Virus record (IMG/VR): IMGVR_UViG_3300045107_000871
Coordinates: 1 to 49,223 of that record
DNA: 49,223 nt
Strand: one strand, 5' to 3'
Source of the DNA: a virus
Shown: in pieces, positions 1-49,223 of the stretch
Position numbering within the stretch: the first letter of the stretch is position 1
How the letters are laid out: every line of letters begins with the position of its first letter
Made by a program: the position numbers and the translations under genes
The notes under the pieces: model-generated
The model's input: the letters and a program-made list of their open reading frames with translations, nothing else
What the model was told of the DNA's origin: nothing
The model's database searches: none

Positions 1-375
1 TCACGACGTGCTACCCGGATCGGCGGTGAGCCTGGTAAGCTCGCCGATCGCGCCCCAGGCGTTGCTGAGCGCCTCGCGATACGAGGCCGCGTTGCCAGCG
101 CTATAGGCCGCGCGGACGGCGCTCAAGAGGGCGTAGGCGTGGCGGTCGGCGCGCTGCACCCGCACCCACCCCGCCTCGTCGATTGCGCCGGCATCATGCG
201 CCGCGATCGCCGCGGTGGCGGCTGCCTGGTAGGCATTCTCGGCCGCGATCGCCGCCCGCTCGTCGAGCGTCGTCTGATCGAGGACCGTGCCCGGCCCGCC
301 GGACCCGGCGCCGCTGGTCACGCATGCACAGAGCAGGAGCGGCGCGAGAACCGCGCCAAGGAACCGAAGGCTCAT
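1..375 (-). CDS. Small phage lipoprotein, possible outer-membrane lysis (spanin-like) protein
   Basis: 124 residues. The first 18 form a lipoprotein signal: a short basic start, a hydrophobic run (LAPLLLCAC), and a lipobox-like LCAC with Cys18 as the presumed acylated residue. The mature part is Ala-rich and helical with no recognised domain. Its ATG overlaps the stop of the two-helix membrane protein upstream by four bases, and the endolysin comes just before that, so it is the last gene of a lysis cassette. Position suggests an o-spanin-like role, but it is longer and less Pro-rich than typical Rz1 proteins. The lipoprotein call is firm and the spanin role is inference. Confidence 0.6.
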   Translation of the reverse strand: MSLRFLGAVLAPLLLCACVTSGAGSGGPGTVLDQTTLDERAAIAAENAYQAAATAAIAAHDAGAIDEAGWVRVQRADRHAYALLSAVRAAYSAGNAASYREALSNAWGAIGELTRLTADPGSTS

Positions 376-692
376 CGTCCATCCACCTTTCCACCATCGC
401 GGCCTGTGCTCGACATGCCGCGGATTGCCGCTCGGGTAAGGCCGAGCCCTTCACCGACCTGCTGGCTCGCGCGCTGCGCGCCGACAGTCGTACCGAGGTA
501 GAAGGAGCAGGCCGCCGTGAAGGCGACGATTAACGCTCCCTCGAGCTGCTGGGTGGGCTGCGCGAAATATGCGCCAATGAATGCCCCCACGAGCGCGTAG
601 GCGATCACCACCTCGGGCTGCCGGAAGAGGCGATCGACCAAGCGTTCCAGGAAGCCGCGGCGCTCGATCTCTGGGAGACCTTCGGTGTCCAT
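372..692 (-). CDS. Two-helix membrane protein, candidate holin
   Basis: 106 residues with two predicted membrane helices (about residues 26-44 and 51-69) joined by a short polar loop, after a charged N-terminus (residues 1-25). The C-terminal tail of about 35 residues is polar and charged. The ATG lies one base after the endolysin stop, so the two are translationally coupled. A small two-helix protein between an endolysin and a lipoprotein fits a class II-type holin that would permeabilise the inner membrane for the lysin. No holin family signature is recognised by eye, so the role rests on topology and position. Confidence 0.55.
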   Translation of the reverse strand: MDTEGLPEIERRGFLERLVDRLFRQPEVVIAYALVGAFIGAYFAQPTQQLEGALIVAFTAACSFYLGTTVGAQRASQQVGEGLGLTRAAIRGMSSTGRDGGKVDGR

Positions 693-693
693 G

Positions 694-1245
694 TCAGCCC
701 TGCCCGATCCGGTTCGCGATCCAGCCGTAGAAGAAGGCCTCGTTCTTCGGGCGCGCTTCGGTGATGTCCGCGTAGCGGCTCACCTGGAAGCCATCGAGCG
801 CCTTCAGCAGCACCGCTTCGCCTTCCGCACCGCGCTTCGCCTTGAAGGCGTCGAGCGCGTGCAGCGTCATCGGCCCGATGTTTCCGTCGACGCCGATGTC
901 CGGATAGTCGGAGGCTTCGCGGTTCAGGAGGTTGAGCGCGCGCTGAAGGAAGCCCGCAGCGATCGTCTGTCCCATGTTCACGCCAGTATCGAGCAGCTCC
1001 TCCGCAACGCGGGGGTAGCGCTTCGCAACCTGGTCGAACTTCGGGCCGAACCAGAACCGCTTGCGATAGATGTCCTCGGCCGTCTCGCGCGGCAGCGCTC
1101 GCATATCGCCACGATAGCCATAGGCGCGCGCGACTTGCTCGGTGACGCCCCAGCGGGTCGGCCCGCCGCGATCGGCCGGATGATTGGTGTAACCACCCTC
1201 ACGCCCGACCAGCTCATCGATCACCTGCTGCAAGGTCTTGGCCAT
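694..1245 (-). CDS. Glycoside hydrolase family 108 endolysin
   Basis: 183 residues, degrading peptidoglycan at lysis. The N-terminus has the GH108 signature REGGY followed by NHPADRGGPTRWGVT, with Glu16 as the catalytic acid. The C-terminal half (about 100-183) matches the family's peptidoglycan-binding part, with GVDGNIGPMTLHAL and FFYGWIANRI. The ATG at 1245 is chosen because the family motif begins 15 residues after it, while upstream in-frame sequence is Pro/Arg-rich and unlike the family. It is the first gene of the lysis cassette (lysin, candidate holin, lipoprotein) and follows a 167-base gap with two hairpins. Confidence 0.88.
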   Translation of the reverse strand: MAKTLQQVIDELVGREGGYTNHPADRGGPTRWGVTEQVARAYGYRGDMRALPRETAEDIYRKRFWFGPKFDQVAKRYPRVAEELLDTGVNMGQTIAAGFLQRALNLLNREASDYPDIGVDGNIGPMTLHALDAFKAKRGAEGEAVLLKALDGFQVSRYADITEARPKNEAFFYGWIANRIGQG

Positions 1246-1274
1246 CGGGTCCCCGCTCGATCTGTTGGCTGTTC

Positions 1275-1309
1275 GTCCCGGACTTCCACCGGGACGGGGT
1301 GCCACCCCG
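1275..1309 (-). promoter_or_regulatory. Tandem hairpins between tail genes and the lysis cassette
   Basis: The 1246-1412 gap holds no gene. It contains a perfect 7-bp stem (1275-1281 with 1289-1295, loop of 7) followed by a 6-bp stem (1295-1300 with 1304-1309, loop of 3). Read leftward, neither has a T-run, so this is not a standard intrinsic terminator. RNA processing, transcript protection or attenuation before the lysis genes is possible. The first hairpin shares its loop and closing pairs with one at 14672-14688. Confidence 0.4.
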
Positions 1310-1412
1310 CCGAGACTTCTCCCGTTTCTAGGCTCGACACTCTCGGCTGCGGTCACTGCCTGCACGCCTGGTATCGCGCGCGCGGGGGGCCGACCGCTTA
1401 CCCTGGCGGACA

Positions 1413-2141
1413 TCACACCCACTCCGTCATGGAGAGGCCCCAGGCGGTGTCATCGGGGTTCTGCCGCTCGTAGGAGTCGAACCGATCGAACGTGCCGTAG
1501 TGGATGCGTTCGTTCGCGCCGAGCAGCTCGCTGTCCGGCTCCTCGACGACGAGGACCGGCCGGCGCTCACCGCGCCCCCAGGCGAGGTTCCACAGACGGC
1601 GCCGCATGGCGTCTGAAAGCCCGATGAAACGCCACCGAAGCGACGTGAGCAGCACCCCGTCCTCGCCGGCGATGCCGCCGTCCGGGAGGCGCTCCTTGCT
1701 GCCGGTATCAATGATCTGACGCCCGGCTCCGCGCTCGTGGCCAGCCTGGAACCGCAGTCCCACCAGCATGATGCCGGCGACGAAGGCTTGGCCGCCGCCT
1801 TGGTAGACCAGCACGCGCACATATCGGCGCGTGACCGACGCTGGGAGCTGCACCAGCAGGTGAGGCCGCGAGGTGATTGCGTCGGCCGCTCGCACGACCT
1901 GCTGGGCGAAAATCTCGACGTTGGCGCCCGCGGGATCGGCCACGACCGCGATCTGACTGCCGACCGTGGCGTTCGTGTAGCCGAGGAAGATCGTATCAAA
2001 CTCGACGGCCGAGCCGAAGTCGATATCGAGCACCACCGGCGACGCCGCGGCCGGCGCCCAGACCTCCTTCGGCGAAGGCGTGAGAAGGTTTTCCGCTCCG
2101 GCGGTGATCGACAAGATCGGAAGAGGCGACACGATGATCAT
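1413..2141 (-). CDS. Phage tail/baseplate-associated protein
   Basis: 242 residues. The N-terminal half (about 20-130) is a predicted beta-rich domain with a pattern like discoidin-type sandwiches (VVLDIDFGSAVEFDTIFLGY, then RRYVRVLVYQGG). The C-terminal half (135-242) has SLRWRFIGLSDAMRRRLW and a Trp-rich end. It lies after the tail-tip gene and before lysis, in the place of minor tail proteins in siphophages. The ATG overlaps the preceding stop by four bases (ATGA). No precise family is recognised; a distal tail protein is the most likely role. Confidence 0.5.
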   Translation of the reverse strand: MIIVSPLPILSITAGAENLLTPSPKEVWAPAAASPVVLDIDFGSAVEFDTIFLGYTNATVGSQIAVVADPAGANVEIFAQQVVRAADAITSRPHLLVQLPASVTRRYVRVLVYQGGGQAFVAGIMLVGLRFQAGHERGAGRQIIDTGSKERLPDGGIAGEDGVLLTSLRWRFIGLSDAMRRRLWNLAWGRGERRPVLVVEEPDSELLGANERIHYGTFDRFDSYERQNPDDTAWGLSMTEWV

Positions 2142-2500
2142 AGCTTGCGCACCACCAGGAGAGTGGTCTGCTCGGCGTCGTCGGCCTCCTCGACGCCGAT
2201 CACCAGGACGGGCTTTCCGGCACCATAGCCAAGCTTGTCGGTCGCGATCGTTACCACGCGGCCTTGCAGGTCGGCGCGCAGCCCCGGCACGACATGGGTG
2301 TCGAGGACGAGCGGCCCCGCCCAGAAGGCGATCTGGCGCGCGGCCTCGGTGTCAGCGTCGGCCTTCAGCGCGAAGGGGCTGACCAGCTCGCCCTCGATCG
2401 CGTCGCTGCCCCACGCAGCCGTGATCGCAGCATCCGCCGCGGACGTGAAGAGAGCCCGGCCGCGCAGCCAATCAGCAAGGCCGGGATCCACCGCCGCCAT
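2138..2500 (-). CDS. Conserved-looking minor tail protein, function unknown
   Basis: 120 residues, soluble, alpha/beta, without membrane segments. The first half is helical (DPGLADWLRGRALFTSAADA) and the second half is beta-rich with LVLDTHVVPGLRADLQ and VVTIATDKLGYGAGKPVLVI. A GGAG ribosome site lies just upstream of the ATG, and the preceding gene stops three bases before it. It sits among tail-tip genes in the leftward late operon, so a structural or assembly role is likely. I do not recognise the family. Confidence 0.45.
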   Translation of the reverse strand: MAAVDPGLADWLRGRALFTSAADAAITAAWGSDAIEGELVSPFALKADADTEAARQIAFWAGPLVLDTHVVPGLRADLQGRVVTIATDKLGYGAGKPVLVIGVEEADDAEQTTLLVVRKL

Positions 2501-2503
2501 GGA

Positions 2504-2884
2504 TCACTCCTCCTCGGCAAAGCGCGGCGACGGCGCCGGATCATCAGCCGGGTCAGGAAACGACATCCCGAGCGGCTCGGGCTCGCCTAGTTCGCGCATC
2601 ATGGCGAGCGTGATTGCGCGGCCACGACCGTTGCGCAGCTCGTGCCAGCCATTGTCATCGGCGAACGCCGCCATGCGGCCGAGCAGGACGCGGCCGGCCT
2701 CGCCGATCTCGCTGTGCCTGGCGTAGAGCAGCTCGACGACGTTGCAGATCTGGTCGACCGGAGAAACGGACGAAGCGACCTCGATCAGTCGGCCTTTGAT
2801 GCCTTCCGGCAGCTCCGCGGCATGCTCGGCGACGAAGGCGATCGTCGCTCCGCGAGCCGCGCTGATATCGGTAAGAAAGTCCAT
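2504..2884 (-). CDS. Hypothetical late-operon protein
   Basis: 126 residues, mainly helical and acidic, with a Pro/Asp-rich C-terminal tail (SFPDPADDPAPSPRFAEEE). No membrane segment, cysteine cluster or recognised motif. It is packed between the large tail-tip gene and the next gene with gaps of three bases on each side, so it belongs to the same leftward late operon. An assembly chaperone or minor tail component is possible from position alone. Confidence 0.4.
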   Translation of the reverse strand: MDFLTDISAARGATIAFVAEHAAELPEGIKGRLIEVASSVSPVDQICNVVELLYARHSEIGEAGRVLLGRMAAFADDNGWHELRNGRGRAITLAMMRELGEPEPLGMSFPDPADDPAPSPRFAEEE

Positions 2885-2887
2885 GGA

Positions 2888-5788
2888 TCAGCCCTCCGTG
2901 ACGGTCAGAGAAAGGGTTTGCGTGTAGTCAGAAGCGCCGGTGGTCCGGCTGGAGATGGTGGCCGAGTAGGAAGCCGATGTGCCGCCGGTGGTGTCGGACA
3001 AGGTGGTCGATCCACCCATTCCGGACTTGATGTTGCCGGGTTCCGAAGGCCCCGCGCCAGGATTGCACGACCAGGTCCCCGGTCCGATGTTGAGCGTCCC
3101 GATGACTGTCGTCCCGCGTCGGATTGTGATCGTGGCAGACGGGTACGTCGGCGCCGGGCAAGCCCCAGTGATGGCATCACGCCCCTCCCAGGTGTAGGAG
3201 ACGACGACGGTCCGGGTTCCGCCGTTGGACCCGATCGTGCCGGTTGAGACATTCGCACCGGGTGCAAGCGCGGTGGTCGTGACTGAAGTCCGGAGCAAGC
3301 CAGCGCTGAGCGTGCCGCCGAAGTAGGCCGCGCCGTTCGTCTTGAGGTAGAAGGTCGCGTTGGCCTCGGTGCAGGCCGCGTAGTTCGCCTGGGTAGGCCC
3401 GAACCACATGATGAACTGGCCAGCAGAGCCGAAGCCGACGCCCGCCACCAACATCACCGACCCGTTGTTGAACAGAAGCCGATTGTTGTTCAGGTCCAGC
3501 TGAGTGGAGGACGTCGGCGACCGCAAAAGGCCGGCGGTGATGATTCCGAGGTCGGCCGCGATCGCGCTAAGCGAGCCGACCGAGATGTCAGCCGCGCCGG
3601 CGACGTTCTTCGTCGCGAGCGCACCCTGGCCGGTGAAGCCCGCTGCCGTGCCGAGGATCGTCTTGATGGCAGCCAGTGCCAGCACCGATCCGCCAGGGTT
3701 CTCGAATAGATTGGTGCCTGCGGTGGCACCGAGCGTTGCATAGTCTTCCGGCTTACCTGATCCCTGACCGCTGATGCCGGCGCCCCAAGGGATCTGCTCG
3801 GCGAAAACCACTTCGTCGATGACAGTATGCACCGGCCCGCCGACATAGCTGTAGACGCTTATCGTCGCCCATTTGGCGTTCGCAGGCGCGACCCAGGGGA
3901 ATTCCAGATCCCGGCCATAGACGACGGTCGGCCCGTTCGCGATGAAATCGGTAACGCCGTCGCGATTGTCGACGTTCACGAAGCCGCCCGGTGGCGGAGT
4001 TTCGCGATACTGGATCCGCACGTAGAGACCCTGGCTCTCTGCGGTGCTGTGGTAGAGCCGCAAGAATAATCGGTAGGCCTTGCCGGGCGAGACAGGGACA
4101 GCCCTCGTGCCCCACGCGACGAAGTTGGCCAGCGCAGGCTTGTCCATTCGGAAAGCCGCTGAACCGGTGATCGCATTCCCGGGAGACAGGTAGAAGACGC
4201 CCGAGTTGCTCTCGACCGAAGCCCAACCGTCCGTGGTCCCCTGCTCGGCATCGCCGTTAAAGATCAGGTTCGGGCCGCGGGTCGAATAGCTCTCGGGTTT
4301 CCCGGCGCCGGCAATCTGGGTCAGCCACTGGGCCGTGTTCTGGGTAGCAAGCGAGCCCTGGCCGGCGATGCTCGCGGCGACACCGAGCGCCGTCTTGATC
4401 TGCTCGATCGTGAGCGTCGGCCCGCCTAGAGACTCGAAGAGGTTTGCACCGACGACGGCGCCGACCGTGGCGTTGTTGGCCGGCTTCGTGGCGCCGGTGA
4501 CCACGGCGAAGTCCGAGGAGGTGGCAGTGGGAGCCTGGCCAACTATCGCCGCGGCCGTACGCGTCTCGGTCTTGTTCGCGCCGCTCTCGGCCGGCTGGAG
4601 CGCGTCGATCGGCGTGTTGTCCGAATAGGTGACGTCCGAGCCGCGCAGCACGGCCGCCAGCTCGCCATCGTTGTGCTGGCGCTGATTTCGGCGATAGCCG
4701 ACACGGTATGAGCGAACCGGCTTCAGCTGGCGCTGACGGGTCGACGTCGTCGGCCTAAGAGTCTCGATCGGGTCGGCGAAGCCGATCTGCCGCACATTGA
4801 CCGCGCCCGTCGTGTCGAGGACCCAAAGCAGCGACGCCCCTAGAAACAAGCGATCGAGCGCCTGGGCGGCGGTCTCGTTGTCGTCGGAGATGTGGATGCC
4901 GGCGGCGCCTGGCCGCCAGACCGCTGCGGCCGTGGCGTTCGCGATGCCAGGCCCCGCGACTGAAGCGAGGACCCTCGAGGCAATCCCGATGACGTCCTCA
5001 GCGTATCCGCCAGCGGTCTCCCCGCGGAGATCGGCGGTCAACAGCGACGGCTGCGTCCACCATTTCACGCACGCGATCGAAGGCGCCACAACACCACCGC
5101 CTGCTGGCGCCGCAGCCGCCTGCAAAGCCGCGAGCGTCGCCGCGCTCGAGCCCTGCCAGGCAAGTCCAACGATGCTGCCCGCGTTGCCCTTGTCGCGCAG
5201 CGCGTCGAACCCTTGCATGGACCGGGCTGGATCTCCGAACTCGTAGATGTTGTTGGCCTTGTCGAGGATCCGTCCCTCGACGTTGAACACCCGGCCCCAG
5301 CTGCGCCGCTTGATCCGGCCCGCCGCCTCGCTGATGCCTTCGATGCCGCCAGTGCCGGCGAAACGAGCCGTCACGACCGGCTTGTCCACGCCCGCAGACA
5401 GATCGGCGATCGTGAGCTGGAGGCGACCCCCGCCGACAGATGCGCCAGCGACGGTTCCAGTTAGCCGACCCGCCAGGACGCCATCTTCCGGTCCGGCACG
5501 CAACTCGATCGACGCGCCAGGCCAGTAGAGGCCGGCGAGTTCGGCGAGCAGCTCCGGCTGCGGTGGCGCGAAAATCAGCGCTGCGGTGGTCGGTAGAGTC
5601 CCGCCGGTCCATTCGCCGTCCTCGATCCCGAGCCGCGAAGCGAAGCGGGGCGAGCGAGCGATCCCGGCCCGATAGTGCTGCCCGTCGTGCAGCAGCGGCG
5701 ACGTGCCACCTCCGCCGAGACGGACCGTCTGAACGGCGCCGGTAGACGGGTTGCGCGGCCTGACGATGGCAATTGTGCGCAGGCTCAT
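2888..5788 (-). CDS. Large tail-tip / host-contact protein
   Basis: 966 residues, directly after the tape measure gene, where siphophages encode the tail-tip complex. Residues 1-150 look like the N-terminal baseplate-type domain (SLRTIAIVRPRNP, then RLTGTVAGASVGGGRLQLTI). The middle (about 150-400) is mixed. From about 430 there are two related segments flanking a predicted jelly-roll carbohydrate-binding-like region (NLIFNGDAEQGTTDGW). The C-terminus is Thr/Ser/Gly-rich and beta-rich, typical of exposed tail tips. The ATG overlaps the tape-measure stop (ATGA). It probably contacts the host surface; no enzymatic motif is visible. Confidence 0.65.
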   Translation of the reverse strand: MSLRTIAIVRPRNPSTGAVQTVRLGGGGTSPLLHDGQHYRAGIARSPRFASRLGIEDGEWTGGTLPTTAALIFAPPQPELLAELAGLYWPGASIELRAGPEDGVLAGRLTGTVAGASVGGGRLQLTIADLSAGVDKPVVTARFAGTGGIEGISEAAGRIKRRSWGRVFNVEGRILDKANNIYEFGDPARSMQGFDALRDKGNAGSIVGLAWQGSSAATLAALQAAAAPAGGGVVAPSIACVKWWTQPSLLTADLRGETAGGYAEDVIGIASRVLASVAGPGIANATAAAVWRPGAAGIHISDDNETAAQALDRLFLGASLLWVLDTTGAVNVRQIGFADPIETLRPTTSTRQRQLKPVRSYRVGYRRNQRQHNDGELAAVLRGSDVTYSDNTPIDALQPAESGANKTETRTAAAIVGQAPTATSSDFAVVTGATKPANNATVGAVVGANLFESLGGPTLTIEQIKTALGVAASIAGQGSLATQNTAQWLTQIAGAGKPESYSTRGPNLIFNGDAEQGTTDGWASVESNSGVFYLSPGNAITGSAAFRMDKPALANFVAWGTRAVPVSPGKAYRLFLRLYHSTAESQGLYVRIQYRETPPPGGFVNVDNRDGVTDFIANGPTVVYGRDLEFPWVAPANAKWATISVYSYVGGPVHTVIDEVVFAEQIPWGAGISGQGSGKPEDYATLGATAGTNLFENPGGSVLALAAIKTILGTAAGFTGQGALATKNVAGAADISVGSLSAIAADLGIITAGLLRSPTSSTQLDLNNNRLLFNNGSVMLVAGVGFGSAGQFIMWFGPTQANYAACTEANATFYLKTNGAAYFGGTLSAGLLRTSVTTTALAPGANVSTGTIGSNGGTRTVVVSYTWEGRDAITGACPAPTYPSATITIRRGTTVIGTLNIGPGTWSCNPGAGPSEPGNIKSGMGGSTTLSDTTGGTSASYSATISSRTTGASDYTQTLSLTVTEG
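3605..4490 (-). repeat. Duplicated module inside the tail-tip gene
   Basis: Two segments, about 4330-4490 and 3605-3760, encode similar peptides. The first contains NATVGAVVGANLFESLGG and AGQGSLATQN, the second YATLGATAGTNLFENPGG and TGQGALATKN. Between them lies a predicted jelly-roll domain. The layout suggests duplication around an inserted binding module. The limits are approximate. Confidence 0.6.
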
Positions 5789-8700
5789 AGCAGGGCCTGC
5801 CTTTCAGTCGCAAAGAAGCCAGAGCCGCCGGCAAACGCGCCTGAGCCGCCGCTCAGGCTGTATTGCGAGGCAATCTGCCGGAGAATGCTGTTCTGCTCGG
5901 CTAGGATGTTGTTCGCCTCGTTCGAAAGCTCGTTGCCCTTCTTCAGCTCGTCGGTTTGCGCGCGCGCCTGGTCAGCGAGCGACTTCGCACGCTCATTCTC
6001 CAGCGCAATGATGCGCTCGGCCGAGGAGCGCGAGCTGGAGAGATCTGTGGCGAACTCGCCGCCGGCGGTCCCGAAGGCTTCGCGGCTCACTTCGAGCAGG
6101 CGGCGACGGAGATCCGCGACCTGCTGGGCCGCGCCATCCTCGCCGGCCTGCGCCTTCGTCTCCGCCTGCGCGATCTCGTCGAGAAGTTTCTGGCGCTGGT
6201 CGACGAGCGAGCCTTCGAAGAGGTTGCCGAAGTCGAGATCCTTCAGCAGCGCTTGAAGCGACCCGACCCGATCGGCGAGCACGCTCTGGAAAGCGGCTGC
6301 CCGATCCTTCGCATTTTGCTCCTCGAGCTTGACCAGGTCGAAGCCGTACTTGGCCGCGATCCGGTTCCGCTCGGCGATTTGGCGTTCGAGGTCGCGGAAG
6401 GTCTTGCCGATCGCGCCGTCGACGCCGGCCAGAAGATCCTCGATCTCCTGGACCTTGAGCGCATCCTTGATCGCCTGGTCGATGTTGCTGTTGCTCCGCA
6501 GCGCTTGGGCAACCTTGGGAGTGAGCCCTTGGATTGCTCCGTCCGCGATCGCGTCGGCGATGGCGAACGCGATCGCGCCGCCCTGATCCTCACCGAAGTC
6601 GACGGCGCCCTTCTTCGTCTTGGTGACGCCCTTGCCGGTAGGATCGACGCGGAAGTTCTTGTCACGCACGCCGATCGAGACGGCGAAGTTGCCGAGGTCG
6701 CCGCCCAGGGCTTCCGCGATCTGTTGCAGCCCGCCCTGCACCGACGTTGCAAGGCCGGATGCCGCCTGACGCAGGCCGGCATTGTTGCCCGCGACCGCCG
6801 CCTTGTCGGTAGCGCTCGTAATGGTCGCAGACGCGCGCGGCGTGGACTTGAGCAGGTTCCCGACTACGCCGCCGAGGAGCCCGCCGACGATCGACCCGAC
6901 TGGACCGGCGAAGTTGCCTAAGAGCTTGCCGAAGATCTTCTCTCCGGCAGCGCCGCCGAGCGCGCCACCGATCGACCCGCCGAGGTTGCTCCCGACCGCG
7001 CCACCAACCTGGCCTCCGACCGCCCCATAGCCGACTAGCTTGCCGACAAGCTTGCCAAATGAGCCGGCGAAAATGCCTTTATCCCCGAACACCTTCTCGA
7101 AGAGTTTCCCGAGCGATTTCTCGAATGTGACCGTGACGCTTTGGAGCCCTTCCCGAATTCCCCCGGTTTCGCCAAAGATCCTGCGTAGGTCGGCGGTAGG
7201 GCCGACGCTTGCCGCGCGCGACGTCCCGGCGGCATCCTTCTTCAAGGTATCATCGGCGGGGCTCGTCCGGCCCGCGATCGAGAGCAAGCTCAGGATCCCC
7301 CCGGCGCGCCCGCCAACGGAGTTGAAGTTGCCGGTCTCCGCTCCTGCCAGGAGACCGAGCGCCGATCCGACCGCGCGTCCCGCCCGGCCTCCAATGGCCT
7401 GGGCGATGGCCTGTGCGGCATCGACGCCCGCGGTTCGGAACGAGCGCGCGCCCGCCTCGCCGGCCTCGACCATCTTCGTCTTGAAGACGTCGCCCGCCTC
7501 GATCAGTGGCTTGGCCAAGCCATCCTTGAGATACTGGTATGCAGAGCCGAGGCGCTCGCGGCGCGCGTCGTCCTCAGCCTTGGCGACTTCCTGCGCGTTC
7601 TTGAGCTGCGCTTCCTTCCGGTACTGATCAGCGGTCTCGGGCGTGAGATTGCCGGTGCGGCGAAGCTTCTCGATCGTCTCGAGAGTCTCGATATACCGGC
7701 GGTTGGCGGCCGCAACGCCGTCGAACTGGCGCTCGATGCCGATCAGCGCGCTCTCCAGCTCCCGCTGGGCCTGCGCGGCTTCGCGCGTCGCCTTTGCACC
7801 TTCGGTCCGCGATTTGCGGGCCGCTGTCTCTGCCGCCTCGGCCGCGTTCAGCTCGGTTCGCGCTGCGACCAGCTGGCGGCGATAATCCTCTGCGGCGGCG
7901 CCGCCTGCCTTCGCCGCATCTCGCCCCTTCAGCTCGACAAGTCGGAGCTGCTCGCGCGCGCGGGTCGTTCGGTCGGTCGCGGTCGCCAGTGCGGCCTCGG
8001 CTTCGATCAGGGAAACATTGACAGGGCCCTGGTCTTTCCTGGCCTCGACCAAGCGCCGCTGGGCCTCGGTTGCGTTCCCGGCGGCGACCGCGATCTTGGC
8101 GACCTCGAGCCGCGTGGTCTCGGCCGCGCGCGCGCTGTCTACAGTCGAAGCCGAAAGCTGGCGGATGCGCGTCGCCAGCCCCTGGAGCTTCGGGTCGCTT
8201 GCCGCAAGGCGGTCAACCGCGCGGCTGAACTGCTCGGCATTGATCGCGCCCTGCGCATACGTCGCCGAAAGGCGCGCAACCTCTCGCTGCCCCGCGCTGA
8301 TCTCAGTCGGCACCGCAATCTGGAAGCCGCGCTCACCCGCGACGGTGCGCTGTTGCCCCTGGGCCAGGCCTGCGGCGATCAGCTCGCCACGCTTCTTCTC
8401 GTAGTCGAGCTTCTGCCGACCGAACTCCGCGGCGCGCTGGTCGGCGGCCGCGAGCGCTTGGATGACCGTGATCTGCCGCGCGAGCTTACCGGTGGTCTCG
8501 TCGACAAACTTGCCCAGGTCGAACTGCTTTTGCTTCAGCGTCTCGGTCGCATCGGCGCCCTTGAACATCGAAGTTGCGAAAAGCCCGACGAGCGTGATGG
8601 CGCCGATAATCGCCGAGCCCCATGGGCCTGCCAGATAGGTGCCGATCGCGCCGATGCGACCGCCGAGGTTCGACATCGCCGCGGCAAGCTGACCGCCCTG

Positions 8701-9135
8701 CTGACCGAAGATCAGGAAGGCGTTGGTCCCGGCAATCGCCTGGACCTGAATATCGGAGAGCTGCTGAGAGACCTGGACGAAGGCCTGGCGCTGCGCCTTC
8801 GCCGACGCCTCTACGCCCTTGCCTGACTGGGCGAGACCATTCTGGGCGGCAGCCGCTCCCGACATCGCGGCGGCGGCGCTTTGCTGGCTGGCGCCGAGGC
8901 CGGCGGCGGCGGACGCGGCGGCGCGCTCCGACGCCGCAAGCTTCTCGGCCGAGCCCGCCGCGCGATCCATCGCGGCGGCCGCCTGTCCGGTGCTGTCCTT
9001 GAGCGTGCCGGCGGCGCCAGCGGCGCCCTGCGCCGCCTTCTTGACTTCCTCGAGCTGGCCTTCGGTGAGCTGGAGCTGACCGACGAGACCGCCGTCCTGG
9101 GCGGTCAGACGGACGGCGAGAACGAGATCGGTCAC
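5785..9135 (-). CDS. Tail tape measure protein
   Basis: 1116 residues, by far the longest late gene, placed after the tail chaperone pair as in siphophages. Long Ala/Glu/Arg/Gln-rich helical and coiled-coil stretches fill residues 20-160 and 220-560. A hydrophobic segment lies near 168-192 (LAGPWGSAIIGAITLVGLFA) and a glycine-zipper-rich hydrophobic region near 695-763. These are usual for tape measures that help cross the inner membrane. It starts with GTG, whose GTGA overlaps the preceding stop. By the usual ruler relation of about 0.15 nm per residue the tail would be about 165 nm, which is an inference. Confidence 0.9.
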   Translation of the reverse strand: MTDLVLAVRLTAQDGGLVGQLQLTEGQLEEVKKAAQGAAGAAGTLKDSTGQAAAAMDRAAGSAEKLAASERAAASAAAGLGASQQSAAAAMSGAAAAQNGLAQSGKGVEASAKAQRQAFVQVSQQLSDIQVQAIAGTNAFLIFGQQGGQLAAAMSNLGGRIGAIGTYLAGPWGSAIIGAITLVGLFATSMFKGADATETLKQKQFDLGKFVDETTGKLARQITVIQALAAADQRAAEFGRQKLDYEKKRGELIAAGLAQGQQRTVAGERGFQIAVPTEISAGQREVARLSATYAQGAINAEQFSRAVDRLAASDPKLQGLATRIRQLSASTVDSARAAETTRLEVAKIAVAAGNATEAQRRLVEARKDQGPVNVSLIEAEAALATATDRTTRAREQLRLVELKGRDAAKAGGAAAEDYRRQLVAARTELNAAEAAETAARKSRTEGAKATREAAQAQRELESALIGIERQFDGVAAANRRYIETLETIEKLRRTGNLTPETADQYRKEAQLKNAQEVAKAEDDARRERLGSAYQYLKDGLAKPLIEAGDVFKTKMVEAGEAGARSFRTAGVDAAQAIAQAIGGRAGRAVGSALGLLAGAETGNFNSVGGRAGGILSLLSIAGRTSPADDTLKKDAAGTSRAASVGPTADLRRIFGETGGIREGLQSVTVTFEKSLGKLFEKVFGDKGIFAGSFGKLVGKLVGYGAVGGQVGGAVGSNLGGSIGGALGGAAGEKIFGKLLGNFAGPVGSIVGGLLGGVVGNLLKSTPRASATITSATDKAAVAGNNAGLRQAASGLATSVQGGLQQIAEALGGDLGNFAVSIGVRDKNFRVDPTGKGVTKTKKGAVDFGEDQGGAIAFAIADAIADGAIQGLTPKVAQALRSNSNIDQAIKDALKVQEIEDLLAGVDGAIGKTFRDLERQIAERNRIAAKYGFDLVKLEEQNAKDRAAAFQSVLADRVGSLQALLKDLDFGNLFEGSLVDQRQKLLDEIAQAETKAQAGEDGAAQQVADLRRRLLEVSREAFGTAGGEFATDLSSSRSSAERIIALENERAKSLADQARAQTDELKKGNELSNEANNILAEQNSILRQIASQYSLSGGSGAFAGGSGFFATERQALL

Positions 9136-9512
9136 TTCTTCGCTGCCGAGGCGGCGATCGCCTCGGCCTCCATGATGCGCAGATCGGTGAAGATCGCCGG
9201 CGTCAACTTCAGCTCCATCGCTGCGGCCGCGGGCGCGACCGCCTCATACCGAATGCCGAGCCGCACCCCGGCGACCGGGTGCCAGTTCCACTGGGTCCCC
9301 AGCGCGACGAACAGCGCAACCGCTTCGACCATGTCCGGCCAGATCTCGGCCGGAGCTTCGGCTGTTCCGGTAGACCTTGCCCATTCCGGCAGGGCCGAAA
9401 CCGCGGTCAGCGCATCGTCATCAGCGCGCTTCCCGCCGCCGCGCCCGGTGGCCCAGGCGCGAGCGGCGGCCTTCAGTTTCCCGCCCGCGTCTCCGCTTTG
9501 CCGGCCAAGCAA
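9132..9512 (-). CDS. DUF1799-type tail assembly chaperone, downstream frame (likely made by -1 frameshift)
   Basis: Up to 126 residues if translation began at TTG 9512. The C-terminal 70 residues match the DUF1799 phage family (VALFVALGTQWNW, then TPAIFTDLRIMEAEAIA). The only in-frame start is TTG without a ribosome site, and the frame overlaps the upstream chaperone by about 40 bases in -1 register. A GGGAAAC slippery heptamer lies just before the upstream stop. It is therefore best read as the extension of the upstream protein, like lambda G/GT, giving about 252 residues. It would coat the tape measure during tail assembly and is absent from the virion in lambda. Confidence 0.75.
   Translation of the reverse strand: MLGRQSGDAGGKLKAAARAWATGRGGGKRADDDALTAVSALPEWARSTGTAEAPAEIWPDMVEAVALFVALGTQWNWHPVAGVRLGIRYEAVAPAAAAMELKLTPAIFTDLRIMEAEAIAASAAKK
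9435..9482 (-). promoter_or_regulatory. Programmed -1 ribosomal frameshift signal
   Basis: On the minus strand the upstream chaperone frame ends GCG GGA AAC TGA. The heptamer G GGA AAC (9482-9476) fits the X XXY YYZ slippery rule and sits right before the stop. After a 5-base spacer an 8-bp all-GC stem follows (9463-9470 with 9435-9442, loop of 20 with possible extra pairs). Slipping back one base reads GGG AAA CTG AAG and enters the DUF1799 frame. Lambda uses GGGAAAG at the equivalent G/T junction. Confidence 0.72.
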
Positions 9513-9889
9513 TCGTTGATCGCTGTGCAGGTGGCGCTGAAAACCCCGTTCACCTTGAGAAGGCGGATGAGGTTCTCCCGGCAGAAGGGCAGCGGCTCGC
9601 CATTCGCCGCGCCGACGCCGCGCCAGTCGCGACAGAAGCGCAGCACGAAATCAGCCCAGATCTCGGTGGCGGTGGCCGGTGCGCCGTCCTGCTCGGCCGG
9701 GATGCCGACACTCAGCTCCGCAACGCGCTGATCGACCCGGACGCCCTCAGCTCGCAGCTCGGTTACCGCGTCCGCATCGAGCAGCTCGAACTGCATCTCG
9801 ATCCGGTTCTCGACCACGCGGCCTTCGCCGGTCACCCCGGTCCACTTCACCGGCCACCAGGCGGTGGCCTTGTCGACGATCTTGAACAT
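9473..9889 (-). CDS. Tail assembly chaperone, upstream (G-like) frame
   Basis: 138 residues from ATG 9889. A GTG six bases earlier overlaps the preceding stop, but the GGGGAAG ribosome site is spaced correctly only for the ATG. It is an alpha/beta protein with EIWADFVLRFCRDWRG near the middle and no membrane segment. Position between tail tube and tape measure, plus the overlapping -1 frame with a slippery site, marks it as the lambda G equivalent that folds or escorts the tape measure. The exact Pfam family was not identified by eye. Confidence 0.68.
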   Translation of the reverse strand: MFKIVDKATAWWPVKWTGVTGEGRVVENRIEMQFELLDADAVTELRAEGVRVDQRVAELSVGIPAEQDGAPATATEIWADFVLRFCRDWRGVGAANGEPLPFCRENLIRLLKVNGVFSATCTAINDCLAGKAETRAGN

Positions 9890-9891
9890 GA

Positions 9892-10830
9892 TCACTTCCC
9901 CCGCAGGATGAGATCGTCCTGCCCGGCGCGCACGTTCGCGCCGTAGTTGATCGAGTACATGAGGTCGTCGCCGTCCTCCTGCTCCTCGATCTGGAGGATC
10001 TGGACGAAGCCGAGCGTCATCTCGACGATGTTGCCGGGATCGGTGCCGTGGATCAGCTCGATCGCGATCTCGCTGCCGACCTTGAGCGTCGCGAAATAGT
10101 CGCGCTCGGTGACGGACGGCGCCTTGATCACGATCTGCCCGGTGATCGCATGGTTGCCGCGCTGGACGGCATTTTCACCGACCAGGTTGCGAACGGCGGG
10201 CTGTGCTCCGATGTCGCCAGTGAAGGATTGGAGCTTGGCGGCATAGCCGTCGAGCGTGAAGTCCGTGTTGGCCGTGTTCACTTCGACCGGAGCCTTCCAG
10301 CGCGTGAAATCCGGCGCGGTTGGCGCGACGCCTGTCACGGGCGAGCCAGCTGGCAGCAGGCCGGTGAAGGTGAAGTTGAAGAACGGATACGCGCCGGCGG
10401 TGAAGTTCCAGCCAAAGCTCCCGCGCGCGCCGATCGATGCGACGCGCTGATCGCCGCGCCAGCTGTAGCAGGTGGCGGAGCTGAGCAGAGCGCCGGCGGC
10501 GGCGAAGCGCTGCGTCGCGCTGGTCGCCGCGACCAGGACCGGCGCGATCATGCCGCAGGCCTCCAGGTGCTCCATCCACGCCGGCGCCGTGCCCGCGGCG
10601 CCCGAACCCGCGATCTCCAGCTCATAGCTGAATGCAGTTCGAGCGTTTGTGTTCGCGCTCGCCGATCGTCCGCGCGACGGCACGTCCAGGTTGCGCTCGA
10701 GATTGTCGACCTGGACGGGCGTGCGCCGGAAGTTTCGGGTCAGCGCGGCATTGGCCACGGAGGTCGGCGTCGCATCGACGCCGTAGGTGGCCTCCTTCTT
10801 GAAGAGGATCGTCTTGACGGTATCGACCAT
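9892..10830 (-). CDS. Major tail tube protein
   Basis: 312 residues. The opening VKTILFKKEATYGVDATPTSVANA is the usual start of long siphophage tail tube proteins, followed by beta-rich sequence with LEIAGSGAAGTAPAWMEHLEACGM. The C-terminus (RDYFATLKVGSEIAIEL, then ILQIEEQEDGDDLMYSINYG) is also of tube type. It would polymerise into the tail tube around the tape measure. A clear AAGGAG site precedes the ATG. Its place just before the chaperones agrees. Confidence 0.82.
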   Translation of the reverse strand: MVDTVKTILFKKEATYGVDATPTSVANAALTRNFRRTPVQVDNLERNLDVPSRGRSASANTNARTAFSYELEIAGSGAAGTAPAWMEHLEACGMIAPVLVAATSATQRFAAAGALLSSATCYSWRGDQRVASIGARGSFGWNFTAGAYPFFNFTFTGLLPAGSPVTGVAPTAPDFTRWKAPVEVNTANTDFTLDGYAAKLQSFTGDIGAQPAVRNLVGENAVQRGNHAITGQIVIKAPSVTERDYFATLKVGSEIAIELIHGTDPGNIVEMTLGFVQILQIEEQEDGDDLMYSINYGANVRAGQDDLILRGK

Positions 10831-10845
10831 GGGTCAGGCTCCTTG

Positions 10846-11067
10846 TCAGGCGGAGAGCGCCGGGTCGGGTCGACCGTTGAGCGCGCGGGCGCGGGCCGGC
10901 CCGACGAGCGGCAGGCCGTGTTCGTCGAGCTGATAGCCGCGATCGTCCTGGGGCCGCGGCGCGGTCGCGCTGTCCTCGGCCGCTGGAACCTCCTGCGTGG
11001 GCGGGGTCGGGTTCTCGCGCTCGGCGATCGATGCGCGCTGGCGCGGCTTGATTTCTTCGGTGCTCAT
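10846..11067 (-). CDS. Small acidic hypothetical protein between tail genes
   Basis: 73 residues from ATG 11067, chosen because it overlaps the preceding stop in ATGA and has GAGGAAG upstream; an in-frame ATG 18 bases earlier would overlap more. The first 50 residues are Pro/Glu-rich and probably disordered. The C-terminus has the short motif LDEHGLPLVGPARARALN. It lies between the gp37-like protein and the tail tube gene, where Mu-like phages often have a small unassigned gene. Function unknown. Confidence 0.45.
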   Translation of the reverse strand: MSTEEIKPRQRASIAERENPTPPTQEVPAAEDSATAPRPQDDRGYQLDEHGLPLVGPARARALNGRPDPALSA

Positions 11068-11477
11068 GTCTTCCTCAGTCTCCATGCGGTCCTAAACATG
11101 ACGCCCCAGGCGAGCGCGCTTCCGCTGGCGGATAGCAATCGGCCCCCGGCCAGCTCGCACGCGCGCGAGGCCTCGGGATGGGTCCAGCCGCCGATCGCCT
11201 CGATGACGCGCATCTTCGTTTCCTCGAGCGCGTCGCTGACGGCATCCGGATTGCGAGCTGTGCCTGGCATCACGATCACCACCATGAAGCTGGCAGCGAC
11301 CTGCTGATCGAGCGCGCCGGTGCCGACCAGGTTGTTCGGCCGCGCGTCCTCGCTCTCGGGAACGACGTAGAAGCTCGTGCCCGCCGGCGGCGCCGTCAGC
11401 GCGACGAACTCGAGCACGCCGAAAACGTTGGTGAACCGCTCGGCCTTCAGCCGATCGACGAAGGGCTTGAGCCTCAT
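11064..11477 (-). CDS. DUF1834/gp37-like tail terminator-type protein
   Basis: 137 residues from ATG 11477, which overlaps the preceding stop as ATGA. The alpha/beta pattern (LKPFVDRLKAERFTNVFGVL, then SFMVVIVMPGTARNP, then ALEETKMRVIEAIGGWTHPE) is that of Mu gp37-like or lambda U-type proteins, which cap the tail tube and join it to the head. It follows the gpG-like gene as in Mu-like siphophages. Family assignment is from pattern and order. Confidence 0.55.
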   Translation of the reverse strand: MRLKPFVDRLKAERFTNVFGVLEFVALTAPPAGTSFYVVPESEDARPNNLVGTGALDQQVAASFMVVIVMPGTARNPDAVSDALEETKMRVIEAIGGWTHPEASRACELAGGRLLSASGSALAWGVMFRTAWRLRKT

Positions 11478-12001
11478 TCGGGCACCGCGGGCGCACCACC
11501 GCCGCTGATGAAGGCGGCGTAGAGGTGGTCGCGGATAGCGGCGATCGCCTCTTCGCGGTTCTCGTCGGTGAAGCCGAGGTAAGGTCGCGCCGGGATCCGG
11601 ACCGCCGCGACGACACGCCCGGCGAAGCTCAGCGCCCCCTTGGTCCGTGGTTTGATGGTGCCGCCGAACTGGTGGATAGCGGCGTAGATGGCGGGACCGC
11701 CGGAGTTGGCAGGCCCGACCTCGGCGAAATCGCGCCCTGAGTTCGCCTGGATCGAGTCCTTCAGGTGTCCTCGCAGCTGGAGCGTCTTCGAGCCGGGATT
11801 GTCGAGTACGCGTTGAGACGGCTTCCAAGGGACACCATCAGGCCCGCGTTCATCCTCGAACCGAAGGATCGTCGTCGTCTCGAGGTGCGCCGCGATCGCT
11901 TTCATCGGCCCTGTCAGATCAAGCGCGGCCTCGCGGGCGCGCCGGAGGGCCTGTGTCAGCTCGTCGCCGAGCGTGATCCCGACTGCGATGCCGCCGCTCA
12001 C
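11474..12001 (-). CDS. Phage virion morphogenesis protein (Mu gpG-like)
   Basis: 175 residues from GTG 12001, which overlaps the upstream stop as GTGA. Typical family features are visible: an N-terminal helix pair, then TILRFEDERGPDGVPWKPSQ, then LQLRGHLKDSI, and finally AIHQFGGTIKPR with RIPARPYLGFTDENREE near the C-terminus. Mu gpG is involved in tail completion and head-tail joining. The neighbour order DUF1320, gpG, gp37 is the usual one in Mu-like phages. Confidence 0.85.
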   Translation of the reverse strand: MSGGIAVGITLGDELTQALRRAREAALDLTGPMKAIAAHLETTTILRFEDERGPDGVPWKPSQRVLDNPGSKTLQLRGHLKDSIQANSGRDFAEVGPANSGGPAIYAAIHQFGGTIKPRTKGALSFAGRVVAAVRIPARPYLGFTDENREEAIAAIRDHLYAAFISGGGAPAVPE

Positions 12002-12729
12002 AGCTGGTAATCCCGAAGGCCGTCCGGATAGGCGCGCTCGCCCTGGAGGAACATCGTGGGATCGCTCGCCTGCTCGGCCGGTGCGATTGGCTCGGCCGAG
12101 GCGAGCTGCATCTTCCCGTCGCGAATGCTCTCCAGCATCCGGAGGGATGCCTTGGCCGCATCGGCAACCCCGTCCGGCGCGCCGTTCGGATAGAGCGCGG
12201 CACGCGCCAGATCCGCGATCGCCTTCTGGATCATGAGCGGCGCCGTCGCGAGCGGGAGCCGGTAACGGCCCGCCAGGTGCGCCTCGACCACTGCCTGCGC
12301 GTCGATCAGCTGGGCGACGAGCAAATCTCGATCGATGCGGCCGGTGCCGTCCGCGTCGGTCATCCGCACGACCTCGCCCAGGCCGAAGCGGCGGACGAAA
12401 TCAGCGATCGTCAGATAGGGCGCGCCGCCATCCGGCATCACCCAGGCGGCGTCGATCACCACCACCTCGGCTTCGCTCTCACGCTCCTCGCCGTTCGACA
12501 GAAGCGCCCGCGCCGTGACCAGGTAACGCTCGCCGTCCGTACCGCCGGTGAGCGTCGCCGTTACCTTGCCGCCGAACAGCGCGGCCTGGACCTGAAGCGC
12601 CGCAGCGCCTGCGACCAGGCCGCGCGCGATCGCCGAGGTCGCAAGGATCTGCGAGACCGGAAGATCGCGGTCGAACTGAAGCTCCAGCTTCAGCGCCTCT
12701 GACGGCTGCTTGGGGACAGTCTGGATCAC
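11998..12729 (-). CDS. DUF1320 (gp36-like) head-tail connector with an extra N-terminal domain
   Basis: 243 residues from GTG 12729 (GTGA overlap with the preceding stop). Residues about 102-243 match DUF1320: YLTIADFVRRFGLGEVVRM, then DRDLLVAQLIDAQAVVEAHL and GRYRLPLATAPLMIQKAIAD. Residues 1-100 are beta-rich (LKLELQFDRDLPVSQ, ALLSNGEERESEAEVVVIDA), resembling an Ig-like or tail-decoration fold. DUF1320 proteins act as head completion/adaptor proteins. Most family members are only the C-terminal part, so the added domain is unusual. Confidence 0.78.
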   Translation of the reverse strand: MIQTVPKQPSEALKLELQFDRDLPVSQILATSAIARGLVAGAAALQVQAALFGGKVTATLTGGTDGERYLVTARALLSNGEERESEAEVVVIDAAWVMPDGGAPYLTIADFVRRFGLGEVVRMTDADGTGRIDRDLLVAQLIDAQAVVEAHLAGRYRLPLATAPLMIQKAIADLARAALYPNGAPDGVADAAKASLRMLESIRDGKMQLASAEPIAPAEQASDPTMFLQGERAYPDGLRDYQL

Positions 12730-12983
12730 GCTGCACGCCGCGCCCTGCGATGCCGGCGACGGACGCGGCGGCTGACCAGGAGCCGGTTGGGGCGGGAGCG
12801 TCGACGCGCTTGCTCGCCGCGCGATCGGCGGCGCACCGAAGCGGAGGCAGATGCGGACCGCGTCCGCTGCTGCCGAGCCGGCGCGAAAGCGGCCGCGATG
12901 CCCCCCGGCATCGCAGCCATGCTGACTGGCGCGAGCCCGGCCAGCAGCGCGCCGGCGAGCAGGCCGAACGCGCGGCCGAACAT
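12726..12983 (-). CDS. Small, extremely basic protein with N-terminal hydrophobic segment
   Basis: 85 residues. The N-terminus (3-25) is a hydrophobic signal or membrane segment (FGLLAGALLAGLAPVSMAA). The C-terminal 45 residues are dominated by arginine (RRRSRGEQARRRS, RRVRRRHRRARRAA). Its start overlaps the upstream stop (TGATG) and its stop overlaps the downstream GTG (GTGA), so it sits coupled in the head operon. A nucleic-acid-binding or membrane-targeted role is possible. Spurious translation of a GC-rich strand is less likely because of the two tight junctions. I do not recognise it. Confidence 0.5.
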   Translation of the reverse strand: MFGRAFGLLAGALLAGLAPVSMAAMPGGIAAAFAPARQQRTRSASASASVRRRSRGEQARRRSRPNRLLVSRRVRRRHRRARRAA

Positions 12984-13624
12984 CAGGCGGCGCCGCGCGC
13001 GGTCAAACGGCCGGCGCTGATCTTCGCGACCAGCTCGGCCTTCGTGTCGTTCGCGTCGAAGGCAATGCCCTCCTCGCGCGCGATCTCGCGCAGCTCGTCG
13101 CGGCCCATGGTGACGCTAACCGGCTTCGGCTCCGGCGTGACCGGACCTTCGACCGGATTGGAAGCGTCAGTTCCCGCGACGGTCTCAGTGGACGGAAGCT
13201 CGGCGCCGGCGGAAAGCGCCGCGCTTAGTCGCTCGATCTCGGCACCGCGCTCGGCGGCGAGCTGCTCGGCCGCGAGCAGGCGATCGCTGAACGACTTGGC
13301 TTCGGCGTCCATGTCGGCCGAGATCGGCGCGAACGCAGCGGCGGCATCGTCCCAGGTCGGGAAGTCGCCCAGGTGCTGAAGGACGCCCGCCATGGTGTAG
13401 TAGAAGACCGAGAGCGGCTTCGGCTCGCCATCGCCCGGAAACAGGCGGACCTCACCCTGGACGGGCGCATCGGCGTGATCAATGATCCGCACCGCGCCGA
13501 CCTCGGCCAGCTCGATTGCCTGCCGCGCGTCGATCGAAATGACGTCTCCGACTTGCGCCGGCTCGGGCGAGCCGTGCCGGATCGGGGTCAGGACTTCGAC
13601 GTCCACGGTCGGTTGATCGGTCAT
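12983..13624 (-). CDS. Mu-like head-region protein with C-terminal HeH/SAP-like motif
   Basis: 213 residues from ATG 13624, which has GGAG at good spacing; an ATG 12 bases upstream lacks a site. The N-terminus (VEVLTPIRHGSPEPAQVGD, then DARQAIELAEVGAVRII) has the small beta-barrel-like pattern found in Mu-like proteins encoded after the capsid. A coiled-coil segment lies near 110-140. Residues 175-208 (GRDELREIAREEGIAFD, then TKAELVAKI) form a helix-extended-helix or SAP-like motif. It follows the terminator after the capsid gene, so it depends on read-through. Exact role unknown. Confidence 0.6.
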   Translation of the reverse strand: MTDQPTVDVEVLTPIRHGSPEPAQVGDVISIDARQAIELAEVGAVRIIDHADAPVQGEVRLFPGDGEPKPLSVFYYTMAGVLQHLGDFPTWDDAAAAFAPISADMDAEAKSFSDRLLAAEQLAAERGAEIERLSAALSAGAELPSTETVAGTDASNPVEGPVTPEPKPVSVTMGRDELREIAREEGIAFDANDTKAELVAKISAGRLTARGAA

Positions 13625-13649
13625 TGAAAGCTCCATGAAAGCGGGCCTG

Positions 13650-13691
13650 AAAAAAGAGTGGCGGGGCCTCGTGCCCGCGCGGCCCCGCCAC
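13650..13691 (-). terminator. Intrinsic terminator after the major capsid gene
   Basis: Read leftward, just past the capsid stop: a perfect 11-bp GC-rich stem (13681-13691 with 13658-13668, loop of 12) followed by the run TCTTTTTT (13657-13650). This is a standard rho-independent terminator. It would leave capsid mRNA abundant while passing a fraction of transcripts into the connector and tail genes. Confidence 0.85.
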
Positions 13692-13707
13692 CCCCAGAGC
13701 TGCGGGA

Positions 13708-14634
13708 TCAGATCGCGCCCTGGATCAGGAAGCCGGCGTCGGCGCCGACCAGCTCGGGGCTGAACTCGTCAAAGCAGTCGTTCAGCCAGCTCCGCGTGTC
13801 GCCGTCCCAGCGGACCTGGCCCACATAGGGGTGATTGCGCAGCTGATAGGTGTAACCGTAGCTCGGGAGCGGCATGGCGCGCGCCTGGGCGGCCTGCGGC
13901 ACGTAGGCCAGGACAACGTCATTGCCCCAGACGTCGAACGACTGCCCACCCACGTCGTAGATCGCGTCGCCGAAGGCGATGTTGTCGACCTCGAAATACT
14001 GCTTGAGCTGGGCGAGCGTCACCGAGTCCTGCGCGGTGTACTTGAAGTTCTCGAGGATGGTCGGGTGGACCTGGAGCTTCGTGCCGACCGCCCCGCCCAT
14101 GATCAGCGTGTTCGGGCGCATGCCGATGCGCTTCCGGATCGTCTCCTTCGCATCGAAGATCACGACCTTCGGTTTGGACGCGGGATCGCTCCACTTGTCG
14201 GCGCCGGCGAGCGCCAGCTTGTTGGTGCCTGCATAGCTCGCGGCGTTGCGCGCCGTTTCGGCCTGGCTGATCTCCTTGTCGAGCGCGATCACGTTCTGGA
14301 CCGTCGCGACGGCAGTCTGCTGAAGATCGATGCCCGGAACCTCGGCCGCTTCCTCCATGTGCTCGACCGGGGTCTTGGCGGCGAGCGCGCGCTGGATCAG
14401 CGAGACCGGCTTGCCCTCGTAGCCGAAGGCCATCTGGCCGATCTGCGAGCCGGGGGCGCGCTTGACGTTGGGGCGGGTGAAGCTCGCTCGGTCGAACTCG
14501 ATCCGGCGCGCAGCGCGCGTCGGCATCGTGACCGCCGGGAACAGAAGCGAGCCGACGAACGAGGCGTTCGCATAGCCGCGCGCATACTCGGTGAGGATCG
14601 GATCGATAATCCGGGCCTGATCGGGGGACATCAT
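13708..14634 (-). CDS. Major capsid protein (Mu-like siphophage type)
   Basis: 308 residues. The pattern is that of Mu-like capsid proteins: ILTEYARGYANASFVGSLLF at the start, then ARRIEFDRASFT, a middle with QQTAVATVQNVIALDKEISQ, the LIMGGAVGTKLQVHPTI segment, and QVRWDGDTRSWLNDCFDEF at the end. Two adjacent ATG codons start it; AGGAAGG lies about 11 bases upstream. It follows the decoration gene after 150 bases and is followed by a strong terminator, as expected for the most expressed late gene. HK97-like fold is inferred. Confidence 0.85.
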   Translation of the reverse strand: MMSPDQARIIDPILTEYARGYANASFVGSLLFPAVTMPTRAARRIEFDRASFTRPNVKRAPGSQIGQMAFGYEGKPVSLIQRALAAKTPVEHMEEAAEVPGIDLQQTAVATVQNVIALDKEISQAETARNAASYAGTNKLALAGADKWSDPASKPKVVIFDAKETIRKRIGMRPNTLIMGGAVGTKLQVHPTILENFKYTAQDSVTLAQLKQYFEVDNIAFGDAIYDVGGQSFDVWGNDVVLAYVPQAAQARAMPLPSYGYTYQLRNHPYVGQVRWDGDTRSWLNDCFDEFSPELVGADAGFLIQGAI

Positions 14635-14671
14635 AGGACTGAGACCTTCCTGCCTGAGAAACCGTGTTGGC

Positions 14672-14688
14672 GCCGGGCTTCCACCGGC
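14672..14688 (-). promoter_or_regulatory. Hairpin in the gap before the capsid gene
   Basis: The 14635-14783 gap holds no gene. It has a 5-bp GC stem (14672-14676 with 14684-14688) closing a 7-base loop. On the minus strand the loop TGGAAGC between CCGG pairs matches the hairpin at 1275-1295 (loop TGGAAGT). It has no T-run. It could be an RNA processing or stability element in the capsid leader. Confidence 0.35.
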
Positions 14689-14783
14689 TGCGGCTTGCGC
14701 CTCTTCCGCTTCCCGCGGCGGGACCGGAGCACGCCCCCCAGCTGGCCCAGGCGACGCGCCGCCTGGCTCTCACGTGTTCCGCG

Positions 14784-15116
14784 TCAGTTCTTGATCAGGA
14801 GCACTTCGACCGTCTGATCGGCAGCCGTCGACGCCTGGAGCGCGCGGGCGTTGACCACGCCGGCACCGGCAATAATGGCACGGCCCTGCGCGTCGGCCTG
14901 AAGCGCGTCGCCAACTGCGAACGCGCCGCCCGACAGAATGCGCGCCGTGCCGAGGACGATGAGGTTCACCGGCTTGCCGGCGGCGCTCGCCTCGTAATCG
15001 GAGACTCCAAGCGCGCGCTCTCCGGCGACGGCCTGGGCGCTCGCGTAGGTGACGAAGCGACGGCGGGCGATCGCCGCCGCTGCAATGATCGGGTATTCAA
15101 GGATCGGCCTCTGCAT
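14784..15116 (-). CDS. DUF2190-like capsid decoration/cement protein
   Basis: 110 residues, beta-rich and Ala/Gly-rich, with the DUF2190-like progression RFVTYASAQAVAGERALGVS, GKPVNLIVLGTARILSGGAF, VGDALQADAQGRAI and a final TVEVLLIKN. Small proteins of this type coat the capsid. It lies between the protease/scaffold and the capsid gene, the normal place in Mu-like phages. The ATG has GAGAGG upstream. Confidence 0.75.
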   Translation of the reverse strand: MQRPILEYPIIAAAAIARRRFVTYASAQAVAGERALGVSDYEASAAGKPVNLIVLGTARILSGGAFAVGDALQADAQGRAIIAGAGVVNARALQASTAADQTVEVLLIKN

Positions 15117-15149
15117 GGGGATCTGCCTCTCGAGTGTTGGTCTTGGGGA

Positions 15150-16097
15150 TCAGGCGGCCAGCTCGGCCTCGGCGAGCGACACGCACGTCATCCATGGCGT
15201 GTCGGGCTTGGTCGCCTGGATCGCCTTGGCGCGCTGGTAGAGAGCCGCCCGGTTCGGATCGACGGTGAAGCCCGGCGGCGCCGCGAAGCTGACCGCGCCG
15301 CCCTTCGTCGCCCTGTCCGCGGGTGCGGCCTCGCCGAGCGAGACGAGCGGCTTGGCGCCGGCGAGCAACTTCTTCAGCGCGGCAGCGGGCGCCAGCTCGC
15401 CGGCCTCGCCGAACGATACCGTCTTCACGGCCTCGAGGCTGTCGAGCACGCCGACCAGCAGATCCTTGCCCGCCGGCGCGAGCTTCGCCTCCGTCACCAG
15501 GCCTTCGGCGAACGACACGTTCGCGGCATGCAGCGCGTCGCGCGCCGCCTTCGCGGCAGCCTGCTCGCGCTCGTTCAGCGCCGCTTCGCGCGCCACGATA
15601 TCCGCCTCGCGCTCGGCGAGACTGACAGTCTTGTCGGTCACATTCTTCTCCTCGGTTTCGAAGGTCGCGAGCGGGGCCTGGTCGACCGCCTCACGGAATT
15701 GGACGATGCCCAGCCCCTTCACCGCGGGGGCGGCGCCGCCCAGGAAGCCGATATGCTTCAGGTACCAGGCGCCAGGCTTGGGGTTCGCGGGATGCTCGGG
15801 CGGATAGAAGCTGGACGATATCTTCGGATAGCGGCCGCCATTGACCGCTTCAGCAAAGGCCGGCTCGACCTTCTCCGCGTCCGCAACGAGGCGGTCGCCA
15901 TCCATGCGCAGCGACTTTGCCCAGCCATAGGCTGGCGCATCGAGCTGGGGATGGCCGACCACGAGCGGCGCCGGATCGGCGGCCGGGTCGTACGACGTCG
16001 CGATCGCGGCCAGGTCGGCCGCAGAGAAGCTGACCTCCGTGCCCTCCACGGACGTGAAGGTGCCGGGCCGCATGATGACGATTGGCTTCTGATCCAT
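15150..16097 (-). CDS. Mu I-type prohead protease/scaffold
   Basis: 315 residues from ATG 16097. The family begins at MDQKPIVIMRPGTFTS; in-frame sequence upstream does not look like the family. Conserved features are FSAADLAAIATSYDP, LVVGHPQLDAPAYGWAKSL and the ISSSFYPP stretch before the KHIGFLGGAAPAVKGL segment. The second half (about 185-290) is Ala/Glu-rich helical and acts as internal scaffold in relatives, where the gene makes a protease and, by internal start, a scaffold (Mu I/Z). It is the first gene of the leftward late operon. Confidence 0.85.
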   Translation of the reverse strand: MDQKPIVIMRPGTFTSVEGTEVSFSAADLAAIATSYDPAADPAPLVVGHPQLDAPAYGWAKSLRMDGDRLVADAEKVEPAFAEAVNGGRYPKISSSFYPPEHPANPKPGAWYLKHIGFLGGAAPAVKGLGIVQFREAVDQAPLATFETEEKNVTDKTVSLAEREADIVAREAALNEREQAAAKAARDALHAANVSFAEGLVTEAKLAPAGKDLLVGVLDSLEAVKTVSFGEAGELAPAAALKKLLAGAKPLVSLGEAAPADRATKGGAVSFAAPPGFTVDPNRAALYQRAKAIQATKPDTPWMTCVSLAEAELAA

Positions 16098-16222
16098 GGC
16101 CCGGTGATGGGCCAGCGCGGAGGCTCGAAAGCCTTCCGCGAGCGGAAGCGCTGAGGCGGCCGCCAGGACCGCTAGCCCTGATGACCTAAGGCACGAACGC
16201 CGATCCGCCAAGGGAGGTTGTC
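16098..16222. promoter_or_regulatory. Divergent intergenic region, probable promoters for the leftward late operon and the 16.2 kb genes
   Basis: This 125-bp gap separates the leftward head/tail operon from rightward small regulatory genes. It contains a tight hairpin at 16133-16148 (7-bp arms, 2-base turn) and an AGGGAGG ribosome site at 16211-16217 for the rightward side. I could not find a convincing sigma-70 promoter, as expected if the late promoter needs the Mor-like activator. Confidence 0.4.
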
Positions 16223-16261
16223 ATGAGCTGCGCAGATCTACGCCGGGCCGGTTGCGCATGA
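16223..16261 (+). CDS. Candidate 12-codon leader peptide
   Basis: ATG at 16223 follows AGGGAGG with 5-base spacing, the best ribosome site in this stretch. The peptide MSCADLRRAGCA ends at TGA 16259-16261, which overlaps the ATG of the next gene as ATGA. The next gene has no good site of its own, so the leader may deliver ribosomes to it. It could instead be chance or mark an uncertain start. Confidence 0.3.
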   Translation: MSCADLRRAGCA

Positions 16262-16605
16262 GCGCCAAGCCCACCCTCGGCTTCGCAAGCCGAACCGCAG
16301 CGGTGCTCGGTCTACGCCAACAGGGCATGAGCACACGCGAGATAGCACGGGCGATCGGCATCGGCGTGAGCACGGTCAGCGCGCTCGAGCACAGCTCCGG
16401 CCGGAAGCAAGCCAGGCGTGAGCGGCCGAGCGAGGTTCTTGGCAGGACCGTTGTGATCCCGATCGACGTGCTCGACGCCCTTGGGCCCCATGCCGCAAAG
16501 CGGGGCGTCCATCCGAACAGCCTGGCCCGGCTGATCATTACCACCGTGGTCGACGAAGACATGATCGACGCCGTCTTGGATGACGCCGCGGAGAGCTGGG
16601 CGTGA
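16258..16605 (+). CDS. Helix-turn-helix regulator
   Basis: 115 residues from ATG 16258; a TTG six bases upstream is less likely. Residues 8-45 form a resolvase/sigma-type HTH (RTAAVLGLRQQGMSTREIAR, IGIGVSTVSALEH). The C-terminal part (60-110) has TVVIPIDVLDALGPHAAKRG and NSLARLIITTVVDE, resembling a dimerisation helix pair. It overlaps the following DUF2786 gene by GTGA. It is probably a transcription factor of the prophage centre; its target is unknown. Confidence 0.6.
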   Translation: MSAKPTLGFASRTAAVLGLRQQGMSTREIARAIGIGVSTVSALEHSSGRKQARRERPSEVLGRTVVIPIDVLDALGPHAAKRGVHPNSLARLIITTVVDEDMIDAVLDDAAESWA

Positions 16606-17288
16606 CGCGCGCAGAACTGCTCCGGAAGATCCGCAAGTGCCTGAACGTCGCCCGCGATCCAGGTGCCGACGAGAACACCGCCGCGATCGCACTGGCGAAG
16701 GCGCGCGAGCTGATCGAGGCGCACGGCGTCGGCGATGAGGAAATCGCGCTGATGGACGTCGAGGAGGCCAATGCTCGAGGACGTCGCACGCGCTCGCCCT
16801 CGCTCTGGGAAGCTTCCCTCATCGCCGTCGTGCGCCGTGCCCTCGGTTGCCACGCGCACGGTGACGGTTTCGGCGACTGGATCTTCGTCGGGACAGGCCC
16901 GACCGCCGAAATCGCGAGCTATGCTTTCACCACCTTGCGCCGCCAGCTCGAGCGCGCCCGCGCCGACTACATCCGACGTCAGCTTCGTCGCTGCTCTCCA
17001 GCCCGCAAGCGCCTCCGGGCGGATCATTTCTGCGAAGGCTGGGCGGCCGCCGTTTTCGAGAAGGTGGCGACGCTTCGGCCAAGGCAGGAGCTACCGGTCT
17101 CGATCGGCGCATACCTCGCTGTGCGACATCCCGGCCTCGTCAGGATCGATCCCCGAGAGGCGAAGACCACCCGGCAGTCCGATCATGGGGACTGGGTACG
17201 TGGCGCGCTTCGAGGATCGGCGGTCGATCTGAACGCCGGCGTCGGGAGCGCCGTTGCAGCGCCGGTACACATCGGGTGTAGCGAATGA
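16602..17288 (+). CDS. DUF2786 family protein
   Basis: 228 residues from GTG 16602. The N-terminal 40 residues carry the DUF2786 signature: LLRKIRKCLNVARDPGADEN, then ALAKARELIEAHGVGDEEIA. The rest (60-200) resembles the family's common C-terminal part, with FGDWIFVGTGPTAEIASYAF and FCEGWAAAVFEKV. The family is widespread in phages and mobile elements and has no proven function. It is coupled to the HTH gene upstream. Confidence 0.75.
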   Translation: MTRAELLRKIRKCLNVARDPGADENTAAIALAKARELIEAHGVGDEEIALMDVEEANARGRRTRSPSLWEASLIAVVRRALGCHAHGDGFGDWIFVGTGPTAEIASYAFTTLRRQLERARADYIRRQLRRCSPARKRLRADHFCEGWAAAVFEKVATLRPRQELPVSIGAYLAVRHPGLVRIDPREAKTTRQSDHGDWVRGALRGSAVDLNAGVGSAVAAPVHIGCSE

Positions 17289-17323
17289 GCTGCCGCGACC
17301 AGGAACACGAAAATGCCATGTGA
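17285..17323 (+). CDS. Candidate 12-codon mini-ORF
   Basis: ATG 17285 overlaps the DUF2786 stop (ATGA) and encodes MSCRDQEHENAM, ending inside the start of the next gene at 17313. Like the 16223 mini-ORF it begins ATGAGCTGC and has 12 codons. It may serve only to carry ribosomes across to the next gene, or be chance. Confidence 0.2.
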   Translation: MSCRDQEHENAM

Positions 17324-17603
17324 CCGGGTGCGCTTCGCAGACGGCAGCTCGGCGATCGTTTGCTCGTCGAAACGCCGCGCAAAGTGCAGCTGCGGGCGGC
17401 CAGCCACCCTGGCTTGCGACTGGAAGGTGCCGGGCAAGCGCTCCGGCACATGCGACGCGCCGATCTGCGCGAGCTGCACGACATCTCCGGCACCGGGAAA
17501 GGATCTCTGCCCGAGCCATGCACACGCCTGGCGCCAGTGGCTGGCCGAGAAGTTACGCGAGCGGGAAGCCCGCCCCGACCATGATCAAGATCCCACTAGC
17601 TGA
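17313..17603 (+). CDS. Small cysteine-rich, zinc-binding-type protein
   Basis: 96 residues. Several Cys pairs suggest metal binding: CSCGRPATLACDW, TCDAPICASC, and DLCPSHAHAWRQW. This order resembles small phage proteins with treble-clef-like fingers. AGGAA lies 9-10 bases before the ATG. It is followed after 11 bases by another small gene. DNA or protein binding is likely; the exact role is unknown. Confidence 0.55.
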   Translation: MPCDRVRFADGSSAIVCSSKRRAKCSCGRPATLACDWKVPGKRSGTCDAPICASCTTSPAPGKDLCPSHAHAWRQWLAEKLREREARPDHDQDPTS

Positions 17604-17614
17604 AAGAGGCCACC

Positions 17615-17839
17615 ATGAGCCCTGCCGAACTCGAAACCTTGCACCGCGCGAATTTGGAGACTTTTGCCAGACTGCCTCGCGCCGCTCACATTGATCTCAG
17701 AGCGGGCGTCGAAGCGATTTTGAGCGCAGCACCCCATGCGTTTCCGGCGGCTGAGTTTTCGGAGCTACTCGCGCAGCTTTGCCGCCGTCACTCAATGCAG
17801 ACGCTGGGGCGGCGTGGCGGACCCTGCTTGGAAAGGTAG
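17615..17839 (+). CDS. Small helical hypothetical protein
   Basis: 74 residues, mostly helical (LETLHRANLETFARLPRAAH, then ILSAAPHAFPAAEFSELLAQ). AAAGAGG precedes the ATG. Its last 48 bases overlap the 3' end of the opposing gene at 17792-18232. No family is recognised. It ends the short rightward cluster that begins at 16258. Confidence 0.45.
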   Translation: MSPAELETLHRANLETFARLPRAAHIDLRAGVEAILSAAPHAFPAAEFSELLAQLCRRHSMQTLGRRGGPCLER

Positions 17840-18232
17840 CTCCATCTCGTGAAGCCAAAGCAGTGCCAGCGCAAAGGCTGACTGCCAATCGGTCATCCCC
17901 GATGGTGGAAGCGTGACCGACCGACCGGCAGCCCAGTTTGCCGCGAGAACGGCCAGGCTTTGAGTTAACCGCTCTTTCAGGACGCCCAGAACACGAAGAT
18001 CTGTGACCTTGACCGTCCCGGTAGTTAGCAAGGCCTCCAGGCAATCATCCGCCGCAGTGTGCGCAGATGCGTCGTAGGAGGCCTGATCGAAAATCTCGGT
18101 TGTCGACGCCGCCCGGAGCTGATCGAGGAACAGCCAGAGAGATTTCATCGCGATGTCAGCGTCGCCTCTTCGGCAGTCACGTGGATCGAAGCCGACAACC
18201 TCGATGCAGGCCTTGAACAAACGTATCGACAT
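17792..18232 (-). CDS. Hypothetical helical protein, prophage centre
   Basis: 146 residues from ATG 18232, with a GGGGGTG ribosome site. Mostly helical: MSIRLFKACIEVVGFDPR, IAMKSLWLFLDQLRAASTTE, and DWQSAFALALLWLHEMELPF. No motif is recognised. Its 3' end converges on and overlaps the preceding rightward gene. It is read in the same direction as the repressor, about 490 bases away, but separated by a small rightward gene, so they are probably not one operon. Confidence 0.5.
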   Translation of the reverse strand: MSIRLFKACIEVVGFDPRDCRRGDADIAMKSLWLFLDQLRAASTTEIFDQASYDASAHTAADDCLEALLTTGTVKVTDLRVLGVLKERLTQSLAVLAANWAAGRSVTLPPSGMTDWQSAFALALLWLHEMELPFQAGSATPPQRLH

Positions 18233-18294
18233 TACACCCCCATTTTCGAAGCGACCTCTTCTCGAATCACGTCCAATCTGCTCCGAGCTTACGG

Positions 18295-18528
18295 ATGCGA
18301 ACTGGACGTGTTGGAACCTGCATCTGGTATCGGTGGGCCACCCCGACCCGGACCGGCGAATGGCGCGACACCATGCGGGCGGCGCAGCTCGACGCGGTCC
18401 GAGCGGGGCTGGGATCGATCGACGATTTTCGACCTTGGCCAGGGGAGGATCGGACCATCTACCTGCACCCATTCGTTCGAATCGAAATGCTGGCCGAAGC
18501 TGAAACGATGCCGTCGCGAGCCGCTTAA
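18295..18528 (+). CDS. Small hypothetical protein
   Basis: 77 residues with natural-looking composition (IWYRWATPTRTGEWRDTM, DRTIYLHPFVRIEMLAEA). It diverges from the 17792-18232 gene across 62 bases. No strong ribosome site is seen, and the true start may lie slightly downstream. The 191 bases between its stop and the repressor stop show no gene. Confidence 0.4.
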   Translation: MRTGRVGTCIWYRWATPTRTGEWRDTMRAAQLDAVRAGLGSIDDFRPWPGEDRTIYLHPFVRIEMLAEAETMPSRAA

Positions 18529-18719
18529 AGGCCGAAAACGAGCAGCAACTCGGGTTGGAAGTGGAGGCTTAGCTTCCAGATGCCCCAAATTCGGGCTGGG
18601 CACTGCGCACAGAAGAATTTTCGAGCCTTCTGGGGATTGGGTGCGGAACGACGCTCGAAGCGCTCTACGGGCCTTATAATCGGCCGACGCGCTAATCAGC
18701 GCGAAACTCGAAGCTTCAA

Positions 18720-19385
18720 CTACCATTTCCGCCCCGACCAAACGACCTTCCCAAGCACCCGAACGCGGTCATCCGCCTCGTCGGCCGACACGTCGATCGG
18801 CGGGAACGCGGGGTTGCTGCTGAGCACCGCGACGCCGTCCTTGGTCCGTTGCAGCCGCTTCACAACCAGCTCGCCGTCCAGCACCAGGACGTACATACCG
18901 GGCGCCCGATAGGGCTGGCTCGCATCGTACATGACCAGGTCGCCGTCGTTCAGCTCCGGCTGCTGACTGTCTCCTCGCACAATTACCGTGCGGAGTTTCT
19001 CGACCACGCCGAGGGATCTAGCGACGGACAACGGCATTGTTAAGCTGTCCACTGTTGCCGGCTCTTCGCTCGCCCGGCGCCCGAAGCCGGCGGCCGCCTC
19101 CACCTCCACGATCGGAATGCGCACGACCTCTGAGACCCTCTCGCCTTCAGGCTCCGGTCCGTTCAGCACATAGTCAACCGAGACACCGACTTCAGAAGCT
19201 ATGGCGGCCAATCGCACGGCGCCTACGCCTTGGCCGGTCCTCAGCACATTGTTCAGGTTCTGCCGGCTGATGCCCAGGCGACGAGCCACCGCCGACTGCC
19301 CGCCGGCACGTTTCACCGCTTCCGCTAATCGATCGCGCGCGCCGGGTGCCAGACCACGATGCTCCGTCAACTTATCGGTTGACAT
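18720..19385 (-). CDS. S24-family (LexA/CI-like) prophage repressor
   Basis: 221 residues from ATG 19385, which has AAGGGAA upstream. Residues 15-72 form an XRE-type HTH (QSAVARRLGISRQNLNNVL). Residues 90-220 form the S24 autoprotease: Ala99-Gly100 as a probable cleavage site (VEVEAAAGFG), Ser140 in VIVRGDSQQPELNDGD, and Lys176 in GELVVKRLQ. It would hold the early promoter silent and self-cleave after RecA activation. Most relatives have Met after the catalytic Ser, while here it is Gln. It is divergent from ner, replacing the Mu c repressor. Confidence 0.88.
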   Translation of the reverse strand: MSTDKLTEHRGLAPGARDRLAEAVKRAGGQSAVARRLGISRQNLNNVLRTGQGVGAVRLAAIASEVGVSVDYVLNGPEPEGERVSEVVRIPIVEVEAAAGFGRRASEEPATVDSLTMPLSVARSLGVVEKLRTVIVRGDSQQPELNDGDLVMYDASQPYRAPGMYVLVLDGELVVKRLQRTKDGVAVLSSNPAFPPIDVSADEADDRVRVLGKVVWSGRKW

Positions 19386-19405
19386 GTCCACTTCCCTTGT
19401 ACACT
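19379..19405 (+). promoter_or_regulatory. Candidate early promoter for ner-A-B
   Basis: TTGACA at 19379-19384 is a perfect -35 element. The best -10, TACACT at 19400-19405, is 15 bases away, slightly short. The start would fall near 19412 and the ner TTG is at 19438. The -35 overlaps the repressor's first codon, so repressor or Ner bound in the 52-bp divergent gap would control it. Confidence 0.45.
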
Positions 19406-19437
19406 AAAAGGCGACAGCAAGGTTAGGAGACGTCGTC

Positions 19438-19716
19438 TTGTCGGCGGATTGGCATCCTGAGGACATTAAGGCTGAAATTCGGAAGCGGGGCACCACACTC
19501 GCTGCGATCGGTCGTCGTGCTGGCTTGACAAGACAAGCGATGGCCCATGCGCTCGCCCTTCCGAACGAGCGCGCAGAGCAGCTTATCGCTGCTGCACTTG
19601 ATGTGCCCCCGAGCATGATCTGGCCCTCCCGCTACAATGCCGACGGGAGCCGCAAGCGTCCGCAGCCCCCCACCAACTATCACCGCATGCCCCGCTTTGC
19701 TGAGGTCGCCGCGTGA
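19438..19716 (+). CDS. ner: Ner/Nlp-type DNA-binding regulator
   Basis: 92 residues from TTG 19438, preceded by AGGAGA. It matches the Ner/Nlp family: DWHPEDIKAEIRKRGTTLAA, IGRRAGLTRQAMAHAL, then the PSMIWPSRYNADGSRKRPQP tail. In Mu, Ner turns down the early and repressor promoters during lytic growth. It is the first early gene, divergent from the repressor and followed by transposase after 100 bases of locally AT-richer sequence. Confidence 0.9.
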   Translation: MSADWHPEDIKAEIRKRGTTLAAIGRRAGLTRQAMAHALALPNERAEQLIAAALDVPPSMIWPSRYNADGSRKRPQPPTNYHRMPRFAEVAA

Positions 19717-19816
19717 TGCCGCGTTACCAGCAATGGTCACAGAATATCCACACGCAAATGTGTCTTTTGCCTGCCGTGTATCGGCGCGGGACGCAATTGG
19801 GTCCGGGGCTCCGATA

Positions 19817-21622
19817 ATGCGGTCCGGGGGGACACATCTCAGCGCCGATCAGATCGCCAGTATGGAGCTGGACGGTCTTCCAACGACGAGGCGCGGTGTC
19901 ACGCTCCTGGCCGAGCGCGAGGGCTGGTCGTGGATTGAGCGCGCCGGGCGCGGCGGCGGTCGCCTCTACGCGATCGCCGACCTACCGGTTCTCGCCCGCC
20001 GTGACCTGGCTGCGCGCTGGATCAGCAGCACTCCGTCCACGCGGCGCCCCGCGCACCGGCCCAAGGGCACCGACTTTTTCACGAGGAACCCCGACGTTGC
20101 CGACGCCGTCGAAGCGATCTTGGCCGAGCACAAGATTTCGGCACCCAGGATTCTTGAGCTGCTCGAGACGAAGTTCGACGGCCTTCCGTCTCTCGACACC
20201 GTGAAGCGTTTCGTTCGCCGGGTCGAGCGCGAGAAGCCCGCACTGATCGCGTCGACTCGCGACCCCGACGCTTACAAGAGTCGCTTCAGGATTTCGCTCG
20301 GCCGCGCCGATGGCGGCGTCACGCACGCGCACCAGGTGTGGGAACTCGACACCACCAAAGCCGACGTGATGACCAATGGCGGCCGCCGTATGGTCCTTGG
20401 CGTCATCGACCGTTGGTCGCGGCGCGCGCGATTCATCGTCGCGCCCTCGGAAAGCGGGCAATCGGTGCGGCGTCTGCTCGTGGACACCATCCGGGCCTGG
20501 GGCGTGATGCCCGAGACCGTCGCGACCGATAACGGCTCAGGTTATATCAACGCCTCGATCAAGACGGCGCTCGAAGCGCTCGGGATCGAGCACCGGATCT
20601 GCCCACCCGGATCGCCGGAGAAGAAGCCGTTCGTCGAGCGGCTGTTCGGCACCTTCACCCGCGAACGCGCGACGATGCTCGCGGGCTTCGCCGGGCACAG
20701 CGTCGCCGACGCGCAAAAGCTCCGCGCCCGTGCGCGCAAGCTCACTGGCAAGGCCGTCATCGTCCCCGAACTCGAACCGAAGGATCTCCAGGCCATTCTC
20801 GATGCCTGGGTCGAGGGCGTCTACCACCAGCGCGAGCATAGCGCGCTCGGCATGACGCCGATGCAGAAATGGCTGTCCTCGCCGCGGACGGCGATCGCCG
20901 CGCCCTCGGAGGACGTGCTGAAGGTCGCCCTGTCGGCCTATGTCGGCACGCACAAGATCGGCAAGCGGGGCCTCGTCTGGAAGAACGGCCGTTATTGGAC
21001 GGCCGAGCTGTCCGCCTTCGTCGGCCGCTACGTCACCGTCCGTCGCGACGAGGAGGATCTCGGCGCGCTCTTCGTGTTCGACGAGGACGGCCATTTCATC
21101 GGCACGGCAATGAACGCCGAACGCGCGGGTCTCTCGGAGGAAGACTTCGCGAAGGAAGCGCGGCGCCAGCAGGCGAGCTGGATGAAGCAGACGCGCGCCG
21201 AGCTGCGCGCTCGGCAGTCGGCCTTCTCGTTCGAGGACGCGCGCGACGCCTTGCTCCGGCGGGACGCCGAGCGCGCAGCGAATGTGACCGCGCTCCCTCT
21301 CCCGACCGAAGCTCGCACGACCAGCGTCATGCGGAGCATCACAAACGCGCCCGCCCCGCAGCTGCCAAGTCCGGCGCGCCTGGAAGAGGCGCTTCGCCAG
21401 GCGCCAGGCCGCGCCCGATCGGAGAGCATCGCCGACCGCGTGCAGCGCGCCGACGCCATCATCGCCGCCGCCGATCGCGGCGAGGCTGTCGACCCGGACG
21501 AGCTGCGCAAGGCGCGGCTCTACGCGACCAGCACCGAATACCGCGCCGAGAAGCTCACCTCAGCGCACTTCCAACCTCGCAACCCTCAACGAACCCCGAG
21601 CCGCTTGACGCGCGCCGGCTAA
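19817..21622 (+). CDS. A: Mu A-type DDE transposase
   Basis: 601 residues from ATG 19817. This start begins the winged-helix end-binding domain (LSADQIASMELDGLPTTRRG, AEREGWSWIERAGRGGGRLY). The RNase H core has Asp178 (VWELDTTKADV), Asp238 (ATDNGSGY) and Glu274 (KPFVERLFG). Residues about 330-420 are the mu-transposase C-terminal beta-barrel (HKIGKRGLVWKNGRYWTAEL), and the C-terminal 120 residues are the part that contacts B in Mu. It excises and joins phage ends. A start at 19733 is possible but adds no family-like sequence. B follows after 15 bases. Confidence 0.95.
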   Translation: MRSGGTHLSADQIASMELDGLPTTRRGVTLLAEREGWSWIERAGRGGGRLYAIADLPVLARRDLAARWISSTPSTRRPAHRPKGTDFFTRNPDVADAVEAILAEHKISAPRILELLETKFDGLPSLDTVKRFVRRVEREKPALIASTRDPDAYKSRFRISLGRADGGVTHAHQVWELDTTKADVMTNGGRRMVLGVIDRWSRRARFIVAPSESGQSVRRLLVDTIRAWGVMPETVATDNGSGYINASIKTALEALGIEHRICPPGSPEKKPFVERLFGTFTRERATMLAGFAGHSVADAQKLRARARKLTGKAVIVPELEPKDLQAILDAWVEGVYHQREHSALGMTPMQKWLSSPRTAIAAPSEDVLKVALSAYVGTHKIGKRGLVWKNGRYWTAELSAFVGRYVTVRRDEEDLGALFVFDEDGHFIGTAMNAERAGLSEEDFAKEARRQQASWMKQTRAELRARQSAFSFEDARDALLRRDAERAANVTALPLPTEARTTSVMRSITNAPAPQLPSPARLEEALRQAPGRARSESIADRVQRADAIIAAADRGEAVDPDELRKARLYATSTEYRAEKLTSAHFQPRNPQRTPSRLTRAG

Positions 21623-21637
21623 CCTCAGGAGACGCCA

Positions 21638-22393
21638 ATGACCGTTACATTCCAGCCCGAGCTGGACCTGGCACGCCCCGCCCAGGCACAGCTCACCAAC
21701 ATGAGCCTGGCGCTCCGCACGCTGCTCGATTGTCGAGAGGCGCCGGAGGGGAGCCCCCGTCTCGGCCTGTTCTATGGCTTTTCGGGGTACGGGAAGAGCG
21801 TCGCCGCGGCCTTCTGCGCTGGCCGGGTCGAGGCTGCCTTCATCGAAGCCAAGTCGGTCTGGGGGCAGCGGTCGATCCTCGAGGCGATCGCGCGCGAGCT
21901 GGGCATTGCCCGCATCGAGCGCACGAACCCGAAGATCCTTCAGCAGATCATCGACGCGCTGCTCCGCGAACCCCGGCCGCTGATCATCGACGAGATGGAC
22001 CACCTCGTGAAGAAGCAGTCGGTCGAGGTGATCCGCGACATCCACGACGGTGCCGGCATCGCCATCATGATGATCGGCGAAGAGTCATTGCCTGCGAAGC
22101 TCCGTGAGTGGGAGCGGTTCGACAACCGCATCCTAGTCGCGACGCCGGCCCAGCCGGCGAGCTTCGAGGACGGCTGCAAGCTCCGCGATCACTATTGCCA
22201 CCGAGTGGCGATCGCCGACGATCTCGTCTCGTTCTTTGTCGAGCGCACGAAGGGCGTCACCCGCCGCGTCGTCACAAACCTCCAGACCGCCCAGCGTGTC
22301 GCGCTTGAGGAAGGCGCGGAGGAGATCGATCGCGCCTGGTGGGGAACGCGGCCTGTCATGACCGGCGAGACGCCACTCCGGCGGGCTGCGTGA
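21638..22393 (+). CDS. B: Mu B-type AAA+ target-selection ATPase
   Basis: 251 residues. Walker A is GFSGYGKS (47-54) and Walker B LIIDEMDH (115-122); an Arg-rich C-terminal part (KGVTRRVVTNLQTAQRVALE) follows. MuB-type ATPases coat target DNA and stimulate the transposase, and give target immunity. It lacks the long N-terminal HTH extension of Mu B and is nearer in length to the short B proteins of D3112-like phages. AGGAG precedes the ATG; the stop overlaps the next ATG (TGATG). Confidence 0.92.
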   Translation: MTVTFQPELDLARPAQAQLTNMSLALRTLLDCREAPEGSPRLGLFYGFSGYGKSVAAAFCAGRVEAAFIEAKSVWGQRSILEAIARELGIARIERTNPKILQQIIDALLREPRPLIIDEMDHLVKKQSVEVIRDIHDGAGIAIMMIGEESLPAKLREWERFDNRILVATPAQPASFEDGCKLRDHYCHRVAIADDLVSFFVERTKGVTRRVVTNLQTAQRVALEEGAEEIDRAWWGTRPVMTGETPLRRAA

Positions 22394-22971
22394 TGCCTGC
22401 GCAGAAGAACGCGATCTCCGCGCCTTTGTGGGCCGAACTGCGGCGGCGCCGCGGCCCGGCCACCATCCGTGAACTCCAGCTCGCCACCCGCACGCGCCGC
22501 AGCTCGGTCGTCCAACTGATCGGACGCTGGGAGCGCGCGGGCTTCGTCAGTCGCATCCCAGAAACGAGGCCACTTGCAGTCGTCATGACCCCGACCGTCG
22601 CCAAACTCGGAAAGCCGCCGCGCGCCGGAGCCGCGGGCGACCGCAAGCCCAGCCAGCGCCAGAGGATATGGACATCGATGCGCATCCTGAAGCGCTTCGA
22701 CGTGCCGGCACTGTCGATCTCGGCCGAAGCCGCGCGCCGCACCGTGGAGACGTATCTGAACGCGCTGATGCGCGCCGGGTACATCGAGCGCGTCTCCCGC
22801 GGCAGCCACAAGGCGGGGACGTGGTCGGTTTATCGCCTGAGCCGCGACACCGGCCGCAAGTCGCCTGCTGTGACCCAGCGCGCCGGCGTCTGCAGCGTGT
22901 TTGACCGCAACCTCGGCCGCATCGTCGCGTCGGAGGCCACCGATCCCACCGGCGGACGGGGGGGATATTAA
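22393..22971 (+). CDS. Winged-helix early regulator
   Basis: 192 residues from ATG 22393 (TGATG with the B stop). Two winged-helix-like units are visible: residues 12-55 (LWAELRRRRGPATIRELQLA, LIGRWERAGFVSR) and 90-140 (AARRTVETYLNALMRAGYIE, then GTWSVYRLSRD). The linker is basic. It probably binds DNA in the early operon. The gene order after B agrees with Mu-like siphophages, where such proteins are common and uncharacterised. Confidence 0.6.
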   Translation: MPAQKNAISAPLWAELRRRRGPATIRELQLATRTRRSSVVQLIGRWERAGFVSRIPETRPLAVVMTPTVAKLGKPPRAGAAGDRKPSQRQRIWTSMRILKRFDVPALSISAEAARRTVETYLNALMRAGYIERVSRGSHKAGTWSVYRLSRDTGRKSPAVTQRAGVCSVFDRNLGRIVASEATDPTGGRGGY

Positions 22972-22973
22972 CC

Positions 22974-23342
22974 ATGTCTGTTAACCATACGAAGGCGATT
23001 GCCGCTTGGGGCGCGGGCATGCCCGAGTGGGTGCGCCTCCTCGCGTCGGCTTGTGACACCACCAACCAGCGCGCGGTCGCGGAGAAGCTCGGCAAATCCG
23101 GTGGCTATGTCAGCCGGCTGATCAACCGCTGCTACCTCGGGTCCTACGACGAAGCCGAGACACTGGTGCGCGCGGTCATCGGCGAGGAGGGCGTGGTCTG
23201 CCCGATCTGGGGCGAGACGATCCCGCTCACTTCGTGCCTGCGCAACCGGCGCCGAACCGACCCGCCGAACAATCAGGCGCTCCGGCTCTACGCCCAGCGC
23301 TGCCCCACCTGCCCGAACAACACCGACCGAGGGGAGATCTGA
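22974..23342 (+). CDS. HTH protein with C-terminal cysteine motifs
   Basis: 122 residues. Residues 15-60 form an HTH (ASACDTTNQRAVAEKLGKSG, YVSRLINRCYLGSYDEAE). The C-terminus has Cys residues in GVVCPIWGE, TSCLRN and RCPTCPNN that could hold zinc. Proteins of this type stand after B in several alphaproteobacterial Mu-like phages. It starts two bases after the preceding TAA. Likely a regulator; targets unknown. Confidence 0.6.
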   Translation: MSVNHTKAIAAWGAGMPEWVRLLASACDTTNQRAVAEKLGKSGGYVSRLINRCYLGSYDEAETLVRAVIGEEGVVCPIWGETIPLTSCLRNRRRTDPPNNQALRLYAQRCPTCPNNTDRGEI

Positions 23343-23343
23343 C

Positions 23344-23598
23344 ATGGCTCTTGCAAGCGCATTGCGGCGCGCGTTCACGGGCGCGGCGAAGCCCCGGTCC
23401 CACGATCATGTGGCGCCAGTGACTGGCCACATCCGGAGCTGCTCCGAATGCAGCGGCTCGGGAAATATCGACGCCACCTGGTGCCGGAAATGTCAGGGTC
23501 TCGGCTGGTACGCCGTCATCACGACCGGCGACCTCCTGCGCGTCGCTGGGATCGCCGGCGTGGCGATCGCGACCATCATTGCGGTGCTCGCCCTGTGA
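23344..23598 (+). CDS. Small zinc-finger protein with C-terminal membrane helix
   Basis: 84 residues. Residues 30-57 carry two CxxC pairs in a DnaJ-like arrangement (CSECSGSG, CRKCQGLG). The last 23 residues form one membrane helix (VAGIAGVAIATIIAVLAL). It starts one base after the previous stop and its stop overlaps the next GTG. A membrane-anchored zinc protein in an early operon is unusual; function unknown. Confidence 0.55.
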   Translation: MALASALRRAFTGAAKPRSHDHVAPVTGHIRSCSECSGSGNIDATWCRKCQGLGWYAVITTGDLLRVAGIAGVAIATIIAVLAL

Positions 23599-23813
23599 CG
23601 ACGCTGCCGCCGGAACCGGGCCTGATCGGGCTGCTCGCCGCGCGAGGCGACGTCCTGGTCTACCGCCCCAGCGAGACGAACCGCTGCCCCCGCTGCCACG
23701 CCGCCCAATGGCTCGTCGGCCGCGTCTCGGCCGAGTGCGCGGTCTGCGCGACCGCGCTGCCGCTCGTCCACCCCAGCCTTCCGCAATCCGAAACTGAAAG
23801 GACCGATCCATGA
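23595..23813 (+). CDS. Zinc-ribbon protein, paralogue of the next gene's C-terminal domain
   Basis: 72 residues from GTG 23595, which overlaps the preceding TGA. It has a C4 zinc ribbon (RCPRCHAAQW, AECAVCATALPLVHPS). Sequence and DNA closely match the C-terminal half of the next protein, including the shared ribosome site and start-codon region. It therefore looks like one copy of a tandem duplication without an HTH domain. It might compete with or modulate the full-length protein. Confidence 0.6.
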   Translation: MTTLPPEPGLIGLLAARGDVLVYRPSETNRCPRCHAAQWLVGRVSAECAVCATALPLVHPSLPQSETERTDP

Positions 23814-24256
23814 CTCTCGCAACCGGTGCGCGGCTCGTTTCGGAAAGAGAGCGACTTGGGATGACCCAGCCGCAGCTCGCACAGGCTGCCGGCGTCACCA
23901 AGCGGACGGTGATCGATTGGGAGGCCGGGCGCACGTCGCCGACGCTTCTGAACATCGAGCATCTTATGCTGCACGGCCTGGACGGCATCTTCGTCCTCAC
24001 CGGCGAGCGCGCCGGCGCGCGCGCGGTCTCACGCCCGCCAACCCAGCCGACCCCGCAGACGGGCCCCATCGGGCTGCTGGTCGGGAAGAGCCGGGTGCTC
24101 GTCTACCGCCCTGCCGAAACCGATCGGTGCCTCCGATGCCACGCCGCCGACCAGTGGCAGGTCGGACGCATCACCGCCGAGTGCGCCGCCTGCAACACCG
24201 CGCTGCCGCTCGTCCACCCCAGCCGCCAATCCGCCAACGAAAGGACCGACCGATGA
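23616..24256 (+). repeat. Tandem duplication of a zinc-ribbon module
   Basis: The copy at about 23616-23815 and the copy at about 24060-24256 are clearly related at DNA level. Near their ends 28 bases are identical (the stretch coding TALPLVHPS), and the following GAAAGGACCGA plus ATG is repeated too. The first copy is a separate gene; the second is the C-terminus of an XRE protein. Confidence 0.7.
23810..24256 (+). CDS. XRE-family regulator with C-terminal zinc ribbon
   Basis: 148 residues. Residues 5-60 are a Cro/C1-type HTH (LVSERERLGMTQPQLAQAAG, KRTVIDWEAGRTSPTL). Residues 95-140 are a C4 zinc ribbon (RCLRCHAADQW, AECAACNTALPLVHPS). ATGA overlaps link it to both neighbours. It may control early or middle transcription of the prophage. 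The ribbon duplicates that of the preceding gene. Confidence 0.7.
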   Translation: MTLATGARLVSERERLGMTQPQLAQAAGVTKRTVIDWEAGRTSPTLLNIEHLMLHGLDGIFVLTGERAGARAVSRPPTQPTPQTGPIGLLVGKSRVLVYRPAETDRCLRCHAADQWQVGRITAECAACNTALPLVHPSRQSANERTDR

Positions 24257-24834
24257 CCGCGCGACCCCGTCGCAAGGCGCCCCGCCTCGAGGCACCGAAC
24301 ACGATCGAGGAAGCGACCGCGCTCCTCGGTGAATATGCCGCCTGCCTGACGCAGGTGGAGAGCATCCGCGCCGACGCCGACGCGTCGATCGCGGCGATCC
24401 AGGCCGCGCGAGATGGCTTCCTGAAGCCGCTGGACGAGCGCATGAAGGACATCTTCCGCCAGCTCCGGGCCTGGTGGGCCGTCGCCGGCGAGGCGATCAC
24501 CGAAGGCAAGCGCAAGTCGACCGAAATCTCCGGCTGCCTTGTCGGCGAGCGAACGACACCGCCCAAACTCGCGATGGCCAAAGGCATGGATGAAGAGGAC
24601 GCGGTGGACGCGATCCTCGCGAGCGACCTGGACGACGAAAAGCTGATCGTCACCACGATGAAGCTCGCCAAGCCGACCCTCATCCAGCTCCTCAAGGATG
24701 CCGAGAGCGACGACGCACGCACGCTGCGCACGATCGGCCTTTTCCTAAAGCAGACCGAAGAGTTCTTCATCGATCGCGCCGCGCCGAAGCCCGCGGCCGC
24801 CGAGACGGTTGCTGTCGAGGGGGAAGCGGCATGA
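24253..24834 (+). CDS. gam: Mu Gam-like DNA end-protection protein
   Basis: 193 residues from ATG 24253 (ATGA overlap). The family pattern is clear: TIEEATALLGEYAACLTQVE, an N-terminal helix pair (residues 20-75), then the strand-rich middle (STEISGCLVGERTTPPKLAM) and EEFFIDRA near the C-terminus. Mu Gam is a Ku-like dimer that binds DNA ends and blocks host exonucleases. The last 20 residues are an Ala/Glu-rich tail. It lies in the usual early-operon place. Confidence 0.9.
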   Translation: MTARPRRKAPRLEAPNTIEEATALLGEYAACLTQVESIRADADASIAAIQAARDGFLKPLDERMKDIFRQLRAWWAVAGEAITEGKRKSTEISGCLVGERTTPPKLAMAKGMDEEDAVDAILASDLDDEKLIVTTMKLAKPTLIQLLKDAESDDARTLRTIGLFLKQTEEFFIDRAAPKPAAAETVAVEGEAA

Positions 24835-25127
24835 CAGCGGCCTCGCAGAACCGCGCGCCCTATTGGGCGCATATGGTGCCGGCGCCAGTCACCACGTCGC
24901 GGGTTCTCTCGGACCCTGCGTCCGTGCTTCAGGAGCACCCGAGCGGCGTTGTGATCGGCGATGCTGACGGCTTCGTCGGCGTCACCCTGATCGGCGCCGA
25001 TGGCGTGCAGCTCTCGGCCGAGCTGAGCGAAGCTGCATTCGATGCGCTCGCCGACATTCTTGCGGACCTGATCATGCGGCGCACCTCGGCCGCGCGGGGG
25101 CGTCTCGAGGGAGCCCGCCTGCAATGA
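24831..25127 (+). CDS. Small hypothetical early protein
   Basis: 98 residues, alpha/beta, with GVVIGDADGFVGVTLIGADG and QLSAELSEAAFDALADILAD. No membrane segment or Cys. It is held by four-base ATGA overlaps between gam and the DnaA-like gene. Function not recognised. Confidence 0.5.
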   Translation: MTAASQNRAPYWAHMVPAPVTTSRVLSDPASVLQEHPSGVVIGDADGFVGVTLIGADGVQLSAELSEAAFDALADILADLIMRRTSAARGRLEGARLQ

Positions 25128-25519
25128 CGAAGGAACGTCTCGACAATCTCGAGCGTCGGCTGTCGGCGCTGGAGACCAAGCTTGGGAGCATGCAGCCCGA
25201 AGAGGCACAGCGGCTGCGCGAGACCAGGTTCGCGGCGATCCTAAAGGACGTCGCTGAAGCGTTCGACCTTCAGCTTAAAGATCTCACCGGGTCGGATCGC
25301 ACACATTCTGTCGCCGCCGCGCGCGGACTCGTTTGCTGGATCGCCCGGCAAACGACGGACCTGACATTCTCGGTTCTCGGCCGACTTCTCGGCGGGCGCG
25401 ATCACACGACTGTCCGCAAGGGCGTGTCGCGCGCCGCGCAGCTCCGGGACGCCGACCGCGAGTTCCGCGATCTTTCGGACCGCCTGCTCGCGGCCGCTCG
25501 CGAGAGGAGGCGCGCATGA
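25124..25519 (+). CDS. Stand-alone DnaA domain IV-like DNA-binding protein
   Basis: 131 residues. The N-terminal 35 residues are a predicted coiled coil (ERLDNLERRLSALETKL). Residues 45-112 match the DnaA C-terminal domain: VAEAFDLQLKDLTGSDRTHS, ARGLVCWIARQTTDL, and the signature GGRDHTTVRKGVSRA. No AAA+ domain is present. It could bind DnaA-box-like sites as a dimer in place of, or in competition with, host DnaA. It overlaps both neighbours by four bases in the early operon. Confidence 0.75.
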   Translation: MTKERLDNLERRLSALETKLGSMQPEEAQRLRETRFAAILKDVAEAFDLQLKDLTGSDRTHSVAAARGLVCWIARQTTDLTFSVLGRLLGGRDHTTVRKGVSRAAQLRDADREFRDLSDRLLAAARERRRA

Positions 25520-25839
25520 GCCCGCGTCAACGCCGTGTCCTCGAGTTCGTCGCGAAGTTCATCGACAAGACGGGCTTCTCGCCCACGCTCCAGGAGATCG
25601 CGATCGGAGTCGGCATCTCGGCCCGCTCCAAAGGCGCGATCTGCACCATCCTGAAGCGCCTGGAAACGGAGGGCTACGTCGAGCGGGCCGCGCCTGCGGG
25701 CCGCCGGGCGCTTCGCCTCACGGCAGAGGGAAGGCGCGAGCTGGTCGGGTTTCGACTGGTCGACGTGCCGACCTCGGTCCTCTGGGCCGAGATCGAACGC
25801 CGGCGGTCGGCCGAGCTGGGGAGCATCGCTCATGGGTAA
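25516..25839 (+). CDS. LexA-type winged-helix protein lacking the protease domain
   Basis: 107 residues from ATG 25516 (ATGA overlap). Residues 1-75 match the LexA DNA-binding domain: SPRQRRVLEFVAKFIDKTGF, SPTLQEIAIGVGIS, ILKRLETEGYVER. The S24 part is absent; residues 80-107 are a short helical tail (VLWAEIERRRSAELGS). It may regulate phage genes or occupy SOS operators without being cleavable. It overlaps gemA by eight bases. Confidence 0.65.
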   Translation: MSPRQRRVLEFVAKFIDKTGFSPTLQEIAIGVGISARSKGAICTILKRLETEGYVERAAPAGRRALRLTAEGRRELVGFRLVDVPTSVLWAEIERRRSAELGSIAHG

Positions 25840-26548
25840 GCCTTTCGATGCCGTTGCCGGCCGCTCGATCCGAACCGCGGCAGGCAAGGCAGAGAGCCGG
25901 ACCAAGCTCATCGCGGCGGTCCGCGCAGCCGCCCGTCGTCTCGGGATCGAGGAGGACGACCGCCGCGAGCTGCAACAGCAAATCACGGGCCATCGCTCGA
26001 TGGCGGACATGAGCCTGGCGGACCTCGGCAAGATGCTCGACCACCTCAACAAGGGGTGGCACGGGCAAACGGGCGGCCGCGCCACGACCTCCAAGATCCG
26101 GGCGCTATGGTGGACGCTCTATTGGCTTGGCGCTGTGGACGATCCGAACGATCGCGCGATCGACGCTTTCGTACGGCGCCAGGGCGGCCCGGCCAGCCTG
26201 CGCTTCACCGATCACCGAGCTGCGCAGCCTATCATCGAAGCGCTCAAGTCCTGGGCGCATCGCGAAGGGGTGCGCTGGCCCAGCGACGCCGATCTGCGGA
26301 CGATGAGAGAGGGCAATCCGACCCTGACGCTTCCCCTCTACGAGCGGCATGCCGTCCTCGCCGCGATCGGCGCCAAGCTCGCAGACCGGGGTGGTCTCCA
26401 TGCCCTCGCTGCCGTGCCGTACGCCCAGGCCGCCCTCGGCCTTTCAGCCAACCATCTCGCATGGAGCGCGCACGAACTCGACGCCGCCATTAAACTGCTC
26501 GGCAAGAAGCATCGGCGCTTGCTCGATCCGCGAGGCGGCGAGGCGTGA
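25832..26548 (+). CDS. gemA: GemA (Mu gp16-like) regulatory protein
   Basis: 238 residues. The N-terminal 60 residues match the gp16/DUF1018 family: RTKLIAAVRAAARRLGIEED, RRELQQQITGHRSMADMSLA, LGKMLDHL. The middle has KIRALWWTLYWLGAVDDPND and AIDAFVRRQ. Mu GemA alters host gene expression and DNA supercoiling during infection. It precedes the Mor-like gene with one small gene between, as in Mu-like phages. Confidence 0.85.
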   Translation: MGKPFDAVAGRSIRTAAGKAESRTKLIAAVRAAARRLGIEEDDRRELQQQITGHRSMADMSLADLGKMLDHLNKGWHGQTGGRATTSKIRALWWTLYWLGAVDDPNDRAIDAFVRRQGGPASLRFTDHRAAQPIIEALKSWAHREGVRWPSDADLRTMREGNPTLTLPLYERHAVLAAIGAKLADRGGLHALAAVPYAQAALGLSANHLAWSAHELDAAIKLLGKKHRRLLDPRGGEA

Positions 26549-26784
26549 TGATGGCCCGGTCCGGCCCCTCGCGCGCGCTTCACCTCGCCGCGATGCGTCT
26601 CGCGCTTGCCGAGGCGTTGCCGCTCGGCGAGGCGCGTCACCGGCTCCTCGAGCAGCGCCAGGCCGAGCGCGCCAAGCGACGGCGCGCGGCCGAGGCTCGT
26701 GCACGGTGCGGGACCGAGGTCCAGGCCGACGACGAGCCCGAGCAGCCTCGCCTGCCCTGGTGGAAAATGGGGGATATGGCATGA
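26548..26784 (+). CDS. Small basic hypothetical protein
   Basis: 78 residues from ATG 26548 (overlaps the gemA TGA); another ATG follows at once. Highly helical and Arg-rich (LRLALAEALP-like start, then LEQRQAERAKRRRAAEARAR), with WWKMGDMA at the end. Its stop overlaps the Mor ATG. Function unknown; nucleic-acid binding is possible. Confidence 0.45.
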   Translation: MMARSGPSRALHLAAMRLALAEALPLGEARHRLLEQRQAERAKRRRAAEARARCGTEVQADDEPEQPRLPWWKMGDMA

Positions 26785-27302
26785 CCTCTCCTCAGAAGCT
26801 CCCGACGATCGACGAGTTACCGATCCCAGAGAACGTGACGCCGGGGCCGGGCTGGACTTCGCAGATGGTTGAGATGGCCGACCACATCGGTCCCTATGCC
26901 ACTCTCCTCTTCGTCGAGCGCTATGGGGGCCAGCAGCTCTTCTTCACCCAAAGCTTCGTCGACGGGGACCTGGCGCGCTTGATCGGCCAGGAGGCCGCAC
27001 AGACGCTGCGCGAGGTTTACCGCGGCGAACGCGTGCTTATGCCGACCGCAAAGCAGGCCGTCGCGTACGCAAAGCGTCAGCCGATCCTCGCGGCCGTGCG
27101 CGCGGGCGACTTGACCGGGCAGGAAGCGACGCGGATTCTGAAGACGTCGCGCACCTATGTTTCGCACCTGTTGAACAACACCTCGGAAGGGACCGGGGTG
27201 ACGCCTCCGCCCGAATTCAGATCTAGACGCCGCAGGATCGATCCGCGACAGATCGACATGTTCGACGCTGGCGAAAACGAGCGGTCGCTTCCGTCCGCAT
27301 AA
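26781..27302 (+). CDS. mor: Mor-family transcription activator
   Basis: 173 residues from ATG 26781 (ATGA). Residues 30-130 match Mor/C activators: MVEMADHIGPYATLLFVERY, GGQQLFFTQSF, LARLIGQEAAQTLREVYRGE, then the HTH EATRILKTSRTYVSHLLNN. In Mu, Mor turns on the middle promoter and C the late ones. Only one member of the family is seen here, so it may activate all late transcription. The last 40 residues are Arg-rich. It ends the early operon, just before a terminator-like hairpin. Confidence 0.8.
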   Translation: MTSPQKLPTIDELPIPENVTPGPGWTSQMVEMADHIGPYATLLFVERYGGQQLFFTQSFVDGDLARLIGQEAAQTLREVYRGERVLMPTAKQAVAYAKRQPILAAVRAGDLTGQEATRILKTSRTYVSHLLNNTSEGTGVTPPPEFRSRRRRIDPRQIDMFDAGENERSLPSA

Positions 27303-27331
27303 GCGTAGCGCCAGCCCCGCCGGGACCACTG

Positions 27332-27354
27332 TCCCCCGAGTAGAATTCGGGGGA
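27332..27354 (+). terminator. Terminator-like hairpin ending the early operon
   Basis: An 8-bp stem (27332-27339 with 27347-27354, loop of 7) follows the Mor-like gene, with a weak GAGTTT tail. The remaining 46 bases to the next start are AT-richer (TGCTTATCAAACA) and are the likely place of a middle/late promoter for the rightward late operon. Confidence 0.5.
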
Positions 27355-27400
27355 GAGTTTCGGTGCTTATCAAACATCGCTGCTGGGCGGGACTTCTCCC

Positions 27401-27694
27401 GTGACGCTTCGCGACCTGGTCGCGCTGGGCACCGCGCTCGCCGGCCTTACCCCCATCGTCCTTCTCGCCGGATTCTGGTGGCTCGGACATCGCCTGGCCG
27501 ATGCGGAAGCCCGCCTCGATCTGATCGAGAAGTCTCGCGACGACGAACCCTCCAGGCTCGCGCTCTCCAAGGACATCGGCAAGGTCGCCGAGCGCGTCGG
27601 CCGCGTCGAAGCGACTGTCGAAGGCTTCAGCGCCACGATGAAGCGGGTCGACGACTATCTCCACACCCTGATCGAGAAGGGATTGAGCCGGTGA
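27401..27694 (+). CDS. DUF2730-type membrane-anchored protein (Mu gp25-like)
   Basis: 97 residues from GTG 27401. One N-terminal membrane helix (residues 5-29, LVALGTALAGLTPIVLLAGF) is followed by a coiled coil (ADAEARLDLIEKSRD through DYLHTLIEKG). This is the DUF2730 layout, regularly found before gp26 and gp27 in Mu-like phages. Function unproven. The stop overlaps the next GTG. Confidence 0.72.
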   Translation: MTLRDLVALGTALAGLTPIVLLAGFWWLGHRLADAEARLDLIEKSRDDEPSRLALSKDIGKVAERVGRVEATVEGFSATMKRVDDYLHTLIEKGLSR

Positions 27695-27984
27695 ACAAGC
27701 CCGCCATCATCCTCGAAATCATCCGCCGCGCGATCCTCGATCTGCTCAATGAGATCGGCGGCGAGCACAACGACGAGGTCATCGCACGCTGGCTCACCGG
27801 CGTCGGTCACCGCATCGCGCGACGTGAAGTTCGCCAGCAGCTCGCCTGGCTCGAGCAGCAAAAGCTCCTGTCGGCCGAGGAGATCGGCCCATATCTGGTC
27901 GTTCGCGTCCTGCCCGATGGGCGCGACGTCGCGGATGGCCTGATGACGATCGATGGCGTGAGCCGCCACAAGACGGGCGACTGA
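27691..27984 (+). CDS. Mu gp26-like winged-helix protein
   Basis: 97 residues from GTG 27691 (GTGA overlap). The family pattern is AILDLLNEIGGEHNDEVIAR, then RREVRQQLAWLEQQKLLSAE and PYLVVRVLPDGRDVADG. It looks like a winged helix, annotated in relatives as a VpaChn25_0724 or ArsR-like phage protein. It may act with the terminase genes that follow. Confidence 0.7.
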   Translation: MNKPAIILEIIRRAILDLLNEIGGEHNDEVIARWLTGVGHRIARREVRQQLAWLEQQKLLSAEEIGPYLVVRVLPDGRDVADGLMTIDGVSRHKTGD

Positions 27985-27985
27985 C

Positions 27986-28528
27986 GTGGCGGGGCGATCC
28001 TCGATCGACAAGCTGCCGTCCCGCGTCCGCGAGGAGGTCGACGCCGCTATTAAGCGCGGCGCCACGATTGACGACATCGTCGAGCGGCTCCGGGAACTGG
28101 GCGCCGATCACATCAGCCGCTCGGCGGTCGGACGCTATTCGCAACAATTCCGCGAGTTCGCAGCGCAGCAGCGCCAGATCTCGTCCGTCGCCCAGGCCTT
28201 CGCCAACGAGTTCGGCGAGGCCGAGGACCGCCAGGGCCGCTTCATGATCCAGGCGCTCACTTCGGTGATCACGCGCGCGATCCTGCCGGTTGCGAGCGGC
28301 GACGAGATCGAACTCGACGGCAAGGAGCTGCACTATCTCGCGCGTGCCGTGAAGGATGTCGCATCGGCGTCCAAGACCGACGTCGATCGCGAAGCGAAAA
28401 TCCGCGAGGAGACCCGTAAGCGTGCGCGAGAAGAGGCCGCCGCCGCTGCCGAGAGCGCCGGCCGAAGCGCCGGCGCCACGCCCGAGACGATCGAGGCGAT
28501 CAAGCGCAAGATCCTGGGGATCGACTGA
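27986..28528 (+). CDS. DUF3486 (Mu gp27-like) small-terminase-type protein
   Basis: 180 residues from GTG 27986. Features of DUF3486: SSIDKLPSRVREEVDAAIKR, ATIDDIVERLRELGADHISR, SAVGRYSQQFREFAAQQRQI at the N-terminus, a long helical core, and KTDVDREAKIREETRKRARE. The HTH-like front and the position before gp28 suggest the small terminase subunit that selects phage DNA for packaging. The stop overlaps the next ATG (TGATG). Confidence 0.8.
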   Translation: MAGRSSIDKLPSRVREEVDAAIKRGATIDDIVERLRELGADHISRSAVGRYSQQFREFAAQQRQISSVAQAFANEFGEAEDRQGRFMIQALTSVITRAILPVASGDEIELDGKELHYLARAVKDVASASKTDVDREAKIREETRKRAREEAAAAAESAGRSAGATPETIEAIKRKILGID

Positions 28529-28914
28529 TGAGCCGGACCCTGCGCTTCGTCACCGGTCAGGGCTCTGCGACCCCTGGGGCCGTGGGGCGCCTTGCATTCG
28601 CGATCGCCGACGAGGCGCGCGCCCGTGGCCTCCGCGTGATCCGGATCGCAGCGAGCCATAACCCGCACTCGGGAAGCCGCTATCTGGAGCTTCAGGACGG
28701 CCGGGGCTTCCGCTGGATGTTCCGGATTTCCAACCACCGCCGGCCCCAGCGCGTGAACCGAAACCAGCCACCGCACTTCGACCTGGTCTCGATCGACGCG
28801 ACTGCCGGCGTGGGCCAGGCTGTGCACTGGCTCGACGAGATCGCCACAGGACGCATGGCGTGGTTCGAGCCTGAGCAGGCGCCCGCGATTCGCGCGAACA
28901 GGTGCAGGCGATGA
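28528..28914 (+). CDS. Hypothetical protein inserted between terminase subunit genes
   Basis: 128 residues, alpha/beta, basic (TLRFVTGQGSATPGAVGRLA, RVIRIAASHNPHSGSRYLEL, FRWMFRISNHRRPQRVNRNQ). No family recognised. Coupled to both neighbours by overlaps. Mu has no gene at this place, so it is an accessory gene in the packaging operon. Confidence 0.5.
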   Translation: MSRTLRFVTGQGSATPGAVGRLAFAIADEARARGLRVIRIAASHNPHSGSRYLELQDGRGFRWMFRISNHRRPQRVNRNQPPHFDLVSIDATAGVGQAVHWLDEIATGRMAWFEPEQAPAIRANRCRR

Positions 28915-30479
28915 CTCGCGCAAAAGCGCTCGGCTCGACCGCGCTCCCCCCGGCCGAGCTTCCCGCGGTTCTCCTTCCTTATCAGGGGGAGGCGATCCGA
29001 CTGTCGAGCCTCCACCAGCTCTACGTCTGCGAGAAGTCGCGCCGCACGGGTCTGACCTATGGCTTCGCGGCGGACGCGGTCCTGACGGCGGCGCCCAGGC
29101 GCGGCGGAATGGACTTCTTCTATATCGCCTACAATCTCGACATGACCCGCGAGTTCATCGACTATGCGGGCACCTTCGCGAAGGTGTTCAACGAGGTTGC
29201 AAGCGAGCCGACCGAGTTCCTCTACGAGGACGGCTCGGAGGAAGGCATCAAGGCCTTCCGGATCGATTTCCCTTCCGGTCATGCGATCGTCGCGCTCAGC
29301 TCCAAACCTCGCTCGCTCCGAGGCAAGCAGGGCAAGGTGCTGATCGACGAGGCGGCCTTCCATGACAATCTCGACGAGCTGCTGAAGGCCGCGCTCGCGC
29401 TGCTCATGTGGGGCGGCCGCGTGGTGGTGATCTCGACGCATGACGGCGCGGACAACCCTTTCAACACGCTGATTGAGGACATTCGGGCCGGCAAGCGCGC
29501 CGGCATCGTGCACCGCGTAACGCTGAAGGATGCGCTGGCCGAAGGCCTGTACAAGCGCATCTGCCTCGTCACCGGCCGCACTTGGTCACCTGAAGCCGAG
29601 GCCGATTGGGAGGCGAGCCTTCGAAAGACCTACGGCGACGTGGCCGAGGAGGAGCTGGACGTCGTGCCGGCGCGTGGCAGTGGCACATACATCGCCCGTG
29701 CAACTATCCTCGCTGCCATGTCGCCGGAGCTGAAGGTGATCCGGCTGAGCTGTCCGGACGGGTTCGAGCGGGAGCTGGACGCCTATCGGCAGGACTTTGT
29801 GCGCGAGTGGCTGGAGGAGAATGTCCGGCCGCTGCTCGACACCTTCGACCGCAACCGGCGCTCGATGTTCGGCCAGGACTTTGCCCGCACCGGCGACGTC
29901 TCGCCGATCGCCTTCGGCCAGCACGACCAGCACATGGTTTTGCTAGCCCGCTTCATCCTCGAGATGCGGAATGTGCCGTTCCGGGAGCAGGAGTTCGCGC
30001 TCAACTGGGTGCTCGAGCGCCTGCCACTTTTCTCCGCCGGCAAGATGGACGCGCGCGGGAACGGGTCGGCGCTGGCGGAAGCGATGCAGCAGCGCTGGGG
30101 CTTCGATCGGATCGAGGCCGTGCAGGCCACCGACAAGACGTACCTGGCTTTCATGCCGCTCCTCAGGTCCGCGATCGAGGATCGCACCATGCTCATCCCG
30201 CATGACGAAGGCACGCTCGAGGATCTCCGGATGATCAAGCTCGTCCGCGGCGTGCCCAAAATCCCGGATCGGTCCGTCATGTCGAAGGCAGACGGCGCAA
30301 AGGGCCAGCGCCACGGGGACAACGCGATCGCGCTCATGCACCTGCGCGCAGCGGCTGACGCGGACAGCGGCCCGTTCGAGTTCTTTTCCGCCGGCCCGCG
30401 GCCCGGCGCCGGCGAACTCACTTTCCAGTCAACCGGCTTCGGCGCGATCGGCCGACGCACGACCACCATGGGATTTTGA
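28911..30479 (+). CDS. Terminase large subunit (Mu gp28-like)
   Basis: 522 residues from ATG 28911 (ATGA); a GTG nine bases upstream is less likely. The ATPase has a Walker A-like CEKSRRTGLTYG (40-51) with Arg/Thr variations usual in Mu gp28, and Walker B VLIDEAAF (143-150). The nuclease half includes FGQDFARTGDVSPIAFGQHD, with an acidic residue typical of the RNase H-like fold. It cuts and pumps DNA into the prohead. It starts the packaging-head block with portal and F-like genes. Confidence 0.9.
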   Translation: MTRAKALGSTALPPAELPAVLLPYQGEAIRLSSLHQLYVCEKSRRTGLTYGFAADAVLTAAPRRGGMDFFYIAYNLDMTREFIDYAGTFAKVFNEVASEPTEFLYEDGSEEGIKAFRIDFPSGHAIVALSSKPRSLRGKQGKVLIDEAAFHDNLDELLKAALALLMWGGRVVVISTHDGADNPFNTLIEDIRAGKRAGIVHRVTLKDALAEGLYKRICLVTGRTWSPEAEADWEASLRKTYGDVAEEELDVVPARGSGTYIARATILAAMSPELKVIRLSCPDGFERELDAYRQDFVREWLEENVRPLLDTFDRNRRSMFGQDFARTGDVSPIAFGQHDQHMVLLARFILEMRNVPFREQEFALNWVLERLPLFSAGKMDARGNGSALAEAMQQRWGFDRIEAVQATDKTYLAFMPLLRSAIEDRTMLIPHDEGTLEDLRMIKLVRGVPKIPDRSVMSKADGAKGQRHGDNAIALMHLRAAADADSGPFEFFSAGPRPGAGELTFQSTGFGAIGRRTTTMGF

Positions 30480-30482
30480 TCG

Positions 30483-32495
30483 ATGTCGACGAAGGTTCCG
30501 GCTGAACTTGCGCAGGAGATCGCCACGACCGCGAACGGTCGCGACATCACGCGCGCCTATGTTCGCGACCTGGAAGAACCCAAGGATCCGCGACTGCTCG
30601 GCTCGGTCGACTGGGGTGTCTACGATCGCATCCGCATGGACGACCAGGTCAAGTCGACCATGGCTCAGCGAATCTCGGCCGTCGTTTCGCGGGATTGGGA
30701 CGTGCTGCCCGGCGACGACAAGGATCCGCGCTCGGTGCGCGCAGCCGACGAGTTCAAGCTGATGCTCGAGGAGGCCAGCATCGATCGCGTCCAGGAGAAG
30801 ACGCTCTGGGCGACCTTCTATGGCTATTCAGTGACCGAGCTGATCTGGAAGCCAGGACCGAACCGGATCGACTTCGGGCTGAAGGTACGTCACGCCCGCC
30901 GCTTCCGGTTTACGCCCGCGGGCGAGCTGCGACTCCTGACCACGTCCGCGCCGCGCGGCGAGGCTGTTCCGGACCGAAAGTTCTGGGTCGTTCGCGCCGG
31001 CGCGACGGACGACGACGAGTTCTATGGGCGGGGCTTGGCGGAATGGCTCTACTGGCCGGTGACCTTCAAACGGAACGGCATCCGCTTCTGGAATAAGTTC
31101 CTCGACAAGTTCTCCGTGCCGCCTGCGGTCGGCAAGTATCGCCCCGGCTCGCCGCGCGAGGAGATCGCGAAGCTCCTGGCCGCGCTCGGCGCGCTCGCGA
31201 ACGACACCGGGATCGTGATCCCTGAGGGCGCAGCTATCGAGCTTCTCCAGGCTGCGAACGCCGGTCCGGACTTTAAGACGATGCCGGCGTACATGGACGA
31301 GGCGATCGCGAAGATCGTGCTCAGCCAGATCATGACGACGCAGGACGGCGGCGGCGGACGGGCGACGGGCAAGATCCATGAAGGCGTCAAGCTCGAGGTG
31401 ATCAAGGCCGATGCCGACACCCAGAGCGACAGCTTCAATGAAGGCCCCGCGCGCTGGTGGACCGACCTCAACTTCGGCCCCGACGTCGCGTCCCCCCGCT
31501 TTGTTCGGATCGTCGAGGAGGAGGCCGACCTTAAGGCCCAGGCCGAGACGGACTCCACCCTAGATGCGCTCGGGTGGACGCGGAATGATGACAGCTTCCG
31601 TGACACCTATGGCGATGGCTATGAGCGGAAGCCTGAGCCGAAGCCCGCGACGGCGCGGCCGGGCGCGCTCAGCCCCGCGGCGAACGATACAAGCGTACCC
31701 GGCGACCCTGCGGCGGCGCCGGACGCCCGCCGACCTCCGACGCCGCGCCAGCAGGCCGCGAGCTTCGCGCTGAACGAGCCGCAGCCACTCTATGTGCAGC
31801 GCCGACTGAAGAACGCCAGCAAGCTCGTGGCATGGGCCATGGCGCAGGGGTTCAAGTCGACGCTCGCGGCCTCCGACATGCACGTGACGGTGCTCTTCTC
31901 GCGGCGCCCGGTCGATTGGTTCAAGCTGGCCGACGATTGGCAGAGCGAGGAACCACTTGTGATCCCGGCGGGTGGTCCCCGCCGCGTTGTGCGCATCGGT
32001 GACCAGGGCGCGATCGCGCTGCTCTTCGGCAGTTCACGCCTCACCTGGCGGCACAACGACATGGTCGAACAGGGCGCGAGCCACGACTTCCCCGAGTACC
32101 ACCCGCACGTCACCATCACGTACGATGCGGGTGATATCGATCTGTCGAAAGTCGAGCCGTACACCGGTCCGCTGACTTTCGGCCCGGAGGAGTTCGAGCC
32201 GCTTCAGCTCGACTGGCAGGACAAGATCAGCGAGGCCAGCTTCGCCGAGCCCCAGGGCGACATCGTCGACGCGATCGCCGCCCAGCTCGTTGAACAGGGG
32301 CTCACCCCCATGAGCCCCCTCATCGTGCCGATCGTGCAGGCGATCGCGGCCTCGAACTCGGTGGAGGAGCTTGAGCTCAATCTCCTGAAGTCCCTCGACC
32401 AGGCGCAGGTTGACCAGCTTGTGGAGCAGATCGGCCGCGCCGGTTTCGCGCTGCGCCTCGCCGCCGAAGCGGATGCCGATCGTCTCGATGGCTGA
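30483..32495 (+). CDS. DUF935 portal protein fused to a C-terminal 2H-phosphoesterase (Acb1-like) domain
   Basis: 670 residues. Residues 1-400 are a DUF935 (Mu gp29) portal: TSTKVPAELAQEIATTA start, SVDWGVYDRIRMDDQVKSTM, WATFYGYSVTELIWKPG, KIVLSQIMTTQDGGGGR. After a Pro/Ala-rich linker (405-430), residues 436-580 form a separate domain with two H-x-T motifs 75 residues apart: His467/Thr469 (DMHVTVLFSR) and His542/Thr544 (EYHPHVTITYD). LYVQRRLKNASKLVAWAMAQ, PVDWFKL and GASHDFPEYHPH are features I associate with Acb1-type anti-CBASS enzymes, which hydrolyse cyclic nucleotide signals. A helical tail follows (585-670). The portal call is firm; the enzyme is inference from motifs. Confidence 0.85.
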   Translation: MSTKVPAELAQEIATTANGRDITRAYVRDLEEPKDPRLLGSVDWGVYDRIRMDDQVKSTMAQRISAVVSRDWDVLPGDDKDPRSVRAADEFKLMLEEASIDRVQEKTLWATFYGYSVTELIWKPGPNRIDFGLKVRHARRFRFTPAGELRLLTTSAPRGEAVPDRKFWVVRAGATDDDEFYGRGLAEWLYWPVTFKRNGIRFWNKFLDKFSVPPAVGKYRPGSPREEIAKLLAALGALANDTGIVIPEGAAIELLQAANAGPDFKTMPAYMDEAIAKIVLSQIMTTQDGGGGRATGKIHEGVKLEVIKADADTQSDSFNEGPARWWTDLNFGPDVASPRFVRIVEEEADLKAQAETDSTLDALGWTRNDDSFRDTYGDGYERKPEPKPATARPGALSPAANDTSVPGDPAAAPDARRPPTPRQQAASFALNEPQPLYVQRRLKNASKLVAWAMAQGFKSTLAASDMHVTVLFSRRPVDWFKLADDWQSEEPLVIPAGGPRRVVRIGDQGAIALLFGSSRLTWRHNDMVEQGASHDFPEYHPHVTITYDAGDIDLSKVEPYTGPLTFGPEEFEPLQLDWQDKISEASFAEPQGDIVDAIAAQLVEQGLTPMSPLIVPIVQAIAASNSVEELELNLLKSLDQAQVDQLVEQIGRAGFALRLAAEADADRLDG

Positions 32496-33834
32496 CATCC
32501 GCGCCTCAATTGGCCTTCCGCCCGATGACATGGTGGAGTTCTTCAGATCGAAGGGCATCTACCCTGTCAGCCGGCGCTGGGACGACGTCTGGGAGGAGGA
32601 GCACGCTCGCGCCTTCACGGTCGCCAAGATGATGGATCGAACGCTGCTCGAGCGCGTGCGCGCGTCTTTGGATGACGTGATCGCCAACGGCGGGACGTTC
32701 GAGCAGTGGAAGGCCGGGATTGTGCCCCAGCTTCAGGCCGCGGGCTGGTGGGGCAAGATCGAGGATCGCCCCGAGCTGACCGGGGTCGACTATCCAATCT
32801 TCGTCGGCGAACCTCGACTCCGCACGATCTACAACACCAACCTGCGCATGGCGCGCGCCGCCGGCCAATGGAAGCGCATCCAGAGCCGGAAGGCCGTAGC
32901 ACCGTTCCTTCGCTACTCCGCCATTATGGATACGAGGACTCGGCCGCTTCACCGTCAGTGGCACGGCACGGTCCTACCGGTCGACCATCCTTGGTGGGAC
33001 ACGCATTTTCCGCCATGCGGCTGGAACTGCCGCTGCACCGTCATGCAGCTCTCGGAGCGCGACCTCGTGCGGCAGGGCTGGAAGGTGACGAACCCGCCGC
33101 CGTCGAGCCGCCTCAAACCGTGGCGGCGGTCGAACGGCACAATCGTCCAGGTGCCGGAAGGCATTGATCCCGGCTTCGCCTACAATCCTGGCAAAGCACA
33201 TCTGCGAGGGCTCGCCCCCGGCCCGATCGAGGGGGGTGTGAACGCGCCTATCATCGGCCCTGATCGGAAGCCCCGCGCGGAAAGCCCAGCCGAGCGAGCC
33301 GCGCGACTCTCGAAGGTTGCCGAGCTGCCGCCGATGCCGGCGCCGCGGGAGGTCGGGGGAGACCTCCTACTGCCCCGCGACACGCCGCCGGAGGAAGCTA
33401 TCCAGCGCTTCCTGGATCACTTCGAGGGTCGCGGCATCACTGATGGCGCCGTTCGTCTGATCGACGACATCGCCGGCGAGCCGCTCGTGATCTCGGACAG
33501 CTTCTTCTATCGGGGTGGCGTCGCCGGCCAAGGGCCGATGAAGCTCGACGACAAGGGCTTCCGCACCGAGCATCTGCTACTTCTTGCCGAAGCGCTCCTG
33601 TCGCCCGACGAGATCTGGTGGGCATGGGAATGGTTCGACGCGCTTGGCCGCTGGCAGCTACGTCGGCGCTATCTCGCCCGTTTTCTGATCGATGGTGAGC
33701 AGCGCGCCGTCATCCTGTCGATGAACACCGGCGCCGCCGGTTGGGAGGGCGTTTCGGCTTTCCTGTCAAAGCGCGGCGACAGCTATCTGGCGAACCAGAG
33801 AGGAGGCGTCCTTGCGTGGCGTCGCCCCGAATAG
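32488..33834 (+). CDS. F-like minor head protein (Mu gp30) with C-terminal PBECR nuclease-like domain
   Basis: 448 residues from ATG 32488, overlapping the portal by eight bases. Residues 35-190 are the phage head morphogenesis domain: RRWDDVWEEEHARAFTVAKM, YNTNLRMARAAGQWKRIQ, then the signature DHPWWDTHFPPCGWNCRC. Residues about 308-448 match the PBECR (Barnase/EndoU/ColicinE5/RelE-like) class known on such proteins: DSFFYRGGVAGQGPMKLD, PDEIWWAWEWFDALGRWQLR, RYLARFLIDGEQRAVILSMN. The domain may act as an injected nuclease or toxin. No catalytic residue was assigned. Confidence 0.82.
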   Translation: MADIRASIGLPPDDMVEFFRSKGIYPVSRRWDDVWEEEHARAFTVAKMMDRTLLERVRASLDDVIANGGTFEQWKAGIVPQLQAAGWWGKIEDRPELTGVDYPIFVGEPRLRTIYNTNLRMARAAGQWKRIQSRKAVAPFLRYSAIMDTRTRPLHRQWHGTVLPVDHPWWDTHFPPCGWNCRCTVMQLSERDLVRQGWKVTNPPPSSRLKPWRRSNGTIVQVPEGIDPGFAYNPGKAHLRGLAPGPIEGGVNAPIIGPDRKPRAESPAERAARLSKVAELPPMPAPREVGGDLLLPRDTPPEEAIQRFLDHFEGRGITDGAVRLIDDIAGEPLVISDSFFYRGGVAGQGPMKLDDKGFRTEHLLLLAEALLSPDEIWWAWEWFDALGRWQLRRRYLARFLIDGEQRAVILSMNTGAAGWEGVSAFLSKRGDSYLANQRGGVLAWRRPE

Positions 33835-33837
33835 AAA

Positions 33838-33857
33838 AGCCCGGCCGAAGCCGGGCT
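33838..33857 (-). terminator. Hairpin with leftward T-run after the F-like gene
   Basis: An 8-bp stem (33838-33845 with 33850-33857) with a CGAA loop lies four bases past the F-like stop. Read leftward it has a TTCG loop and then TTTTCTATTC, a good intrinsic terminator; read rightward the U-run is poor. It may block antisense transcripts or protect the 3' end of head mRNA. The 33835-33988 gap holds no gene. Confidence 0.5.
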
Positions 33858-33988
33858 CTGCTCCGTTCTCCGCTGCTCTTGGACCCACCACCGCCAGGGA
33901 TCGAGCAGCGCGGCGCGGCCGCCGTGCGGTGACCCAGCATTACGCCAGCGTAAGCCGAGACTCAACCTCCCATCGGAGACCTTAGATC

Positions 33989-34309
33989 ATGGGCAAGCTA
34001 AATCCCGCAGCAAACGATCGCGCCGCTTCGGTCGCGGAGGGCACGCTCAACGTGGTCGGCGCCGGCGCCGGCGCACAGGTGATCAGCCGGACCAACTTTA
34101 CACTCAGCGGAGACTTCGTGGGCACCGCGCGCCTCGAGCGCAGCTTCGATGGCGGCCAGACCTGGACCGCGCTCACGGCTGGTGGCCAGGTGATCGAGTT
34201 CACGAACCCGGTCAGCGAGGAGCTGGACGAGCTGGAGGACGGCGTCCTCTACAGGGTGCGCCTGGTCGCGCTGACGAGCGGCACGCTAGCGTGGAGGTTC
34301 AGCCGGTGA
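33989..34309 (+). CDS. Small beta-rich tail-associated protein
   Basis: 106 residues, beta-rich with fibronectin/decoration-like pattern (FTLSGDFVGTARLERSFDGG, QTWTALTAGGQVIEFTNPVS, VLYRVRLVALTSGTLAWRFS). GGAG precedes the ATG. It opens the three-gene cassette at the right end that closes with the tail spike. It likely binds the spike or virion surface; the family is not identified. Confidence 0.5.
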   Translation: MGKLNPAANDRAASVAEGTLNVVGAGAGAQVISRTNFTLSGDFVGTARLERSFDGGQTWTALTAGGQVIEFTNPVSEELDELEDGVLYRVRLVALTSGTLAWRFSR

Positions 34310-34794
34310 AGAGCGTTCTCGCCAGCGCGAGCCAAAGCTCAACCGGCAGCTTCCCGCGCGCGAGCGCTTCCGCCTTCCTGACGACGCTGGCGGCGGGGCA
34401 GGCGATCGCCGACCTGAGCAAGCCGTTCGGCGCCGGCACGATCCTCTCCGTGGTCGGCGGCATCCCCGCGCAGCTGGCCTATGCCGCAGGCAAGATCACG
34501 CGCGGCGCCGGCGCCGCCGTTGGCGGACAGACCTACTCGATCCGCATCCGCGCGGAGAGTGCGGACGGCAAGCGTGCGATCGAGCGAACGCTCGACTTCA
34601 TCGCGATCGCGCCGATCGTGATCAGCGGCAATCCGCCGGATGCGACTGTCGGTCAGGCCTACGAGCACATTTTCACCGCCAACGGCCCGGTCGCGATCTC
34701 CCCGGCCGATCAGGCCGCGCTCGCGGCCTACGGCATCCAGTGGGACGCGGCCGCGCGGCGGCTCTTCTCCTCAAACGTTCTGCCCGGAGCCTAG
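34306..34794 (+). CDS. Ig-like/cadherin-like structural protein
   Basis: 162 residues from GTG 34306 (GTGA overlap). The front (1-60) is Ala/Ser-rich (SFPRASASAFLTTLAAGQAI), the middle beta-rich, and the end carries a putative Ig-fold motif, VISGNPPDATVGQAYEHIFT. Such modules are frequent on tail fibres. It lies directly upstream of the spike, three bases before its ATG. Probably part of the adsorption apparatus. Confidence 0.5.
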   Translation: MKSVLASASQSSTGSFPRASASAFLTTLAAGQAIADLSKPFGAGTILSVVGGIPAQLAYAAGKITRGAGAAVGGQTYSIRIRAESADGKRAIERTLDFIAIAPIVISGNPPDATVGQAYEHIFTANGPVAISPADQAALAAYGIQWDAAARRLFSSNVLPGA

Positions 34795-34797
34795 CGA

Positions 34798-37700
34798 ATG
34801 GCGGTTATCTCAATCACGATCGGTCCGGACGCTGCGGCGAACGCGACAACGTTTTCGAACGCCTACGCGGCGGCCGCGATCGGCGACACGATCGAGATCG
34901 ACAACACGCACGCGACCGACTCGGAAGTGATCGAGCTTCCCAATCCATTTTACTGGACGAAGCCGGTCACCATCCGCGCCAAAAACCGTGGCCCGGCGCA
35001 ACCGCATCCGTTCCTCGGTGCCCTGCCGAACTTCTTCAAGCGCCGGGTCATATTCAGGATGCTCAGCCGTGCGGCGACGGGCAACGACGTGACCAAGCTG
35101 ATGCGCTGGGAGGGTATACGCTTCGAGCGCCCGCGCATCTGGCCGAACTTCACCGGCACGGGCGAGACCTGGGGGGATCTGCTCCCTTATCCGAAGGCGC
35201 GCGCGATCTTCGACGCGCTCGACGGCAACAACGATGCCCAATGGCAGATGATCGGCTGCGAGGCCTTTGGAGGGTACGGCGGCGGCGGGAACGTCAATAA
35301 TCCACTCCCGTACGACACCAGCTACAAGTATCCCGACCTGGACAGCCCGGCCACCTACTACTCACGGCCGGGCAACCTCGCCGATACCAAGGGCCGATTC
35401 TCCATCGTGCAGGACGGCTATTTCACCGTTCCCTTCAGCGTGGGCGGTTGGGGTGACGCGATTGGCTCACTCCGCAATAAGTTCGGGAACCTGATCTACA
35501 ACGCCCTGCACCAGGCGCCGAACCTCTTCTCGGGCTACTTCAATCAGTTCTACACCGAGGACTGCTATTGGCACGATATCGGGGTGCCGGAAGGCATCGT
35601 GCAGGAGCGCGCGGGCGGCCCGATGACGTACGAGAGCAAGGCATGCGTTTGGGAGAACATCACCAACTTCTGCTCGCAGGTCAGCCGCAACCGACCGGGC
35701 GGCAGCACGTTCTGGTGGGATCGCCCGATCGTCTACGGGATGATGGGTCACGCCCTCGACCTCGGCAACCCACACAGCGACGCTTTCTTTCCCGGATCGA
35801 ACATCGGCGACGCCAGCCTGGAGCGGCATTATCAGGCCCGCCTGACGAAGGCGATTATTCTGCCGAAGGAGAATGAACGCACTTGGTGGACTGCCGTTCG
35901 CAACCAGCCGGCCCCCTATTCGCACCCTGGCATCTACGCCCAGGGTCACCAGCTCTATTACAGCTTCCTCTTCCAGACGGCGGGCTACCAGTTCGACATT
36001 TCGTCGATGGATTTCGACGCGGTCGGCAACATCCTCGCAAAGGCGCGCCACTATGTCTCGGTGACCTCGACGACGCCGGGCGGAGAGACGCAGAACGGTC
36101 TTCTCTGGGTCCTCGCGGGGACAGGCGACAAGCCGACGCGGGGTCGCATCCGTGGAAACATCACCGAGACGCTCATCAACACGACGGGTGCGGTCGAGCT
36201 GGACAATATCCGCCTCAACTATGCCGGGGTGGTGACGGCTTTTGCCAATCCCACGGCGCCGGCCGAGACGCTCGAGCAGCTTTACCAGAACTACCGCTAC
36301 GCGGCGAACACCACGATCCCGGCGGAGTTCCGCAACCCGTACCCGACGGTCGCAGCTCTTCGTGCCTCGGCTTCGGTTGCATCGGTGCCGCCGTTTGCCG
36401 CGCCGGTCTCGGTCCGCGGCGCCGTGGCCAACACCGTCGTCACCTCGAACATGTTCATCAAGCATGGCGGCGACCTGGGCGACGTTCACGTCTTCACTCC
36501 GCCCGCCGGGCTCGAATGGCGCGAACTATCCTACGACGGCTCGACTCAAACTCGAGCCTGGGGCACCGCGCCTGGCCCAGTCGTGACTGGCCGCCTGATG
36601 CAGTTCCGAACGACGTCGTCGCCAACGGCCAATGGCACCGTCACGAAGACTGGCGACCTGGGCGGCGTGCCCGTCTCCTGGAGCGTCGTGACTGCGACCG
36701 CCAACAAGTGGCCCGGCGCCGTCCTGAACGAGACCCGCCTCGTCCTGAGCCCGCAAGCGGGCCTGAAGGACAAGACAGGGACCCGCTTTCCGGGCAATCA
36801 GCGGAAAGGCTCACTTTTCGTCGTCTACAAGAACCAGACCGGCCAGCGAACGGACGGCAAGCGCCCGTATCTGCTCCACGAGCGCGGCGGCGACGGAGCG
36901 CCATGCACCTTCATTGTTGCCAATCCGAACGAGCCCCTCGGCAACAATCCTCCGACGACGTGGGCGATCGCCCGCTCGGGCGCATATGTCGGCGCGCTGG
37001 CCGAGCAGTCCGGCGGCAGCGGGGTGAACAACAACGACGCGCTGATGATTTTCGCCATGTCGTGGGACGCGGACGCCGGCCTCAAGCAGTGCGTCCACAT
37101 CAACTCCAACGGTCAGATCGTCGACGCGTCGGCCTCAATGGCGCTCAACCCTGGCGAGCAGGGCATCAGCAACCAGAACATCTGGACCCTCTTCCAGGGC
37201 TGGGACACCGGCACCAACAACGTGTTCGGGGCGGACTTCCGGGGTGACTTCTACGCCCTCGGCCTGAACATCGGGAAGTTCACCGACTGGAAGGCAGGGA
37301 ACTTCGCCAACTTCAACAAGCTGTTCGATCCTGACGGCGTCGGCTATCGCTTCAATGCGCTCGACCCGGACGGCGAGGACTGGACGATCGCTGTTGTGGG
37401 CGACGCCGCCCGCTTGAACGGCGGGACCGCCAACCTCAATCCGCTCAACCCGTTCGTTCCCGACACGGCGTTTCGTGGCGACACCACAAAGGCCTCGGTA
37501 AATGCGGTCGACAAGGCCGTGACCGGTGCCACCTTGCCTGGGACGAAGCTGGCAATCACCGCTGAAGTGCTGACCGCCAAACCGAGCGTCGGCCGTCCCG
37601 TCCAGGTGCTCGTCCAGTTCAGCGGCTCGAACGCACCGACGCAGCTCACTCCAACATGGGGCGGCGTGGCTCGCACGTCCCAGGATGGGGTGAAAGCGGC

Positions 37701-37923
37701 GCCGGCGAACAGCAATGGGATCGTCTTGGAGGCGGTGCCCAGCGCTGCCGGTAACCTCACCCTCTCGCTCGCGAACGACCAGGGCCACACAAACCCCGCT
37801 CAGGTCGTGATCCCGGTAGTTGCGCGTGACCCACGCGCCACCGTCAACTTCACCGTTTCCCCCGCGTCTGGGCAGGCCGGAAACCCGTTTGCAACGTCCT
37901 TGAAGGTCTACGACCCGGCCTAG
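34798..37923 (+). CDS. Large tail spike/fibre, beta-helix type
   Basis: 1041 residues. Residues 1-500 have a right-handed beta-helix look: TFSNAYAAAAIGDTIEIDNT at the start is the typical pectate-lyase-like entry, followed by repeating short strands, MRWEGIRFERPRIWPNF and YNALHQAPNLFSGYFNQFYT. Residues 520-900 are a second region (VYKNQTGQRTDGKRPYLLHE), and about 920-1041 an Ig-like C-terminus (PSVGRPVQVLVQFSGSNAPT). It probably recognises or cuts a surface polysaccharide. The N-terminus lacks a recognised virion anchor, so the two small upstream proteins may provide it. Confidence 0.65.
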   Translation: MAVISITIGPDAAANATTFSNAYAAAAIGDTIEIDNTHATDSEVIELPNPFYWTKPVTIRAKNRGPAQPHPFLGALPNFFKRRVIFRMLSRAATGNDVTKLMRWEGIRFERPRIWPNFTGTGETWGDLLPYPKARAIFDALDGNNDAQWQMIGCEAFGGYGGGGNVNNPLPYDTSYKYPDLDSPATYYSRPGNLADTKGRFSIVQDGYFTVPFSVGGWGDAIGSLRNKFGNLIYNALHQAPNLFSGYFNQFYTEDCYWHDIGVPEGIVQERAGGPMTYESKACVWENITNFCSQVSRNRPGGSTFWWDRPIVYGMMGHALDLGNPHSDAFFPGSNIGDASLERHYQARLTKAIILPKENERTWWTAVRNQPAPYSHPGIYAQGHQLYYSFLFQTAGYQFDISSMDFDAVGNILAKARHYVSVTSTTPGGETQNGLLWVLAGTGDKPTRGRIRGNITETLINTTGAVELDNIRLNYAGVVTAFANPTAPAETLEQLYQNYRYAANTTIPAEFRNPYPTVAALRASASVASVPPFAAPVSVRGAVANTVVTSNMFIKHGGDLGDVHVFTPPAGLEWRELSYDGSTQTRAWGTAPGPVVTGRLMQFRTTSSPTANGTVTKTGDLGGVPVSWSVVTATANKWPGAVLNETRLVLSPQAGLKDKTGTRFPGNQRKGSLFVVYKNQTGQRTDGKRPYLLHERGGDGAPCTFIVANPNEPLGNNPPTTWAIARSGAYVGALAEQSGGSGVNNNDALMIFAMSWDADAGLKQCVHINSNGQIVDASASMALNPGEQGISNQNIWTLFQGWDTGTNNVFGADFRGDFYALGLNIGKFTDWKAGNFANFNKLFDPDGVGYRFNALDPDGEDWTIAVVGDAARLNGGTANLNPLNPFVPDTAFRGDTTKASVNAVDKAVTGATLPGTKLAITAEVLTAKPSVGRPVQVLVQFSGSNAPTQLTPTWGGVARTSQDGVKAAPANSNGIVLEAVPSAAGNLTLSLANDQGHTNPAQVVIPVVARDPRATVNFTVSPASGQAGNPFATSLKVYDPA

Positions 37924-38278
37924 AGACTTGACAGGTAAGAAACGAACCAAGGTGGCAAAACAGGCCTCAGGGCGCTCAGAGCCTAAAAGTTAACAGATTG
38001 GACGCCGAACCCCGCAGATTTCTGCCGTTTCTCGCACCCGATGCACATTTTTTCGGAAACTGGGAAATCGGCGTGTCTTTGCGGGGCTCTTCTCTCGGAG
38101 GCGCAGCTGGCGGGAGGGCGGAACTGGGAAATAATCGGGCAAAAAGTCCGCCCCGATTCGACCGGCGCCCAGTGGCGCACGAAAACCGCAGAAATCAGCC
38201 ATTTCGGTCCCGGTTTGTCCCATCATGTCGCGCCAAATCCCGGCCTGCTTCTGGGAAAGGAGTTATTGCCCGGTCACA
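37924..38278. other. Non-coding right end of the prophage with repeated motifs
   Basis: 355 bases between the spike stop and the GTA junction hold no convincing gene. The word CTGGGAAA occurs three times in the same orientation (38060, 38124, 38251), twice within a longer unit CGGAA(A)CTGGGAAAT(AA)TCGG. An inverted pair also lies here. Mu-like ends carry several transposase-binding sites, so this is the probable right-end array. Confidence 0.6.
38014..38199. repeat. Inverted repeat pair near the prophage right end
   Basis: The plus strand at 38014-38030 and the minus strand at 38199-38183 match at 15 of 17 positions around the core GATTTCTGC, followed by GTTT. Spacing is about 160 bases. These are candidate transposase or host-factor sites. 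No repeat of this kind was noticed around the repressor. Confidence 0.55.
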
Positions 38279-38283
38279 CTCTG
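38251..38283. other. Prophage right end (attR) and predicted target duplication
   Basis: Reading inward on the minus strand from 38278 the sequence is TGTGACCGGG, giving the TG/CA ends used by Mu-type transposases; 38276 (TGACC) is an alternative. The GTA g15 frame matches its family up to CGG CAG AG and then reads VTGQ-stop from phage DNA. If Mu-type 5-bp duplication applies, CTCTG (38279-38283) should also flank the left end. Confidence 0.6.
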
Positions 38284-40182
38284 CCGTACCCAGCCGATGT
38301 CGAACCCGCCGTCACTACGGCGCCGGGCCCGGAGCAGCACCGGCGGCGGCGGACGGAGCGACGTGCCGATCGAAATCGCCTCGGTCTGAACCGGCGCAGT
38401 GTCGCCGACCCCGGTCGCGAGCAGCCGCACCTTGCCGCCCGCCGCCGCCAGTGGCGGATCCCAGGCGAGGAGCGTATCGGCCGTGAGCAGCACGAAGCGC
38501 TCGCCAGCCCGATGCGTTGCTGCCGCAAAGCCTGTGCCCCGCCGCGCGCGCAATAACCGCTCGAGCCGCCATCGCGGACCGCCAAGCGGCACGGCGCGAC
38601 CGAACTGCACAAGCTCGCCGCCGATCAGCGCAAGATTGACGCCCGCAGCGAGCTGGCCGGGATCGGCATCCGACAACTGCATGCCGGCGTGAAGCAGCCG
38701 CACCTCCACGGTTGCGACCAGATCGAGCAAAAACTCCTCGCCCGGCGGCAGTCGCGTCTCGGCGATGCCCATGGTCGTCGGCAAAGCCGTATCGCCGATC
38801 GCCGTCCAGCTGGCGCCGTCATCGATGCTGGCGAGCAAACTCGCCTGCCGCCATCCGGGCGACGCACCCGCCGCCGCGATATATAGCCGAGGCGCCTCCG
38901 ACAGCGCGTCGCCGAGCGGCGGCAGGTCGAGCAGATGAACCGTCGTCGGACCATGCGGCGCGTCGAGCGGCGACAGGCTGCGCCCCGGGTCTGCCGACCA
39001 GGCGAGCGCCGGCGCGCCTGCCTCGGCCAACAGGTCGAGCGTCACGCCGTCCCGCGCGATGCTGCGGTCCAAGACGCGCCACCGCGCACCATCGGGCGTC
39101 TCGACACGGCTTCCCGGTGACAGCGACATTTGCGACCAGCCGCATTGGATTTGCCGGCGTGCCAGCCCTGAATAACGCGTCGCCAGATAGCGTTCGGCAA
39201 GGGCCTTTGCCGCATCCGCCGACACGGCCGCCGGCAGTTCGATGCGCGCGATCGAGCGTCCGCCGCCTCCTCGCCGGGCGCGCTGCAGCCCGGCCTGATA
39301 GTCGCGCGCCGGATCGAGATAGGCGAGGCTCGCCTCGCCCGGTGCTTCGCCCGCTGGCTTGCGCCGATCTTCCGCACCGTCGGCTATGTCGACGGACGGA
39401 ATCGTCACGACGGGATCACTCTCCCGCTCGAGGCGGAGTGCCTGTCCGTCGTCGATCAGCCGCAGCGGCATCACGGCTTCCAGCGTCTCGACCAAGGTCG
39501 CGAGGCTGTCGCCGGTGGCGGCGAAGCCGTCCAGCGACGGGCCGCCGGTTGCATCGATGTCCCCGTCGCTCAGCGCGGCGAGAATCGCGCCCGCAGCACA
39601 GGGATAGGCATCAGCCTCAATTTCGAAGGTAAGCGACGGGATACGGTTGCCGAACGGCTCGAGCGGCATGTTCTCGAACACTGCATACGCGCAGCCCCGA
39701 TAAGCCGGCGTGGCGCCCTCTGCGGCGGCGATCAGCGGGTCGACCGGCTGGTCCGCGCCTCCGCGGTGCAGGCGAAAGCCGGTCGTCTGCTTCCAATCTC
39801 CCGCGGCGCCGCGCAGCAGATTGCCGTCGGCCCAGATCCGGCGCACGTTGCTGATCGGCCGGCCAGAGAGCAGCACCGCGAACGAGGCTGCATAGCTGTA
39901 CCGCGTCGTGCGCGGACGTCCTTTCCCGCCCTCGCGCGTGCGCGTTTCGATCAGGTCGGTCGACCAGATCACAGTCCCGGCAACCCGGAGCGTGCCGAAC
40001 AGCTTGGGGATGGTCGAGCCATAGGAGGACGTCTGCACCCGCAGATCCTGCAACCGCGGCCCTTCCTTCCCCTTGGGCCTGAATATCCGGTCGTCGATCG
40101 AGCGGCCGAGCAAGGAGCCCAGCGACGCGCCGAACGGCCCGCCAATGGCCGAACCGATCGCGGTCAGGACAAGCGTCGCCAT
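38263..40182 (-). CDS. GTA g15-like tail tip/host-specificity protein, C-terminally truncated by the prophage
   Basis: 639 residues as read, of which about 635 are native. The start is typical of sphingomonad g15: MATLVLTAIGSAIGGPFGAS, then TSSYGSTIPKLFGTLRVAGT, IWADGNLLRGAAGDWKQ, and AYAVFENMPLEPFGNRIPSL. It ends GFDIGWVRQS and then VTGQ-stop, where relatives known to me continue further after the GWVR motif. The last codons lie in prophage DNA. The protein forms the tail tip and contacts the recipient cell, so the GTA is probably not functional. The ATG overlaps g14 by 19 bases. It is shorter than Rhodobacter g15, whose N-terminal TIM-barrel part is missing. Confidence 0.82.
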   Translation of the reverse strand: MATLVLTAIGSAIGGPFGASLGSLLGRSIDDRIFRPKGKEGPRLQDLRVQTSSYGSTIPKLFGTLRVAGTVIWSTDLIETRTREGGKGRPRTTRYSYAASFAVLLSGRPISNVRRIWADGNLLRGAAGDWKQTTGFRLHRGGADQPVDPLIAAAEGATPAYRGCAYAVFENMPLEPFGNRIPSLTFEIEADAYPCAAGAILAALSDGDIDATGGPSLDGFAATGDSLATLVETLEAVMPLRLIDDGQALRLERESDPVVTIPSVDIADGAEDRRKPAGEAPGEASLAYLDPARDYQAGLQRARRGGGGRSIARIELPAAVSADAAKALAERYLATRYSGLARRQIQCGWSQMSLSPGSRVETPDGARWRVLDRSIARDGVTLDLLAEAGAPALAWSADPGRSLSPLDAPHGPTTVHLLDLPPLGDALSEAPRLYIAAAGASPGWRQASLLASIDDGASWTAIGDTALPTTMGIAETRLPPGEEFLLDLVATVEVRLLHAGMQLSDADPGQLAAGVNLALIGGELVQFGRAVPLGGPRWRLERLLRARRGTGFAAATHRAGERFVLLTADTLLAWDPPLAAAGGKVRLLATGVGDTAPVQTEAISIGTSLRPPPPVLLRARRRSDGGFDIGWVRQSVTGQ

Positions 40183-40538
40183 ATCCCCAGCACCTCCCCT
40201 TCCGGCACGCCCGGCCGCTCGACCACGCGGCGCAGCGTTGCGTCCGCGTGGACAGTTCCGGTCGCGCTCGACACGCCCAAATGAAGTTGCCCCGGGCCCG
40301 GCCGGCTCAGCACCACGTCTCCGGGGGCTATCGCGCTCGCGCGCACAAAGCCCGCCGCCCGAAGCACAGCTTCGATCTCGCGCGGATCACCACCGCGCAA
40401 CGCATAGCCAGTCCGGGCCGGCACGCCCGTCGCGGCCGCCACCAGCCCGACACAGTCGAGCCCTGTCGCCGGATCCCGCCCGTGCAGTCGAAAGCGCGTG
40501 CCGACAAGGGCGCGCGCGCGTTCCGCAATCTCGCTCAT
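40164..40538 (-). CDS. GTA g14 NlpC/P60-type cell-wall peptidase
   Basis: 124 residues from ATG 40538 (ATGA overlap with g13). The catalytic Cys29 is in GLDCVGLVAAATG and the His86 in GQLHLGVSS. APGDVVLSRPGPGQ between them is the usual strand pair. In RcGTA this enzyme sits in the tail and helps cross the recipient's peptidoglycan. Confidence 0.88.
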   Translation of the reverse strand: MSEIAERARALVGTRFRLHGRDPATGLDCVGLVAAATGVPARTGYALRGGDPREIEAVLRAAGFVRASAIAPGDVVLSRPGPGQLHLGVSSATGTVHADATLRRVVERPGVPEGEVLGIWRRLS

Positions 40539-41347
40539 TCGCCCGGGTACCGGGTCAGCAGGTCGAGGCCGGGCAGATGCGGCTCGCCCCGAAAGTTCGC
40601 CGCATTGGCAAAGCGTGTCCGGCAGGTTTCGAAGCTCTTGTCGCACCCTTCGGTGAGCTCGACCCGCACGCCCGAGATCACTGGAAAGCGCGGCGGAGTG
40701 GCGAGCGTGAGCGTCGCGTCCGCGCTCGCCAGGATGGGTTGAACAAGCCCGCCATTGCGCCCGTCGAGCCAGCGCAAGCGGCCCCACCCCCAGGCATTCG
40801 CGACGGGCTCGGACCGATCGACAGTCACGTGTGTATCGGCAGCGGACAAGACCCGCGCGATGCGAGTCCGCTCCGCGAGCGGAACCTGGCATCGCGAGTC
40901 TCCGAATTCGGCCCGGCATTCGGGCGAGGTCTCCTCGACGATGGGCCGGTCGAGCAGGGCGCCCGCACCCTTCACCTCCGCGCTGAACTTCCCCTTCGAC
41001 AAAGTGACGCCGCCGAGTTCGCCGCGCGCGAGCTGGACGAAACTGCCCGGATCGTTCCAATCGACGACAAGCAACCGTACATGCGCGCCGTCCCACCGTC
41101 CGGCGCGAAGATCGGCCTCGCTGAGGGAGGCGGCACTGACTGCGCCCGCCACTTCGAAGGCCCGCGCCTCGCCCACGCTCGCGCTTTCGATTGCTGATGG
41201 CGCGATGCCCGGCGACGCTCGATAAAGCAGCCCCTCGACCACCAGATCGCGGTCATGGCTGGTGAAGCCGAGCGTGACCCCGTCGCGTCGCTCGAGCCGC
41301 CAGCACAAGGCAAAGCTCGTGAGCTCTTCTGCAAGGAATGCCGCCAT
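40535..41347 (-). CDS. GTA g13 hub protein (DUF2163)
   Basis: 270 residues. N-terminal DUF2163: ALCWRLERRDGVTLGFTSHD, DLVVEGLLYRASPGIAPSAI. The C-terminus has the strongly conserved EGCDKSFETCRTRFANAANF with two Cys and GEPHLPG, which in RcGTA bind an iron-sulphur cluster in the tail hub. One base separates it from the g12 stop. Confidence 0.92.
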   Translation of the reverse strand: MAAFLAEELTSFALCWRLERRDGVTLGFTSHDRDLVVEGLLYRASPGIAPSAIESASVGEARAFEVAGAVSAASLSEADLRAGRWDGAHVRLLVVDWNDPGSFVQLARGELGGVTLSKGKFSAEVKGAGALLDRPIVEETSPECRAEFGDSRCQVPLAERTRIARVLSAADTHVTVDRSEPVANAWGWGRLRWLDGRNGGLVQPILASADATLTLATPPRFPVISGVRVELTEGCDKSFETCRTRFANAANFRGEPHLPGLDLLTRYPGE

Positions 41348-41348
41348 C

Positions 41349-43631
41349 TCAGCCCTCGCGCACTTCGATCAGCGGCACGTTCGGCGCCTCGCCCGCGAGA
41401 AAGGTCGTACGGCTGACCTCGATCCGGTCTTCGGCAAATCGTACCGGCACGTCGAAACGAAATCCCGCCGTCACCGCGACGCCGGCCGCGGGCGCGGCAT
41501 CCAACATGATCACCCCCGCGGTCTCGACCTGAAAAGCATTGGTCTCGACGCCGCCGACCGCGACGCGCACGCTGCCCGCGACCGGCCGCGTGATCCTCCG
41601 CCGGGTATCGCCATAGGCTTTGATGAGCGGGAAGCGGGTCCGCATCCCGTCGCCAGACCCGAGGAGCTGGTCGACCGGGCTCGGCACCGCGCTGGCGACG
41701 TTCGAACTGTCGTCGAACGGATCGCGAAAGCGGAACGCCTGCGCCGGACCGCGCCGCGCCCGGAAGAAGGCGATCAGAGTCGCCAGATCCGCTTCGGAGC
41801 GGATTCCTGGCCCGGCATCGAAACGCAGTCGCGCGTCCGCCCATTCGCTGTTGCGCTGCTCGCGCCCGCCCGCGCCGGACGCGATGGCGGTCGAGGTAGT
41901 CGCGACCACGCTCGCCTCGCGTCCGATTTCGAGCGGGAAAGGAACATCGGCAAAGGCGTCCACCTCTTCCTCCTCGTCGAACCAGATGAAGCCGTCGCGC
42001 TGCACCTGCGGCAGCGCCCAGAGAATCGTTTCCGCGACGCCGCGCGCACGGGCGGCCTTGGCCGCAGCGGCGATTTCGTCCCATTGCGCCTGGTCGGCGG
42101 GCGCGAACACGAAGCCGCTCAGATAGTGCTGTTGGGCGACGGGATAGCCGAGCCGAGCCGTCGCGGCCGCGACGCCGCGCGCGGTGTCGCCGCGCCGGCC
42201 CGCTGTCACCCACTCATAATCTTCGAGCTGGAGCACGTCGAAGGCCGGCCTCGTCCAGCCGAGCGGGAGCAGAGCGCGTTGCACATCCGCGCCCGTCATC
42301 GCCGTCGGAAGATAGGCGAGCAGCAGCGTTTGCGCGTCGGCTGCGACCTGCCGCACGGCCGCGGTCAATGCGGCAGTCGAGGCGGCGAGGCACGCGCCGG
42401 CTGCGTCGAGCAAGGCGCACTGGGCGGCGGTAAGCGCGCCCCGCACATCGGCGATCACCGGCGGCGATCCGCCGAATGCGGCCTTTGCCGCCGCGTCGTA
42501 GAGGTAGATGCGACCGGCCTGGTCGACCCACCACCAGGGCTCGCCGACCTGGAAGCGGACCTTCAGCCCCGCCGTCTTGGCGATGGTCACGAATGCGCTC
42601 GCGACCGCGCGAAGATAGGTCATCGCGTCCGGGTTGGCCGGTGACAGCAGCGCCGAAGGCGGACTCCAGCCGGTGCGTGCTGGATCGCCATTGGCGGCGC
42701 GCTGCTTCCAGGCTTCCGGGCAGTTCGCGTCGAACAGCTCGTAGCTCAACGACCAGATTACATCGTAATCGAGTGCCCTGGCGCGCTCGGCGAAGTCGCG
42801 GTGCCATGCTGCGCAGGGGGCACAGAGCGCTCCGCCTGCGAGCGTCGCCAAGCCGCCCGCGAGCCGCGCATAATGGCTCATCCCGACATAATGGTTGATC
42901 AGCTTGCGATAGCCGAGCTGCAGGATCGTCCGCAGCAGCCGCGCCGGCGTGACGTTGTAGCAGTCGTCGTAACCCGTCGCGATGCGCAGCTCGTGCGGCG
43001 GCACGAGCACGTCGCCAATCGTCAGCACCGACCGGGGCCCGTCGCAGGTGATCGCGCTCATCTCGGCCCAGCCCTCGACCGGCGCGGGCAGGTCGGCGGC
43101 ACTGCCGTCATAGCCGGCCGCGACCAGGGATACGAACATGCGGTCGATGTCGCCCGCCCAGACGGGATCCGCCTCGCCCGGCAGCAGGAAGCCGCCCGAC
43201 AGCGCGTCGAAGTCCAGCCGGATTACCGCGTCGGTCGGCGTGCCCTGGGCGTAGTTCCACAAGCGCACATACCAGGCGCGCGGCTGGCCCGCCGCGTCGC
43301 GCCCTTCGATGGTGAGCGTCGGGCCCCAGACCGCGTTCAGCGGCAGGATGCCCGCCGATCGCCAGCGAAAGCTCAGCCGGCAGCCGCGGAAGTCGCGATC
43401 GGTCTCATAGGCGAGCAGCGGATGATCGTGCTTGTCCTCCGCCCACCAGATCAGCCCGGCCAGATCGGCCTTGCGGTAGAAGACGGCGTCGACGCGCAGC
43501 GCGTCCGGCGCGGTCGTCACCACCGACGCCATCATCGGGCGCGGGAAATCGACCGTCCAGAAACGCGGATCGAAACGCTTGATGACGCCGGTCTCCTGCC
43601 CGGTGCGAGCGGATGCGAGCCAATGGCCCAT
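41349..43631 (-). CDS. GTA g12 distal tail protein (DUF2460) with long N-terminal TIM-barrel-like extension
   Basis: 760 residues from ATG 43631, which has GAGGAGG upstream; longer in-frame starts overlap g11. Residues about 560-760 are the DUF2460 distal tail domain (FPLEIGREASVVATTST, RFDAGPGIRSEADLATLIAF, VPLIEVREG). Residues 1-550 are a large extension with hydrolase-like features (DDCYNVTPARLLRTILQLGY, IWSLSYELFDANCPEAW, VRFQVGEPWWWVDQAG, LQLEDYEWVTAG). RcGTA g12 is only about 210 residues. The extension may replace the TIM-barrel part of Rhodobacter g15. Confidence 0.85.
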   Translation of the reverse strand: MGHWLASARTGQETGVIKRFDPRFWTVDFPRPMMASVVTTAPDALRVDAVFYRKADLAGLIWWAEDKHDHPLLAYETDRDFRGCRLSFRWRSAGILPLNAVWGPTLTIEGRDAAGQPRAWYVRLWNYAQGTPTDAVIRLDFDALSGGFLLPGEADPVWAGDIDRMFVSLVAAGYDGSAADLPAPVEGWAEMSAITCDGPRSVLTIGDVLVPPHELRIATGYDDCYNVTPARLLRTILQLGYRKLINHYVGMSHYARLAGGLATLAGGALCAPCAAWHRDFAERARALDYDVIWSLSYELFDANCPEAWKQRAANGDPARTGWSPPSALLSPANPDAMTYLRAVASAFVTIAKTAGLKVRFQVGEPWWWVDQAGRIYLYDAAAKAAFGGSPPVIADVRGALTAAQCALLDAAGACLAASTAALTAAVRQVAADAQTLLLAYLPTAMTGADVQRALLPLGWTRPAFDVLQLEDYEWVTAGRRGDTARGVAAATARLGYPVAQQHYLSGFVFAPADQAQWDEIAAAAKAARARGVAETILWALPQVQRDGFIWFDEEEEVDAFADVPFPLEIGREASVVATTSTAIASGAGGREQRNSEWADARLRFDAGPGIRSEADLATLIAFFRARRGPAQAFRFRDPFDDSSNVASAVPSPVDQLLGSGDGMRTRFPLIKAYGDTRRRITRPVAGSVRVAVGGVETNAFQVETAGVIMLDAAPAAGVAVTAGFRFDVPVRFAEDRIEVSRTTFLAGEAPNVPLIEVREG

Positions 43632-43641
43632 GCGCGCCTCC

Positions 43642-44187
43642 TCAATCGAGCGCGCGGCGCACCGCGCGCGCGACTTGCCGGCTGGACCGCACCAATGCCT
43701 GCGCTGCATCGCCGCCGGCTGGCGTCGTCACGTTGATGGTGATGGCGACATTGCGGTCGCGCGCCGCTGGAGCGGCGGCGACCTGACCGGCTGTCGTGGG
43801 CACGAACAGCTCGGGACCGCGCTCACCGACCAGATAGGGTCGGCCGGGCGAGACGGGGCCGCCGGTCGCACGGCCGGGCAGGCCACCGAGGCCGCCGCCG
43901 AAAAGATTGCCCAGCCCGAACGAGCCGAGCAGAGAGTCCAGGCCCGAGCGCACCGCGCTCGCCGCGATGTCGGCAAAAACCTGAAGGATGATCGATCTCA
44001 GATCGTCAAAGCCGAGCTTGCCCGTGCGCACCGCCTTCACCAGCGCGGACTCGAGCGCGCGTCCGGCGCGCGCGGCGCTGTCGGCGAACGGGCCGTCGAG
44101 CTGTCCGCGCAAGGTGTCGACGTCGCGCGCAAAGCTGGTCGTATCCGCGCGCACCGCGACGACCAGCCGTTCGATCTCTTCATCCAT
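43642..44187 (-). CDS. GTA g11 short tape measure protein
   Basis: 181 residues, as short as expected for GTA tails. The N-terminus is helical (DEEIERLVVAVRADTTSFAR), followed by LESALVKAVRTGKLGFDDLR, a hydrophobic/Gly segment (LLGSFGLGNLFGGGLGGLPG), and the C-terminal RATGGPVSPGRPYLVGERGP. The end is Ala-rich. It overlaps g10.1 by eight bases. Its length predicts a tail about one sixth of the prophage tail. Confidence 0.9.
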   Translation of the reverse strand: MDEEIERLVVAVRADTTSFARDVDTLRGQLDGPFADSAARAGRALESALVKAVRTGKLGFDDLRSIILQVFADIAASAVRSGLDSLLGSFGLGNLFGGGLGGLPGRATGGPVSPGRPYLVGERGPELFVPTTAGQVAAAPAARDRNVAITINVTTPAGGDAAQALVRSSRQVARAVRRALD

Positions 44188-44371
44188 CGGGGAACTGCTC
44201 CTTCATGCGCGCGACGAGTGCGGCGTCTGCCGGTGCGTCGCTGGCGGGGGCGAGCGCCGCGAACACCGCCGCCAGCTCGGCCGGCGTCGCGCGCCAGAAT
44301 TGGTCCGGCGCCCAACCGAGCACTGCGCCCGCGGTGCCGGCCAGCGCCTGTGCGCGTTCCGAAAAGGTCAT
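44180..44371 (-). CDS. GTA g10.1 tail assembly chaperone (rcc01693-like)
   Basis: 63 residues from ATG 44371, overlapping the g10 stop (ATGA). The pattern ALAGTAGAVLGWAPDQFWRA TPAEL is typical of small TAC_6-type chaperones in GTAs. It precedes the tape measure. No slippery heptamer was noticed at this junction. Confidence 0.85.
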   Translation of the reverse strand: MTFSERAQALAGTAGAVLGWAPDQFWRATPAELAAVFAALAPASDAPADAALVARMKEQFPDG

Positions 44372-44679
44372 CGGCCCTGGAGGATCTGGCCAAGCAGTAC
44401 GCGCAGCGCCGGCGTCGCCTGAGCGAGCCCGCCCGCCGCCACCACCTCGCCGAGGCCATCGCGATCGAGCTCCGCCGGGCGCTCCGCCAGGCAGTGCCAG
44501 AAGAGTGCGACCATTTCGCCGAACGCGAGCTGGCCGGCCGCCGCCCGCTCGACGAGGGCGAAGAGCGGCCCCAACTCCTGCTCCGCCGCCACGAGAGCGG
44601 TGAAGCTCGGGCGGAGCACCAAGTCGGCCCCGCGCACACGAAGCGTCGCCTCGCCGCGGATCGGGTTGGCGCCGCTCAC
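44368..44679 (-). CDS. GTA g10 family chaperone (TAC_11 type)
   Basis: 103 residues from GTG 44679 (GTGA overlap with the g9 stop). The family pattern is NPIRGEATLRVRGADLVLRP SFTALVAAEQELG, then AFGEMVALFWHCLAER. It probably escorts tail tube or tape measure during assembly. Order and overlap follow RcGTA. Confidence 0.86.
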   Translation of the reverse strand: MSGANPIRGEATLRVRGADLVLRPSFTALVAAEQELGPLFALVERAAAGQLAFGEMVALFWHCLAERPAELDRDGLGEVVAAGGLAQATPALRVLLGQILQGR

Positions 44680-45083
44680 GACGCCACCACCGCGCCGGAG
44701 CTCTCGAGTGCGACCGTGTAGGTGCGCTCGCCATTGAAATCGCCGGCGAAGTCGAGGCGGGTAAGCAGAAACTTGCCGCGCAGCTTCTCGCCGCTTTCGA
44801 AGCTCAGCTCATAATCGTCGACCAGCCCGGCGAGCGCGTTGTTGCGCAGTCGCGTCTCGGCGGCCGAGCCAGTGAATACGCCCGCGCCTGAAACCGACAC
44901 CGAGCGCACTCCCGCGCCCGACAGCAGCTCGCGCCAGCCGCCCGAGCCCTTGTTGGTGACGACGATCGCCTCGCCGTTGATGCTGAGCTGAGTCGTGCGC
45001 AGCCCCGCCACCGTCGAGTAGACGACGGGCGTCGCGCCGTTGCCGACCTTGAGCAGGAAAGCGCTGCCCCGTTCGATTGGCAT
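44676..45083 (-). CDS. GTA g9 major tail tube protein
   Basis: 135 residues, TP901-1-like tube protein: SAFLLKVGNGATPVVYSTVA, GLRTTQLSINGEAIVVTNKG, SGGWRELLSGAGVRSVSVSG, then LRNNALAGLVDDYELSFESG. It polymerises into the short GTA tail. Fifteen bases separate it from g8. Confidence 0.92.
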   Translation of the reverse strand: MPIERGSAFLLKVGNGATPVVYSTVAGLRTTQLSINGEAIVVTNKGSGGWRELLSGAGVRSVSVSGAGVFTGSAAETRLRNNALAGLVDDYELSFESGEKLRGKFLLTRLDFAGDFNGERTYTVALESSGAVVAS

Positions 45084-45098
45084 GATCTGTCCCTTTCC

Positions 45099-45497
45099 TC
45101 AGAGGAGTTCGAGCGCGCGCACGCGGACGTCGAGCTCGGTCGACCAGGCGTTGACCGCGATGCTGCGCGTGAGTGAGCGGAGATGGACGAAGGCGCCGAG
45201 CTGCCAGCTGCCCAGCGTGCGCGGCACGGCGGCAAGCGCAAGGAGCGCGGCGTCGGCGAGCGCGAACATCCGCGCCGGCGTCTGATCCGTATCGACGACG
45301 ACGAGCGTCAGCCGCAGCTCGCGCCCGGCTGCGCCTTTCACCGACCAGTCGGCGGCGAGCATTTCGCCGAGCGCGACATAGGGCGGCGTCGCCCGCGTCG
45401 GCCGGCCGTCATGGACGCCGTTGGCAAGGCCCGCGATCGTCGGATCGGCGGCGAGCGCGGCAAGCATGGCGGCGCGCAGATCGGCCTCGAGGCTCAT
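45099..45497 (-). CDS. GTA g8 tail terminator (DUF3168)
   Basis: 132 residues from ATG 45497 (ATGA overlap). DUF3168 pattern: LRAAMLAALAADPTIAGLAN, GVHDGRPTRATPPYVALGEM, then RLTLVVVDTDQTPARMFALA. In RcGTA g8 closes the tail tube at the head side. Confidence 0.9.
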   Translation of the reverse strand: MSLEADLRAAMLAALAADPTIAGLANGVHDGRPTRATPPYVALGEMLAADWSVKGAAGRELRLTLVVVDTDQTPARMFALADAALLALAAVPRTLGSWQLGAFVHLRSLTRSIAVNAWSTELDVRVRALELL

Positions 45498-45697
45498 CGC
45501 ACCAGCCTCCCCAGCCAGCGCAGCCGCGGATCGCGCCGCGCGCGCGCCAGCAGTCCGCGCCCCTCGAGCCGCACGCCGTCGTCCGTCTCGCTGACGACGA
45601 CGCCGGGCAGATCGATCGCCGCCGCGAGCCGGGCGCGGAGCCGGGCGGCGGCGCGCGCACCCGCTGCCGCCGCGCGCGCCTGCAGACGCTCCAGCAT
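45494..45697 (-). CDS. GTA g7 stopper-type protein, small
   Basis: 67 residues from ATG 45697 (TGATG with g6). It is Arg/Ala-rich with a helical front (LERLQARAAAAGARAAARLR) and then DLPGVVVSETDDGVRLEGRG. The latter half matches the small head-tail joining proteins at g7. It is shorter than RcGTA g7, but the tight junctions and the conserved back half support it. Confidence 0.75.
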   Translation of the reverse strand: MLERLQARAAAAGARAAARLRARLAAAIDLPGVVVSETDDGVRLEGRGLLARARRDPRLRWLGRLVR

Positions 45698-46242
45698 CAG
45701 CCGAGCCCCACCCGGCGCCACGGCCGCCACAGCGCCGACACCGCCGCCGGCGGCGCGGCTTCCTCGGCATCGTCGCGGTGGCTGTAGAGATGCGTCGCCA
45801 GTCGCACGATGCCTTGCGCCAAGGCGGCGGGCAGCTCCGCCCAGCTCGCCGCCAGCCCGGCCTGATAGGTGACGCGGACCCGCCCCGCCGCACCGGGCTG
45901 GTCGACCCGCACCCAGCCGGCGCCATCCGCGTCGATGTCGATGCCGTATCCGGCGACCGGCAGCACGAACGCCGCGCCTTCGGCCGGCAGCCCCTCGACC
46001 AGCGTGATCGCGCCAACCGGCGACGCCCCGAGCCGCCGCCACACGGGTGCGGCGTTCAGCACCTCGACCGCCTGGCGGACCAGCACGGTCTGCCCACAAA
46101 AGGCCTCGCACAGGGCGATCGCCGTGCGGGCAAGCGACAGAATCAGCCCGTCCTCGGCCGCGCGGTCGATCCGCGCATAGAGCTTCACCGCTTCGCGCGC
46201 CGCCGCGAGATCGGCCGCGCCGAGCTCCGCTAGTTTCAGCAC
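45697..46242 (-). CDS. GTA g6 head-tail adaptor (gp6-like)
   Basis: 181 residues from GTG 46242, with GGGGAGG upstream. The connector pattern is DLAAAREAVKLYARIDRAAE, LARTAIALCEAFCGQTVLVR, then RVRVTYQAGLAASWAELPAA and VRLATHLYSHRD. It forms the adaptor ring below the portal. It follows the capsid after 75 bases that hold a perfect palindrome. Confidence 0.9.
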   Translation of the reverse strand: MLKLAELGAADLAAAREAVKLYARIDRAAEDGLILSLARTAIALCEAFCGQTVLVRQAVEVLNAAPVWRRLGASPVGAITLVEGLPAEGAAFVLPVAGYGIDIDADGAGWVRVDQPGAAGRVRVTYQAGLAASWAELPAALAQGIVRLATHLYSHRDDAEEAAPPAAVSALWRPWRRVGLG

Positions 46243-46255
46243 ACACGCCTCCCCC

Positions 46256-46277
46256 GCCCGGGCGCCGGCGCCCGGGC
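46256..46277 (-). promoter_or_regulatory. Perfect GC-only palindrome between GTA capsid and adaptor genes
   Basis: A perfect 22-base palindrome (11-bp arms, no unpaired centre) in the 46243-46317 gap. In RNA it would form a stem with a short loop. There is no T-run after it in the leftward direction, so it is more likely an RNA stabiliser or attenuator behind the capsid than a full terminator. Confidence 0.5.
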
Positions 46278-46317
46278 CTCATTGCTGACGATTTTGAGAG
46301 TCCCGCTTTGCGGCGGA

Positions 46318-47397
46318 TCAGGTGGCCGAGAACTTCATCAGCTTGATCGCCTCGCTGTTCACGACCGCGCCGCCGATGCGCTTGACCGCGTAGAAATACA
46401 CGTACGGCTTCTTGGTGAAGGGATCGCGCAGGATCGTCGTCTCGCTCCGCTCCGCGATCAGATAGCCGGCGCTGAAGTTGCCGAACGCGATCGCGAACGA
46501 GTCCGCCGCCACATCCGGCATGTCCTCGGCCTCGACCACCGGATAGCCGAGCAGCGTGTCCGGTCGTCCGGCGTGAACGGAAGGCTGCCACAGGAACGCC
46601 CCGTCGCTGGTCTTGAACTTGCGGATACGCGCCAGCGTCGCCGAGTTCATCACGAAGACCGCGCCCTGCCGGTAAGGCTGGCGAAGCAGCTGGATCAGAT
46701 CAATCAGCCGGTCGGCCGGCGCCGCGGTCGGAAACGCGCCCGCCGCACCCGAGGGCAGGTACTGCAGCGTCCCGAAAGCGCGCACCGCGTCGGCCTCCAC
46801 CGTCGGCGCCGGCCCGCGCAGGAACCCGCGCGGTTTGTTGACGCCGTCACCATTCACGAACGCCGCATTCTCGGCCCGCGCGAATTCGGTCGCGATCTCG
46901 CCGGCCAGCCAGGACTCGACATCGAAATTTGCGTCGTCGAGCATCGCCTGGCTCGCCGCCGGATTGGCGTAGAGCTCGCCCATCGGCGGCGCGATCTCGC
47001 GAAACTTGGGCGTGTCCGTCTCCGGCCGCGCCGCAGTCTCCGCCGCCCAGCCGGACAGCGTGCCGCCCGTGGTGATCAACTTGCGATAGCCGGCGCTCCC
47101 CACCCGGACCACATTCGCGATCTGCCGGATCGGCGAAATCGTCTTCAGCGTCGCGTCGATCGTCGCATCGAGTTCGCGCGGGACGACGAGACCGCCATCG
47201 ATCCCGGTCGTGCCCTCGAAGCTCTTCAGCTCGAGTTCCGAGCCGCGCCTCAGATAGCCGTCGACGAACGCCGACCGCACGCCATCGTCGCGCGCGCCGG
47301 CAAGCGCCGGCCGATCGACAACACTCGTCCCGCCCATCGTCTCGATGCCCGCGTCGAGCGAGCCCGCCACATCTTCCATCAATGCCTCCTTGTTCAT
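46318..47397 (-). CDS. GTA g5 HK97-type major capsid protein
   Basis: 359 residues from ATG 47397 (TGATG with the protease stop); a GTG one codon upstream is possible. HK97 pattern: RRGSELELKSFEGTTGIDGG, GGLVVPRELDATIDATLKTI, AMLDDANFDVESWLAGEIAT, AENAAFVNGDGVNKPRGFL, and QPSVHAGRPDTLLGYPVVEA. The delta region is very short, as in GTAs. It builds the small GTA head. Confidence 0.94.
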   Translation of the reverse strand: MNKEALMEDVAGSLDAGIETMGGTSVVDRPALAGARDDGVRSAFVDGYLRRGSELELKSFEGTTGIDGGLVVPRELDATIDATLKTISPIRQIANVVRVGSAGYRKLITTGGTLSGWAAETAARPETDTPKFREIAPPMGELYANPAASQAMLDDANFDVESWLAGEIATEFARAENAAFVNGDGVNKPRGFLRGPAPTVEADAVRAFGTLQYLPSGAAGAFPTAAPADRLIDLIQLLRQPYRQGAVFVMNSATLARIRKFKTSDGAFLWQPSVHAGRPDTLLGYPVVEAEDMPDVAADSFAIAFGNFSAGYLIAERSETTILRDPFTKKPYVYFYAVKRIGGAVVNSEAIKLMKFSAT

Positions 47398-47747
47398 CAC
47401 TCCACCGTGATCACCCGCGCGAAGGGCTGCATCGGCAGCCGCACCAGGCTCACCTCCACGAGGTCGAGATCGATGAGCTCGCGCCCGCCGCCAGTGCCGG
47501 CGCGCGCCGCGCGCACCCGGTACCCGATCGACAGCCCCATGCCGGCACGCACTGGCCGGTCGCAGCGCGCGACGACACGCAGTCCTTGCGCGTCCTCCTC
47601 CAGCCGCTCGACGGTGCCGACCCGGCCGCCATGCTCCCAGAGCAGCGGCACCTTGGCCGGGGCCGCGCGGAACGCGCCCGCGCGCACCACGTCGCCGCCG
47701 CGATCGGCGCGGTCGAACACCGCCGCATAGCCGGCGAAGCGCGTCAC
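47397..47747 (-). CDS. GTA g4 HK97-type prohead protease, short form
   Basis: 116 residues from GTG 47747 (GTGA overlap with g3.5). The family pattern is RFAGYAAVFDRADRGGDVVR AGAF, VPLLWEHGG with the catalytic His, GLSIGYRV with the catalytic Ser, and DLVEVSLVRLPMQPFARV. It matures the capsid. Short forms of this length are usual in GTAs. Confidence 0.92.
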   Translation of the reverse strand: MTRFAGYAAVFDRADRGGDVVRAGAFRAAPAKVPLLWEHGGRVGTVERLEEDAQGLRVVARCDRPVRAGMGLSIGYRVRAARAGTGGGRELIDLDLVEVSLVRLPMQPFARVITVE

Positions 47748-48052
47748 TTGACGAGCGCTCCCAGCCCCAGCTTTACAGACACGCCGACGAGCAGCACTGC
47801 GAGCATCAGCCGCGTCACCCAGCCGGCGACCGCCTTCACAGCCGACCGCTTCACGTCCCGCCAGGCGCGCAGCAACTCGCGCAGCTCGCGCACGTCGCGC
47901 CCGGCATGATCGTCCTCCAGCCCGAGCGAGGTGAGCGCGCGCCGCGCACCCGTCTCGCTGGTTTCCTCGATCAGCGCGCGCAGCGTCGCCACGGACGCGC
48001 CTTCCTCCCGCGCCTGCGCGAGCAGCGCGGCGAGCAGATTTTCGTTGGACAT
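47744..48052 (-). CDS. GTA g3.5 (DUF6127-like) membrane-anchored protein
   Basis: 102 residues. The N-terminus is helical (NLLAALLAQAREEGASVATL RALIEET), the middle has RELRELLRAWRDVKRSA, and the C-terminal 25 residues form a membrane helix (RLMLAVLLVGVSVKLGLGAL). The position between portal and protease is that of g3.5 in GTAs. Function unproven. Confidence 0.82.
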   Translation of the reverse strand: MSNENLLAALLAQAREEGASVATLRALIEETSETGARRALTSLGLEDDHAGRDVRELRELLRAWRDVKRSAVKAVAGWVTRLMLAVLLVGVSVKLGLGALVK

Positions 48053-48072
48053 GACGTCCCGTCTCCACAGAT

Positions 48073-48090
48073 GCGCCGGACGCCCGGCGC
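48073..48090 (-). promoter_or_regulatory. Hairpin between GTA portal and g3.5
   Basis: A perfect 7-bp GC stem (48073-48079 with 48084-48090) with a 4-base loop in the 58-bp gap 48053-48110. No T-run follows. It may tune expression of downstream genes or mark an RNA cleavage site. Confidence 0.35.
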
Positions 48091-48110
48091 GACGCGCCCC
48101 CGCGCTCGTG

Positions 48111-49223
48111 TCAGGTGGCCGGGGTCAGCCCGACCGCAGCCCGCTTCTCGTCCGCACTCAGGAAATCGGCACCGCCGACCATCGCCCAGAGCCGCTCCCG
48201 GTCCTCTGCCAGTTCCGGCACCTGATCGGCGGCGATGCCGAGCGTCAGGCCCGGCCACCAGGGCGCGAGCGCCCGCGCCAGCGCGCCATGGATCTTCGCG
48301 CCGAGCGGCAGGATGGTCAGCCGCCACAGCGCGCGATTGGCCTCGCGATAGTTGGCGTAAGTGGCGTCGCCGGGCAGGCCGAGCAGCATCGGCGGCACCC
48401 CGAAGGCGAGCGCGATGTCCCGCGCAGCCGCCGCCTTCAGCCCGACAAAATCCATATCGCTGGGCGACAGGCTCATCGACTGCCAGCGCAGGCCGCCTTC
48501 GAGCAGCAGCGGCCGGCCGGCATTGGCGGCGCCCTGGAACAGCTCCTCCAGCTCGCGCCGCAGCCGTCGATGCTGTTCGGCCGAAAGCGGCACGTCATCC
48601 GCCGGCTCATGGACCAGCGCGCCCGAAGGCCGCGCGCCATTGTCGAGCAGCGCCTTGTTCCAGCGCGTCGCCGCATTGTGCGTCGCGACCGCACCAGCCG
48701 CGACGCCCAGACACCCGAGCCCAAGATGGTCGTCGAGCGGGTGGTATCCCTTGACGTGCACAATCCGCGGCCGGGGCCCACCCGCCTCGATCCGACGCGT
48801 CGTCGCTCCGACCCGATATTGATAGACCGCCGGCCAGCCGCGCGCATCGGCCTCGATGGTGACGCGCTCGGGCCGCAGCGCAAACAGCTCGACGATCTTG
48901 TCCTCCGCGTCGCTCAGCAGCTCGACGAAGGCGTTGCCGTGGAGCAGCAGCTGCGCCGCGACCGTCTCCACCAACTTCTGGCCGGCTGATTCCGTCGCGA
49001 CCAGCCGCGCGACCGCCGATTCCGAGCAGGCAAGCGGTGCCTGCCCGACGCTTTCCGCGATTAACCGCACCGCCCGCTGCGCAACCGGGTTCCGCAGATA
49101 GGCGTTGCGCACTTGAGCGTCATAGTTGCTGGGCCAATCGCCCAGGCCGAAGCTCCGTGCATAAGCGTGCGCCAGCGGCGGAGGCGCGACATCGCGCCCG
49201 GACTTTCTGCCGAACCATCTCAT
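48111..49223 (-). CDS. GTA g3 portal protein (HK97 family)
   Basis: 370 residues; the apparent ATG (MRWFGRKSGRD) is exactly at the window edge and looks like the true start. Portal pattern: NPVAQRAVRLIAESVGQAPL, QLLLHGNAFVELLSDAEDKI, ALRPERVTIEADARGWPAVY, and MSLSPSDMDFVGLKAAAARD followed by IALAFGVPPMLLGLPGDATY. It forms the DNA-entry ring of the GTA head. Terminase g2 should lie immediately right of the window. Confidence 0.93.
   Translation of the reverse strand: MRWFGRKSGRDVAPPPLAHAYARSFGLGDWPSNYDAQVRNAYLRNPVAQRAVRLIAESVGQAPLACSESAVARLVATESAGQKLVETVAAQLLLHGNAFVELLSDAEDKIVELFALRPERVTIEADARGWPAVYQYRVGATTRRIEAGGPRPRIVHVKGYHPLDDHLGLGCLGVAAGAVATHNAATRWNKALLDNGARPSGALVHEPADDVPLSAEQHRRLRRELEELFQGAANAGRPLLLEGGLRWQSMSLSPSDMDFVGLKAAAARDIALAFGVPPMLLGLPGDATYANYREANRALWRLTILPLGAKIHGALARALAPWWPGLTLGIAADQVPELAEDRERLWAMVGGADFLSADEKRAAVGLTPAT

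Follow-up and report, generated by a model that had tools for sequence, protein, structure and literature searches.

A Mu-type siphophage has, with high probability, transposed into g15 of a sphingomonad gene transfer agent (GTA) cluster because its lineage prefers the 3' end of such clusters, probably through a target choice encoded by the phage itself. The window, by which we mean the whole stretch of DNA analysed, is a complete virus record of 49,223 bp and comprises one Mu-like siphophage (1-38278) and a GTA cluster (38263-49223, minus strand); the host carrying this insertion is a sphingomonad. Comparison with related prophages showed that the phage lineage has a regional integration preference for the GTA 3' end, and that GTA genes g8-g10 are preferred by a related subclade and a small host gene by other relatives. 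The features of the window are as follows.

1..38278, plus strand: Mu-like prophage with incomplete left end, delimited by synteny with relatives and by right-end homology
694..16211, minus strand: endolysin, tail, tape-measure region, neck, major head protein and head protease genes
18720..19391, minus strand: phage repressor (c-like)
19637..21622, plus strand: MuA-like transposase (HTH_Tnp_Mu_1, rve, Mu-transpos_C)
21638..22393, plus strand: MuB-like AAA ATPase, with a weak TniB match
22339..22971, plus strand: protein with two predicted winged-helix regions beside MuB, divergent between phage clades
23917..33834, plus strand: Gam, GemA, Mor-like, TerS, TerL, portal and gp30-like genes
34798..37923, plus strand: 1041-aa protein without family match, last gene before the right end, possibly a tail spike
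38000..38278, plus strand: phage right end, with three CTGGGAA motifs at 38060, 38124 and 38251, ending TTATTGCCCGGTCACA
38279..38283, plus strand: CTCTG, right copy of the predicted 5-bp target duplication, placed by right-end homology (duplications are proven only in relatives)
38263..40182, minus strand: open reading frame of GTA g15, truncated after codon 634 (639 aa; Pfam Phage-tail_3 and Rcc01698_C)
40164..49223, minus strand: GTA g14 to g3, frames intact, g3 cut by the window end

The junction lies at 38278/38279, where the right end of the siphophage (...TTATTGCCCGGTCACA) abuts g15 after codon 634. Leftward from 38278, the sequence is homologous to the right ends of the related phages G003, G286, G317 and G132, and the terminus (...TTATTGSCSRGTCACA) is identical base for base to those of related phages. 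By homology to phages with both ends known, the right end of the window's phage thus has the TG...CA type of terminus with repeated transposase-site-like motifs. The homology and the boundary together bear out the sequence-only reading that a Mu-like prophage end lies inside g15. Window base 1 is the stop of a gene within the phage, and the phage left end and the remainder of g15 lie beyond the window. Since other records of the collection likewise begin at a gene stop codon, the record was probably trimmed at a gene boundary; gene order shared with G286 would put the left end some 0.7 kb to the left of the window start. As the window starts within the phage, only the right-hand CTCTG is visible, and a search within the window for a left CTCTG next to TG found none. 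The motif departs from the NYSRN consensus at one position, as do three of the 13 duplications proven in relatives. We infer that the window's phage is a simple insertion with a predicted CTCTG duplication.

The insertion has removed the ends of both the gene and its protein. The host-derived part of g15 stops at base 38279, which leaves 634 complete codons and 2 nt, compared with 718-736 aa in 15 of the 16 sphingomonad relatives that were parsed (in the 16th, L128, g15 looks frameshifted). This agrees with the earlier claim that the gene is truncated, and places the break about 75-80 aa before the end seen in relatives. By this comparison about 80 C-terminal codons are removed and VTGQ-stop is added, the phage end contributing some or all of the final codons (SVTGQ-stop). 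Conservation of the lost stretch, which the sequence-only reading took for the putative receptor-contacting tip, extends to the C terminus of Rcc01698, the g15 protein of RcGTA (6TBA/6TEH). A g15 that stops naturally at the window's break, which would have spoken against truncation, was found in none of the matches listed in a table that gives open frames rather than exact gene lengths; a family survey detected g15 in 238 of 329 sphingomonad genomes. Where the locus is not interrupted in sphingomonad relatives, a DUF2793 gene begins 0-42 bp after g15, and neither this gene nor the g15 tail was found elsewhere in the window. As a separate observation, the phage right end (window 38263-38280) supplies the VTGQ-stop in frame to the truncated g15, and G003 uses the same frame, each with one chance in three.

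The rest of the GTA cluster has intact frames. It is of RcGTA type, with the conserved structural genes g3-g15 in order (portal, protease, capsid, tail tube, tape measure, tail sheath/TIM-barrel together with DUF2460, hub, and the truncated g15). The frames of g3-g14 align end to end with those of the intact relative G286, as the sequence-only reading had anticipated in finding no decay in the other genes; its proposal of a recent insertion is a conjecture. The cluster shares gene order and families with RcGTA of Rhodobacter capsulatus (6TBA/6TEH), and g15 aligns with Rcc01698 in two stretches that extend to the C terminus. However, g15 has 1304 aa in RcGTA and about 720 in sphingomonads, which add DUF2793, and the window's g15 is cut by the phage. 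Between GTA g5 and g6 (about 2.6 kb), G286 carries an extra phage-like coding sequence that the window lacks; one of its frames presumably resembles spike-base proteins.

The phage itself encodes the Mu-like hallmark pair, a MuA-type DDE transposase and a MuB ATPase. The sequence-only reading was right that a Mu-like phage is present, but it had taken the right part alone for phage, and we found that all of 1-38278 is. The layout is odd for a Mu-like phage: the protease-to-lysis genes lie on the minus strand to the left of the repressor, and the transposition genes with TerS, TerL, portal and gp30 on the plus strand to its right. This two-strand layout is conserved across the family (the window, G003, G004, G008, G009, G286, G317, G132, G267 and others) and is therefore not a rearrangement of the window's copy. 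We also considered whether the left half of the window is a second prophage or a mis-joined contig, and rejected this on finding an equal layout in all those relatives examined that offer enough sequence. Two further observations concern individual regions. Positions 23603-23778 and 24046-24224 are neighbouring direct repeats, 71-84% identical; the 3' parts of the genes at 23448 and 23810 have apparently been duplicated here. The region 16252-18472, located between the head protease and the repressor, holds HTH-like and DUF7168/DUF2786 genes and one unmatched minus-strand open reading frame; its genes were not found in other clade members, and it is probably a cargo region.

Four members of the phage clade have a visible host flank (the window, G286, G317 and G003). 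All of them, in four hosts, sit in a stretch of some 0.7 kb at the GTA 3' end, where they occupy four positions but share a single orientation. They form one group on a MuA+MuB tree with 100/99 support. In G286, both phage ends are on one contig and the prophage sits exactly between the g15 stop codon and DUF2793, leaving both neighbours intact, with a perfect 5-bp duplication (CTGAA/TTCAG). In G317, again with both ends and a perfect duplication (GCCAG/CTGGC), it lies inside DUF2793 after codon 132, and the remainder of that gene follows beyond the left end; in G003 it interrupts DUF2793 after codon 134. When viral contigs were scanned with the right-end and left-end motifs, only G003 and unrelated matches came up.

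One account of a Mu-like phage in g15 is chance: Mu-like phages integrate almost anywhere, and g15 happened to be hit, recently. The window taken by itself would fit, since its GTA genes show no decay and Mu integrates with little site preference. The other three clade members, however, occupy the same short zone in other hosts, and they were found by transposase similarity alone, without looking for GTA genes. If integration were uniform and events independent, as the calculation presumes, and with site classes defined after inspection, the chance that all 3 of 3 non-window members fall in 1.3 kb would be about 8e-11. Because all four placed members lie within about 0.7 kb, we do not regard the insertion as a chance hit, and a random event is strongly disfavoured and very improbable. 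The sequence-only reading had treated the event as a one-off hit on g15, and this did not survive the comparison: the insertion lies at a hot spot in GTA clusters that is used repeatedly and across the clade.

The clustering could also reflect a single ancestral insertion that four hosts inherited and that adjacent deletions or local transposition then shifted. All four prophages share one orientation, and an adjacent deletion is seen in G946, a phage of a related subclade. However, G286 and G317 belong to one genus and carry near-identical phages at two sites separated by about 0.44 kb; a perfect duplication of its own marks each site, and the neighbours of the empty site are undisturbed. Three of the four sites are distinct by proven duplication or by sequence, so the zone received independent integrations. 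Common descent is refuted for G286 versus G317 and could apply only to the window, which makes it the least probable of the explanations considered.

A different doubt concerns the window's own event. Instead of a simple insertion, the phage may have been followed or created by an adjacent deletion, in which case the g15 tail and DUF2793 would be gone rather than lying beyond the left end. This is conceivable because the left junction lies beyond the window and because G946 shows that such deletions occur: no duplication is present there, and parts of g9 and g10 are gone. CTCTG, moreover, is an imperfect NYSRN. On the other side, the phages of G286 and G317 inserted simply and left the remainder of the locus in place, and we consider a deletion in the window unlikely, if somewhat less so than the other alternatives.

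Sites were readable in 17 further phages besides the window; in G004, G005, G006, G007, G009, G709, G710, G712 and G714 the sequence ends before the phage ends, and no site could be assigned. Six of the 17 are in GTA clusters: G286, G317 and G003, and the second subclade of G008, G922 and G946, which sits in g8-g10. G922 is in g10 with the duplication CCCGA and both GTA halves on one contig, G008 is at the 3' end of g8 with the duplication GCCAT, and G946 (L151/L156) lies between g9 codons 1-56 and g10 codons 57-104, with GTA sequence lost and no target duplication. Eight others are found at one small conserved host gene, either inside it (G132, G267, G711, G713, G716, G035) or in neighbouring genes (G701 and G736, the latter in an S24-type repressor gene beside it), and three are elsewhere (G109, G794, G886). 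G132, about 25 kb from its GTA, was considered as a GTA insertion and not counted, because it lies among ordinary host genes in the small-gene hot spot. A 5-bp duplication was proven in 13 phages (G286, G317, G132, G267, G109, G711, G008, G035, G701, G736, G922, G794 and G886), and 10 of these fit the Mu-type NYSRN consensus. Under the same presumptions of uniform, independent integration and site classes set after inspection, 6 of 17 insertions in a 15-kb GTA would arise at random with P about 5e-10. Furthermore, site labels cluster on the MuA+MuB tree (0 of 200 shuffles as low), and the two GTA positions correspond to two separate clades.

These data also bear on the possibility that integration is random and selection follows, GTA-hit cells surviving better because a cell that makes GTAs is lysed, or because GTA production competes with the phage. 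Two subclades do hit GTA genes, and damage is seen in g15 (window), g10 (G922), g8-g9 (G008/G946) and DUF2793 (G317, G003). Nevertheless, the insertions fall in two short clade-specific segments and are not spread over about 15 kb, the G286 insertion leaves the g15 and DUF2793 frames intact, and most relatives prefer the small non-GTA gene. Such selection in favour of a broken GTA may contribute to the pattern without explaining the short clade-specific zones or the harmless G286 position; as the main cause it is quite unlikely.

We therefore return to a regional preference of the phage lineage, as a result of which the phage landed in g15. In outline, a Mu-type transposable siphophage would have integrated into g15 by transposition, with the predicted CTCTG duplication, and the preference would be phage-encoded and act at the first, integrative transposition. 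Target choice would most likely be set by MuB or by the adjacent protein with two winged-helix regions, and the state of the DNA at the GTA 3' end perhaps helps. The two-winged-helix protein is our candidate target selector; its identity averages 52% within the clade versus 33-37% outside. No selector of TnsD/TniQ type was found among the window phage proteins scanned with PHROGs and the transposition-region proteins scanned with Pfam. Another candidate would be a phage-borne GapR (Pfam GapR_DNA-bd), found in four clade members; GapR is known to bind overtwisted DNA, at the 3' ends of genes with high expression (PMC8510090). The gene occurs at varying places: near the left end in L038 (G286) and L040 (G317), at about 11.0 kb in G003, about 7.2 kb in G709 and about 36.7 kb in G701. 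As a diagnostic of GTA targeting it was rejected: it is present in G003, G286, G317 and G709, but also in the non-GTA phage G701, and it was not seen in the window, beyond which the phage left end lies. GapR is thus a lead only, being neither exclusive to the clade nor seen in the window. More tentatively, a heritable phage-encoded choice may steer first integration into GTA clusters and have evolved at least twice (at the 3' end and at g8-g10), with the two-winged-helix protein or GapR as selector and with the clusters parasitised and often disabled by an active phage; we put this wider proposal forward as possible rather than probable. By analogy with the Citromicrobium phages, replicative transposition after induction may be random.

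Those phages, phiA and phiB, are the nearest parallel by description: like the window's phage they are Mu-like siphophages of Sphingomonadales, and they make 5-bp NYSRN duplications and integrate at strong hot spots (PMC12486242). In 24 of 24 lysogens phiA was located in a single 40-bp zone of one hypothetical gene, and phiB used six hot spots, whereas replicative transposition of phiA was chromosome-wide, with GTA-like genes neutral for it; the main text does not describe integration into GTA clusters (PMC12486242). With phage Mu and Mu-like siphophages such as Rhodobacter phage RC1, Rhodovulum phage RS1 and Pseudoalteromonas phage HS6, the window's phage shares MuA, MuB, Gam, GemA, a Mor-like protein and TG...CA ends; the 5-bp target duplication typical of such phages is proven in its relatives and predicted for the window. 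It differs in that the best named transposase match is only 30-33% identical over partial length, and in that its family splits the structural genes on two strands around the repressor and uses clade-specific sites. Tn7-like transposons resemble it in outcome, having an AAA regulator (compare MuB and its weak TniB match) and recurrent lineage-specific target loci; unlike them, the window's phage has no TnsD/TniQ-type protein among those scanned, and its lineage's sites spread over hundreds of bp instead of one fixed position. A literature search, with most subscription papers outside its reach, turned up no account of repeated integration into GTA clusters. Mu-like phages of Sphingomonadales were thus already known to integrate at hot spots, and recurrent targeting of GTA clusters appears to be new.

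Textbooks present transposable phages as integrating almost at random. In the family studied here, two subclades land repeatedly in GTA clusters, each time with a duplication of independent origin where one is proven, and other relatives have a different locus in common; target choice in Mu-like phages thereby becomes a trait open to comparison between clades and to mapping onto genes. The same insertions reveal a natural agent of GTA breakage and so have a bearing on why sphingomonads lose or keep their GTA clusters.
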